Assembly: GCA_014871385.1 (NCBI GenBank)
Contig: CM026422.1
Location: 17,301,199-17,365,198 of the forward strand
Length of the DNA stretch: 64,000 nucleotides
Direction of reading: 5' to 3'
DNA from: Ceratodon purpureus
Taxonomy: Eukaryota; Streptophyta; Bryopsida; Pseudoditrichales; Ditrichaceae
The position numbers were made by a program, and so were the translations under genes. Numbering within the stretch: the first letter of the stretch is position 1; every line of letters begins with the position of its first letter. The notes beneath the pieces are model-generated. The model was given only the letters and a program-made list of their open reading frames with translations, was not told the DNA's origin and did no database searches. This document shows positions 1-64,000 of this stretch, piece after piece.

Positions 1-1
1 G

Positions 2-544
2 TTAGCCTAGAATCTTCATGGAAAATATGACCAACCAGTAGCCTATGCGAGTCGAATACTGAACCAGGCCGAGCGCAATTACTCTACCACAGAACGCGAA
101 GCTTTGGCCATGATTTATGCAGTAAAAAAGTTTAGACATTACTTACTTGGCAATAAATTTCGCTTCATGGTTGACCATCACAGTCTTTCTTACCTTGTCA
201 ATCAACCTCTGGTCACTGGGCGTGTGGCCCGATGGATCATGATACTCCTGGAATACGACTTTGAAGTGGTTTATGTTCCCGGGAAAAGACACGTAGTTGC
301 TGATTACTTATCCAGGGATTCCCAGGCAATCGAGGCAGGAATTGACGATTCATTTAATGAACCGTATCTTCAAACAGCCAGTATCACCATGGATTCACAA
401 GGGGATTGGCGCACAGATGTCATGGAATACTTAACCCAGGGAACCATACCCACAGGGCTTACAGGCACTAGGAAAACCAGTTTTGTCCGTACCACACTTC
501 CATACACCATAGTTCAGGGTCAGTTGTACCGCCGAACCGGATAA
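2..544 (+). pseudogene. gypsy RT/RNase H domain, 3' part, interrupted
   Basis: This is the RNase H region that follows reverse transcriptase in Ty3/gypsy polyproteins; it removes the RNA strand during cDNA synthesis. Visible blocks are YASRILNQAERNYSTTEREAL (about 50-110) with the conserved acidic/TE.E region, FRFMVDHHSL, RWIMILLEYDFEV and GKRHVVADYLSR. The frame is open upstream of the first ATG (104), so 104 is not a real start; the polyprotein enters from the left. A TAG sits at 8-10 within the conserved start of the domain, probably replacing a glutamine codon. The frame ends at TAA 542-544 where homology continues in another frame. Confidence 0.85.
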
Positions 545-1808
545 CACGCTCCGCTTGTGTGTACCGCTTTCACAACAGCAGACCATACTGTCAGCTCTAC
601 ACCATGGTCCTGCAGGAGGACACCAAGGCCCCGAGACTACCATAAAGAAAATCTTAACAGCCAAGTACTGGTGGCCAACACTTTACAAAGACGTATATAC
701 CTATATAAAAAATTGCCACGCCTGCCAAGTGGCAACTACTAATTTCCAACACCAAGGTAGAGTCCCTCTTAAATCCATACCACCGCTTGGGCCGTTCCAA
801 CGCTGGGGCCTGGATTTCGTAGGACCCATTCGCCCAGTCACACGTCAAGGGTACAAGTATATCCTAACTGCCACGGACTACACTACCAAATGGGTAGAAG
901 CTCGACCCCTTAGAAACAATACCGCTGTGGTCACCGCCACATTTATATACGAAAATATTATCACCAGATTCGGTTGCCCTCTAGAAATTGTATCCGATCA
1001 GGGCTCCCATTTTGTAAATTCGGTTATCGAGGATCTCCTGGACAATCATATCATCAAGCATAGGACTAGCACTGTCTACTACCCACAAGGCAACGGTCAA
1101 GCAGAATCAACTAATAAAACACTCATTAACATGCTTCGACGATTTGTTCACGCCAACCAGGGAGATTGGGATGACTGTTTACCTGCAGCCCTCTGGGCAT
1201 ACCGTGTAGCCACGAAAAGTGCCACCCAGGCCAGCCCATTTGAATTAGTTTACGGCACCCAGCCCCTGCTTCCCACAGAATACATTGCCCCGACCTTTAG
1301 TTCCCTGCAACCAAAGGATTACAGCCCCCATAGGGTCCTCGCAGCCAGACTCCAGGATATTCACCATCTAGAAGAAGTTCGGGCCCTGGCTACCCAGAAC
1401 ATCACAAGCAAACAGGAATTAACAGCCAAATATTTCCAGGCTTCCAAACCACCTAGGATTTTTCAAAAGGGTGATCAGGTGTTGTGGTGCCCCAGGGATC
1501 CTAAAATCAGGAAAACCAAATTTGAGTCAATTTGGAATGGTCCGTACCGAGTTCAATTGGTACTGCCCAATAACAGGGTACTATTGGTTAACAAGGATAA
1601 TTATGACCCCCAAGGCACCATAGTTAATACCACAAAATTAAAGCATTACCACTCTCTCAGCCCAGTTACCTTCCCTGTCCTAAGCTTGGGAGATATCCAT
1701 AGTTCCCTGGCTACCGAGGCACAGGAGCTGGCTCAAACATCCAATGACCCAGCCCCTCAAACCCAGGGGAGGAGCCCAGTACATCCCCCACAACGCAAGC
1801 ACCCATAA
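540..1808 (+). CDS. gypsy integrase
   Basis: Integrase inserts the retroelement cDNA into the host chromosome. The zinc-binding HHCC finger is at the N-terminus (LHHGPAGGH, then CHACQ). The catalytic core follows with GLDFVGPI and TDYTTKW (first Asp region), IVSDQGSHF (second Asp) and YYPQGNGQAES (catalytic Glu). The C-terminal GPY/F-type module is visible as SIWNGPYRV. No chromodomain follows. The frame is open from 540 but lies one base out of register with the RNase H frame. A single extra base near 539 explains this, or less likely a programmed shift. There is no good independent start codon. The integrase part is otherwise uninterrupted for about 420 codons. Confidence 0.9.
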   Translation, partial: DNTLRLCVPLSQQQTILSALHHGPAGGHQGPETTIKKILTAKYWWPTLYKDVYTYIKNCHACQVATTNFQHQGRVPLKSIPPLGPFQRWGLDFVGPIRPVTRQGYKYILTATDYTTKWVEARPLRNNTAVVTATFIYENIITRFGCPLEIVSDQGSHFVNSVIEDLLDNHIIKHRTSTVYYPQGNGQAESTNKTLINMLRRFVHANQGDWDDCLPAALWAYRVATKSATQASPFELVYGTQPLLPTEYIAPTFSSLQPKDYSPHRVLAARLQDIHHLEEVRALATQNITSKQELTAKYFQASKPPRIFQKGDQVLWCPRDPKIRKTKFESIWNGPYRVQLVLPNNRVLLVNKDNYDPQGTIVNTTKLKHYHSLSPVTFPVLSLGDIHSSLATEAQELAQTSNDPAPQTQGRSPVHPPQRKHP

Positions 1809-2368
1809 CCCAGCCATCCTTGATGTCAAACGTCAACTCCATCCATGGATTATTCACCAGGCTACAACAAGAACAAATTAGTATAGTATCAAATTCAGTA
1901 AAACACCATGATGGGCAACATACTCAAAAAACAGCTAACGACATGACTTCCAGGCCCCCTGAAATCCATGTTAGTCACATTCGAGTAGACTCAGGACAAT
2001 TTGACCATCAAACCCATGATTACCAGGGGACAACTCGGGTCAGCTCTAGATCCCGCAACACTAGGCCAGCGCCGCCACACTTCTCGCTAGGCAGTCATTG
2101 CTGCCTACAGCCGCCAAGGCCCCATCCCATCTGCGCCCACTTTCCCCACCCAGTCACACCATGCCCAAACCTTCACCCCTCGTCTCCCTCCTTGGCCCCC
2201 TGGTATTCCCACAGCTCCAGGAGACGCTCCAGGCGCCCAGCGGTCCGCAATAGAGCCGACTCTCCACTCTCTCACACTCCGCATTCCCTTGTATCTCCTC
2301 CTTGCACTCCCGCTGCCCTACACAGTAGCACACGCACATTAGACTGTAGCACTCACAACAGGGATACC

Positions 2369-3469
2369 ATGGGTCCGAAGAAGCAGCCGCCGTTCTTTGT
2401 ACCACGGCAAATCTTGGAGTGGAAGAGGCAGCCAGATCAGATATGGACATCCGCTCATGGCTTGGGCAGGTACTATACACTTCTGGAGGGCAAGGTCAAT
2501 ATCAAGCATTGCCATGATTTTGTGACATCCAACCGAGAGCAGCCCGAGGACGAGCAGTTCCCATCTGGCGTAGTCGACGGAGTCATGGTGCAGTACTCAA
2601 GCAGGTATCTATACAAGTTCTTTGGGTGGGACGGAACCGGAGCAACAGCGTGGAGCCCTTCATGCGCAGTCCCAGAACCAGACCTCACACCGTACGCCAA
2701 CATTCCTCGGAAAGAAGACAGGTACGAAATCTTTGCGTTTGGCCCAGTCTTGAAGGATCCATGGTTTGCAAGGATGCGAGGGGTCCTCAGCCAAGTGTAC
2801 TTTCAGAATAATTGTAACGGCATCCTGCCCGCACAGCTTCAGCTCTTACTCATGGCAGACAAGGGGGAACCGATTAACTGGGGGTTGTTGGTGGAGGAGA
2901 ATTTCAAGATACAGCTGCGGGGCTATCGCCGAAACCCGGAGTACTCAAGCCCCATCGGTCCATTTCTCTCAGCGTACATCGCGCATTTCCTTTCCTTCCA
3001 CAGACGGAACAATCAGCCACCGGTGATGGGCACCTTCCTCGACGTTCAGCGGGAAATCGCGGCAGCAGCAGCTCAGAGCCTCTTGCCCTCCAGCTCCAGC
3101 AATCGCCCACGATTGCTCTCCCCTGCGCCCACCATGGATATGGCCACGCCATCGCAGTTGGGACCTCACGCTGCCGAATTCCACGCCAAGCGCAACACCT
3201 TGACCGAGTGCATGGAGACCATGTTCCAGTTCGTACAAGGGGCCGAACAGCAGCATCAGGCCATGGACAGGGCACACCAGGAGTTCGAGGAGCGCATCAG
3301 GCGCAAGGCCACCCAAACAGTCCAAGCAGCCCAAATCCAGGCAGAAAAAAGGATCGCCACGGCACAGCTGGAGCACAGCATGGAGTTGGAAGAGACAACA
3401 CAAACCCTGCACAACCTTCGCGAACAAGTAAAGAATTTGGAGAGTGAGCTAGTCGCAACTCAAGCATTA
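2369..3469 (+). pseudogene. gypsy accessory (post-integrase) ORF, 5' half
   Basis: An ORF downstream of integrase, in the place where some plant gypsy elements carry extra genes. The first convincing ATG is at 2369 (MGPKKQPPFFVPRQ); the frame is open from 1820, but 1820-2368 is low-complexity Pro/Ser/His-rich. The middle part (WFARMRGVLSQVYFQ, KGEPINWGLLVEENF, IGPFLSAYIAHFL) loosely recalls the 'putative plant transposon protein' domain found in other plant elements; that is a guess from pattern only. The last 120 residues are a strong coiled coil (MDRAHQEFEERIRRKA, LHNLREQVKNLESEL). It stops where the 3470-14227 transposon is inserted, and the coiled coil resumes at 14228. Confidence 0.6.
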
Positions 3470-4231
3470 GGAGCAGTTTGGGGTCTCCAACGGGCCTTTT
3501 CCATGCTTTCCGTGCGAAAGTTTTGGGCATGCCCGTGCACTTTACCTGCTGGCACCAACTGTGCCAGCAGGTCGCCAAAAGCGAGCCAAATCGCGAATGG
3601 GGGGGTCCGGCCAATAGTCGCGCAGGAAGGCTTCCCTCCCCCGCGCGTGTAGTCCCGCAGGTCGAGAACGGAGCCTCTTCGCGCACGAAATTTGAGCATT
3701 GCAGAAGGGTGTCAGCGGTGGTGGGCATTATGAACGCCTGCGAAACTGACTCCACAGGCCACCTACCGAAATCGAATTGCCGCTCCCCCTTTGAGATGCA
3801 ACGTGCACAAGGTGTTGATGTCGAAATGCTGCCAACGGTCATTCCGAACCTCATGCGTTCCCCTGAGAGAGTTGTCGTCTTTGCGTTGTCAAGCAGGATG
3901 GAGCGGTGGAGGCCTCCAAAGGCTGGGCGAAGTTGTTCGATTTCGGTTGTGGGTGGTCACGCATTGTGCAGTAGAGATTTAGGGTTTAGCTGTAGTGGTC
4001 TTCCAACGCTGCCAGCGGTCTGCCATCCACATAGGTTGGAGAGAGTACCTGAGTTGGGAATTGGGGTTTCGGGATGAGGTTTTAGGGTAGGTCGTACCTT
4101 GGTTGCGAGGCCGTGGACGCAGGTTTCAGCCGTTCGTGATGGCGGAGGGTGTGTTGACAGCGTGTAGTTCTGGCGGTTGATGACAGCGACGACACCATTT
4201 GTAAGTTTTCGAGTTCACAGTCGAAAATTTC

Positions 4232-5398
4232 ATGCATTCTAGTGGTATGGCTTCACGGCCAAACTCCCTCGTACAGAGTGTCATTCTGCATAATACTCAA
4301 GACTTGGAGGGCAACTGGATCCCCATGAAGGTGGATCGTGATTCATGGGTTATGCTGCAACCAGCGTCGGATGGGCCTTGGGGTAGAGAGGCAAGGCGAC
4401 ATGGTGGAGAAAATTTTCGGGGGGCCTTCAAAGCGCAGATCAGAGATTTCTCTTGGATCTCCACGGAGCATGGAGCATGCGACCTCGATAAGGTGCTTGT
4501 GCAATATGCATATCAACCAAGGCATCTGCGCTTGGATCCTGCGGAGGCAGCAACCAAATTGGGAATGGCAAACTACCTGTACGCGTCGAGAGCACAGGAT
4601 TGGGTACATCCTGTATCTATCCTTGGTCCCATTCTTGTACTCCATGTTGAGATTGGGGAGGCAACACGGAATCGACAGAGCCACGCGGAGTTGCTGGACA
4701 TAGGTACATTCTTCCTTGGTGGTCTGTATTTGCCTCCAACAGGTGACACGCTGTACGGGAAGGTTGAAGCACTCCCGCTTCCAGGGTTCAACGATGTGGA
4801 GTGGCCTTTGCCAGACATGCACACATCTGAGGCGTTTAGAACAAAGCTCACTCTCGATTTTGCAAATGCTATGAAAGCAACAACTGGTAGCAGCTTCGTC
4901 CACCAGCAATGGTTTATGCCAATCCATGTTATGGTTGATTTGTTTGCGGTAGCTGCTGACAGCATTAGGCGGACACCTACATTGTTTGTTTTGAGTAGTC
5001 CATCCGAGGCTCTGCTGAGCAGTCTAATGAACCCAGGGTGGAACGAGAAGTTCCACATTGGCCAAGATGTCATCAAGTGCGTTGCCAACAGGACCAGCAT
5101 TGTTTTCCGCTATCACGTGGGAAGACAAACATTATACACCAGGTTCATGTATACAAGGTATAGGGGGGCTGCCAACAGTCAGTGGGAAGCGTTGGATCAC
5201 CTACCAGAGGAGGTGATGGTGGAAGTGTCTTGTATGTTTAGGGGGAACTTGCTGCCAACATTCGAAGTTGGCAAGGGTTGGCCAGTATCCCACCTGCGGC
5301 ACGAAATTGCAATGGCACTTGGAGATGACGTACCTGGGCAGTACAACCTGGTTTTGATAGAGGCCAACGGTGTTCGTGAGAAAAAGGTACGAGTCTAG
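4232..5398 (+). CDS. unrecognised transposon-borne ORF, 388 aa
   Basis: An uninterrupted ORF inside the 10.76-kb transposon, starting at ATG 4232 (a second ATG at 4247 is also possible). I do not recognise the family. No transmembrane segment, zinc finger or nuclease motif is apparent. The protein looks globular, with moderate charge, many aromatic residues and blocks such as HPVSILGPILVLHVEIGEA and PEEVMVEVSCMFRGNLLPTF. It lies alone on the plus strand near the left end; the other two genes of the element run the opposite way. An intact frame of this length in an otherwise decaying element suggests recent function. It could be a transposition accessory protein or a captured host gene. Confidence 0.55.
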   Translation: MHSSGMASRPNSLVQSVILHNTQDLEGNWIPMKVDRDSWVMLQPASDGPWGREARRHGGENFRGAFKAQIRDFSWISTEHGACDLDKVLVQYAYQPRHLRLDPAEAATKLGMANYLYASRAQDWVHPVSILGPILVLHVEIGEATRNRQSHAELLDIGTFFLGGLYLPPTGDTLYGKVEALPLPGFNDVEWPLPDMHTSEAFRTKLTLDFANAMKATTGSSFVHQQWFMPIHVMVDLFAVAADSIRRTPTLFVLSSPSEALLSSLMNPGWNEKFHIGQDVIKCVANRTSIVFRYHVGRQTLYTRFMYTRYRGAANSQWEALDHLPEEVMVEVSCMFRGNLLPTFEVGKGWPVSHLRHEIAMALGDDVPGQYNLVLIEANGVREKKVRV

Positions 5399-6346
5399 CC
5401 GAATTCATGTAGTCGTTTTGATGTGTTGGGAATTGGCTGTTCAGAGCTCCTTGCTGCCAGCAAACGAAAATGACAGGATTTGTTGGATGCAGATCAACCA
5501 GCGCCATGAGAGACACCTTACAGCTGCGGATGTCACGGTTCCCAAAAGGATGAAGATTGTGGTGGCGCCATTGACGGTGGAGCCTGCTGCCAGCGCAAAA
5601 TAAGAAAAGAAAAAAAATTGCATACAATAGAGCACATGACCCTTCAGAGGCAGAAAATGGAGTTTGGCACTTGACAAATATGAAGTAATTAGGAAGGAAT
5701 GTAAAGTTTCTTACTTCCTCCGAAGAGGCTGGCTCCTTCGTGAACCTGGTGCTCTGAACTGGCGATGGCGGGCATAATGCAGCCCTTGGTGCCAACAAAG
5801 AGGAAAAAAGGAAGGTTGCAAATAAAAAAAGAACCACGCTTGATTCTAATAGAACAAGATAAAAATAAAAAACAGTTGTACATAAGAGATGAAGTAGGTC
5901 GCAGATGGTAAATAACAACAATGGCCAAAATTGAAAGGGACCATGGTGGCGAATAATGAAATAAGAAAAAAAAAAAAATACCAACGGTGAAATAAAAAAT
6001 GCAACCTGACTGCATAGAAGAAGGGAAATACAAAGGAAAGAACTTCGATGAGGGCACAATGCTCTCAGACAGCGCGGGCTTGAAGAGAACAACAGCTCCA
6101 AAGATAAAATGGCTATGCCAAAGAGCAGCCCTTGCTGTCGGCAGTCCACAATAAAGAAGAAATACAGTTGCGAATAAAAAGGAAGGGTTACAAGAATGCC
6201 ATATCTTTCAAAGAGACATGGCAGTCCAGAGGCAAATTGTTTTCAAGTTCGGAAAAGTTTAAGAAAGGTGGCCCATAAAAGTCCGGACCAGAAGTCGCTG
6301 CCAGCAAACCCCTAACCCGGCCTACAAAACTATCCAAGGTGGGAAT
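5399..6346. other. non-coding stretch inside the large transposon
   Basis: A-rich sequence with runs of A on the plus strand. No convincing coding frame on either strand; the 303-aa minus-strand frame at 6149-5238 is hydrophobic low-complexity caused by the A runs. GCTGCCAGC-type motifs occur at about 5450, 5585 and 6296. It separates the convergent ends of the 4232-5398 gene and the 6347-8390 gene, so it must hold both 3' untranslated regions. Confidence 0.5.
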
Positions 6347-8390
6347 CTACTCCACGTTTGCGTTTGTGGCAATTGCCTCAACAAGGCTCGACAGTCCCTC
6401 CATGTTGGTGTCGTCCTCGTTCTTCTCTGCTTGAGGTGATCCTTGCGTGGTGGCGGATGAGTCCTTGTTCCCATCTCCAGATAGGGCTGCCTGGGTCTCC
6501 TGAGGAGAGCGTTGCGTGGGATCGAACGCCAGGGAGTCTGAGTCGGGGAGAGCATCCTCTGCAGTTGCTGGCAACAAACAAGAGTTAGAAAACAAGAAAA
6601 TGTAAATGTAACAACAAGGCAGGCAACAAGAAATGGGTAGATGGGATGAGGGGCCACGAACCTTGGTCGCCCTTGGCCTTCTTCCACGGAAGCGCGGCCA
6701 CTGAGGGGGCAGCGGGCCTCTTGCTGCCAACACGTGGTGAAGCGGGCTCGGCCAGAAGGATCTCCTCCGTGAGGCGTAGTTCCTCCGCGGCCTTGGAGTC
6801 AAGGTCGAAGCCCCACTGCCCAAGCCACCCTCCAGTCATCCCCCGCTCGCATCGACGGCATCGGGCGTCTTGAGAGAAGACTGCCTCAAACATACAATGA
6901 GGATGTGCCAAGCAGCCGCAGAACAAAGGCACGCAGCCGGTGTCAACGAAGTAACGCTCGCAGAAGGGGCATGGGTCGTTGAGGGCTATTGGCAACACCT
7001 GGAACTCCCGGGGGTAACGAGCCAACACCTTCTGCGGCCGCAAGAAAGCTGATGCCAACTCCAAGGCCGAGATCTCCGCTGTCAGCGCGGAGACCTCAAC
7101 ATGCCGTCTCTGCTCATCGGCTTCTATCTCCTCCAACTTCTTGTAGACCCTGTCAATGCGGGCCTGGGCCTCAAGGAGTGCCTTGCTTGCAAGCCCCAGC
7201 TTGTCTTGGCCTAAGCGGGCCGCCTGATCAAAGCGCCTCTTCTCTTGATCGTTGCCATCAGCCGCGGCCTTCTTGGCGGCCTCGCGGGCGGAGAAGATGT
7301 CGTCGTAGAGCTTGGACTCCTCGGCCTCCTTGGCCTTGATGTAGTCCCGCTGGGTTGCAAGGTCGACCTTCACGCGGTCCCGGCTGGCCTCCACCTTCAG
7401 AAGTGCCGCCTCCAAGGACTGCTTCTTGAGGCGCTGCTGCTCCAGGACCTGCTTCGGATCCGTTGCCACCAAGGGCTGCACCTTGATGGCAGCGGCAGCA
7501 GGGGTCGTCACGGCCCTCTTCTCAGCCACGGCCTTCTTCTCGACCACGGCCTTGACAGGGGCGGGCACGGATCTAGGACCCCTTGCCTTCTTCGCCTCCG
7601 CGGCCGTGATGGCCTTGGAGGTGGCTCCGACTGCCTTGGCTCCTCCGCTCGCAGCCGCCCCTCCTCCCTTGCCCTTGCTGACAGCACCGGGGACGTGGCC
7701 TGCGAGGAAGTCGATGATGGCCTCAATCTGCTCCCTCAAGGCTGGGGGTGTCAACTTTTGCGGATTACGCCCTGGCAGCTTCTCGCGCCCCTTCACAATT
7801 GCCTCCGCCTTCTGGGCGAAGTTGACATCCACGCCCTCCTCAAAGTAGAGGTGGCAAGCCCGAAGGAAGGTGGTCCCGAATGCCCAATTGTCGGGGTCAC
7901 CTCCATAGGTCCACCGGTACATCTCCAAGTACTTCCTCTGGGCCTCCGGATCCTCACAGTTAGCAACGTAGTGCCGACCAGAAGAACGCTCTGGCCATCT
8001 GTCGATGAAGTCCTTCTTCCTGCAGTGCTTCTCGCTGCTGAGGTCACTGAACTTCAACCCCTTGTTGGAGAGCTGCAAGGTGCGGGCGAAGAAGTCCTCC
8101 TCGTAATCCGCAGCCTGCCTACCCAGCAGAAATGGGGCGAGGTGGTGGAGCTGTGCATGAAGTGCAGGGGGTAAGCCCTCCAAGTCGAACGCATCATCCC
8201 ATGGCGTCTCAACATCGTTGGCATCCTCCTTGCTGTCAGCAAGCTCGACGACCTCCTTCTTCACGACGGCCTCCTTCTTCTCAGTGCGATCCTCCTCCCG
8301 AGAAGCCGCGGCCTTTCCCTTCCTACGGCTCGACATCCCTGGCGCTGGTAGTGCAAAAACAACACGTTTTACGATTGGGGGATCGCGCAT
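6347..8390 (-). CDS. coiled-coil protein with RING-like Cys/His cluster (transposon-borne)
   Basis: Minus-strand gene in the large transposon. The long exon runs from 8390 (or from an acceptor at about 8395) to 6662. A 94-bp intron (6661-6568) joins it to a last exon 6567-6347 that reads ATAEDALPDSDSL and ends NANVE. Reading through the donor instead gives a meaningless hydrophobic tail. Layout: basic N-terminus; a globular part with NWAFGTTFLRACHLYFEEG; an Ala/Lys-rich linker; a long coiled coil; then a Cys/His cluster CPFCERYF, CGCLAHPHC, CRRCERG resembling a RING finger; then an acidic tail. A nuclear, possibly ubiquitin-related role is inference only. An upstream coiled-coil exon (about 9384-8616) may belong to the same gene through a GTGAGG donor. 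Confidence 0.6.
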
Positions 8391-8615
8391 GGCAGCTGAA
8401 AGGAGAGAAACGGACAGGGTATTATTCTTGCGGATTAGACTAGTTACATTTTCACTCTAAAAATCCTGTAGAACTAAGGACTCCGGCGGCCATGGCTGAA
8501 CCACTGTCTACTTCGAATACACCATGGCCGATTCACTCCAACAGCTAATTAAAAAAAACCATGCGAGGAGGCTCGGAGGAGAGAGCTGAAAACCAGCAGC
8601 TTACCTCACCGAAGT

Positions 8616-9384
8616 CCGAAGCAGAATTGTTGTTGCTCCTCTCCAGCTCGCCCCTCGCGCCTCGCAGCTCGTCTCTTGCGCCTCCAGAAATGTTCGCCTC
8701 CACAACTCGCCCATGCGCGCCTCTGCAGCTCACCCTTTCTTCAGCCTCCGCGACTCGCCCCTTGCGCGTCTGCAGCTCCGCTCCTTGCGCCTCGCGGCAC
8801 CCGTGCTACGACTTTGCTCCTCCGCAACTCGCCGTTGCGCGCCTCCTGCGCTCCTCCCTTGCGCCTCCGCAGCGGCCCTCCGCAGCTCGCCTCCGCAGCC
8901 CCTTGCACCCCAGCAGCCCCTTGCGCCTCCGCAGCTGCCCTCCTCAGCTCGCCTCCGCAGCCCCTTGCACCCCCGCAGCCCCTTGCGCCTCTGCAGCTGC
9001 CCTCCGCAGCTCGCCTCCGCAGCCCCTTGCACCCCCGCAGCCCCTTGTGCCTCCTCGCGCCCTTTGCGCCTCCGCAGCTCCTCGCAGCTCTTCGCTACCC
9101 CTTGCGCCTCCGCAGCTCCTTGCGCCTGAGCGAGCGTGCAATGGAGCTCCCTCTTGAGCTCCTTGCAGCTCAGTCGCAGGTCGTCCCTTGCGCCCGAGCT
9201 CCGCTGCCCCCTCCTCCACGGCCCGCACCGCACGCTGCAGCTCCTTTGAGCTGCACTCCGCAACCTCGAACGGTTTCTTAGACTCCTCGGCTGCTGCCCT
9301 CGGCGTCACGTGCTCCCGATCAGCAACGGCACGAAGACGCCCTCCTTCGTATCCACGGTCTCTCCCCAGCACCCACAGCTCCAA
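8616..9384 (-). pseudogene. possible upstream coiled-coil exon, repeat-disrupted
   Basis: Minus-strand frames here encode Glu/Arg/Ala-rich coiled-coil sequence (AEESKKPFEVAECSSKELQ, ARGELERSNNNSASDF), but the frame changes between segments. Just after SASDF is a donor-like GTGAGGTAAG. Splicing from it to the acceptor near 8395 keeps frame with the downstream gene at 8390. The middle (about 8860-9130) is a GC-rich minisatellite coding Ala/Gln/Gly repeats in several frames, and its length changes probably destroyed the reading frame. It may equally be 5' untranslated sequence. Confidence 0.35.
8860..9130. repeat. GC-rich minisatellite
   Basis: Imperfect tandem copies of a unit built from CCTCCGCAGC, TCGCCTCCGCAG and CCCCTTGCACCC blocks, with two nearly identical consecutive units around 8890-9040. 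It lies inside the large transposon, upstream of the minus-strand coiled-coil gene. All six frames are open for long stretches because of composition, so ORFs here are not evidence of genes. Confidence 0.7.
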
Positions 9385-10253
9385 TTGAAAAACAAAGTAA
9401 AGCTCGCGCGCCTGCTGGAAGCAAGGAGAGCGGCCTCGACAGCAAGAAGGCGCGGACTTGTGCTGGAGTCAACCACGTGCGGCGTGTGGGAAGAAGAGAA
9501 GAACTGAGAGGGGAACCCGTGCTGGAGTCAACCACCTGTGCGTCCTTGGTTAGGGGGGTTCAGGGTCTCAAGTACAGTTTAATGAAGGGAGGTTACGGAG
9601 TTGGTGGGAAGCTCTCATATCCTCCTTAATTGCCACTCCATGGAAATCATTGCCATGGCCCTAAACCACACATCCCCATTTGTTGTGGGTACTTAGAAAA
9701 TCATCTCAAAAATTAAAATCTTAATTTTAGTGGGACCGGTACATATGATTACTAAGACCCATTAATTAAGGAGATTACTAATTGCATTCCTTGGTCCCAT
9801 TCGTGAGTTATCCACAAAACAAGTTTAAGGGAGAACCATGGTCTAACCCAATAAAAAAAAAAACATTGTTGGCAGCCACATTCTACATAGCTAGAAATTA
9901 ATTACTAAGACACAGAGCTCTCAAATCACACACGGCCATTGCTCGCGTCGTCACTATCCTCTTTGCTACCAGCGACCTCTCCGTCAGTGGAGTTACTACC
10001 TTCTCAATGGGTGCCTCGTGAATAATTATGGAGATTAACATAGCAATGCATAGCCATTTTAGGGAATTGCTCGAAAAAATCCTCATTTTTTGATAAATCT
10101 ATCCGTAAATGGCTATTCTAGAATGAAACCAAAAAACATGTTAAAGATGTTAAACCACTGTCTACTCCGATCAAAAAAATAAAAAAAAATAAAAAACTTG
10201 CTACATTATAGATGTCCATCCAATGAGTTTAGAACGCATAATTTGTACTCAAT
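9385..10253. other. AT-rich non-coding segment in the large transposon
   Basis: Lower GC than the surrounding transposon and no supported coding frame. A near-identical string, AACCACTGTCTACT, occurs at about 8498 and again at about 10152, which could mark a nested insertion or local duplication, but I could not find matching termini. It probably includes 3' sequence of the transposase-like gene that ends at 10254. Confidence 0.35.
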
Positions 10254-13200
10254 TCATACAGGCTCGTTGCCAGCGTCATCGCTGTCCACGTTGTTGCCAG
10301 CGTCGTCACCGTCAGTTGAGTTGCGTCCTTCTTCAAGATCCACATTGTTGCCCTCCTCCCCGGGGTCATCTTCGATGGCAGATCCTCTTGCTTGATCATT
10401 GTTGGCTCCATCACCTCCAACGGTGTTATCACACACCCAAGCTTTGCCAACACGCCGTCGCCTTGACCGCCAATTCTCCAAAGCCCTGGCAGCATTTGAT
10501 CGATGCCACTGTTCTCGCCTTCTACGTCTAGCCTCCATGCGGGCCTCATCGTCCGGGGTATTTAGAACCCTGGTGCACTCTAATTTCTTCTTATACCGAT
10601 ACTGTATATTTCGGTACCAATGTTGGAATTGTTGCAAAATAACACTGATGCGCTCTTTGCCACTACCGTGAGCTGTATGCGCTTGATTCGCTGCCTTCGC
10701 TTGATGATGGGATTTCTCCATACCCTGGCAACTCCATACGGCCAGACTACCGTATTCCTCCACAAACCAACTGCCATGCCTGACAATCACATGCTGTCAA
10801 CAGCCACTCCAAGGTTAGTCCTGGATAGAGAATTGACAAAAGTGAGGTCAGCCATCAACCCCTAATTCATCCCAAACCTCGTTCATATAACTCACCATGT
10901 AGTGCGACACATGCTCCTCTCCGAAGGCCTCCAAAAATGTTCTCCCCCACGTTTCTATCTTCCCTTTGAACTGGAGTCGTTGTTCTGCTGTCAGCACCAA
11001 GCCGCTGAAATATGGTAGAACCTCTTCAAAGGCTTGCCACATAGCAGCCCTTGCCCTACGATGTGCACCGCCGCCACTATTATTGCTCTCTGCTTGACAT
11101 ATGTCTTTCCAGGCCTTGTCGTTTCCAGACCATACGCTTGGTTTAAATAGTCTGCTAGCAACAACCCCACTGAAAGATGGCTTCTGTGGCACATTCCCTG
11201 TGCTGCCACTCAGTTTCGGATCCTTTCTAATCTCCACATTGCCACCGTGAGCCCCGATAGCTGACAAGGACTTCTCCATTTGCTCTATAGCTGTAGCCCT
11301 CAGTCTTTGATCTTGTATGTTCCAGACATAAATGATGTGTTGATGCACAATCTTCTCCGCTAGGCGAACTAGGGCGTGAAGTGTACAAATGTGCACTCTT
11401 TGCAACGGAATTGGCAAGATAGGCCTCCACCTTGTATGTGCACGCATGTCACATGGTTCTGGCTCCACATAGTTGGCAAACAGTCCCCTCACCAAGTTCG
11501 GTTTCCCACGTTTTCTGATGGCAGCACTCGCCTGGCTTGCTGTCCCTACGGTAGGCTTAGCCCTCTTCTGCTCGCAGTATATGCAGTTCATCGCACACGA
11601 CGGCCCCGACTGAAGCCCGTACATACACTTGATCGTCTTCATGTTCGCAGCGAGATGCCACTCCACATGGAATTCTCCAACTTCAGGGACCGTGAGTTTC
11701 TCGCCACTGGACTGTGCTGCAATCACAGATGGAAATTTGGATTTCCCAAATATCCACGACAGAACTTCGTAGGACTCTTTTTCCACTTGAAAGGTTGCCA
11801 CTGGCCAGATTTCCTGCTCCGACTGGACTGAGAAAAACAGGGCATGGTTTCTCTGAATGTCTGGGTCGAGCGCCCTATTCATCAATGTGATGCTGACCCG
11901 TTCAAACTTCTTGCCATTGACAATCTCGGCCTCGTCCAATTTCATGACAAATACCAGCGGTGCCCCTCTTAACTCTGTGGAAACATGGCGAGTGGATGTG
12001 TAAGTCACGGTTAATTGATAAATAACCCTGCTGGCAGCAAACTTTGAAAACAACAGTCTGAGGTGATTACGTTACCTTCTTCCGTGATGCCGTAGAAGAT
12101 CACCATGCTCCTTTGGACCACCTCAAGGTCTGTGAATAGGGAATTCTTGTCAGTCAAAACGACTTCCTTTACCATGTCCTCGGACTTCTTGTTCTTCTTA
12201 GAACTTGCTGGCAGCGTAAGTCGACCTTCAGCATGGTAGTATTCGCCAATATACTGTGGCAGGTTTGCATTTAACTCCTGCCGAAGCAGTTTCACGTGAT
12301 AGGGGCTCGGTAAAATACTCCCGGAGACTCCTTTGTTCAGAGCAGCAATGGGAGCCTTCACAGATTTGTAGAGAGCACCATATCCCCGATGGGAAACCCC
12401 TGCCTGGTCGCAAGCAGCAAGAATTTTGTCCGGTCCAATACTCTTACCAATCGATTTCAGCACATTTTTCGCAATATCTGACTGAACATGTGCCATTGCA
12501 GGCTGAGAAGCGAGCGCTACACCTTCATGCCGTGACAAAATTCGAGCTAGTGCTACTGCAGTCCTATTTTGGGACTCTTTATCCCCCCGCAGTCGAGAGC
12601 ACTTCCGGTTCTCTCGGTTCCTTTCAACAACAAACTGCACCACATCTGGTTGCAGCACTGTCCGCACAAGCTTCACTCTTGCTTTTGATCCACCTGATCC
12701 AGGTTTTAACTCGTGAATCCCTCTGAGAGCCCTCCTCCTATTTTGCATGCCCATGGGGGTCTCCTTCTCGAAGCTGGCCCTCCGCTGGCAACGGTCAACG
12801 TCTTCTTGGAGACCCCGCACATGGCGCTCCAATTGCTCCACCCTTTGGGCATGGCAATCACGGACAGCCTGTAATTCAGCTTGCAAATCCCTGCATTTCT
12901 TCTCTAACTCAAGGCAACAAATTCTCCCCAATTGGACATCTTGGGCTGCCCTTGAGTTGCTGGCCAGAGCTTCGCCTCTAAGCTCAAGCACTTCTTCGCT
13001 CAACTATGCCAACTGGATCCGCGTCTCCTCCTGTGTAGAACCATGTACACAATGATCCAGCAGCCTGTGTGTATATCCGCGAAGACCCTGCTCTCCATGA
13101 CATATGAATTCAACGAACTCTTTTAGCGACTTGATTGGAGGTGGCTTCCCTGTCATTGGGTCAACAGGGTAAATGTCTCCATTGATCCACAAGTCAATGT

Positions 13201-13348
13201 TCGTGTCTCCACGCAACCTCCGTGTTGGAAACGAGCTCCTCATGCACAGCTCCACTTGCGTAGAACCTCGTCTCATGACCGGGGCATAGCGTGTGTCCAG
13301 TGCAAAGTGGGGAATGTACTGATTGCTTCGTTCAGCCCTTGCTGCCAT
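10254..13348 (-). CDS. transposase-like protein of the large TIR element (one in-frame TAG)
   Basis: Minus-strand gene of three exons: 13348-12076, 11974-10860 and 10793-10254. GT/AG introns restore one frame of about 970 codons. The only lesion is an amber TAG at 13006-13004 between RIQLA and LSEEVLELRG. Blocks fit a DDE-type transposase family widespread in eukaryotes (recalled as pattern, not named): APLVFVMKLDEAE (candidate first Asp); EWHLAANMKTIKCMYGL followed by a CIYC pair; PLQRVHICTLHALVR; and SCQGMEKSHHQAKAA (candidate catalytic Glu), followed by an Arg-rich acidic tail. The N-terminus has a coiled coil. At the second Asp position relatives usually read GD-K; here AAN-K has Asn, so this copy may be catalytically dead. 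Start chosen at MAARAERSNQ. Confidence 0.65.
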
Positions 13349-14227
13349 CGTGGACCCTATAGTCGGTAATCTTGATTGAATCTCCCCCGGTCACACTTGG
13401 TGATTTGCTGTTATTCGAGAGAACTTGTTCTGATCTTCGGACACCTTCTACACCCAATGAAAAACTGAATTCACAACCTCAAATACTCCGAACCTAATTC
13501 GATAGACCTGCGTGGCATCTACAAGCGCTATCGACCACGAAACCTACATTGCCTTATGCCGTTGTGGCAGCAAGGGCTAATGAAATCGAAATTCAAATTG
13601 CTCAAAAACCCAGTAGCCCCTGAACACCCCACAAAGGTTTATCGAATTAGGTTAACTTACCTTCCCTTCAAGTACATCAGTTTTCATCTCTTCGTTGAAA
13701 CCTTGGTCGCCGACTGAGAACAACCCCTCGCCGCCGTCGCTGCCAGCGGACGCTGCCAAGAAATGAATTGCAATCTCAATTTTGCTCCTCCGGTCTGGGG
13801 CGCCATCGCCACTCCGAATCTTTGGAGCAAATCACATACGATTGTGCGTCCCACAGTGCCAACAACGACTTGCTTGAAGCAAAACAGGGCGCTTCGTTTT
13901 CTTGGTGCTGAACGGCGTAGAGCCGGTGGCGCCATCGCGCCCAGACCGTTGTGGCAACAACTCGAACAATCCGTGGATCGAGGCAACGGATCGAGGCAGT
14001 TCATTAATCGCCGAGCAATAAATCCCACTCCTTGGCGCTCAACAACCACCGTCCACGCCCTCTCGCCAACGAGGACCAACTGTGCCACGCAACTCCCGTC
14101 CGTCTCCAAAAGGCCGCTTCGGGCAGCGTTTCAGACCCCTGCTAACAGCGACAGAGGGGGTTTTGGGCAGGCAGCCCACCTAACCCGGGCTGTCTTACAA
14201 GGCCCGTTGGAGACCTCATTTTTCCCC
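13349..14227. other. right subterminal region of the large transposon
   Basis: Upstream of the transposase-like gene, so its promoter and 5' untranslated region should be here. Overlapping frames on both strands (13684-14109 and 13763-14230) look like compositional shadows. GCTGCCAGCGGACGCTGCC at about 13739 is another copy of the element's dispersed motif. The last 45 bp match the left end of the 430-bp relative at 55125. Confidence 0.5.
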
Positions 14228-15356
14228 TAATGAGCATGTGGATACGCTTACCAAGGAGAAGGCGATTTTGTTGGACCGGAACAAGACCTTGGAAATCCAG
14301 AGTGCGGAGGCTCAAGCCCGCTGCAAAGCCTTGGTTGCCGATAACACTTCCTTGAAGCAGGGCCAGGGATCCTCATCAACCACAGCAGCCACACCCGAGG
14401 AGATCCTAAAATTACAGCAGGAGAAGATTGCCATGGAACAGGCCAAGGAAACCTTCGAAGCCAACAAAACAGGGTGGGTACATACTGCAGCTAACCTGAT
14501 CGCATCTCAAGCTTACGAGTTTCTCCGCAGCCACCCACCAACCACTGAGGCCCCGCCTCCAGGATACTTGGATCACTGCATCGATCAAGCTATTGTGGCT
14601 CTGGAACTGGAACAATCGGAGCATGACTGGGAGACAACGGACATGGATATGGACATCCTGTGCAACCCACACGAGACGACCTTACCCATGTCCATCACCC
14701 CCCAGACACTCCCCGAGATTTCTCCAGTAGTCTCGCTACCCTCGGCACCTAGTTCCAGCTCGGGCCCTGCATGGACTACACCAGTTCTCCCCTCTAACCT
14801 TGGCTCGGCATGGCCTGAGCGAGACAACCCCGAGGAGCGCGTGGATATCCCGGACCACCTGACCGACGTGGAGGTAACGCCACAGCCCTCCCCGCGTCTG
14901 CCACAACCCCGCCAAGCATCTCCAAGTCCATCCATGGTACCATTTCGTCCCAAATCCTTCAAAGTTCATAAAGACGCACTTAAAAAGATCGAGGAAAAGA
15001 ACAACTTAGAAGTTCAGGCGAGTGATGAGAGTGAAGCCGAGGAAGAGTTGGACCTAGCCATTAGCGAAGTCCAGAAGTACTTTACCAGTAATGCTGATCT
15101 CGTAGCCATCTACAGTAACCCGGAGTCCGAGCATGTTCAGTGTCCCGCATGTAATAAGCTATTGGGAAAGACCGTGTACGATGTATACCAACATGCCATT
15201 ACATCACGCGCCAAACACAACCTAATCCATAAGGGTGTTGCTGCAGCCATAGCGGCATTCTACGGAGGCCAAGCACCCCCCAGGCGACAAGTACAGGTGC
15301 CTCACGAGGAGACCCGACCCGATAGACGACCAGCTCACCGACGAAGCCGTGGCTAA
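14228..15356 (+). pseudogene. gypsy accessory ORF, 3' half, with SGS3-like zinc finger
   Basis: Continuation of the gypsy third ORF after the nested transposon; the frame is open from 14229 and the GTG at 14238 is not a real start. It begins with coiled coil (TLTKEKAILLDRNKTLEIQ), passes through an acidic Pro/Ser linker and ends with a compact finger: CPACNKLLGKTVYDVYQHA then AKH and LIHKGVAAAIAAFYG. The spacing C-x2-C-x13-H plus the downstream AKH and the helix resembles the zf-XS finger of plant SGS3-like RNA-silencing proteins. That is my pattern reading, not a search result. Without the transposon the two halves would give a protein of about 740 residues. Confidence 0.55.
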
Positions 15357-15401
15357 CAAGGAAATCCGAGGACGGATTACACTCTCCAACGGAGGGCAAA
15401 A

Positions 15402-16028
15402 TGTTACCCGGCAGGGTAACATGGCGAACAGGGATGCGTAGCCACGGCCATGGGTACCAAGGAGAAGGCGGTGGCACTACCAGTCAGTAGCAGTAGACAG
15501 GTAGTTAGCATAGTATAAAGGAAGTAGCAAACGGTTGATCAGGTCTCTTGGAACTTTTGTATGCGTATTATGTCTAAAGGCTCGAAGGCCGTACTAGACA
15601 GACGCTTCTCCACTCTTACTAGTACAGACTTGGGTCTGGGACTGAACCCCTGATGCTTTACTTCATTTCTTTGTCCTCACAGTTCACTTCTCGCCTATCT
15701 CCCCTTGCATCTGTAACCCCTGGATTTGCATGGTCAAGCCCTGGAGCTGGCCTCTTGTCTGAATTTGTGTGCTTCTATATACTGTTGTACTAACTCTATC
15801 CTGGGGCCAGTGACTCCCAGCAGCCACACCATACTTAGAGTAGAGTTACAGGCCTGGAGTCCGGGACTTAGCCTCCTTGGTCGACCAGGACTTACACCTG
15901 CCCCTTAGTACTCCCTGAGACCGTGGGTTCCTAAGGGATACCTCCCTGAACACACCTTGGCTACCAAGAATTCCCCTAGAACTTACTCTCCAGACCTCTC
16001 ATCTCCATCGTGCCAACCCAGCGTAACA
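15402..16028 (+). repeat. gypsy 3' LTR
   Basis: It starts with TGTTACCCGGCAGGGTAAC directly after a purine tract (GGAGGGCAAAA, 15391-15401) that would prime plus-strand synthesis. It ends with GTAACA at 16023-16028, giving TGTTAC/GTAACA inverted ends. A TATA element TATAAAG lies at about 15514. Length 627 bp. The downstream border is the less certain one, because the 5' LTR is outside the window for comparison. Confidence 0.7.
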
Positions 16029-17890
16029 GCATGCACCCGAGCAGTGAGCACTACGCCCATAAAAAGCTGCCACATCATTCATTGGTCAGAATTTACAACA
16101 TCATTATCAAAACCTGCCCAATTGGTTGCAGTCAACTTTGATTATGTCATTTAATCACAGAAAAGAACCAAATGCAATGAAATAAAGTGCCTCCAATAGA
16201 GTATGATTTATTGAATCTACAATAAAAATGGTGGTAAAAAAATAACAATTGTAACTGTGGCAGCCTGCCCAAAGTACCTGCGACCCACTTTGGGTTTTGT
16301 GGAATTTTTAGGGTTAAATACTTTTGAAAATCAAAAATCTAAAGAAAATAAGAGTTTAGGTTTTCAAAAGAAGATGGAAGAAGCTGTAGAAGAAGCTAAA
16401 GGAAAAGCTATAAGTACAAAGCACATCTTTTCAATCCCTATCCAAAAAGAATACATCTTTTGAGCGGATATTAAAAAACAACAAGTTATAGAACCACCAA
16501 GGTTCGTAAATCAGCGCAAAGAGTGTGATATGTGTAAATCTTCATAACATGTTAGATTTTATAGTTTGAAAAACAATAATGAAGCTCAACCACCATATAA
16601 ATGTACAAAATTTAGATATAATTTTTATCCTTTTAACCCTTAAACGTCCTCACCTATGTCCAGTTTAGATAGTTTTGCTAACATGAATTATAAAATGCAA
16701 TTAATATGAATATTTAGAACTTGATGTATAAATAAAAGTTATACATTTTGAATTTTGGATTCTATCTATACAGTTAGATCTATGACTTCTATCACTTATC
16801 TTCTTCTATAAATTTTGAAACATAAAATAAGAAATTAATTTGTAATTCAATTACAAATAAGATATTGTCAACAAGTGGATGAGGTTTGTTGTGATGAGTT
16901 ATAATGTAATACTTTAGGTGTAGTGATTTTTGGAGATTTTTCAGATGCTTGATTTTAATAGTTTTTTTCTTCAAAAATACTTTTAGACCAAAATCTTTAA
17001 GATTTTTGGTAAAACACTCCAACACAAAATGAAGCGTAATTTTTTTCAAAAATTACTTCCTTTTCCATGGAATCACACATACACAAAGCTAACTTCCTAT
17101 TAAAAATTCAGTAAAAAATCACACCTCAAAAAGTACATGACAGATGAGAAAATATGGATGAAATTTGTACATCAGGCCAAAAAGGCCTACTTGGGCAGGT
17201 AGGGGTTAAGATGCAGATATCACTTAAAAAAAACCAAAAGCCCATTGAAATAGAAAAGAGAGAATCTTCAAATTATAATACAACTTCAAATCAAGAGATT
17301 CAAATGGAAAGAGGAGAATCTTCAAATCAATTACAAAATTTTGAATCTAATCAAGATCATTATGAATACTAACGACACAATACTAACCGAAGAAATGTTG
17401 ACGCATGTGAAAGGATTCGGCGAAGGTGAAGGCAAGGGCTCGAGTTGAATGAGCATTGTATGGAAAGTGCTCTACGAAGGCATTGAAGGAGAAATATATG
17501 CGAGGGAGAAGGTAGGGTTTTGGAGAAGGCAAAAGTGAAAGATGTGTGGTGAAGGCCTTCAGAAGAAAGAGATTTGGCGCTGAAACCCTGGTGCGGCGCC
17601 ACTAGAGTTTCGGCCGCGGCGGTCGGGGGTGGCCATGGCGTTAGGGAACGGCTGGAGCCATAGGGCGGCTGTAACCATAAGGACAGCCGCGGAGATGGAA
17701 GGCAATTAAAAAGAAGAAGGAAATTGTTTAAAAAAAAAAAAATTGGAAATGGTAATTAGAAAGTTGGAAGACGAAGCATTGAAGGAAAAAACAAGACTCG
17801 GACAGTTAAACTACTTCCAACGTTTTTATAGCTGCACGAAACTTGAAAAAACCTGCAAACGCATGAGCACAAGTCACTTGCAAGTAGTGT
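16029..17890. other. AT-rich intergenic spacer
   Basis: AT-rich sequence without a supported gene. The 72-codon frame at 17154-17372 is low-complexity (repeated ESSN and QIEMERGESSN-like strings) and lacks any context for a gene. A TTAA-adjacent GGGG at about 17202-17209 resembles a piggyBac-like end, but no partner end was found. Confidence 0.5.
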
Positions 17891-17894
17891 TTAA

Positions 17895-18938
17895 CCCCTA
17901 AAGCATTTGGCCATGAAATCCCAAATTCTGCCTTGTTTTAGTTCAAGGTAGAATTATGCAAATTCAAACGTATTTTAAAGAATCAAACCGTAGGATCTAG
18001 TACCTAACTTGTACATGTATGTGCACACAAAATTTTAGATTGTAACTCCTCGCCGTTTGGAAGATCATAAGGTTTGAACTTGAGAGAAAAGTTTTTTTTG
18101 GTATTGCCTGGCAGGGACAGCCACCCTTCGGAGAGTGAAATAGCCAATTTTTTTGAGATCGTGTGGTTGAAGTTCTTCAATTTTGGATTCTAAGTGAGTT
18201 AGGAGTATGCTCAAAAAAATTTGAAGACAATACAACACACAAAAGCATTGGAAAACCACATTTCTAGTGACGGGAGTCAAATGAAATGCATATACACTAG
18301 CTCTTTTTCCACACTACAAATGCCTAAGAAGGTCATCTATTTTTTGAAATCTGAACAATGTATATATGCATTTGTATGGAAAAGAAATTGTAGAGGAAAA
18401 AAATCCAAAAAATAAAAAAATCCAAAATAGATATGAATTTTACAGCATATACTGTGGTTTAGGAGGAGAAAATGGTGAAGGAAAAATTGGTGACGAAGCT
18501 GTTTGAATTTTTTTTTTAAACTTAAAACTTTGACTGAATATGTCTCAAGATCTATACAGTCAAAGTTTACAAAATTTGGTACGTAGTCTAATTGGATGGC
18601 TCTTAACAAGATCCTACGGTTGGATTTTTCAAAATCAAGTATTAAAAAAATTGTGAAACGATTTCAAAAAGGATCATTTGGAAGTCAATGTAGACTGTCA
18701 CACATTTGGTACACCACTTTAAACCTGCCCAAGCTGCCCTGAATTGAATTTTGATCTTCAAAACACAAATTATTTCTTTACTACGGGCCCGATGAAAGTA
18801 AAATTTGGTCTTGTTAGAAAGATATGACAATTTCCCATGCTGTGCCAAAGTTACAACCACAACCAGTAAAATTTGACTCATAGGGAGCCCGACCTGACCC
18901 AAAATCATACCAAAACTGTTGAATTGATGCTTTAGGGG
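17895..18938. mobile_element. piggyBac-like non-autonomous element (1.04 kb, TTAA duplication)
   Basis: CCCCTAAAGCAT at 17895 is mirrored by ATGCTTTAGGGG ending at 18938. Immediately outside both ends lies TTAA (17891-17894 and 18939-18942). TTAA target sites plus TIRs starting with CCC are the hallmarks of piggyBac. The inside is AT-rich and shows no transposase, so it would depend on an autonomous relative elsewhere. Confidence 0.65.
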
Positions 18939-18942
18939 TTAA

Positions 18943-19516
18943 AGCGGAATTGATAAGAGCCAAAATCATCGAAGCCAAAGGCTGCCTCTCCAAATACTTT
19001 AACAATAATCACCATGTTGCACTATTCCGGTCAATAATCCAAGGAACTGATAAAATCGAAGACTAGCAAATGTTCAAAGAAAAATTGGAGAATTTCACCA
19101 GCGAAAGAGTTGTTGATTTGAGTTTTAGTATGCACTATGGAACAAACTTTGAACTAGAATCCTCACCATTAGACACCTTCATCGGAGCCATGTAAATATT
19201 AGTAGCGGAAAAGACTAACAAGGCGACGATGAATTCAACTATATAACAAACTGAAACAACAATGAGGAATGTAAGGGGTCGCCGGTTCTGAGGCAGCAAC
19301 CTGGAAGAAGCATAAGGAAAAGGATTCATGAACATTAAAAATAAAAAAATAAAAATAAAAAATAAAAAATTCATGGAACCCGAAGGAAGTCCCATTCGGG
19401 ACCCAACAAGCTCGACAACTACCAGAGGAGATTAGAGGACATTTATCCAAGAACAAATTCAAACGGGGCTAAATGCAGCCAATGCGTTAATTATCCGAGA
19501 ATATAGGCACTAGGAA
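18943..19516. other. spacer with no supported gene
   Basis: AT-rich DNA including a run of AAATAAAA repeats near 19340-19370. The minus-strand frames across it are Phe-rich artefacts of those repeats. Nothing else is visible. Confidence 0.4.
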
Positions 19517-20213
19517 TTGGCGGGGCACGACATACAACCAATCCCCATACCGACACCGGTCATGGCACAGCATGACACCCAAATTCAGAAAGCCACAAAA
19601 GTGGCCCGTCCAAAGAAATTTGCCGGCAAGAAAGGCGGAGATGTCTACCGTTGGTTAGCTCAACTCTGCCTCCAGTTCGACAGCGACCATAACGGATATA
19701 AGACAGAGCGACAAAAAGTCAACTACGCTCTTACATATGACGGGGTCGGCACAAGGTTGGGCCATGCCCATCCTAGAGGCTCTTAATGAGGGTCGCAACC
19801 ATCCACTCCTAGTGTCGTACGATGCTTTCCGAGAAGAAGTGGCAGTAGTCTTTGGAAAAATTGACTAGAAGGGCAACGCGCAAGATCTCTTACATGAACT
19901 GCGGCAGACAACAGGGGTGACGTTCTACATCGCCACTTTCGACAAACTCGCAGCACAAGTGAACTACTGCGAGGAGGCCCTAATTTTGACATTCCGGCAG
20001 GGATTAAAAAATGACATCCTTCATTCAGTAGCCCCATCTGAGGAGCCTCCTTCAACTCTCTAGAGATGGATGAAGAGCGACAATCGGCGATGGGACGACA
20101 GTCTAGTAGGCTACCTACTACGGGGTTTCTCCAAAACCGCTGATTCCCAGGTCCCTCACCTACAACCGGCCCCGTACCCATGGAACTAGATTCCCCGCAA
20201 GTCGACCGTGATG
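19517..20213 (+). pseudogene. gypsy gag relic
   Basis: Degenerate capsid region of a Ty3/gypsy gag. The visible series is KKFAGKKGGDVYRWLAQLCL, then after a frameshift near 19755 EALNEGRNHPLLVSYDAF, FREEVAVVFG, LLHELRQTTGVTFYIATF, FDKLAAQVNYCEEAL and FRQGLKNDILHSV. This is the usual retrotransposon gag order. Two in-frame TAG codons at about 19866 and 20061 break it. No protease or polymerase follows, so this is an isolated fragment just upstream of the BSL gene. Confidence 0.8.
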
Positions 20214-20862
20214 GCTAAGACACCAGCGGGGCAGTTAGAGTACCATGCCAAATTTACCTACATTTTTTTCCCAAAAAAGACTGTAGAACCTTGAAATGAA
20301 GAATTTCAAGGTTGTGCAGGTTCTACATGAAAAGTGTTGGAGCTCCCCAAAGAGTTGGATGAGTACTGTAGCGCCATTCCACTCCCGCCCCCAGCCGGCA
20401 GCGACCCAGTCCAGATGTCCACCCATCCAGCCAAACCCCGGCCCAGCCCCCGAGCGCGAGTGGGGCCCATCCACGACCCCCGGGGCCCGGGCCCGCGATG
20501 GGGAGCGCCAAGAGGGGGAAGCACACGAATGCAAAACCACGGCGAACGCAGACACCTCGCTCGCCCCAGCGCAAAACCACTGCAGACACCAACAGAGCGC
20601 AAAACTCCACGCACACAGCCAAACCATCACCATTCAGCCTAGAGACACTCCCGCGACTGAGCGAGAGAGACGAAGTCTGGTTACGAGCTCGGGAGCCACG
20701 ATCGGAGGTCCAAACCTAAGGCAGGCAGCCAGGCAGGCGGACCAAACCCTGGAGGGCACGCTATGGCGACGGGGAGCGGGGAGCTCTGGCAGGGGGGAGT
20801 GGTGTGAGATGAAGCGGCGGGACGCGCGCCGCACGAATTGAGAGGGAGGGGAGCGGGGAGAT
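20214..20862 (+). promoter_or_regulatory. presumed BSL promoter / 5' UTR region
   Basis: GC-rich sequence directly before the BSL start codon, with overlapping open frames on all strands explained by composition. No TATA box is obvious; a TATA-less, GC-rich promoter would suit a housekeeping-type gene. The exact transcription start cannot be read from the sequence. Confidence 0.35.
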
Positions 20863-23800
20863 ATGGACGCGGGGGTGGTGAGGAAGGGGGAGGTGGCGAA
20901 CGGGAGGGGTGGCGGGGGAGGGGGAGAGGAGGTGTTAGTGGTGGGGGAGAAGGTGGCGAGTGAGGAGATGGCGACGCCGGCAGTGCAGGCGAGGGGGCCG
21001 CAGCAGCAGCAGCAGCAGGGGGTGGTGGCGGTGCAAGTTGCGGGGCCGCGGCCTGCGCCGGCTTATCGAGTGGTGAGCGCGGTGATCGAGAAGAAGGAGG
21101 ACGGGCCGGGGCCGCGGTGCGGGCACACGTTGACGGCTGTGGCTGCGGTCGGGGAGGAGGGCGCGCCGGGGTACGTTGGGCCGCGGTTGATTCTGTTCGG
21201 AGGCGCGACTGCGTTGGAGGGGAATACCTCCGCCGCGGGTGGCCCGCAGGCTGCGACTCCCGGTGCCGGCATTCGTAAGTGTTTCAGCTCTGGTTTTTGT
21301 TGTCGTTGTTGTTCTTCCGTTTCCTTGGTGAATCTCGTTGATGAGGTTCAGTTGTTGTTGTTGTCTGTTTGGAGATCAGTAATCCGAATTTTTGCTACAC
21401 TGTTAGTGTAAGCGCCTTGATTACACAACGAGGAGAGCGAGTGATGAGAATCTGTGATGTGTGCCGTTCGGGACAGGAGGAACGTAGAGCCACATTTTCG
21501 CTACCAACTGTGGCAGCATCGTTTGTTTTTGACGGATGTTTCGCTTGGGTGAAGAGTTTCTGGTATGGTTTCCGGGTTGGGCGCGGAGAGAAGTGTCCCG
21601 GAAGAGTGATTTTTAGCTGGATTGATGATCGGGTCGGTGATTTTTTCAGTGCAATAGGGAGTCTCCGGGTGTGAAGAGGCTTTAGCTGATTGCCAGCTGG
21701 TTAGATTTAAAGCAGGCTTTCTCTAGTACGGAGGTATTTTTCATCGGGTTGCATTTACGGAGAGGTTGGAGGTTTTGTGAAGCGGCGATTCGGAAACCAC
21801 AGTGTGCTGCCGTAGGGTTAGGAACGGGAGCCACTGGCAAGTGGTTGTTATGTTGGATCAGTTTTCAGAGAGCATGGGCATGATACTTGACGAGATCTAT
21901 TTAGGTTTTCACGCTATTTGAAGTGAATATTTTAGGAGGTTTTAAAATAGAAGTGTTTGAGTGAGCGATGAGGTTGGGATTTTCGACAGGTATTTCTGGG
22001 GATTCACATTGCTACGATCTGCCCTGCTTTCCACTTCCGACTCGTCTCTAGCGAGTTTATATTCCTTTAATTAAGGATGTGGCGCCTGTAATTCTGCAGG
22101 GTTAGTTTTTAGACTTTGCGGATACACGAGGGTAGTTTGCGATCAGGGGTTTGGTGCAAGTAGGAAGGTTGAACTACGTAAGTTAGGTCGTCCCCTTTTC
22201 ATCATTCATCTGGTCAGCTTCTGGTAGATTACATTTTTGCGCAAAATGTGAACATACTTTGAAATCGGCAGTACTTTCCTGGACATAGTTGTTGTCGCGA
22301 GCGAGGCCGCAGTGGTGTGGTTGATGCATTGCCATTAGGTGTTGCAGTGGATTTTCCTCGTTTTCCAGATTGTTGATCATCATCTTATGAAGTGAACTTC
22401 CTAGTTTTGCAATCCATGTGAATCCCATGCTGTACAGTTTTCGAAATGAGCAAGCATAAGCTGCACAGCCCTTTTCAGGTCAGATTGACCTTTGGATTTT
22501 ACACGCTCACATTTCTTAGGGTTTCTCATGAAAGGTGTTGATCGAGATTGTTGATAAGCATGTTTCACGTTCTGCTAGGGTTGGCCTGGTTGACAAAACC
22601 GATTTAGAATACTGGCTTTTAAATGGGAACTGTCCTATCCTATTAAGGCTAGAGAGCAATTGAAATCTAAGAGGCTCACCTGCAAGGTTGATCACTTTCA
22701 AGGTTTTTAAAACAGTTCATTTGAAGCACCAATGGTGCAAAAATAGCCAGGCCCCTTGTCAGATCTCGTTGTCCTGCTGGCTCTATCTAGTCTGGATGGG
22801 ATGCGGATCAAGTTTTTGCTAAGATGAATAATTGCTTACTTTCACAGGGTTGGCGGGTGCTACTGCCGACGTGCATTGCTATGACGTGAATAGCAGAAAG
22901 TGGTCTAGGTAAGTGGGTTCTACGTTGTTGAAGTAGTTTTTTTTTACTTTGCTTTAAAATTACTGTTCTGGATGGTTTTGATATTTTCTTTTTGCTCTTG
23001 TTCTTCTCGTTTCTTAATGCAAATAAAACACTAAAGGATTTAGAGACAAAAGTTGCCAAAAACTTGGATTGGTAAATAACGTACTTATTTAAATGATGCT
23101 TTTCTTTGTAACGTTTTCTGCAATCTTTAAATTCTGTTTTTCAGTTTTTCTTTGTTTAATTTCAAAGTAGAGTTTTGCTGCCTTGTGCAGACTTACTCCT
23201 GTAGGAGATCCACCCTCTCCGCGAGCAGCTCATGCAGCCACAGCGGTGGGAACTATGGTTGTTATCCAGGTATGCAACTGTTGTTTGTAGATCACTTTAA
23301 AGAGACAGTAGTTACCATTTTCTCTGGCCTGCTCATCTCTCTCGGATGGTTCTGGTCATGTTTGCTAAGACTGAATCTGTTACTTCATGACATGTCCGAT
23401 CAACTGTAACAGTCGTATGAAGATCCAGAATTTTTTTGGCATGCCATATTTCTATGCCAGACTTCTCTATGTTAAGAAATTTTACCGTGATATGATTCTT
23501 CTAGTTAGTGAAAGCATTTGCTCGGATGTCTTTACACTAATGTATGTTACCTTGCTTTGGCTGTTACTAGGGAGGCATTGGACCAGCTGGACTTTCAACG
23601 GATGACCTTCATGTGCTGGACCTAACTCAGGCCAAACCCAGGTGGCATAGAGTGGTCGTTCAAGGACCAGGGCCAGGGCCTCGGTATGGACATGTGATGT
23701 CGCTGGTGGGGCAGCGCTTTCTTTTGTCTATTAGTGGGAATGATGGTGAGCTTGTGCTTCCTAGATTGGATTTTTATATCATGTTCTTGATATGTAAGTC

Positions 23801-26800
23801 AGTATGTGATAATACAATCTATCACTGTGGTCGATTTGTCGCTGAGTACCTCTCCTTGACCAATTGCCTGTTATTCTAATTTTTGGTGGCGGACTAGCTG
23901 ATTATTGCTTCAATCTTGTGTTTTGTGTCTTCCTTTAGTAAGATGTACACATTTATCTTCTTTGTTCTTTTAAGAGAAATCGCTCACTGGTTAAGTGTCT
24001 GCATAGGCAAACGACCTCTGGCAGATGTGTGGGCTTTGGATACAGCAGCGAAACCCTACGAGTGGAGAAAGCTCGACCCAGAGGGAGAGGGCCCTCCTCC
24101 ATGCATGTAAATATCAACCCTTCAGAACGTATTTCTTGAAGTCTGGCGTATTTTCCTTATATGGAAGGTTTGAATTGTAAAGAAATGGAATTACTGTTTT
24201 AATAAGACTTCTTTTATCTATTTTGAGAGCTGCGTTGGAAGTTTAGTTCCTGCCTTCTGCATTTCAAACGTAGAGGATTTCGTTTGAAGCAGGCAACTCC
24301 ATTTACTCATTAGTTGTAGTATTGATGTTCATCTTAGATAAGAGGAAGATAGGGCTTTGTGTTGATTATGGGTCACTTGACGGTTGCAGGTACGCAACTG
24401 CATGTGCTCGTTCAGATGGTCTGCTCCTTCTTAGCGGTGGAAGAGATGCCAACAGCGTGGTATGTTGCATATTGATTCATAGCTCTTCTAAGAAATAGAT
24501 GCTGTAGCAGTCGAGCCGTGACTGTCCCCTAGATGGCTTGTTATGTTTTCTTATTTTTGATATATGCTCCCCTTATTTTTCTGAGTTTGTGTTTGTTCTT
24601 TTTGGCTGTAGCCTTTAGACAGTGCTTATGGGCTTGCAAAACATCGAGACGGGCGATGGGAATGGGCCGTAGCTCCTGGAATTGCGCCATCAGGACGATA
24701 TCAGCATGCTGCGGTACGTGACTCCTTTTTATGATCGTTCTTTCCTTTCACTCTTTGTGCTGTAAACCAGTGCGGTGGCCTTTACTTATCTGTAGTAATA
24801 AACTGCTATTAAATGAACCTCGTCAATCAAGAAGAATGTCCAGTTGACGTTGGATATCGAGGTTAGGCCTTACTAGTAAGGCAAATGACAGTAAAGTATT
24901 AATACAAGCATGCGCAAAGTCGCAAAGTCGCCTGGTTGCCGTTGGCAATCAGCTTTATGGTGATCTCATTATTCCTCCCTTCGTCAATGTGATCTGTTGA
25001 AAATGTATCTTGGTTTTGTTCTTGTTTCTCACTCACATGATGTTGTATCTTGACAGGTTTTTGTTAATGCTAGGCTTCATGTTTCTGGGGGTGCCTTGGG
25101 AGGAGGTCGTATGGTGGAAGACGAGTCCAGTGTTGCAGGTTTGTTGAAGATTTTGTCTTTCTTAGATACTACAAGAAACTCCGCAGACTAAAAAGAAAAG
25201 AACTTTTAAAAGCAATCCATCTGAAGTGAGATTTGTAATCATACAAATGTAGTAGTACGTGTTTATTACTTGTGGCACCACCTAGAAATTTGACGTTCGT
25301 TTTTTGGTTCTTGGTGTGACGCAGTGTTAGATACAGCTGCCGGTGTGTGGTGCGATAAGAAAGCAATAGTGAATAGTCCACGACATGGTAGGTATTCTCA
25401 GGATATTGCCGGTGGGGATGCTACACTGGAGCTTACCAGGCGGTGTCGCCATGCTGCAGCGTCGGTTGGGGACCATATTTATTTGTATGGTGGTCTTAGG
25501 GGAGGTACTCCCGCCACTCCAGACTTGAACATGATTTCTATCTGCAAGTTCAAGATATGCTCGAGTTTCTCGTTACGATTGCACATCTCATGGAATTGTA
25601 GTTTTGTGGAGATGTTGAAGTTGCTTCTCATGGAAGCTTCATGTGTTATTTATTCTCATGATTCAAATCAATAGTCCCGGTACCGAATCAAATGTTCTGG
25701 TGTTTTTTGTACAGGTGTTCTGTTAGACGATTTGTTAGTAGCAGAGGATTTGGCAGCTGCCGAGACGACCTCAGCAGCATTGCATCAGGCTGCGCTTCAG
25801 TCATCTGCACCTTCATCTCAACCTAGTACCATTCCTACTGCTAAAACTGTTCCTGAAGGGCGACAGAGGACAACAGACGGGTCAGTTGTCATGGGTAGCC
25901 CTGTGGCAGCACCTGTTAACGGTGACACAACCATGGATATTAGTACGGAAAATGCCTTGTCCCATGGGCATAGGTAATGTTTTCTTTAACTGGACGTGCA
26001 ATGAAATGCTCCTGGCTTTTTCTTCTACTCATTTGCAAGTGAATTCGATTCTTGTGACTTCATTTCATCTTACCTTTATTAGTATCTTGTTGAGATCCCT
26101 CGGGATTTCATGAATACGTTAGTTCCTCCGAGATTTTTGTGCTCTAAAATTTGTCTATTTCAGGAGTGAGAGAAAAGGAGTTGAGTCATTGGTCGAGGCA
26201 TCAGCGGCAGAAGCAGAAGCTATCAACAATGCGTTGAAGGCTGCAGAAGCCAAAGCTGCAGCTTCTCGAGAATCAAATGAAGTCGAGGGTGGAGGTCCAG
26301 ATAGGGATCGTGGTGCTGAAGCTACTCCTAGGGGAAAACCACTCGCGTCACCTGCAGCAACTTTGATGGGATTAAATAAGTTACCTGATGGAGCTCGTAC
26401 TCCACCACCTACAGACGTTAGGCTTCATCATAGAGCAGTAAGATCCCGAACATATTTCTACTACATAGTGTTAAGTCGGCATGTTTTGTAGTCAGTATGC
26501 GAATCATTCAAACTGAATTGGCACTTGACGATATACAAAAGGGATTATGACCACGATGGTGTATAGCGCGTAAGAGGCAGCCTTCACTTTGTAATTGTCA
26601 TGTTTTATATACTAGGTCTAAATTTGGACATTCTAGCTGACTGTGAAGTGAACTAATTTGACCGGCGTACTACTACAGGTTGTGGTAGCAGCTGAATCTG
26701 GAGGTGCGTTGGGAGGACTAGTTAGGCAACTATCCATTGATCAGTTTGAAAATGAAGGTCGGCGCGTTAGTTATGGGACTACCCCGAATAGTGCCATGCA

Positions 26801-29361
26801 AGCAAGACGACTTCTTGACCGTCAAATGTCCATGGCCAGTGTTCAGAAGAAGGTTTGTTCTTTTGAATTTATCTTGCATTTTTGTGTGGGATGATGGAAG
26901 TTGTTTGGAGGTTTCTTTGTAGTGTGTTCTGGTTAATCTCTTGCACTCTTTAACCCAAAATTGGATTTTTGGCAGGTGTTAGCTTACTTGCTGAAGCCCC
27001 GAGGCTGGAAACCACCTGTCAAACGGCAGTTTTTCATGGATTGTAACGAGATCTCAGAACTTTGTGATGCCGCTGAACGCTTGTTTAGTCAAGAATCGAG
27101 CGTTTTGCAAATAAGAGCTCCTGTGAAGATTTTTGGAGATCTCCATGGACAGTTCGGTGACCTGATGCGTTTGTTTGATGAATATGGCTCTCCCTCTACT
27201 GCTGGAGACATCACGTGAGTTCCTCTTGTAATTTTCTTATTGGCCTATCTGTGACCTGCATCAATCGAATTTGTTAAGTCCCTTTATGTTTGATCCATCT
27301 ATTTTTCTTCTTTTGGTCGTTTCATCGGTTTTTGTTTGCATTTGCCAAGATATTTAATGATGTGATGTTTTATCTTTGCAGGTATATTGATTATCTCTTC
27401 TTGGGAGATTATGTTGACCGGGGGCAACATAGCTTAGAAACAATCACACTTTTACTTGCTCTGAAGGTAGGCATCTGCAGCTCTTGATTTCTAGCAGATA
27501 ATCTTGAAGCATACTTCTTGTTAAGTTGTATTTAGGAACCATGACTATTCACCTTCCGAGGTTTGCATAGTGTTTTTTTGTATTAGTTTATGATGCAACT
27601 GTGGTCAATTCTTTTATGTGGCAGATCGAGTATCCAAATAATGTACATCTTATTCGTGGAAATCACGAAGCTGCGGACATAAATGCACTCTTTGGGTTTC
27701 GCATAGAGTGTATTGAACGTATGGTATGTACTATTTTATCCATCTGTGAAGGCACATGTATGTTGGAGTTGTTGCCATGTATGTGCACATGAACTTAATA
27801 TGTTGCTTTTGCTTTTTAATACTTCATAATTTTGGCTAATTCTCGTTTGGCAAAATTGTCTTTGATGATGGGTTGTCTCTAATTTGTGAATAGAAAGTAT
27901 TGTGGACAATTTCCCGATCACCTGAAGTCACTGTCATTGTCATTCTGAAATTCAAGAATCACAGCACCTGACAGAAGTTGTAATGGGTGTTTCAGGACAC
28001 ATGTAGGTCCAGTACTTTTGATCTCATCTTGTTTTGTTTTCTCACTCGATGTTGACTTGGGGATATTTAGGGTGAGCGAGACGGAATATGGGCTTGGCAA
28101 CGTATCAATCAACTGTTCAACTGGCTACCGCTAGCTGCTCTTATAGAAAAAAAAATTATCTGCATGCATGGCGGAATTGGGAGATCAATCAATCATGTAC
28201 ATCAGATTGAATCCTTGCAACGCCCTATTACTATGGAGGCTGGCTCTGTTGTTCTTATGGATCTTCTTTGGTATGGTGTCATTTCCCTTGAGTAGAGATA
28301 CTAAATCTTTTGGTCCTTTTGATCTGATTTTGAGGTGTGATCCCTCCTGATAGTGAATGCTCTGAATCTTTTTCAATACCGCAGCTAGTATGGTGCAAAC
28401 CTTCTTGCAAGTAGTGATTTAAGCGAAGTATCTTTTTGATATTGCAGGTCCGATCCCACTGAAAATGATAGTGTCGAGGGTCTCCGGCCAAATGCACGTG
28501 GTCCAGGTCTAGTCACCTTTGGGGTAAGTTGAGCTCACTGAATATTTCCTGGCTGTAGTTCCTTGTCAGATGGTTGTGCGTTATATGTTACTCGGCGGGA
28601 TTCGTTCGTTTACCATGTCTAGAAAATGTTTATACTGTCATATGCTCATACTTCCAATGTTCTTTGTTACAGCCTGATCGTGTGATGGAGTTCTGTAAGA
28701 ATAATGATCTGCAGCTCATTGTGCGAGCACATGAGTGTGTGATGGACGGATTTGAGCGCTTTGCTCAAGGTCATTTGATAACTTTATTTTCAGCCACGAA
28801 TTACTGCGGTAAGGATATGGGCTGCCACATTGTTGTAGACGCATACGGTAGCATTTCAAAACGCATTGGCTTCTGCCGCTCCATGGGTTAAAATTTAGAG
28901 GCTATCGTATTTTTGAAAGGTGTAGTAAATGTACGGTTAACATTTTATTTTTGTGTGCTGGATTTCAGGCACTGCCAACAATGCGGGTGCAATTTTGGTT
29001 TTGGGAAGGGACTTGGTAGTGGTGCCTAAACTTATCCATCCTATCCCTCCTGCCATCACTTCTCCTGAATCGTCACCAGAACGCCATCTTGAAGACACGT
29101 GGATGCAGGTATTCGTCTTCTATGGAATTGTTGATTTGTATTCCACTTTTCTACGTATATTCAGTTGTCATTGGGTATGCTAGACTTAGTTACGTTTAAC
29201 TTGCAGATAAATGTGAGCCTATCATTTGTTCATGTGGTTCATCCAACTAATGGGCTGGCAATGACTGGTCGTGGCAGGAATTGAATGTGCAAAGACCACC
29301 TACACCTACTCGAGGGCGACCACAGCCGGCAAATGATCGGGGTTCCTTAGCCTGGATTTGA
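20863..29361 (+). CDS. BSL: BSU1-like (BSL/PPKL) Kelch-repeat Ser/Thr protein phosphatase
   Basis: Twenty exons: 20863-21274, 22848-22908, 23191-23269, 23571-23745, 24007-24106, 24390-24459, 24612-24713, 25057-25138, 25325-25504, 25715-25973, 26164-26437, 26679-26852, 26976-27214, 27382-27466, 27625-27723, 28071-28270, 28448-28523, 28673-28808, 28969-29108, 29278-29361. All phases agree and give 1008 codons, the usual size for BSL proteins. Residues about 70-430 are Kelch repeats ([19 protein letters not shown]). The PP1/PP2A-type catalytic domain (about 690-960) has metal-ligand motifs GDLHGQ, GDYVDRG and RGNHEAAD, plus HGGIG. The tail ends RGSLAWI, as in plant BSLs. In Arabidopsis the family acts in brassinosteroid signalling through BIN2-type kinases; in plants lacking the canonical receptor its role differs. 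The N-terminus has a glutamine run from CAG repeats (about 21000). No lesion seen; probably functional. Confidence 0.95.
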
Positions 29362-29809
29362 TAGTTAACGTAGGCTACTTTGTGTTGGGAGTGAATTTTA
29401 TCATTTAGGTTTTGTAAAGTATGCCAATGTGTACTGCTTTTTAGGAATAATAAGAATCACTCCCTCTATCCTAGTCGTTCTTTTTTCCCCTTAAATTGTC
29501 ACTTACTAAAACTTCTGCACGGGTGTTTTAAGCAATCGCTTCTGAAATTTAGAAAGGTTTTGAAAACTACAAAGTCTTGAGTTCTCCAAGAGAGATTCTG
29601 GGTTTTGTAATGATCCATTTTGTATTGTAAGATATTTTGACACTTGTATTCGTATGAAGCAAATGCATCTCCTAAGATTTGTCATGACATGATCTGTATC
29701 GATAGCATTTTCATTCTTCCTCCCGCAATTAGAGTGCTTTAAGCAGTAGATTCTTGAATCCTGCACAGATTCACCTCCATAATAAAGACCTGTTATATGC
29801 GATGATCCC
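29362..29809. other. BSL 3' flank
   Basis: Sequence following the BSL stop codon. An AATAATAAG string near 29446-29454 could serve in polyadenylation. No gene is visible before the copia relic begins near 29810. Confidence 0.4.
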
Positions 29810-29965
29810 CATCGCATGGGGGAGCCGGAAGCAAGGCGGAACCGCTAGCTCGACAACTGAGGCCGAATACGTCGCAACGCACCTGGCCACCCAAGAGATT
29901 TTATGGTTGCGCCAGCTAATGGAAGACTTGACGTACCCGCAGAAGGTTGAGACACCCATAGTCGA

Positions 29966-30239
29966 CAGATGACCAATAGCCGATATCTTCTGATTCCTAG
30001 ATTATGAAAGAACAGATGTACCTCATTTGTATATATCGGCTATTGGTTCGGAAGTACTTTTCACTTTGAAAAATTGTACAGATTTCAATATTGGGAGATA
30101 ATTCATGGAAAAATGCTCATTCTTCATGAACCTTATTTTCCTATGAACCAAAAATATCTCCTTGTCGATAACCCAGGCTTTAATATGCTAAACTGCTTTA
30201 AGTTGTCGGTTATAGGTGTTTCTACCTTATCCTCAGAAG
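29966..30239. mobile_element. 274-bp insertion in the copia relic
   Basis: Bounded by CGA on both sides (29963-29965 and 30240-30242); removing it restores the copia frame (IVDNQAAIRL). Inside, CCAATAGCCGATAT (29972) is mirrored by ATATCGGCTATTGG (30033-30046). Ends begin CAGATG and finish CAGAAG with no strong TIR, so the superfamily is unknown. Confidence 0.6.
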
Positions 30240-30487
30240 CGATAACCAGGCGGCCATCCGACTCGTCAAGAATCCCAAATTCCACAAACGAACGAAGCAC
30301 GTCGCTGTTAAATACGTAACCCCCTACAGGATTTTTTTCCATTCAATTCAAAGGGCCTCCCGCGAGGGAATCTCCCGCGGCGGTTCGCCTCCCGGGAATT
30401 CCGCCATAATTCCCCCCACGCCCAAAAACCCGCGAGCCAAATTATCCGGGCACGAAGTGGAAATTTTTAATCAGTATCGGGCAGCCC

Positions 30488-30560
30488 ATCATTCGCAATT
30501 CCCAGGGGAATCGAACCGAAGACCGGTTGAGCCTGAGCTCACGCGCCTGCCATGTACCAA
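30488..30560 (-). repeat. tRNA-like (SINE-type) segment
   Basis: On the minus strand the sequence has a B-box-like GGTTCGATTCCC and, upstream, an A-box-like TGGCAGGCGCG, the two internal Pol III promoter elements of tRNA genes. No full cloverleaf with a matched acceptor stem is evident. A second partial copy of the CGCCTGCCATGTACCA string lies near 30736. Best read as a tRNA-derived repeat rather than a working tRNA. Confidence 0.35.
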
Positions 30561-30843
30561 AAAGACCCACCGGGTTTCAAAGCAAAAAGGCCGAAGCCAA
30601 CACAAAAGGGCCGAAGCCCACCACGCCCCGGCGCAGAGCACCGGGGCGCCAGGCCCCGGGCCTCGCGGCCCGAGGCCGGGGTGCCCGGCCCGGGGGCACT
30701 GGGCCTAAAGGTACACGTGGAAACCTAGACGCCGCGCCTGCCATGTACCACTTAAGCTGCGAGATCCATGTTCGTCATGCTACCTCGGATGATAGACAAC
30801 GGAGCTGCCCTGAATAAAATGTTTTTTTTCGGGGGTTACGCCG

Positions 30844-30964
30844 GGTGAGGTCCCCGCAGGGGGGGCTCACGCGATGGGAGCCACCTACGCCTCGGGCCGG
30901 GCTACCGCCCTTGCCCTACGGCTCGGGGCTCCCATCGCGTGAGCCCCCTGCGGGGGGCTCACCC
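30844..30964. repeat. long GC-rich hairpin
   Basis: GGTGAGGTCCCCGCAGG with GGGGCTCACGCGATGGGAGCC on the left is mirrored by GGCTCCCATCGCGTGAGCCC and CTGCGGGGGGCTCACC on the right. This makes a stem of nearly 40 bp with a loop of about 40 bases. It forms the right end of the 650-bp insertion. Confidence 0.75.
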
Positions 30965-31096
30965 TATACCACATCATCAGGGAGCATTACGAGCACAACC
31001 TTATCAACGTCGTGTACATCGCAAGTGCAGATAATGTGGCCGACATCTTGACCAAAGCACTCCCCCAGACACATTTCAGCGTCTACTCAGTGTAAT

Positions 31097-31829
31097 GAAT
31101 ATCACCGCGACCCCGTGCGATAGCGAGTGATTGCCCACAAGCACAGTTGGCCAGTCCCGAGTGGGAGTATTGAAGTTACCCATCAAAATTGCCCACCCCG
31201 ACAACGGTACTGGCCAACTGTGACAGCCGAGGTGGGTCTATCATCACCCCGACCATCACCCGGCCGCAATTTCAAACAGCAAGAAGCTTCTTCCGTCCAA
31301 GATTAGCCGCTAAACCTAGTCTAGTCATCTAGGACAAATAGGGTGGTCTGTACCATGTTTTCTCTCTCTTGCGATCTGAGCATAGTAGAGTGCGTTGTAT
31401 GCTCCAAGATCTTATCGTTGTTAACGAGCCCATGTATTAGCGTGTTTTTAATCTATGGAAATACTACAGTTCTTTCCAAAGTTTCTGCGTTGATTGTGTC
31501 GTATCAAAGTGCGTCATCTTGGGTCAGATGTACTGTCAGCTTTGGTCACATGCAAACAGCTTGACTTAAGCGTTAGTTTGCATTCACACATTCTGGCTAA
31601 CCTCAAATTCTCAATACCTTGAATAGCACTGAAAAACGTTGCGTGTATTTACGGACTTTTCTCAAGGGCGAGCTATGATTCAAGTGGAAATTCTGTGCGT
31701 ACCTGATCGGGATGAGACCATCGCCAGTGACTTCAATAATCATCACGGGCGCAGTACTCTTGAGCACAACCAAAGTTTAAACATGAATTGACATGTTCAT
31801 CAGATAGTTCACTTTCAGCTTCGTATTAG
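31097..31829. other. spacer after the copia relic
   Basis: Moderate-GC sequence with no supported gene. CAGTTGGCCAGT (about 31143) and ACTGGCCAACTG (about 31210) form an inverted pair about 60 bp apart, perhaps part of an old LTR or a small foldback. Confidence 0.3.
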
Positions 31830-32158
31830 GTAACCGGCGGGAGGAGCCCGGTTACCGAGGGAGGACGAGTCGCGGAGGCGACGAGTCCTTCCGGTAACCG
31901 GCCTCCTCCCGACGGTTACCGTACGTAACCGGCGGGGGGCCGTCGGATTTGGCTCGGACGGCGAGGATTAATTCCGATTTGGGCGGAGAAAAGTACGAGG
32001 ATTGCGATCTGAACGTGGATGATGGCGTCTGAACGTGGATGATGGTAATGATTTCGATGAACGGTGGCGATTGATGGCTAATTTTGGATCGGACGGTTTA
32101 GGTGAAAAAGGGTTTGGATCGTCGTCTTCGCCACTCGAGTTTCTCTTTTGCGTGAGAG

Positions 32159-32610
32159 TTTATGTGTCGCATTCTGCTCGCATTGTGCTCGCATCTCCGC
32201 TCGCATCTCCGCTCGCATTCTGCTCGCATCTGCTCCGACGTTGGCGTTTGGTTCTGCTTTCCGTTCGCATCTCCGCTCGCATCTCCGCTTCGCATCTGCT
32301 CCGACGTTGGGGTTTGCTTCTGCTTTCCAGGGTTAGGATTCTTGCTGAGGTTGGATTAGGATTGGTTTTCTGTGCTTTGCATGTTTTGTGTTCTCGTTGT
32401 GTATTGATTTTGCTCTGCTTTCTTTGATTCTGCTAATCGCTCTCTCTGCACTCGCTCTGTGACAGATCTCCGCTCGCATTCTGCTCGCATCTGCTCCGAC
32501 GTTGGGGTTTGGTCCGGATTCGAACTCGCATCTCCGCTTCGCATCTGCTCCGACGTTGGGGTTTGCTTCTGCTTTCCAGGGTTAGGATTCTTGCTGAGGT
32601 TGTCTGGTTG
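32159..32610. repeat. CGCTCGCATCT repeats and a larger direct duplication
   Basis: Short units CATCTCCGCTCG and TCTGCTCGCATCTGCTCC repeat at 32180-32310 and again at 32465-32560. Each cluster is followed by CCGACGTTGGGGTTTG and then by CTTTCCAGGGTTAGGATTC (about 32325 and 32573). It looks like a roughly 250-bp direct duplication containing microsatellite-like cores. It is upstream of the recombinase gene and could be part of its leader. Confidence 0.6.
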
Positions 32611-33420
32611 CGATTGCTGGTGAGGTTTCGTTTTTGTTTTGGTGCTCACGTTGCTTTGGATTAGGGTGGGAGTTTTTTGGTGGAGTTAGGGGTTGGTAGG
32701 GCGTGGGGTGTTGGTGGTTGTTGTCTGGTGTTTATGGTGTTGGGAATGTGAGGGAATTTTTAATCGTGACGTGTTCGGGGGAAGGTTTGATGATGTGATT
32801 TTGTTCTTTTTGGTGTGAGTTTCGGTGTTGTTGCAGGGAGTGTTTGTACGGTTTGTTTGTTTTGATGATGGGGCGAAGGTTAATGCGTGGGGGGGACTGA
32901 GGGAATTTGTTGAAGTTGGGAATATTAGGGTGGATGGTTTTTAGCTTCAAGGGTCTTTGTTTTTGTGTTGGATCTTTTGGGGTTCGGGTGTGTGCTTGAA
33001 ATGAGCTTGGTGTTCGAGATCAGATCTTCGGGCATGTGTTTCTTGAGCGTCTTGTTCGTGTGCAGGAGTTTGTTTACGGGGAAGATATATTTCTTGTTTC
33101 ATCGTTTGGTGGGGGTTAGCTAGCTGATTCCCAGGGTCGTACAACCAGATCTATCATACTAATTGGAATGTGTGGGAGACAACGCAGGGATTAAGTTCGA
33201 AGCGTTTGCGATTGCTGGTGAGGTTTCGTTGTTTTGCTTGCCATTTACATTCTGTTTGTGTTCCGCCAGGTTGATATGAGAGCATGTAGCTGGAGAGAGG
33301 GTTTGATTTTGGCTGTCTTTATTGTTTGAGTTGTCGTTGATCTGTCTAAGGTGTTTCGTTTTGTATGTTTGGCATTTGCAGATCTTTGCTTCTCTTTGAT
33401 AGCATAGAAGAAGGTTTACA

Positions 33421-33519
33421 ATGTGGTTTGCTGTACTGGCTGGTGACTTCATGTTTGCTCAAGCTTGTTGGTACTTGGCTAACCTCGACAACCTGGAAGT
33501 TATCAAACTCATCAGTCAG
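33421..33519 (+). pseudogene. captured exon fragment of solanesyl diphosphate synthase
   Basis: The frame reads [19 protein letters not shown] then [11 protein letters not shown], followed directly by a GTAGGC donor. This matches a conserved segment of plant solanesyl/polyprenyl diphosphate synthases as I know them, and in such genes the exon ends at the same glutamine. No other part of the enzyme (for example the Asp-rich DDVLD motif) is nearby, so this is one exon moved out of context. Confidence 0.75.
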
Positions 33520-33664
33520 GTAGGCATCGAAAGCTTTTGCTGAACCTGTTCTTTATTTGGTTACTCGGATCGATTACTAGTTGCAGCCCACTCGAGACAT
33601 TTCTTGCTGGTCTGTGGACGGTCTTGTAATAAATCCTGATATTAATGTGGTGTTGTTGTTTTAG

Positions 33665-33750
33665 ATAAGTATCGCGGATTGGCTGAAGCTCAAGCGGAGA
33701 TCAAATCCCTCCGCCTCTCAGATCGCTTAAAACAGAAAGAAGTGTATGAG
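33665..33750 (+). pseudogene. captured exon fragment, MAP70-like coiled coil
   Basis: Between an AG acceptor and a GTATGC donor the frame reads KYRGLAEAQAEIKSLRLSD then RLKQKEVYE. The AQAEIKSLRLSDRLK stretch resembles plant microtubule-associated protein 70. The identification rests on one short coiled-coil segment, so it is less sure than the neighbouring synthase exon. The two exons are in different phases and do not form one continuous ORF. Confidence 0.45.
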
Positions 33751-34122
33751 GTATGCATCCAGTTGCATGTGTTGTGAGTTGCATGGTGTGGGATGTTATT
33801 CTGGATCTGATCTGTGCAATAGTGATAAGTTGTTATTTTCTTTTAAGATCTAAGTACGTTTGCTCTACTTTCTACCATGCTAGGCTGCGGATCAGTTTCT
33901 TTAGAAAAGAGAGTAGCGGATCAGTTTACACCCTGTTATCACTGCAGGTATTTAATATGTGTCAATTGTTTTGCAGATTGTGCGGAGCCTAGAGTCAAGA
34001 TGGAGATGGAGTTTTTCCAGTTTGATTTTAGTTTTTTTGTATTTTTCTTTTTCTGATTTAGCCTTTTTTTTGGTTTTCTTGAATAAACTCGTTTTTTTTT
34101 TTTTCGAAGATCGATTTGTGTG

Positions 34123-37100
34123 ATGGCTTCTGTAAGAGTATCCTCTCGTTCAACGAAAGGGAAGAGAGGGGTGAGAGTCACGGCTTTTGAGCCTTTTCTT
34201 GTCTCAACGGGTGTATCCCCTGTACCGAAGAAAAAGAGAGGGGGGAAGAGGTCTGTGAAATCAGTCATCGCGGCTAAGGATGATTCGTCAGCAGGTGGAC
34301 CTGCTGATGATGATTCTTTGGCATTTCCGTCTGGTCAGGAGGATTCTTTAGTGATTCCTTCTACTGATGTTGATTTTGCTCCTACAGTGACAGGTTGTGC
34401 CGTAGGTGCAGACATGTACCAACATGTGTTTCGTAGTCTTTTTGATCTTTTGCCGCCAAGTCCAGTGAGTGAACGAGAGATCAATGACTTCTTCAGTGTT
34501 CCTGATGTTCGTGGTACTTCTCCTGTAACAACTGTTGGTCCGAGTGTAAATCTTGAGAGTGGGAATCTTGTGTGTGGGACTGTTGAGTGTGGGAATGTTG
34601 AGAGCGTGAATGCTGGATTTAGTGACTCTTCGGATTTGGAATCTGATCGAGTTCTTGCAGTTCCTGTTGTTGATCAACAGCCGCCAGTTCGAGTTCTTGC
34701 AGTTCCTGTTGTTGATCAACAGCCGCCAGTTCGAAGTACGTCAAGTCAGGCCTGTACGTCAAGTCAGTCCAGTCAGTCCCGTTTTCTTCCCCTTGATCCA
34801 ACACTTGTGAATCGTGTCAAGGAACTGAAGAGAGGTAAGAGTTTTAAAAACAACAATTGGGCCATAAATCGCCTTAATGCATGGAGAAGTGAGGTTGGTA
34901 AGGAGCTTACCCCTATTGATAAAATGCCATATGAGGAGTTGTCTGGTGTCCTGCTAGAGTTTTTTCTATGCATCTGTAAGGATTCCGGTGAGAGGTATCC
35001 ATCTGGATCTCTCAGAAATTTTCATAAGTCATTTAATCGCATCCTCAGGGATGCTCAGAGACTTCGAATTTCTCAGACGAAAGTTAATGAGGAACCATTC
35101 TCCATTGAAACGAACCCATACTTTGTGGAGGTAAATTCTACAGTGGTTGCCGCTATGGAGAAGTCTAGAGATGCAGGTGCTAACAAGTAGAGGCGTAAGC
35201 CAAAGTGTTTATCCTTTGCTGAGGAGGCGTTGATCCTTGGTCATCCATCACAGTCACTCTCCAGCAATGTTGGTGTGCTCAAGAGAATCTTATGGTTCAA
35301 CACATCACAGTTTATGATTCGTGGGAACACTGAGATGTATAAGTTGAGGTTCAAAGATTTTACTCAAGGAATAGACGATCACGGTCGATGTTATGTTGAG
35401 TAAGTTCCTGTACATTCCCTTTGCTTGCTTTTTTTAAATGCTTGTTTTGAACTATCAGGTTCAAATTGGCTTGCAGACACTGGGGTTTGCAGTTTGCGTT
35501 TATTGAGCCATCGATGCATGTGCTTTGATTGTAAGTGTTTAGGTATGATTGTGCTATTTGGTAAGACATAAACTGTACAATCATCTGTCGGAGAGAGTTT
35601 CCTTTTTTTCATGCTACTCGTTTTTTCTCACATCCTGGTTAATTTTTCTTTCATTTCCTCGGCTCGTTGTTTAGATGAAAAGTGCTTATCAGTATCCTAT
35701 ATACTATGGGCTTCCGAGTTGTCATATGAATTAGTATGAGTTGTCATGTGAGTTCCCCCTTGTTTCGAAGTCTTCCTGTTTATGTGTGTGATGCATGCTG
35801 AGCTGTATGGTATTACCTTGACGGTCTTTTGGTTTGTGTATGCTCCGTCGCTTAACTCCAGTGTCCAGTTCAATGGGAGCTGGGAGTGGTTCAAACAGAA
35901 TGTTGCTGTGTCATATAGACCTTTGTCGAATGATTTGTCCTGTAGTACACTATACAAATAAACCGTAGTCTATATGTACATGGGCTAGGGGATTTTAGAC
36001 AGCAAGGACAGTATAGTAAAAATGACCTTGATCGATTGCTTGAATTTTTTTTTTTTAATTTATTTTCACGTGTGCTTGCTGTTAAGGTTTATTTCGTTTG
36101 AGTCCCCCTTTCTCTCGACGTCCTTATGTTTCCGTGTATGCTCCATGCTGAACTAAGAGATGTTTCCTTTCATTTCCGTTGGTTCTTAGGTGCTCTGTCG
36201 CCTAACTCCTATTTACAGTTCACAATGAAGTTGTAAGTGATTTTCAGACAGAATGTTGCTTTCTCGAAGAGCCCTTTTGGCGAATGCTTTAGATTGTAAT
36301 ACACGGTACAGATGAGCTGTAGAGGTCATGTCCATGGGCCATGGGGTTCCAGACAATGTTTCGTTGGATTTTGGAACATATGTTTGTTTCTGGTTAGAGC
36401 ATATGTAATCAGTTTGACTTATGAATTTTGCTCGTTACTAATTGTTTACTAACTGTTTGTCTGTGCTTGTTTTTTAGGTACAATGAGCGCACCTCAAAGG
36501 CTTATGTTGTAGCCCTCAACCGCTGTCAGGACGAAGATTTTCGCCCTCCTGTTCGTGTCTATCACCCTGCGGTGGTGGAGACTTGGAGAGTATATTCCCT
36601 CCACTTGGCTGATGATATGAAAGAGGGAAACCTTTTCTTGTCTCCCATTCAACCTCATCCGATCAGTTCTCAAGTGTGGTATAAGCATACGAATGTTGGT
36701 GAGAAGAAGCTGCGGCAGTGGTTGAACCACATGGCAAGAGAGGCAGGCATTGCAGGTGATGTTACAAATAAAAGTGGCAGACGTACTGGTATCACGAGAA
36801 TGGCGCTAAAGGATACTCCAAGGGACGTTATGTGTCAGATAACTGGGCACAAGAGTGCTTCATCACTTGATAGGTGATTAATTCTTCTGTCCAATTGATT
36901 AATGCTTTGCGTACTTTGAGTTCACGTACTTTGGATAAGTCTTTCTGTAAATTTGGATTCCTTGTCGTTAGTCTCTAAGATGGGCTTTTGTTTGAGTTAT
37001 ATATTTGTTTGAGGTACACTGAGTTAGTTTGTCAAGGTCCTGATTTCTGTGTCGTTCGTTGCATGTTTGGTTGCGAAGCTGTGTGTGTGTTGATGAGCTG

Positions 37101-38795
37101 CGTGAGCTCAATGACGATGCGCATCCTCGTGGGCTGTGGCTCTTGAGAGACGGTTATGGAATGCTAGATTTCCATTCCTGGTTTAGTGCCATGTGCGAGT
37201 GTTCATATTGTGAACTTGGGGAGGTGAAGTAATTAGGGTGTTCTGTATTGGTATTCAAGTGACGCTCTTGTAAGGTCGGGGCTCTAATTTTTGTTGAGGT
37301 AAATAATTAGCATTTTGTCGAGCTGAGTAATACAGAATTAAGCACTAGAGTAGACGAATTCAGTTTCTGTTATAAGTACGATCCAGAGGTTCAAGTCAAG
37401 TCGTTTTCCAATACTGGTAACAGTTGTAGAAGCGTTGATATGATATTGCTCGAGGCCAGTGATCAGCATGATTCTTAGTTGCTGTCGTCTTGAATATAAT
37501 GCTCAGCTTGTCTTCGGTTCTTGTAATCCATTTCTAATTCCATCCTGTGTGCAGAGTTTTGATTCTACTTGTAACTCTGATTAATGCTGTTTGGATTGAT
37601 GCTGTGTGGTTTTCTGAGGCACAGGTATGATGACACTTTGTTGTTGAAAAGGGAAGCGGCTTTGAAGGCTATTGCGACAGATAGCGAAACTGGGGATTAT
37701 CACCAAATCAAAAAACAACTTTTTAAAGAGCTTAGTAATGGAGGGAGTGGCTCCACTTATTCTCAGTCTAATAGTCTTGCTGTTGTCCCGTATTTGCCTG
37801 AGTTGCCATCTCCTCAGATTACTGATGCAAGATTATTTGCAGATTTTCAGATTCCTCCAATTCGTAACTCTGTTTCTCAGAGTTTGTTTACTCCTGGCCA
37901 GTTTTCCAGTCCATTACAATGCCTTCCCTGCAATGCATTCTCTGCAATGCATTCGCAGGTAGGTGCAGTTGATTGTGTTTCTAATGAGGCTGTACCCAGC
38001 CTTGGGCATCAGGCTGTACCCAATTTTGGGCATCAGGCTGTACCCAATTTTGGGCATCAGACTGGACCCAATCTTGGGCATCAGTCTCGACCCAATTTCA
38101 AGCATCAGGCTGGACGCTACGCTGGACCGAACCTTGGGAGTACCAGCTCGTTTTCTTGTGAAATTCATTGCCCTCGGCAATTTTATCAGGACAAGAATCT
38201 TGATCCTCTCAGACCTGTGAGGAATTCTGTTGGCCCTCAGCCATTTGTTCGCCCAGTATATAAGAGTGTCCCTAAGAAGATACCTGCGCAGTTTGCACGC
38301 TCTCCCGGGCAAATTCTTCGAGATGTTGAGTTTTTACCGAGTGGTAATGACAGATTTATGTACCGTCCAGAGCACGGTTCTACTAGCACTAGTAATGTCT
38401 CAGAAACTTCTCGTTCAGTTCCAGATGCTTACGATGGTGAGCTAGATCAAATAATTCTGGATTATGACTTAGAGCTTTTTGAGCGTGGGAAGATTGTGAG
38501 AGCAGGTCGTGAACAGGTGAAGGAGAAAGAGTCAGATGCAGATTCGGGGCTGGGAGCTGTTGTGAAGCCATATACTTCTGCGGTTCAGCAGCAACCAAAG
38601 TTGCAGGTTCAGCAGCAACCGGAGTTGCAGGTTCAGCAGCAGCCCGAGGTTCAGGTGCAGCCACAAGTGCATCGGAGTCAAGTAGCTGCAGCGCCATTTA
38701 GCAATGTTAGTCAATTCATACAGATTAACAACACTATGGATCTGAATTTAGAGAAGATTATGAGAGGGTTTTTTAACCCCAACAATCAGAATTGA
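34123..38795 (+). CDS. Crypton-like tyrosine recombinase (DUF3504-type), one in-frame TAG
   Basis: Three exons, 34123-35399, 36478-36873 and 37625-38795, give 947 codons. The only lesion is TAG at 35188-35190 (codon 356). The N-terminus is basic and disordered, with a 36-base tandem duplication coding LAVPVVDQQPPVR twice. A core-binding-like domain follows (NNWAINRLNAWRSEVGKEL, YPSGSLRNFHKSFNRIL). The catalytic parts are MYKLRFKDF (box I Arg), NERTSK (Lys), SGRRTGITRM (box II Arg; the usual His before it is Lys here), ITGHKSASSLDRYDD (His and nucleophile Tyr, the Tyr codon being at 37626 in exon 3). The C-terminus has 8-residue repeats like AVPNFGHQ and a Gln-rich tract. This is the fold used by Crypton transposons and KIAA1958/ZMYM-like host genes. 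Confidence 0.75.
37985..38125 (+). repeat. 24-base coding tandem repeat in the recombinase gene
   Basis: About five to six copies of a 24-base unit coding variants of AVPNFGHQ, two of them identical. It lies in the third exon, after the catalytic domain. Whole-codon length keeps the frame. Confidence 0.8.
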
Positions 38796-39490
38796 TCTTT
38801 GACTAAGCTTTCCTCCTCATTGGTAAAATAGAATAAATGTACGTGAGGAGGTTTTAATGCCAGTCTGGAGTACATTCTTGCTGTAAATCTGTGATTCCTT
38901 TAATAAAAAGCAAGAAATTTACTTCTATGATTTATTGTTATGATCTTTTTAAATCTCTGCCGAAGTGGATAGAATGAAAATGTGAGATTCCATGATTAGT
39001 CGGTTCGTCTTTACAAACAGTGCCTGGTTTAATTAAAGGGCGTTGTGAATTTAGTGTTTGTGAATTGGTTGTTTTTGTGATGAAGGTATTGGAGGTTGAG
39101 ATTGTGGTGATAGTTGGGATCTTGTTGCTGCTTTGATTTGGTGCTTGTTTTGTGTACAAACTTGTATGGTTCCAATTTTATGTGTTTGTTTTTCTTATTT
39201 GTTAAGATTGATTCAGGTGGTGTTCTGGGATTTTTTATGTTGTTCGTTTGTGCATTTGGATGACTGTTTGCAGTCAATTATCGTCGAATTGTTTATTAAT
39301 TTGACGAATATGATGGGTGCTTTTTCTCTTTTCATCTCTTTATTTCGTAGCTTTTCATTCAAAATTGAAATGTGAAGCATGATTACGGCTCCGGAAATTC
39401 CGCAGAGCAGCAGGTTACCGCTGGTAACCCTGCTGCTCTCAGCGAATCAAAACTAGCCACGTCGACGTTCTTGAGCCCCCTGCCGGTTAC

Positions 39491-39547
39491 AAATCTCAAT
39501 TATGTCCTTCTGCCGGACATAATCAAAAGGACATAGGATTGAGATTT
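39491..39547. repeat. 57-nt hairpin beside the right element border
   Basis: AAATCTCAAT with ATGTCCTT is mirrored by AAGGACAT and ATTGAGATTT, an imperfect stem of about 18-20 bp. It touches the GCCGGTTAC string taken as the right border of the recombinase element. It may be part of the element's end or a small foldback. Confidence 0.5.
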
Positions 39548-41387
39548 CAATTCGCCATCAGAATCCTCTTTGGGTTATGAGGTCAGAGTAGAAATTCTCA
39601 AATGAACTTGGTGTTTGATATTGGGGTCGCTCATACTTATGCCTCAGATCCTGAGGCTCAAGTCGATCAAGTGCTCAAATAGCGGCGAATTAATCGAATT
39701 AATACTTGCGACCTTCACAGCCGGATACATCTTTACTCCTCCACCTTGATAGCTCAGACAATCAATCCACACTCCCACCATCTCCCCCGCCAGCTTCACA
39801 GACGACGTCGCCTCAGACCGCACGTGGTGGAATCTTCGTACCCGATGTACTCTGATCTGTCTGATATTCTCAAACCCTTAATTAGTCACACTCACTGTCG
39901 AGTTCAATGATCAATCCAGTCAACTTCGACCTACGCTAACTTCAGCGTGGCGCCATCGACAGGGTTCAAGTAGATGCTGCAGCGTGACGATGCATTTTGG
40001 TGACATTGCGAATTGCGGCAGCTGCTCGCAGGGAAGCTTGTTCGTCTGCCAGTCTTCTGATTGGCATGCAGTTGAACAGCACAAGCTGCACCTGCATGTC
40101 TTGCAGATCACTCCTCTACATGTTTGTACAATGTTTGTACAATTTGACCAGTCAAATGATCTTGATATATAATTTCTAACACCATCTTGTCCGGTATTCC
40201 ATCCCTGACCTAAAAATTCTATGATATCTATCCCTGAAAGAACCATGCCTAGGGAAGAATTCTTCCTATACCAACCCACTTCTGCAGCGCACAAGTGTAC
40301 TGTACTACTGTAAAGCGGCCCTCAATTATATCGTTTTGACTGGACTGGTCTTCTGGTAAAAATCCGACAATGTGCTGGCAGCGGCAGAATGTGCTGCGAA
40401 CTTCAATTAGACGTGCTCTGACTTCGACTGAGACTCGGGCAGATCTGATTCACGTCTCTACGCTTCCATATGCCATGGATTGTATAAATGCCTCAAACCA
40501 CATCGTTAAATGCAGACGCATAGAATCGCGGCGTACTCGTAGCTTCATCTTGTGTGACTTGGTGACCACTCTGATCGATCAGTTCTTCAGATCAGTTAGT
40601 TGTGCTCCATCAGTCAGTTGGGTAGAAAATCTGGTACTAGCAGTTGGTGTTTTGAGTTTAGAAGTTTCTTACACCCGGGTCCAATTTGACGGAGGCAGAT
40701 CGAGGCTGTTGCAACTGCCGACAAGTTTGGTGATCAGTGACTGTAGTTACGGGTCAGTGATCACGTTTTGGTTGTTGATCTCTGAATCGGGTGTCGCGAG
40801 CTAGTAGCCTTAGATCAAAGGCTTGAGAATTAGCTTAAGAGCAGCGACGATGGGGAGAAGTAATGTTCTGGTTTCATATAATCTCTTGCTGCTGAACAAA
40901 ACTTCGCCTAATTGTGTTATAAAATTTCCGCACTAATACGCACATGATATATTAACAGTGCATAGCGATTCGACTTCAGCTTACGCTCCAAAAATCAGTG
41001 TCCACAAACCTCTGTTGATCGGAGGGTAGTTCAGTGCAGAAAACAGCTAGCTATGAAATTCGTCGATTTTTTATTTTGGTTACGATGGCTCTCTTCATGA
41101 TGTTTTTAGTCCATGGAAGGTCTGTTCGTACATGACAATGCATCAGTTGTTTAGAGTTTAAGATTCTTTCACAGTCGGCTGTTGGTACAATTTAGCTCGG
41201 GAATGAGCTTTCGGGGATGCTATTCTGTAGTTAAAGGAGGAAGAATTTTGCAGGAAGATGTGGGAAGTTCTCACTGATTGGGCATTTCGTGGCTGCAGGT
41301 CACACAAGAGCTGCTTGATCGGCCCTAAGTAAGAAGGAACTGCTTCTAATTTCGGTGAAGCTGGAGAGTTCCCACGACTAAGAAGCT
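39548..41387 (+). promoter_or_regulatory. upstream region of the ABCG gene
   Basis: No supported coding gene; the 144-codon frame at 40370-40804 has no recognisable content. The promoter and 5' untranslated region of the ABCG transporter must be here. The sequence just before the ATG (TAAGAAGCTATGGC) fits a plant start context. Confidence 0.4.
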
Positions 41388-44300
41388 ATGGCGAGTGAGA
41401 AAGTGGACAAGGAGGATCTTGAACTCGGCAACGAAGGCCGCGAAGCCACGACTCCAAGGGACGTCATATCTAATGCCAGCTCGCGGCGGCACTCGCTGTC
41501 GCGCAGCGCGCATCACACAGGGAACAGCGCGCGCCACAGCGTTTCAAGCGCGCGCAGCAGCTTCTCCAAGTCCGCTCGCGGGGTCGGCCTCTTCGGGGGC
41601 TCCAACCCGTTCGAGTCCGAGGCCCGGGACTCCTCGGTCGTCAACGACGAGGATGAGCTCAAGTGGGCTGCCCTGGAGAAGCTCCCTACTTACAATCGCC
41701 TGCGTACCTCCGTCTTCACCAAGGACACGGGCAGCATCTGTCACGTCGATGTCAAGGACCTCTCCACGCATGACTTCAACCACCTCCTGGAAAAATTCCA
41801 CCACACTACTGATGACGAAAGCGAGCAACTCCTCGTCAAGGTGCGCAAGCGCCTTGACAGAGTTGGTATCGAGCTCCCCACCGTCGAGGTCCGCTACGAG
41901 GATCTCTCAGTCCAAGCCAACTGCCATGTCGGAAACAGAGGCCTGCCCACCCTCTTGAACGTCGTGCGAGACATCGTCGAGGTTGAAACTGAATCCTTCT
42001 TATTTCGAGCTTCAATTTCTGGCTAGTTTTTCAATTGAGAGAAGTTCCAATGTTATCCAATTCATCTCTTACATAATTTTTTTTGTGAATTTCAGAGCTT
42101 CCTCGATCTCTTGCACATTCTCCCGACAAAAAAACAGAAGCTCACGATTTTGGACAACGTGAGCGGCTCCATTAAACCTGGCAGGTGAGGATAATACGAT
42201 GCTAAAATATTTTAGAGGAATTTCTTTCTTATATGTAAGTTGGTAGGGATGTGAAATAAGTTGTAGTTTGAGACTAATTTGAGCCCGTCCTGGTGTGGCA
42301 TTTGGTAGAATGACGTTGCTGCTGGGGCCACCAAGCTCAGGGAAGACGACCTTGTTGTTAGCACTGGCCGGGAAACTGGATCACAACCTCAAGGTGAAGG
42401 GCAGCGTGACTTACAACGGCCATTCTCTCAAGGAGTTTGTGCCTCAGAAAACTTCAGCTTACGTGAGCCAGAATGATCTCCATGTGGGCGAACTGACAGT
42501 GCGGGAGACGCTAGACTTCTCAGCTCACGTTCAGGGCGTTGGTCCCCAATTTGGTACGACAGCTACCTCTTTTGAAGTAGAAAGTTTTGAATCCTTACAA
42601 CTTGATCAAGACGGTTTTCATAAAATTTAAGCATTTGGGAATCGCATAATTCGTTTCGGTTGAACTCAAGCTGGAGTGAATTTCAAGTACTGAATGAGTG
42701 TTGGTCCGTTGCGATGGTGTAGAGATTCTTGAGGAGGTCACCAAGCGGGAGAAGCAAGCGGGTTTGAGACCTGATGCTGATGTTGATACGTACATGAAGG
42801 TATGCACCAAAATTGATCAACGTTTCGTTTGAGTACAAGATCTTTGGATTTCGTAGTATGCGAGTTCAAGTTCCAATTCGAATGTTCATGTTCTCTCTGC
42901 TTTTTACAATTGATGAAGAACTAATTTCATATCTTGGTTTCTCCTGCAGGCAACAGCGCTGCCAGGGACTAATGGCAGTCTCGCAGTCGAGTATACCTTG
43001 AGAGTGCGTTTTCTTGCCATTTGGTGTTGAGCATTTCCTCGTATTTTAGAGATCCCTTGCGTCCATGAACCAGCTCCACGGGTTGTTTCTATGAGTGTTG
43101 ATGTCACTTGTCTAGAAAATTCCCTCAATAAAATTCAGTTCCTATTGAGTTTTTGACAGGGCGAGAGGATACTCTTCTAGTATCTCACAGTATCTGATTG
43201 TTCACTCTGCACGCGTGCAGATGCTTGGACTTGACATTTGTGCAGACACCATAGTCGGCGATGACATGCGACGTGGAATTTCGGGGGGCCAAAAGAAACG
43301 CGTTACTACAGGTACCTTAACAAATTTTGCAATCAAGGCTAGCTCATCTTCTCTTTCCTTGTCCAGGAAATTTGCTGCAGTTGAACATCCGATCAGTGTT
43401 TGATTCTGCTTTGCATTCCTGAGACATTGATCGTCGCTGAAGAATTGATGCCCAAATGTTACAGGAGAAATGATCGTCGGCCCCATGAAGGTGTTGTTCA
43501 TGGACGAGATCTCGACAGGGTTAGACAGCTCGACCACATTCAACATCGTGAAAAGCTTGCGCAGATTCACACACGAGCTTTCAGCAACAGTATTGATCTC
43601 GTTGTTGCAGCCAGCACCCGAGACCTTCAATCTGTTTGATGATGTACTCTTGCTCTCCGAGAGTCAGGTCGTCTACCACGGCCCCATTAGCCATGTGGCA
43701 GAATTTTTTGAGTCGTGTGGGTTCAAGAGTCCAGAGAGGAAGGGAATTGCTGATTTCTTGCAAGAGGTAATAATAATTTCCCATCACTCATAATTGTTTC
43801 CATACTGCATCTCAATTGCCTGGAGAAATGACGTAATTTAACTAGTTTAGTAACCTAATTTGGCTCTCTTCTTCAGGTCACTTCCCGAAAAGACCAAGAG
43901 CAGTATTGGATTGATAAGCGCAAACCGTACAGATACGTTCCCGTGAAGAAATTTAAGGAGGAGTTCCAGCAGTTCCATGTAGGCACAAAATTGAAGGACG
44001 AACTTGCGGATCCATATGACAGGGCAAAATCTCATCCCTCAGCGCTCGCAAAACAGAAGTTCACTATATCCAAGCTCGATCTCTTCAGGGCTACCTTCAA
44101 CCGTGAAGTGGTCCTCATGAAGCGAAATTCCATCGTCTTTTTCGTGAAGACTTTCCAGGTACACATTTTTGGATATTGCTAAATACCTGTGGTTAGCTCT
44201 TTGACTATACGATACCTGAGGACTATCACATCCTCACATGAATGATGAAATAACTCTGCATCTTAAAAATTCTGTAGTTTACACAATACTGTATCTTACA

Positions 44301-47300
44301 TAATAGCATTTGTTAATCTGGCTGGCAATTGGCCTTTGTGTGGCTTGTTCACAGATCACAGTTGCAGCATTCATCTCAATGACTGTCTTCTTCCGAACAC
44401 GGCTTCATCAGAATTCAGTAGGTGACTCAGGATCTCTGTACTTAAATGCCCTCTTCTACGCAGTGGTAGTCATAATGTTAACTGGATTTGGCGAGCTTGC
44501 ATCGACAATTCAGCGCTTGCCCGTGCTGGTTAGGCAGCGGGACATGCTCTTCGCACCTGCCTGGGCCTACTCGGTGTCTGCCATGGTGCTAAGTATTCCG
44601 GTGTCGGTGTTAGAGTGTGGGATCTTCACCTGCATGACGTATTATGTGACTGGGTATGCACCGGAAGCAAGCCGCTTCTTCAAGCAATTTCTGCTCCTGT
44701 TCTTAATCCAACAGCAGGCCGGGGGTATGTTACGTTTTATCGGTGGCATTTGCCGCACCATTACCTTAGGGTACACATTGGGCTGGATCGTGTTGCTTAT
44801 CTTCTTTATGCTTGGGGGGTTCATCATGCCTCGTCCCAGCCTCCCAATCTGGTGGCGTTGGGGTTACTGGATTAGCAACCTCAGTTATTCCGTGAATGCA
44901 ATTGCTGTCAACGAATTACGAGCTCCACGATGGGACAAGGTATGCCTTTCCTTCCCCTATCCTTCTTCAAGACGATGAACTAACTCCAATGATAGAGATA
45001 TTTGTTTCCCCAGAGAGAAATATAAGTTGCTTGGTTATTTCTCATATTCTGCTAAACTTAGTTTTGCACCACAAATGCCTGCAGCAAGACCTTGCTTCAT
45101 CAATTCCAGGTCGGAGTGTCGGTGTTAGTGTCCTGAAATCGTATGGGCAACATATTCAAGAGTATTGGTATTGGCTTGGCGTTGGCGCTCTTATCGGATT
45201 TTATATCTTGTTCAACATAGGATTTACTCTAAGTCTTGGATATATGCCAGGTGAGCCAAATCCGAAAGAGTTTCTTTCATTTTTGACACAAGAGGGTGCT
45301 TTCTCGATGGCGTTGATATCTTTCGTGACGCATTTCTTCTAGCTTTCAATCTTACCCTATAGTAATTGTCGTGATTGTGAGACTTTACGTGACCATAATT
45401 GACTGCAATTTCCTCTTGATTACTCCAGCGTTGGGAAAACCGCAAGCAATAATGTCGGAAGAGGAACTAGCAGAAAAAGAAGCAAACAGAACCGGTGAGG
45501 CTCTCGACAAATCCAAGTCACGCAGATCAAGTAGCCGGGCTCGCAAATCTGCCCAGGGCCGGTCCCTGGCAGATATTATGAGTGAGAGGAAAGGCGGTAT
45601 GACGCCCAGCAGTCGTAGCCGACGAGAATCGGTAGACCATCGCCAATCAATGGACCAAACTCGTGTATCCACGGACCAGCGCAGCGAACCTGACATTGAA
45701 GATGTGGAGTCAGTTGCCGACGCAGGGACTGTGCAGCGAGGAATGGTTTTGCCTTTCACGCCGTTGTCAATCTCCTTTGACGATGTCAGTTACTATGTTG
45801 ACATGCCTGCGGTAAGTGAGACATAAGTCTTGAATGACACGGCTAAGTACTTTCAAGCAACAGAGTGATTTAATCTCTCTTTAGATAAATCTGTAAACTT
45901 CTTGCTCTGCATTGTCTTATACATTGCCATCTTATTCATCACGATGATTGCTTGCACAGGAAATGAGATCAGCCGAAGTAACAGAGACCAGGCTCCAGCT
46001 TCTCACTAAAATCACTGGTGCATTTCGACCGGGAGTGCTTACAGCTCTAGTGGGTGTCAGTGGAGCTGGGTAATTCCCTTGACAATATTACACATATATT
46101 CCAATATTTTTTCGTTTCCCTTCATGTGATCCGATTATGAAATGGTCATGGACGCCATGCTTGATGAAATGGTTATTCACTTTGTGTTTGTTTGGGATTG
46201 GTGAGTGCAGTAAAACGACGCTTATGGACGTTCTGGCGGGACGCAAGACTGGTGGATATATCGAAGGCGATATTCGAATTTCTGGGTATCCGAAGAACCA
46301 GGAGACGTTTGCCCGGATCTCTGGCTATTGCGAGCAGACTGATATTCATTCTCCTCAAATAACAGTGCAAGAGTCCCTCATATACTCTGCATGGCTCCGT
46401 CTTGCTGCTGAGATCGATGCTGAGAGTAAAATGGTAAGCAAAACAAGACGGCAACTGATAAGCTCAAGTATACTCGAGAAATATTTTCCAGAAGAACGTC
46501 ATGAGCAATATAACTGGCTTATTGGTAGTTCAAATAGAGGAGAAGTTTGTTAGACACAATCTGGCTTGACATTCATCTTTTGTGCAGGCCTTTGTGGAAG
46601 AGGTGCTGGAGTTGGTGGAACTGAAGCCGCTGGAGAATGCCCTTGTTGGTCTGCCAGGCATCTCTGGGTTGTCAACAGAGCAAAGGAAAAGGCTTACAAT
46701 TGCAGTGGAGTTGGTTGCCAACCCATCGATCATATTTATGGATGAGCCCACGAGCGGGCTCGATGCACGAGCAGCAGCCATTGTGATGCGATGTGTACGA
46801 AACACGGTCAATACGGGACGAACTGTTGTGTGCACCATTCATCAACCTAGCATCGACATCTTTGAAGCCTTTGATGAGGTGAGCAAATAAGTGCTTTCTG
46901 GACTGGTGCTACTTCTGTTAATTAAAATGATATCTTTGTTGGCAGTTTGGTTGCAGGTTGTTGCAAATCGAGTTGAGGGTGGAACTCACAACTTCTAAGT
47001 AATCATTACCCTGAGGCAATTTCTCACTTCGTCTTATTCTCGATGCAGCTTCTGTTGTTGAAGCGAGGAGGCCAAGTCATCTATGCAGGCGAATTGGGCC
47101 ACAACTCCAAAAAGCTGGTCGAGTATTTTGAGGTACATCTTTAATACGCATTCTGAATATTATTCATGTTATTGTTTTTCATCAATCCACATGCCTTTTT
47201 GTCATAGTCATCAAAGTGAAAGGACATGAGAACGTAGACATTACTTTGATGATCACGGTTCTCGAAGAAAGCTCAAGGCCATAAGTCTCGTTACACTTCG

Positions 47301-49072
47301 TTGCTGAATGAGTAGATATATTTAGCGACCTAAACTGGGATTCTGTCCATGTGAAGGTGATACCTCGAGTAGCCAAAATTTCGGATGGGTACAATCCAGC
47401 CACATGGATGTTGGAAGTCTCCAGCGTTGAAGAGGAGATGCAACTTGGAGTGGACTTCGCGGATATTTACTTGAAGTCGCAGCTTTACCAGTATGAACCA
47501 TCCAGCCTTTCTTTACTTGGAAATTTACTCTGAAAAATCATGCTGGTTGAGGAGGAAGGAGATGTTTTTGTATTCTCCCAATGATCTGCTGCAAATATTC
47601 TTTACTAATCATGTGTTGATCTTGTTCAACTGAGCCTATTCTATCAATAACCTGGCAAGTGCTGCTGTTGCACAGACGCAACAAAGTTCTTGTAAACGAA
47701 CTGCGAGTACCACCCCCAGGCTCGACGGATCTGAGCTTTCCTACAAAGTTCCCCCTGAATTTCATTCAGCAGCTTTGGTGCATCCTTTGGAAGCAAAATT
47801 TGACGTATTGGAGGAGCCCAGACTACAATCTCGTTCGAGGAGCCTTCACATTCAGCACGGCACTTATTTGTGGAAGCATCTTCTGGGGTGTTGGAAAAAA
47901 ATTGTGAGCTCTAGATACATCTTTTTGATTAAGATATAACAAGAAACAAAATAATAATTGTTTGTTATAAGAATTTGTGTATTTTACTGTACTTCAGCCT
48001 TCAAAGTGATCCTTACATTGGAAAAATCCTTGACCTTATGATTATTTTTGTTCAAATGTGGCAGTTCCACGTCGTCAGAATTGAATATCACTATGGGCGC
48101 ATTGTACGGTTCGACGCTCTTCATATGCTTCAACAACGCTGGCACAGTGCAGGCGATGGTGAGCATTGAACGAACGGTCCACTACAGGGAGAAGGCTGCT
48201 GGAATGTACTCTTCCATACCATACGCATTGGCTCAGGTATGTCCATTCTTGCCATTTTTGAGGTGCAGATCTAGTTTAATTTATAACCCATCATTCACAC
48301 ATCAACAATCTATAAACACATTCGTCATCAAAAAACATATCCCTAACATAAGGAAACTTGTCTGTGGAACGTGGAAACAGGTGATAATAGAGTTTCCATA
48401 TGTGTTGGTGCAAACCACCGTATATGGGATCATTACATACGCAATGCTGCAGTTCGAGTGGACAGCAGCAAAGTTCTTCTGGTACTATTACATCTTGTTC
48501 ATCAGCTTGCTGATCTACACATTCTACGGCATGATGATGGTTGCCCTCACTCCCAACTTCATCCTGGCTTCCATTGTGAGCGCTTTCTTCTACACGCTCT
48601 TCAATCTCTTCTCCGGATTCTTGATTCCACGCCCGGTAAGCACACCACTCAAACTATACATCACAATATTCTTTAACATGATATAGATATTTTTGGATTT
48701 GAGTACGTGATATGCCATGATATCAGATTGCGGTGTCCTAAAATGAGCCTCTCATCGATTCATTCACTCAACATACACCATTTTGTGTTGCATTTGCAGG
48801 ACATTCCTCCCTGGTGGATCTGGTACTACTGGTTCTGCCCCTTGGCCTGGACTATATACGGGCTTGTGGCTTCGCAATTTGGCGATAACGATACTCCATT
48901 GCATATCGTAGGATCCACTGATTTGATGACTGTGAAGGAGTATCTTCGCCACAGCCTCGGATTCAAGCACGACTTTCTTGCTGCTGTTGGTCCTGTTCTC
49001 TTCCTATGGATGATATTTTTTGCTGGTATCTTCATCTTTGCCATCAAGTTCCTCAACTTCCAGCGTCGGTAG
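41388..49072 (+). CDS. ABCG: full-size ABCG (PDR-type) ABC transporter
   Basis: Twenty exons with consistent phases: 41388-41981, 42096-42184, 42309-42553, 42723-42799, 42950-43003, 43221-43311, 43465-43766, 43877-44158, 44355-44939, 45085-45250, 45429-45811, 45960-46069, 46211-46433, 46588-46878, 47049-47132, 47357-47490, 47676-47903, 48065-48236, 48381-48635, 48800-49072. The product is 1545 aa, slightly long for plant PDRs because of Ser/Arg-rich N-terminal and linker segments. The order NBD-TMD-NBD-TMD is the reverse orientation typical of ABCG. NBD1: Walker [10 protein letters not shown], signature ISGGQKKR, Walker B VLFMDE. NBD2: Walker A GVSGAGKTT, Walker [13 protein letters not shown], and a degenerate signature LSTEQRKR that is normal for the family. 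The PDR signature PSDYNLVRG-like stretch precedes TMD2. It sits in the plasma membrane and exports hormones, terpenoids or other secondary compounds; the substrate cannot be told here. Looks functional. Confidence 0.95.
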
Positions 49073-49435
49073 GAATCCACGCACACCAGAAGTATGCTTT
49101 GTATGATACAACGTCTTTGTAGAGAATGCAGAGTAGATTAGGCCTGCCATGACCATACTGCAATGGTACTAGGTAGAATTTGGGGCTGGAGACAGACTTG
49201 AGAGCATCATCTGTAGATGACAGTTTCAGAGTGTACGGTACAAGCATCCACAACCAACACGAACCCAAAACTATTACTAAGACTTAGGGTTATCAAATAA
49301 TCAAAAATAGACGTGTTGTGGGAGTGGGACTTCATGTGGAGTCTTGTAGTCCATGAGATCTTCCACTATATATATATATATATATATATTACAACTTTGG
49401 AATTCAACAACCGTACTACATACTCTTGAGTCTTA

Positions 49436-49606
49436 GGGCCGTTTTACACAAGGAGTTGAGGCCATCCAAAGTTGGGGCCATTTCAACCAAAATTCAGCCA
49501 TAATGGCTATGAGTTCGGCCTCAATTGGTCAATTTAACAAGACTGTAACTGGGGCCAAGACTCTTGTATACAAGGGCCTTGGGGCTATCTTGTGTGTAAA
49601 GTCTTT
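49436..49606. mobile_element. short PIF/Harbinger-like MITE
   Basis: GGGCCGTTTTACACAAGG on the left roughly mirrors CTTGTGTGTAAAGTC on the right about 170 bp away. The GGCC...TTTACAC pattern resembles the ends of the Harbinger element at 58555-63801. The inverted ends are imperfect and no clean TTA duplication is seen. A (TA)n run lies at 49365-49389. Confidence 0.35.
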
Positions 49607-49619
49607 GATTCGTTAGGTG

Positions 49620-51010
49620 AATATGATTTAAAACTAGATGAATATGATCCAAATTTAGGTCTGTAGGATCCAAAATTAGAAAATATCATAAAAATTAAGA
49701 TTAAAAAAAACCATATAAGATCTAAAATTGAATAAAAAAGATCCAAAATTGGATGGTATGATCTAAAATTAGGAAAATGGGGGAGAGCACAATAAAGTCG
49801 ACCACAAAGTGCAAAATGTGACCACCAACAAGTGAATATGAAGTGTGCTGTTTTTTAAGGCTCAAAGCTGATTTTGAGCATTTTGGTGTAGTTTTTGAGC
49901 ATTTTAGTCACTTTCTAGAGTGTCATAAGGTATCTTATATACATCTTCATAAAAAGAATATCTTCAATTGAAACTTAATTTGACCACTAGTTCTAATTCA
50001 TGAAAATGAACTTTTCCAAAGTCTTAATTTCTTCATTTGGAGCCATCTATTGTCTTTAGAGGATGTTTTTTTCAATTTGAAAAACAATGTTCGGTGAAAA
50101 AAAACGCACAAAAAGTACCGTAGAAGTGACCCTCTTATAAAGTATCCTTGCGGTACTTTTAGAACCCTAAACCAATCAATGAGTATATTAATTGACTATT
50201 TTAGAATACTTCTTAAACATATAGAGTGCACCGCGAAATTAAAAGTGATTTTGGACAAAACCCTAAACCGTTATGTTCACTTTTCCAAATGACGACCATT
50301 CACTTTGCCTGACTTTGACGTCTCCGTTTTCCATTGTAAACTCAATATCTTTTCTCGCAACTTTGGGAAGTTGAAGAAGATCAAGTCTACTTTCCGTATT
50401 CCAAACTTAATTTTGCATCAACATAACGTACATCCCACTTTCTCTAGTCTTTACAGAAGGGGCAAAAATTGGAAAAAAGATAAGCACTTTTGTGGTTCAC
50501 TTTATTGTGCTTCCCCCCAAATAGGATCCATAATTACAAGAAAAAAACTCAAAATTACAAAAAAGGACCCAGATGATTAAAGAAATATGATTCATAATTT
50601 TTAAAAAATAGGATCTAAAATTAAAAAGATGGTCCAAAAATAGAAATATAATTAAATATGATTTGAAATTAGAAAATTGGATCAAAAAACAAATCAAATT
50701 TGATCAAAATATGATCCAAAATTAGGAAGAGATGATCTAAATTTTGGAAAATAAATTCAAAAATTGGGAAGACATGATCTAAATTTAGGAATATAAGATC
50801 CAAAATTAGAAAGATATGATCTAAAATTAAGAAGTTGTAATCCTAAATTAGGTATATAAGATCCAAATTTGAATAACATGATCTCAAATTAGAAAATAAG
50901 ATCCATAATTAGAAAAATATGATCCAAATTAGCAAATAGGATCAAAAATTTAAAATTACAATCCAAGTTAAAAAAGTTATTCAAAAAATAGAAAATATGA
51001 TCCAATATTA
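49620..51010. repeat. degenerate ~16-bp AT-rich tandem repeats
   Basis: Many loose copies of GATCCAAAATTAGAAAA-type units run through 49620-49775 and 50523-51010. The 739-bp MITE at 49780-50518 is inserted inside this array. No coding function. Confidence 0.7.
49780..50518. mobile_element. MITE family copy 1 (739 bp, 4-bp duplication AAAT)
   Basis: The left end GGGGGAGAGCACAATAAAGT is mirrored on the right by ACTTTATTGTGCTTCCCCCC. AAAT lies directly outside both ends (49776-49779 and 50519-50522). The inside is about 80 percent similar by eye to the copy at 52706-53452. No ORF of note. Confidence 0.8.
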
Positions 51011-51112
51011 CCACCTCAGTATCAACTCAGTATTTCGTTAGCATTTCGTCAGTATGAACTGGAGACTTGGTGTCTGAAGTGCCAGTCATATCATGTGATA
51101 CATGTGTTGCAG

Positions 51113-51280
51113 GTATCCCGATGAACTTCTTAGAATTGAAGTAGGATACAAAGATATAGATTCTTTGCAAACGATGCAGAAACTGCTGCTCGTGTGCTTG
51201 GAATCTTCGCATACTACAAGCCCAATTTTCTCTCAGCAAGCATGGCGACGTCGCTTCGACTTCACGTTCATGGAAAGTAA
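51113..51280 (+). pseudogene. MSH3-like exon relic
   Basis: After a TTGCAG acceptor the frames read YPDELLRIEVGYK and then, past a 2-base insertion, YRFFANDAETAARVLGIFAYY and KPNFLSASMATSLRLHVH. This order is the N-terminal mismatch-recognition domain of MutS homologue MSH3 (Phe of the mismatch-binding YRFF motif, then DAE-AARVLGI, then NFL-AS), as I know the family. The relic has the insertion and a stop shortly after; no other MSH3 exon is nearby. A displaced fragment, not a gene. Confidence 0.7.
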
Positions 51281-51703
51281 AAGTGCAGCCGTCGTGCGAG
51301 CAGGGAGAAACATGTTGGAATTACAAACTCAGATAGAAACAGATAGTATCCAACCTTCAGTGTACATATACAGGATTGCCACTCAACGTGATTTCATTAT
51401 ACTGGCTGTTACATCAGTACTAAAGGACGTGATTAAGCTGCATGTGCATGAATATTGCTGCAGTGCAATATCCACAATTGCACAGGCTTAGAACCGAAAC
51501 GTCTCGGTAAGAGAACATGGCTCGGGTTTTATTATACTCACTCATCACTATTGCTGTATATGTACTTTAAGTGAAAACAAACCAGCAGCAATCCTTCAGA
51601 CGGACTCAACAACCTTGCTCTATCACCTCATCTCGGAGGTCAGTGTCCTCCGATCTCCTCTCCGGACAAGGTCCATGAGTCTCGTGGGCTCTTCCGAGCG
51701 CGC

Positions 51704-51987
51704 TTACATGGTGGAAGCTTGCTTTGAGGCTGAAACGGTGTTGGAAGTGCCGGACTTCAACTTGAAAGTGATCGTGAGATCCCCATTGATGACAATCTCA
51801 GTCAGCGCACCCTCATCCTCCTCGCGCAGAATGTGTTGCTTGAACCCAGCCGTGCCCTCCGAGTTGAAGAGTGCAGAAGTCGTAACCTTGGCCGCAACTG
51901 CCGCTGCAGCCGCCGCAGCAACAGCGCCCGGACCCGTCAGGCTCGCCGGCAGTGACGCAAGGGCCCCCGCCCCCAGGTTGGCAACTC
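51704..51987 (-). pseudogene. PUD-family 3' exon, inverted duplicate copy
   Basis: Minus strand. After an AG acceptor (rc of 51988-51989) the frame codes VANLGAGALASLPASL, an Ala run, KVTTSALFNSEGTAGFKQHI, LREEDEGALTEIVING and KLKSGTSNTVSASKQ, ending in TAA at 51706-51704. This is the C-terminal half of an 'Up-regulated in Daf-2' (PUD) domain protein. Its 5' part is missing here. From 51865 rightward the sequence is identical to the inverted sequence at the right edge of the window, where the same exon follows the PUD gene's first exon on the plus strand. Confidence 0.75.
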
Positions 51988-52118
51988 CTAGCTCCCGGTT
52001 TGCACATCATTATTTTTTCTAATGCTTATAATTGCATTACAAACAGGTTTTATGCAATTCTAAAGGCCCCTTTACACCAGGAGGTCTGGGCCACCCCCAA
52101 ACTACAGCTTAACACACA
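51865..52118. repeat. left arm of a 254-bp perfect inverted repeat
   Basis: Every base matches the reverse complement of 63747-64000, the last bases of the window, so the true repeat is probably longer. The arm covers part of the PUD 3' exon, the intron end and a Harbinger terminus (AGGCCCCTTTACACC from 52064). Identity stops at 52118, where the terminal inverted repeat ends. Confidence 0.95.
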
Positions 52119-52705
52119 TGGGACTTGACAAGTATTAAGAATTCTCGAGAGAAAAGAAGACTTAATTAATTTAGGGTGTTGTCATGAGTAGAAATTAGTA
52201 CCACATATGTTACGTGGAAAAGTCTATGACTTAACTCCTAAAGGCCTTTGAGACCATATTATGGTTGTTGCACTAATAGGTAGGCTATTCTAAGGTCTCA
52301 GTATTGAACCATTTTTGAAAATTTGACTACATATGGTTTTCAATGGTAACTTTTTAATGGCGCAAAATTCAAGGTATTTGGAGTTAAAATGCAAAAGTTA
52401 TGAATTTTAGAAGAAGATGCTCTAAATCTCGGCAATTAATGACCAATTATAATCTCCCATATTTGCCCAAGTTGCTCGTCATTAACAAGGGCAAAAAGTG
52501 ACAAGTTTCAATTTCAAAGGGTGGGCACTTGCAAAATAATGGGTCCAATATTTTTACATCTATATACATTGATAAAAAAATTCATCCAATACATATTTTT
52601 CCATCTTACTAACTATTTCCATCTAGAGGGGTTGCTAATTTTTTTCATCCAAATGATATTTATCATCCATAATTTACTTTGCACCCAACATATTCTTTTC
52701 ATTCA

Positions 52706-53452
52706 GGGTGTAAGCATGGTAAAGTGGACCAGTAAGTGCAATGTGTGATCACTAGAAAGTGAATATGAAGTGTGTTGTTTTCTGAAGCTCTAAGCTGATT
52801 TTGAGCATTTTGGTGTAGTTCTTGAGCATTTTAGTCACTTTTTAGGGTGTCACAAGGTATCTAATAAGCAACTTCATAAAAAGAACATCTTCAATTGATA
52901 CTTAATTTGACCACTAGTTCTAAATCATGAAAATAAACTTTTCCAAAGTTTTGATTTCTTCATTTGGAAATTGGGGCCCTCTATTGTCTTTAGAGGATGT
53001 TTTTTCCAATTTGAAAAACAATGTTCGGTGAAAAAAAACTCACTAAAAGTACCGCAGAAGTGACCCTCTTAAAAAGCATCCTTGCGACACTTTTGGAACC
53101 CTAAACCAATTGATGAGTATATGAATTGACTATTTTAGAATACCTCTTAAACATACAGAGGGCCCCCCATCATCAAAAGTGATTTTTAGATAGTTTTTGA
53201 TTCTTTTCTAGCCACTTTTTCAAATGGTCACATTCACTTTGCTTGGACTTAAAGCCCTCATACAATAACTTAAAAGTGTCTACTTTGCATGAAACTTTTC
53301 CAAGTTGTACAAAAACAAGTTGAGAATCTATATTAGCAAAAAAAATTGACTTCAATAACATTTTTCCATCACTTTTGCATAATTTTAGCAAAAGGGCTGA
53401 AACTGACAAATAGTTAACCACTTTTTTGGTACACTTTACCATGCTTACACCC
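52706..53452. mobile_element. MITE family copy 2 (747 bp, 4-bp duplication TTCA)
   Basis: The left end GGGTGTAAGCATGGTAAAGTG is mirrored by CACTTTACCATGCTTACACCC on the right. TTCA lies outside both ends (52702-52705 and 53453-53456). Internal blocks such as TTGAGCATTTTGGTGTAGTT and CAATTTGAAAAACAATGTTC are shared with the copy at 49780-50518. Confidence 0.8.
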
Positions 53453-53676
53453 TTCACAAAATATTACATCCAATATTTCATTTTTCATTCAAGTTTATTG
53501 AAATTCATCCAATATGGCAATATCTATGACGTGGTAGGATGTCCATCCAGAGGACCCCCGTTTACTAAAACTGCCCTTCAAAATAAAAGGGAAATGTACA
53601 ATTTACTCTTCAAAAAATTCTAGAAATTTTGGATTTAATCCGATAGCGTAAAAAGAATTGTAGTTCTTTTTCTAAA

Positions 53677-53797
53677 GCCCTCTTCACACTAGAAATCAAA
53701 AGTCATGGAGAAAACCAGCCATGGGCCATGGCTCATCCTTGCGAAGTCAAGCACTAAACTTGACGTCATTCGTATATAGTGTAAAGCGACAAGGGGC
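53677..53797. mobile_element. 121-bp Harbinger-like MITE
   Basis: GCCCTCTTCACACTA on the left roughly mirrors TAGTGTAAAGCGACAAGGGGC on the right. TAAA flanks both sides (53673-53676 and 53798-53801), consistent with a TAA-type PIF/Harbinger duplication. Non-coding. Confidence 0.5.
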
Positions 53798-53801
53798 TAA
53801 A

Positions 53802-55121
53802 AACAATGTGTTGAATTTTTTATTTCATTTCCTAATATAAGGTTATGAAAATTTATTAAAAAAATAAAAATAATTGGCCAAATGGCCTCTCGAACTTTTA
53901 GACATGCCCACCTCTTGAGGTGGGCCTAACTAAAAATGGGGGGGTCTTCAAAAATGTGCCTTTTTGTTACCACCAAGTTCAACAAAAGTGATGTCCATGT
54001 CTTTTTTTCCACATTTTGTCCCTTGGTCTGAAATTTTGGGTGTAAAGTGACATTTCTTGGTCCTCTCAATTTCTAGGCCTAACATTGGCTGAAAATTCTT
54101 TTCTCACGGCCTTTCACATCTAGTTTAAAGTGGGCCTCATTGCCATCAACAGACTTATCGTTTGGATTTTCAATTGGACATGTTTAAATTACCCTTTTGG
54201 TAGTTTCGATTTTGGAGAAAGTAAGGCATTTTTAGCACACCCATTTTCACATAATCAAGAGTTTTTAACTTTTTTTCCCTTCCCAAGCTCGTATGGGGCT
54301 CAAACTTGGTGAGTGTATACCTAAGTTCCACATCTACAGGAATTAATGACCTCCACATATCAAATGTGTTTGCAATGTATACGTTTTGGGCATCAAAACT
54401 TCGGTATACTCTTGAAGCAATGTCAAAAACAACTTTTACAGTGACTTTAAATCTTATAATTTTGTATTATATACAATGGATTATTCTAATATCCTCAAAT
54501 TTGGTGTTCACCTTTTTGGATAAAATAGGTACAAGATCCTACGATTGTATATTCAATTGAACGTCTAAATTTAGAAAATAATAGGTTTTTATCAGTAAGG
54601 GTATGTTTTTGGCAGTTTTGGCTCCAAAAACACCAAAGACCTTCAGGGGGTAAGGTAGGCTCCAAAGTACTTTTATATTCAATTATCTAAGTACATTGAG
54701 TACTGGAGAACTGGCATAGCTCGGGATAAGAAATACGCACAAGACATGTTACCATATAATTAAAGAATGTACTTTAAACCAAACTATTGTAACAAACCTA
54801 AATCTATATGCTTTATTTCTATAATCACGGGAATTTTAATATTGAAAAATTAATCATGCAAAGATTTGTATTCCCCTTAAAGAGTAACTTCCAATGTAGG
54901 AAAACTACCCTCCCTCTTAACTAAATAGTGTATTTGGCTTAAGTTACTTGATTAAGATATTTGAACCTTATACACTCATAAGGTTCAAAACTTGGTTTAA
55001 GTTTGCCATGTCATTCCAAATTTTGGCCCTCCAAATGAATACCTCATGAGGTTGTAAAGTAAAATTAGGGAGTCCAATTTCCATTATGTAGACATGATCA
55101 GAGACAAGACAAAAGCTAACA
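53802..55121. other. AT-rich spacer
   Basis: No supported gene or clear repeat. Short open frames (for example 54306-54560) are unremarkable in such AT-rich DNA. Confidence 0.4.
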
Positions 55122-55124
55122 TTA

Positions 55125-55554
55125 GGGGAAAAATTGGGTCTCCAAAGGGCCTTGTAAGACAGCCTGGATTAGGTGAGCTTCCTGCCCGCTGACACTTCTC
55201 TGCGAGATCTCATTGGTGGATATCATGCCCGCTGACAACAAAATTCGCCCCGCTGACAATAGGATTCGCCCCGCTGACAACAGGATCCGCTACTGTCCAA
55301 TGGGGTGACAGCACTGGGCACACGCTCGTTGACAGTGTCATTACTGCTTGTATTGTCTAATGGGTTGACAATAGTGGGCAACGCCTTCGCTGCAAGCGAT
55401 TGGCTAGACCCCCCAAATGCCAACTGTTGGCACAGTTGGCAGCATTTGGCGACCTGCTGGCACCATTGGTGCCAGCAAGTAAAGTGCACGGGCATGGCCT
55501 AATTTTCATGCACAGATTCCGACCAAAGGCTTTTTGGAGACCCCAATCTTCCCC
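55125..55554. mobile_element. 430-bp deletion derivative of the large TIR transposon
   Basis: TTA flanks both ends (55122-55124 and 55555-55557). The first 45 bases match the reverse complement of the right end of 3470-14227 (GGTCTCCAA-GGGCCTTGTAAG). The last 160 bases match the reverse complement of its left end (GACCTGCTGGCACCA, AAGTGCACGGGCATG). So both termini are kept, in inverted orientation, and all genes are lost. Three near-identical CGCTGACAA units (55190-55285) fill the middle. Confidence 0.85.
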
Positions 55555-55557
55555 TTA

Positions 55558-57720
55558 TGTTTGGAAAAAGCTCCTACTTTTTAGATATTATATGTTGAAG
55601 CTGTGTGTAGAACTTTAAAGGCTAAGGTCAGTGGCAATGATATTATTTCTACTTTTAAAGTTTTAGATTTTGTTTAGAGGATTGCTTTAGAAGGGCCACA
55701 AGATGACTATAATTATATTTTGGTTGAGGCCACAGAGTTGTGGAGAAATAGTGCAAATTAAAGGTATTTAAATTCACACCTTGAAAAATATCTTTCAAAG
55801 GGCTCTTCCCAAATCGCTGGGAATCATGATTTAAATGTTTTTTGATGTTACATTTCATAATTTTTCCTAAAAGCTCTTTCTTTGCAATTTTTTTAAATTT
55901 TTTCTTTTATCAAATCATACTTTATCAAAATTAGAGAAGGGGAACACTTGCCTTCAAATGGGAATCATTTGCCTTCAAATGGAAATCCTTAGCCTTCAAA
56001 TGGGAAAGGGTTAGGCTAGGTTCAAATCTTAACAAAGATAGTTCTGATTTTTTACTTTAATTGATCTTGATAATTTTACTACAACTAATAAAAACTTCTA
56101 CATGCAGCTTTTTAGATGATTGCCTTCAAAAAATTTAGAAAAACAACTGAGTTGAATTTTTAAGATGATTTTTCAAATTTTGATAAAACGGGCACTTTTT
56201 TACGGTCATAAGGAATATGCTTCAAAATAATAATTTATTGTTCCATGTAGTTATCTACAAATTAGAGGATGCAAAAGGCATGACTAAAATGTGCACTTTT
56301 CTAGATGAGTGGCTCCATATCTTATATTATTTTACACTTAAATTAATGTTTGGATTTTCATTGAGATAGCAATCTTTTAACTTTACCTACATTTTGTACT
56401 TTGTGATATAAAAAGCCAAAATGATAGTCTAGATCATACATCAATATGATATCCCGAACTGAAACAATTTTTAGTGACTACATGAAAAGACTCATTTAGA
56501 AAGTAGAAAATACTTCTCTAGCAATTAAATTTTAGAAAATTATTAATAGAGACTACAAGGTGAAGAAAACTAGAAAATTGAAGACATGTGGGCACTTGAC
56601 TATGCTTGACCAGTAAAGATCCTTCTTGAAAAGTGGCCAAAATTTCCAAAACTAACTCTTTCTAAGTTTCTACTTAAGCCCAATAAATCTAAATCTGAAC
56701 AGTTTTAGTAAATTCAGCCGTAAGATCTCAAAAATAACTCCAAGTACTACTCATATACCAATACTAGATCTTTGACTTTTCTTTATTTGTGAGATTATAA
56801 AGTTCAAAGTGGGTTGAAATTTGTTATTAGCAAATGTTGAATTTTCTTTTACCCTTGTAAAAATCATATATACTAGAACTTGAATAAATTGGTAGTTTGA
56901 AAATTGAACATGACTTTGGATAAGAATACATTTCAATTAAGGGATTTAAATTTTTCATAAATTCACTTGACAAATTACACAATTACGTTGTAGTAAAATC
57001 TTCTTTTTCAAATAACTTTAGGCCAATATTACTATCATTCAAGTTTATTGCTTCATCTAAGTTGCTGAGTATTGTTTGGACCAAATTGACCAATGACAAA
57101 TTAAAGGAACTTTAGGAAATTACATGGTTATAAAGCAAGGAAGAGAGGCTTGAACAATGTCTTTCTACTTTCCATACACAACTACTACTCGTAAATATAT
57201 GATACAAGTTAAATTTATGTTTTTTTTTTACCATATCTCATTTTCATTCACGTAGCCAGGATCCTTTAGATACTTTGACATACTGATGATCTCAATGGAT
57301 GAAACACATCCCTCACAATACTTACCCAATACTGTCATCCAAAGGATTCCCCAGCGTAGATGCTCACGGTTCATCGCTCATGCTACAGCCTCCCTCGGCA
57401 GCAGAATTATGAAGGACCTCCTTCGCAGGTTTCAACAATGTGGTGTGTGACAATACCCATCTTTTCGGTATCGCCAACTTACCTGCGACCCCTGCATGGG
57501 AAGTCTTCACAAGAGCCACGTGCCTCTGTAGCATCGAGTTCGGAGAGGTCTTAGCTCGCACTACTAGAAAAAACGTAATGGAACAACTAAGAAACAACAC
57601 GATCGTGGCCCTTGCATATCACAACAGCGTGGCCACAAAGCCACGAGGCTCTCGTGAAAAATTCATCAGATCATTAACGTTGAGTTCTATCCATCTTCTC
57701 CGATCTCGACCGGGATGGTG
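55558..57720. other. AT-rich spacer before the PUD gene
   Basis: No supported gene. GGGAATCATTTGCCTTCAAAT-like units repeat three times near 55935-56000. The last 300 bases are of normal GC and should contain the PUD promoter. Confidence 0.4.
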
Positions 57721-57729
57721 TATATATAT
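57721..57729 (+). promoter_or_regulatory. TATA box of the PUD gene
   Basis: TATATATAT followed by GTAC, 160 bases before the PUD start codon, at a normal distance for a transcript with a short leader. It stands out because its surroundings are not AT-rich. Confidence 0.45.
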
Positions 57730-59444
57730 GTACCCCCAATTCGGCGTCCCCATCAGTATCTTTCCATGTACATGAGCGTTGCCGAGTGAGCGCTTTCGTT
57801 CTGCGTGTTCGATCTCAGAGAGTCATAACATATCTGGTTCACCAGTTTCATCCAGCTAGTCGATCGACCGCCTTCGCAGCAAGCGACCATGGTGACCAAG
57901 CGCACAGCATTCGCCTCCGTCTGCAACAACACCTCCGGCCCCCTCGTGGCCGTCTCAGTCGTCCACAAGTACAGCGACAACTACAAGAACCAGCATCAGT
58001 GGGGCATCATCCAACCCAACGAGATTCCCTCGGACAACATGGAGGTCGTATACACCACTGGTGCCTTCACCACGGGCCGCGACTGGTAGGTCATCATCTG
58101 GTACAGCGCGGACATGAAGACGCTCTACTACTCCAACCCCAACAACTTTCGCGACATCATCGACAAGCTCGAGAGCATTGCGCCGGATGCCATCGCAGCT
58201 GCGGCGGAGGCCCAGGGTGGCAACTCCTGTATAAGAAGCAGGGGTCACCGGCTTAAGAAGGGGAATTGAAGCTGAAAATGGAAAAATAATAACATATAAT
58301 AAGCTTATTATACGATATAGTAAGCTTGGATAAGCTTGGAAAAGCTTATTATACGATATAATAAGCTTGAAACGATATTATAAGTTTTTAAAACCCCAAA
58401 AAAAAGCTGGGGGGTCTGGACGGTGACCCCTACATAAGAAAAATCCTTATTATAAGTTCTCAAAACCAAATTTCAGACCCCAAATGTGGTCTGATCAGAA
58501 CAAATGTGGTGTCAGTAGAAAGCTACTATCCTCTACTCTCTTTTGGTATCCTTAAGGCCCCGGCCCCCTTCCCACCAGGAGGTGGGATGTTGCTAACGCG
58601 TTAGTTAACACGGAGGTCTGTAAATGCGCTTTCACATAGTGGAGCGGAGGTAAATGCCGAGCCTAGTCACGGGGTGACATGGCAGGTGTGGTCCACGAAC
58701 TTATCTACGGTTGCATGGGGGTGCTTAGACGGTGGCGAGAAATTGATACGGAAGGAACAGTAATGCCGAAAATAGGAAAAAAAGGTCGAAACATGCAGAG
58801 GTATGGAGAAGCTGTAGGGGGACGGCCATTAAGGTGTAGTTTGCATTCAGTTTTTAACGGGGTCACACAGAGATTTTCGGCAACTTTTTAAGTGCCCGTC
58901 TGGCTGCCCTACAAACTGCCCTCTAAAAGAAATCTTTCTACACTGTTCATAAGGACTTCGGGACTTGTGCCTTGAAGAGAGTACTGTACTGCACCTCATC
59001 GACGTTGCTTGTCACTTCTCTCGTCCTAGGGAGGTTCCACCGCAGCGCTTCTAGCAATGGCCGACGCCGGTATACCCCTGCATGGTGATGCGGTTCCACA
59101 AGGTAAGTTTCTTGTGAATTTAAAATTCTTTTTTGCTTTACATTTTGAAGAAACGAGTGCATACCATGATGATTTCTGAGAGTGCTTAGAGGTAGGAGTA
59201 GAAGCCTTTCAGTTCTCTAGAAAACTATTGAGGGGAGTTTGATTTTTAGTAACCTACCTGTGAACGGCCCCCCGAAGCTGTCACCATTTCCAGAATGTCG
59301 AAGCTGTTCTTGAGTCACGCAGCAGACCCTGCCTTGGGGAATTTGTAGCTACATCTCTCCTGCACACCCAACCCACACCCCTCCGATGGTAAAGTAAGAA
59401 CCTGGATGTTTACATGAGACATAAGAGGACTGAGAGAGAAATGC

Positions 59445-60795
59445 TTGCAGATAGCAACAGCGGAGAGATACAAAACCGACGCAGAGCTCCAGCCAGAGTA
59501 CCGAGAAGCGGAAGAGGGGGCACTGACGATGCAGGTCCGTCCTCAAAGAAGGATAGAGACCCGAATTGGAGAACTCATGATTCCCGAGCTAGGGAAATGG
59601 GGAAAAATAGCATTGAAAATGAGTGCCTCGAAAGGAGAGGGAGATGTGGACCGTGACCGGCATGCTTGTAAGTACAAATAGAGCACCCTTCTGTCCGATT
59701 TAAAAAAAATTTGAGACTTTCATGCGAGGACAGGCAGGAACTCCGAGGAGTATTTCCAGGACATAAGTGCCGAGGACAAGAAACTGCACAAGTTGCCGAA
59801 AGCGTTTTATGGAGTGGCTTATCGAAACATGGTTGAATGGTTGAAGAGTAAAGCGACTATCAACCCCCCACATGCCCGAGATACTTCAGACCCGAATGAT
59901 GCCAATTATGGGGCGCCACTCCCGAGTGATGAATCCCCGGGAATGGACTACATGGACACGTTCGAGAACGAGGTCTGGCCCAATGGAGGTGGAAGTTTCG
60001 CCACACATATCGACCTGACCATGAGCGATTCCCTTGCCGTCTCATCTGCACATAGCCAGCGTTACACTTTCCCTCAGAATGGATCGCCTGGACTACAGAG
60101 GGCAGCGCCGCACACAACGTCGACCGCCGACGTTGGTGGACAGGGGTACACCATGCGCAGCCCACGGCACGGTGGCGAAGACATAATCTGAATGCCCCTC
60201 CGCCGGTGGTGTCCACCCCCCCAAGGCCGGTTGCAGCCCCTCATGTAGCCAGCGCAGCCCCGACCATTCCTCCGTCCCGGGGGAATTCAGCACCACCAGG
60301 TACCATTCCCCCAGTCTCCCGGCAAGGGCGTTCTCCAAACGACATCCACGTACTCTCATCTACAGCGACTTCCGCTGCAGCTGAATTACGCAAGTCGATG
60401 GGCAGTACTGGACAGAGGAAAAAGAGAAGTGCAGAGGCAACGTCAATTGTAGACGAAGTGACTCAGAGCGCGGAGAAGATGGTGAAAGTTTTGAGTGACA
60501 TGAACGAAACGCAAAAAAACACAGAGAAAGAGAAGATGCAGGTTCAAGCAAGGCACTTTCAGGAGCAACTTCTCTACAAGAGAGAACGGGACAGGTTGGC
60601 ATTGCGGAAGAGCACACACGGTTGGGTCTGCTAAACCAGCAGATGGTCGTACAAGCAATAGCCAATCTTGCCTCTGCCTTCTCCCGGTCAGTGACCCCAT
60701 CTACCCCCCAACAGGCTGCAGCAGACACCGGCGGACCCTCTACAGCAACTGACGCTCATCCCGATGCCGCTCCCGATGCACCTGCTGCAAAGTAA
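59445..60795 (+). pseudogene. Harbinger Myb/SANT-like DNA-binding protein, degenerate
   Basis: The companion protein that binds transposon ends and brings the transposase into the nucleus. Frame from 59445: a SANT-like helix region GKWGKIALKMSASKGE and RDRHACKYK, then TAG (59679), TLLSDLKKI, TGA (59712), and on to TGRNSEEYFQDISAEDKK and LPKAFYGVAYRNMVEWL. The last part matches the block after the Myb domain in plant Harbinger proteins. After a shift near 60190 a Pro-rich linker and coiled coil follow (KTEKEKMQVQARHFQEQL-like), and another shift near 60603 leads to the stop at 60795. A possible first exon 59057-59102 (MADAGIPLHGDAVPQ, GTAAGT donor) lies upstream. Confidence 0.65.
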
Positions 60796-60989
60796 TGGAT
60801 TGTTAGTTGAAGATTTCAGAGGTTACCTTAACTACATATCATATTGTATGGTATAGGAAGTTGATGGTTATGAGTGCTTACCAAGTTGTGTTATGTTGTC
60901 GATGCTACCGTATGTTCCCTCCACGAACGCTGACCTGCAGTTTAGGAATGTAGCAACATGTTAGTACGTCCGCTGCAAGTTGGTACTGT

Positions 60990-61370
60990 CCATGTTGGAG
61001 CCTCTTTGGCTCCCCAAAAAAACGATAAGTTCTTTATGTATGTCTTTCGATGTGTAGTTTAGGTTCGTAAAAGAAAATAAAAAAAAATAAAAACGTTATG
61101 TTCTTAATGTCTGTCAGTTTCTCTTCCTGTTAGTATCGAATTGGAGGGAAAAAAAAAATGTTCAGTTCTTAATGTCTGTGAGTTTATGTTGTGGTTAGAA
61201 TCGAAGTAGGGCAAAAAAAAAAAAAAAAACGGTTATGTTCGTCTACTCTGTTCCATTCTGTTCCTGTTTCGATTGAAATGAAATGAAAAAAAAAAAAAAA
61301 AACGTTATGTTCTACTTGTCTTGCAGTTCCTGTTCATGTATTGAATTAATAAAAAAAAAAAAAATGCCAG
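60990..61370. repeat. degenerate tandem array with poly-A runs
   Basis: Four to five loose units of about 75-90 bp, each with an A run of 8-18 bases followed by CGTTATGTTC or GTTCTTAATGTCTGT. It lies between the convergent Myb-like and transposase genes, so it should hold both 3' ends. Confidence 0.6.
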
Positions 61371-61472
61371 TATGGTTAAAGGAGACCTACCTTCGGTGTC
61401 TGCGCAGCCTCGGTGTGGACATCCCACCACACCCTCCGTCCACCAACCCCCTCGGTTGCACAAGCTTCGACA

Positions 61473-62807
61473 TCAAGCGCGGTCTTGTACAAGGAAAGCA
61501 GCAAGGCGCCTGCGCTTCTGCTCCCCCTGTACCTCATCCCAAACCGGCCCATCCACGTTTGGATTCTCTTCAATCAGATCGTCGTCAACAACCGGAGCCA
61601 TGCCCTCCCGTTGGAGGATGGCAAGAAGTCTTTCAACCTCTTCGGAGCTCTGACCAAGGAGTAGGTTAGGTAAAATGCAACAAGACACGACGACGTCGGG
61701 GAGAAGCGTGATGTGCAGGTCTGATGCACTGTGCAGTTCTCTAAAGGTCTGCTTTAAAATTCCGAAAGCATTTTCAACAACTGACCTTGCACGGGATAGC
61801 ATCCGATTGAAGTGGAGCTCCTGCACTGATCTGCGCCCACCGGGGATGTCTCTATATGGGGTAATCAACCAAGGTAATATGGGATAGCCCTTATCTCCGA
61901 TGAGATAAGGCACAAATCCCTCCACCGAGTCAGTAGGATCGAACAATGTATTTGTCACAGCCTTGTGGTAGAGCACAGAGCGCCTCAACTGCCTAGCATC
62001 GTTTGTAGACCCCGGCATTCCGACAGAGATGTCGATGAATTTCTTGTTGCGGTCTACAACGGCTTGGCATTGCATAGTAAACCCCCCACTTTTAAAATAA
62101 AAGTAGTCCTCTGGGCTCACGTTTGGCTTCCGGATGTGGAAATGTGTCCCGTCTATAGCACCAGCAACTCCAGGCAAACCTGAGAACTCCCGAAATTGGC
62201 CCATGATCATCTGCAAGTGATTGCCGGAGGGCCAGGAAATCTCCCCCCTGAGCTCATCATTTATCGCCTTCACAACGTCTTTTATAATTCCAGAGGCTGT
62301 GCTTGTGCCGATGGCAAAAAACTCGGAGCACAGGAGAAGAGAAGCACCTTGACAGAGTTTAAAAAGGGTGCAGGCAACTCTGACTATGGGCGGAATGGCA
62401 AGCCGATAATGTGTATTCTGACGCTCAATGTGAGGTCTGAGGAGATTGGTTAGATTAAAAACTGCGGCCTTTGTCATTCTAAAGTTTTCCAACCATCGAT
62501 TGTCATCGTATTCCTGTAACACAAAACGAGAGAACCAGGACGTGGAGCGAGGTAATACCCACCAGCCAAGCTCCTGGTCAAGGAGCGTTGTGGCATGCAC
62601 GATTCAAAAATCGTGCAGTACAGAGGCTACTATTGTGTTCATATTAACTAGAGTATCGTGGACCTGCCCCACGTCCACTGCTGCATCTCACTCGTCAGGA
62701 GGTACAGCTTCACCCGGGCGAAACATAGTATCAACAACGTTTTGCAATAGCAAAACAAGCGAGGGTAGGAAGAAGGCAACATTCCTAGGGTCCAGCCTTT
62801 GGTCCAT
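61473..62807 (-). pseudogene. Harbinger transposase (DDE_Tnp_4 / HARBI1-like), two in-frame TGA
   Basis: Catalyses excision and insertion at TWA sites. Frame runs from ATG 62807 (MDQRLDPRNVAFFLPSL) to 61473, 444 codons. TGA at 62690-62688 and 62606-62604 lie in the N-terminal part; the remaining 375 codons are uninterrupted. The catalytic triad is present: AIDGTHFHI (Asp), GMPGSTNDARQL (Asp), RARSVVENAFGILK (Glu). The helix-turn-helix-like N-terminal region FRMTKAAVFNLTNLLRPHI and the LYHKAVT block are also typical. A shorter protein could begin at 62600 only with a GTG start, so the copy is probably inactive. Confidence 0.9.
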
Positions 62808-63746
62808 GACGACGATGAGGACTAACACAGAAATAGAAGACAAAACCCTAACCTAATCGGGACAGAAGGGTTTTCAAAGCGGATGGGCCGGGTTACTGAT
62901 TGACTACGAAGCAAAACTGCAGAATTCGTCCTTCGAACTGGGACGAGGCCGTTTGGAAGCGTACCTCGACAGCGAAGCGCTCACCGGTGGGTGCTGCCCC
63001 GCCTGGATCCACGGTGGTGCGAAGGAACTATAGTCCACCTCCTGCGCATTGCAATCGAACCAACGGAATGTTACCGAAGGTGCGAGCATGGTGCAGCAAC
63101 AGGAAAATTGTCAAATAAGTACACAAAAAACATTAAACTGCAGGACGTACCTGGATCCAGGACGGAAGCCCAACCACGCTGGTGAATGCCGTCGCCTCCG
63201 TGAACAACGGCGGAAATCAAGGTGAGAACAATTCGAAGACGCTGTTGGCAATCCCAAAACCCTCCAAGGTGAATTCCGTGTGGGGGTGCGAAAAGAAGAT
63301 CAAAGTCCCCCGTCACTGACTGCAAAATCGAATTCAGCCCAGCCAAAGTACTTCACAACGAAACAAGTAAGCGACAATCGGAACAGCGACACCGGTCACA
63401 CAGCGCTCGAATAGTACAGGAGAAACGAAAATAGGAACGTTGCGGGAGAAGTGGACGAGGGGGGAAGGTGAAAGAGAAGAGAGGGTGTTCTTTCCAGCGG
63501 GTTGCCCCGCAAGAGTTTCCAACTGCCCGAGCTGCCCAGCAAGGTGAATCCGCGCTGTCAAATCAGCCCCCATAACTCGGCACATCTAGTCACCTCGGAA
63601 AAGATGGATCGTGGTTTGGGGAGTGGCCCCTGTCCACGTCGGTCCGAAAGGACACTTCCATACCTCCACACGTCCATACCTCTCCGATCCAGAATAACCG
63701 TTTCCAATTTCCTAAATGTGAACAACTTCGTGTTTTTTTTCACCCG

Positions 63747-64000
63747 TGTGTGTTAAGCTGTAGTTTGGGGGTGGCCCAGACCTCCTGGTGTAAAGGGGCC
63801 TTTAGAATTGCATAAAACCTGTTTGTAATGCAATTATAAGCATTAGAAAAAATAATGATGTGCAAACCGGGAGCTAGGAGTTGCCAACCTGGGGGCGGGG
63901 GCCCTTGCGTCACTGCCGGCGAGCCTGACGGGTCCGGGCGCTGTTGCTGCGGCGGCTGCAGCGGCAGTTGCGGCCAAGGTTACGACTTCTGCACTCTTCA
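63747..64000. repeat. right arm of the 254-bp perfect inverted repeat
   Basis: Reverse complement of 51865-52118 over its full length, reaching the window edge. It contains the Harbinger right terminus (63747-63801), the PUD intron end and the first 123 bases of PUD exon 2. Confidence 0.95.

Follow-up and report, generated by a model that had tools for sequence, protein, structure and literature searches.

The window, i.e. the whole stretch of 64,000 nucleotides of Ceratodon purpureus DNA analyzed here, contains a large element with inverted ends that interrupts an open reading frame, and it raises the question of which transposon lineage such an element belongs to and how it enters its target. 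A sequence-only reading had described it as a large TIR transposon whose three-gene set was unfamiliar, inserted into a gypsy gene and possibly representing an undescribed plant lineage. Overall, the observations behind this description held in part, and its interpretation was supported in part.

Boundaries, copies and insertion sites

The element is real, although its previously given extent of 3470 to 14227 was slightly too short. The true span is 3465 to 14232 (10,768 bp, ends CATTAGG...CCTAATG, no strand assigned), as set by the CATTA/TAATG termini that, single mismatches aside, are common to 17 full-length copies. The left end reads CATTAGGAGCAG and the right end is its imperfect complement; the matching inverted ends are terminal inverted repeats of 34 nt (3465 to 3498 on the plus strand, 14199 to 14232 on the minus strand) with 82% identity. 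GC-rich repeats are present inside the element.

A check of the genome for further copies with the same ends, as the sequence-only reading had proposed, covered 362.5 Mb in 151 contigs, one of them of 110.5 Mb. Including the window copy, 20 copies were examined, 17 of which were full length (10,768 to 11,270 bp) with the same ends; one more had lost 2,692 bp internally and had both ends (L014), and for L004 and L006 the right end was not seen within the stretch read. Full copies were 92% to 100% identical in pairs, and the presence of groups at 99% to 100% points to recent bursts. Among 823 candidates, of which 40 were scored, the first 431 bp of the element had at least 40 occurrences at 98% to 100% identity; for transposase exon 2 there were at least 110 at 92% to 100% (1080 candidates, 110 scored). 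The element has thus been recently active and is present in more than 100 closely similar copies. No relatives were found in the viral contigs and prokaryote genomes, the two sets searched in addition.

The interrupted reading frame (1748 to 3464, plus strand, resuming at 14233 to 15353) lies downstream of a Ty3/gypsy integrase that passes the Pfam cut-off, and it is uninterrupted at empty sites, which bears out the insertion within a gypsy gene. Empty sites of the window copy matched 200 bases for 200 at 99% and 97% identity (two of 14 matches covered the whole query), and at locus L040 the frame is whole. Similarly, the site of copy L003 matched a stretch of L006 with 93.9% identity over 800 bases and a contiguous junction, and all 40 matches listed for L009 showed its empty site at 100% identity, with equal lengths of 162 or 163 bases on both sides. 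For the related family X, which is described below, the insertion L059/L060 had an empty site of 80 bases for 80 (33 of 40 matches listed), L069/L070 had the same in six listed matches plus one of 78 bases, and at L053/L054 the reading frame of the interrupted gene 1 is preserved across the insertion. Of the 10 and 7 insertions in the empty-site queries, two and one, respectively, account for the matches listed. Copy L018 is consistent with the same outcome, with an empty relative of just 79% identity. In six insertions of two families, the window copy included, entry into the target therefore took place without target site duplication (TSD) and without loss of target bases.

The TTA/TAA, read earlier as flanks, belong to the conserved ends of the element, since CATTA/TAATG is common to the 17 full-length copies, and the empty sites show no duplication. 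A duplicated AT in a CATG target, or TSDs of 2 to 3 bp in general, were rejected as well because the empty sites keep exactly the left plus the right flank, and no constant TSD was found across 18 insertions of the window's family and 10 of family X. Identities between the flanks exceeded chance for 2 bp (7 of 28, 2.2 expected) and for 3 bp (3 of 28, 0.22 expected), which hints at a target rule of some kind; in the three of these for which an empty site was available, the repeat existed before insertion (AG for the window copy, ATG for L059, TCA for L069). Three bases left of the junction, 25 of 28 insertions had A or T (p 0.00017; one of 12 positions looked at), as did 21 of 28 at the mirrored position to the right (p 0.04).

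The transposase and its classification

The transposase-like gene, described earlier as spliced, consists of three exons on the minus strand (12076 to 13348, 10860 to 11974 and 10254 to 10793) and encodes 975 aa; the neighborhoods of its splice sites were equal in the four copies compared, except that the last junction differed by one or two bases. Its residues follow the order D-D-C(2)C-H(4)H-E, with the candidate catalytic residues D438 (codon 11934 to 11936), D535 (11643 to 11645) and E822 (10716 to 10718) assigned by motif only. CIYC and HICTLH lie between D535 and E822 and are kept in three families, while the glutamate is part of the motif GMEKSHH in exon 3, which ends in an acidic tail. 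Exon 2 of two related families, at 57% and 59% identity, shows no change in D438, D535, CIYC or HICTLH, and GMEKSHH is present again in their exon 3.

In the window copy, codon 115 is a stop (13004 to 13006, exon 1), and the second catalytic position is occupied by an asparagine. This asparagine was flagged as the place of the second aspartate ahead of reading other copies, and Asp was subsequently found in 16 of 16 other full-length copies. Judged from these two changes in its sequence, the window copy is dead. All three exons were open in 10 of the 17 full-length copies (L002, L005, L007, L008, L010, L011, L015, L016, L017 and L018). The dN/dS between copies was below 1 in most of the pairs computed (28 pair-by-exon comparisons minus three of differing length), values that are based on very few changes; in exon 1 of the transposase, one pair had 0.0021 against 0.

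The profile search that the sequence-only reading had called for was run with the spliced transposase and matched no Pfam family, neither DDE_Tnp_4, in line with its view that the transposase blocks are not of that type, nor Transposase_21 (E up to 10). No sequence-profile match to any known transposase was found, and neither RAG1 nor Transib appeared among the sequence matches to solved chains.

Transposase-like proteins of Rhizophagus and Hydra show a layout similar to that of the element. CMCT transposases have an RNase H fold with a zinc insert. Two structure predictions relevant to this fold gave low confidence for our element (pLDDT 38.8 and 37.6). According to PMC12730594, the CMCT clade is marked by C(2)C and H(3-4)H between the second D and the E, by CA..TG termini in most cases and by TSDs of 2 to 5 bp. 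The element has the first two features, with CIYC, HICTLH and its CA..TG ends, and differs in the third, as its TSD is zero. Since residue order and ends fit and the TSD does not, we call the element CMCT-like and probably Lanisha, rather than a proven member. Lanisha is an EnSpm-like superfamily proposed in 2020 by the Ceratodon purpureus genome authors (Maumus, McDaniel, Carey, Repbase Reports; as cited in PMC12730594), and the element was set against it by its description. By this description, the two probably share the Ceratodon host, an EnSpm-like transposase, the CMCT residue order and the CA..TG ends usual in the clade, whereas the 2 to 5 bp TSDs of the clade are absent here. The C(2)C and H(3-4)H signature is likewise found in Transib/RAG1 (PMC12730594), although neither was among the matches to solved chains. 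Of the earlier proposal, the large plant TIR transposon with its unusual three-gene set stands, but a strictly undescribed lineage is unlikely because the motif order fits CMCT and Lanisha probably already names the element.

The strongest competitor of this assignment is a lineage apart from Lanisha and all named ones, in which the CMCT-like residues would stem from convergence or from deep descent and insertion would follow a blunt chemistry of its own. The zero TSD at six insertions of two families, compared to the 2 to 5 bp of the clade in PMC12730594, and partner genes that match Pfam nowhere above its cut-off would agree with it. We nevertheless regard it as unlikely, as Lanisha is EnSpm-like and comes from the Ceratodon genome authors, and our element, too, is EnSpm-like and abundant in what is probably the same genome.

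CACTA/EnSpm elements are of comparable size and carry several genes. An ordinary but diverged member would account for the length of the element, the residue order D, D, C(2)C, H(4)H, E and the CA..TG ends, and CACTA is abundant in this genome (150 scored of 1940 Transposase_21 candidates). However, the spliced transposase had no Transposase_21 match up to an E of 10, while the CACTA genes of the genome reached approximately 1e-67 to 1e-73. With this positive control, plain CACTA was rejected, and the CATTAGG ends, the missing 3-bp TSD and different partner genes, which lack known relatives, make even a diverged form highly improbable.

Hardly credible is a PIF/Harbinger (PHIS) element with extra genes, either with TTA/TAA as TSD or Spy-like without one: the superficial likeness of ends and flanks, on which the sequence-only reading had remarked (TTA/TAA flanks, GG-starting ends), and the TIR elements without TSD known from Spy (PMC4482050) are outweighed by the lack of a DDE_Tnp_4 match up to an E of 10, where the window's own Harbinger gene (61476 to 62603) scores 3.4e-31 as positive control, by TTA/TAA lying inside the conserved ends, which leaves no 3-bp TWA TSD, by a different transposase carrying CIYC and HICTLH, and by a target that is not the AAATTT preferred by Spy, the one bias seen here being a weak one toward A/T three bases to the left (25 of 28).

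Partner genes, related families and a dispersed palindrome

Besides the probably Lanisha-type transposase, the element carries two partner genes, which confirms the earlier count of at least three genes; no protein of the element passed a Pfam cut-off, the partner genes included. Gene 1 lies on the plus strand and is composed of exon 1 (4247 to 5386, 380 aa, start codon placed after that of a relative) and a putative exon 2 (5445 to 5603, 52 aa and stop) behind a predicted GT/AG intron (5387 to 5444). The intact 388-aa frame seen before, correctly described as lacking a recognized family, is accordingly exon 1 of a predicted two-exon gene of 432 aa. This exon was open in 16 of 17 copies, and the relative of gene 1 in family X matched in two pieces with 53% and 49% identity (E 2e-106).

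Gene 2, on the minus strand, has a conserved N-terminal region, a coiled coil and a RING-like C/H cluster in exon 1 (6662 to 8336), to which a predicted splice adds exon 2 (6347 to 6558). Read by eye, the cluster is C-x2-C...C-x-C-x2-H-x2-C...C-x2-C. Two relatives in family X were 30% and 35% identical, and the clusters of two gene 2 relatives scored 0.0026 (below the cut-off of the family) and 0.064 with zf-RING_2.

Related families were found with a pattern built to skip the codon of the window's own family, which gave 70 sites in the genome and none in a reversed control. On the 110-Mb contig, which makes up 30% of the genome, 53 of the 70 sites were located; the window's family showed a small excess there, with 45 of 110 transposase places and 39 of 108 gene 1 places among those scored. 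The U and V chromosomes of Ceratodon purpureus exceed 100 Mb each and account for approximately 30% of a 360-Mb genome (PMC8000587), and the contig is probably a sex chromosome. Two families emerged that are 57% and 59% identical to the window's family in exon 2; both keep D, D, CIYC, HICTLH and, past an intron, GMEKSHH. The other sites fetched (L043 and L045 to L048) were broken or partial.

The first of these, family X (transposase 57% identical), has ends reading CATTAGAGATTATTTTGGGTCT..., and ten paired matches of its 34-bp TIR span 20.0 to 27.7 kb, spans that may include nested insertions and that leave out four pairings (approximately 42, 48, 65 and 186 kb) and two partnerless TIR matches. 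The search with its left end gave 19 whole and 16 TIR-only matches among the 40 listed. In copy C1, of which the first 12.6 kb were read, the transposase is accompanied by one gene 2 relative (35%). Copy C6:43468076-43488286, read over its last 7.7 kb, has another gene 2 relative (30%), this one with the RING-like cluster, as well as the gene 1 relative, and a transposase pattern site lies near its other end at 43485948. Combined, both copies give the gene order and orientation of the window element, save for the additional gene 2 copy. At L071, gene 2 and gene 1 are each divided among two or more open stretches, which implies breaks or introns at this locus. In the family of the window element, gene 1 was found within 12 kb of 81 of the 110 scored transposase places, among the matches listed. 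Because all three genes recur in family X and gene 1 accompanies most of these places, the genes constitute a set that travelled together, and the co-inheritance that the sequence-only reading had made decisive was found. A right end of family X at approximately 9.9 kb from the left end proved false, as the 34-bp TIR match lies 20 to 28 kb away in ten other copies. The supposed lack of gene 1 in this family, which arose from the false end, was overturned by the gene 1 relative, and with it fell the idea that the palindrome described next tracks the presence of gene 1.

The 9-bp palindrome core GYTGNCARC is dispersed in 24 copies over the window element (3828 to 13747, no strand), in exons, introns and spacers alike. 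With dinucleotides kept, 200 shuffles averaged 1.29 and never exceeded 7, and the remaining 53 kb of the window contained 9. Each of the 17 full copies had 24 to 28, compared to 7 in 41.9 kb of flanks, and family X had none in the 12.6 kb and one in the 7.7 kb read. Among four copies, the motif columns differed by 0.4% to 4.2%, compared to 4.1% to 7.5% elsewhere, a weak indication as exons also differ little. A by-product of composition, recoding or chance could be imagined in an element with GC-rich repeats whose coding exons also hold sites; it is nonetheless rather improbable in view of the shuffles, the counts per copy and the near absence from the related family, to which the motif columns add little.

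A similar pattern is known from VANDAL21 and its VANC protein (PMC5735166), where a plant transposon is densely filled with a short motif that differs between related elements. VANC21 is located mainly in non-coding regions, and its motif YAGTATTAY often occurs in tandem repeats, whereas ours is a palindrome and occurs in exons too; the comparison is one of pattern only.

A proposed mechanism and its meaning

DDE transposases nearly always make a staggered cut in the target, which results in a TSD, and annotators find elements by this TSD. With good confidence, we favor a CMCT cut-and-paste transposon, probably Lanisha, with blunt insertion, old partner genes and palindromes bound by a protein of its own. 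Boundaries, copy number, the missing TSD, the conserved gene set, the enrichment of the motif and the decay of the window copy are observed here, and from them we infer the catalysis, the blunt strand transfer, the binding of the motif and the superfamily name. The three-exon gene would encode a predicted DDE transposase that may bind the CATTAG...CTAATG ends and excise the element. Both target strands would be cut at one position without stagger, and no target bases would be duplicated. Long-standing partners of the transposase would be gene 1 and the coiled-coil/RING-like gene 2, which are present in the distant relative as well. One element-encoded protein may bind the approximately 25 dispersed palindromes; by analogy to VANC in Arabidopsis VANDAL elements, this could assemble the ends or keep the element unsilenced, and the partner proteins and palindromes would then act in complex assembly or against silencing.

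More tentatively, it is possible that these elements constitute a lineage of 10.8 to approximately 28 kb with a three-gene core (CMCT-like transposase, 432-aa protein and coiled-coil RING-like protein) and stagger-free joining, one family of which has filled itself with approximately 25 palindromes for a self-encoded DNA binder serving anti-silencing or assembly. A young plant lineage of high copy number without TSD could escape TSD-based tools, and its zero TSD raises the question of the geometry of strand transfer. With many similar copies with open genes at hand, the chemistry, the roles of the partner proteins and the motif are directly testable.

The interrupted ORF and an internal repeat

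The three-gene transposon lies within a long additional ORF that follows a Ty3/gypsy integrase, the interrupted unit running on the plus strand from 11 to 3464 and from 14233 to 15356 of the window. This ORF, located 3′ of the integrase, apparently contains a coiled coil, and in a profile search it gave nothing above the Pfam cut-off. The target stretch has 14 matches in the genome, with the window's own two halves counted among these. Within the transposon, upstream of its coiled-coil/RING-like gene, a GC-rich tandem repeat of 62-bp and shorter units (8856-9127) falls in a region of poor alignment between the subfamilies.

Other transposons and ORFs

A second DNA transposon of the window is represented by an open PIF/Harbinger transposase frame of 376 aa (61476-62603, minus strand; DDE_Tnp_4, E 3.4e-31). 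Two long plus-strand ORFs (34087-35187 and 37581-38795) had no Pfam match in the profile search; the former may resemble the N-terminal part of a tyrosine recombinase (Crypton-like). In the genome, CACTA (Transposase_21) genes of ordinary type are very abundant (1940 candidates), and most of the 150 that were scored have a stop-free matched stretch.

Derivative and nested copies

Copy L014, with L032, is an internally deleted 2.7-kb derivative on the minus strand of contig C7 (left end 11556253-11556683). As both ends are retained despite the deletion, non-autonomous copies therefore exist. At L053/L054 (C6:64735009-64755040), an element of the related family X lies within gene 1 (in the window's transposon, the gene for a 432-aa protein) of another member of the group, and this is a nested transposition.
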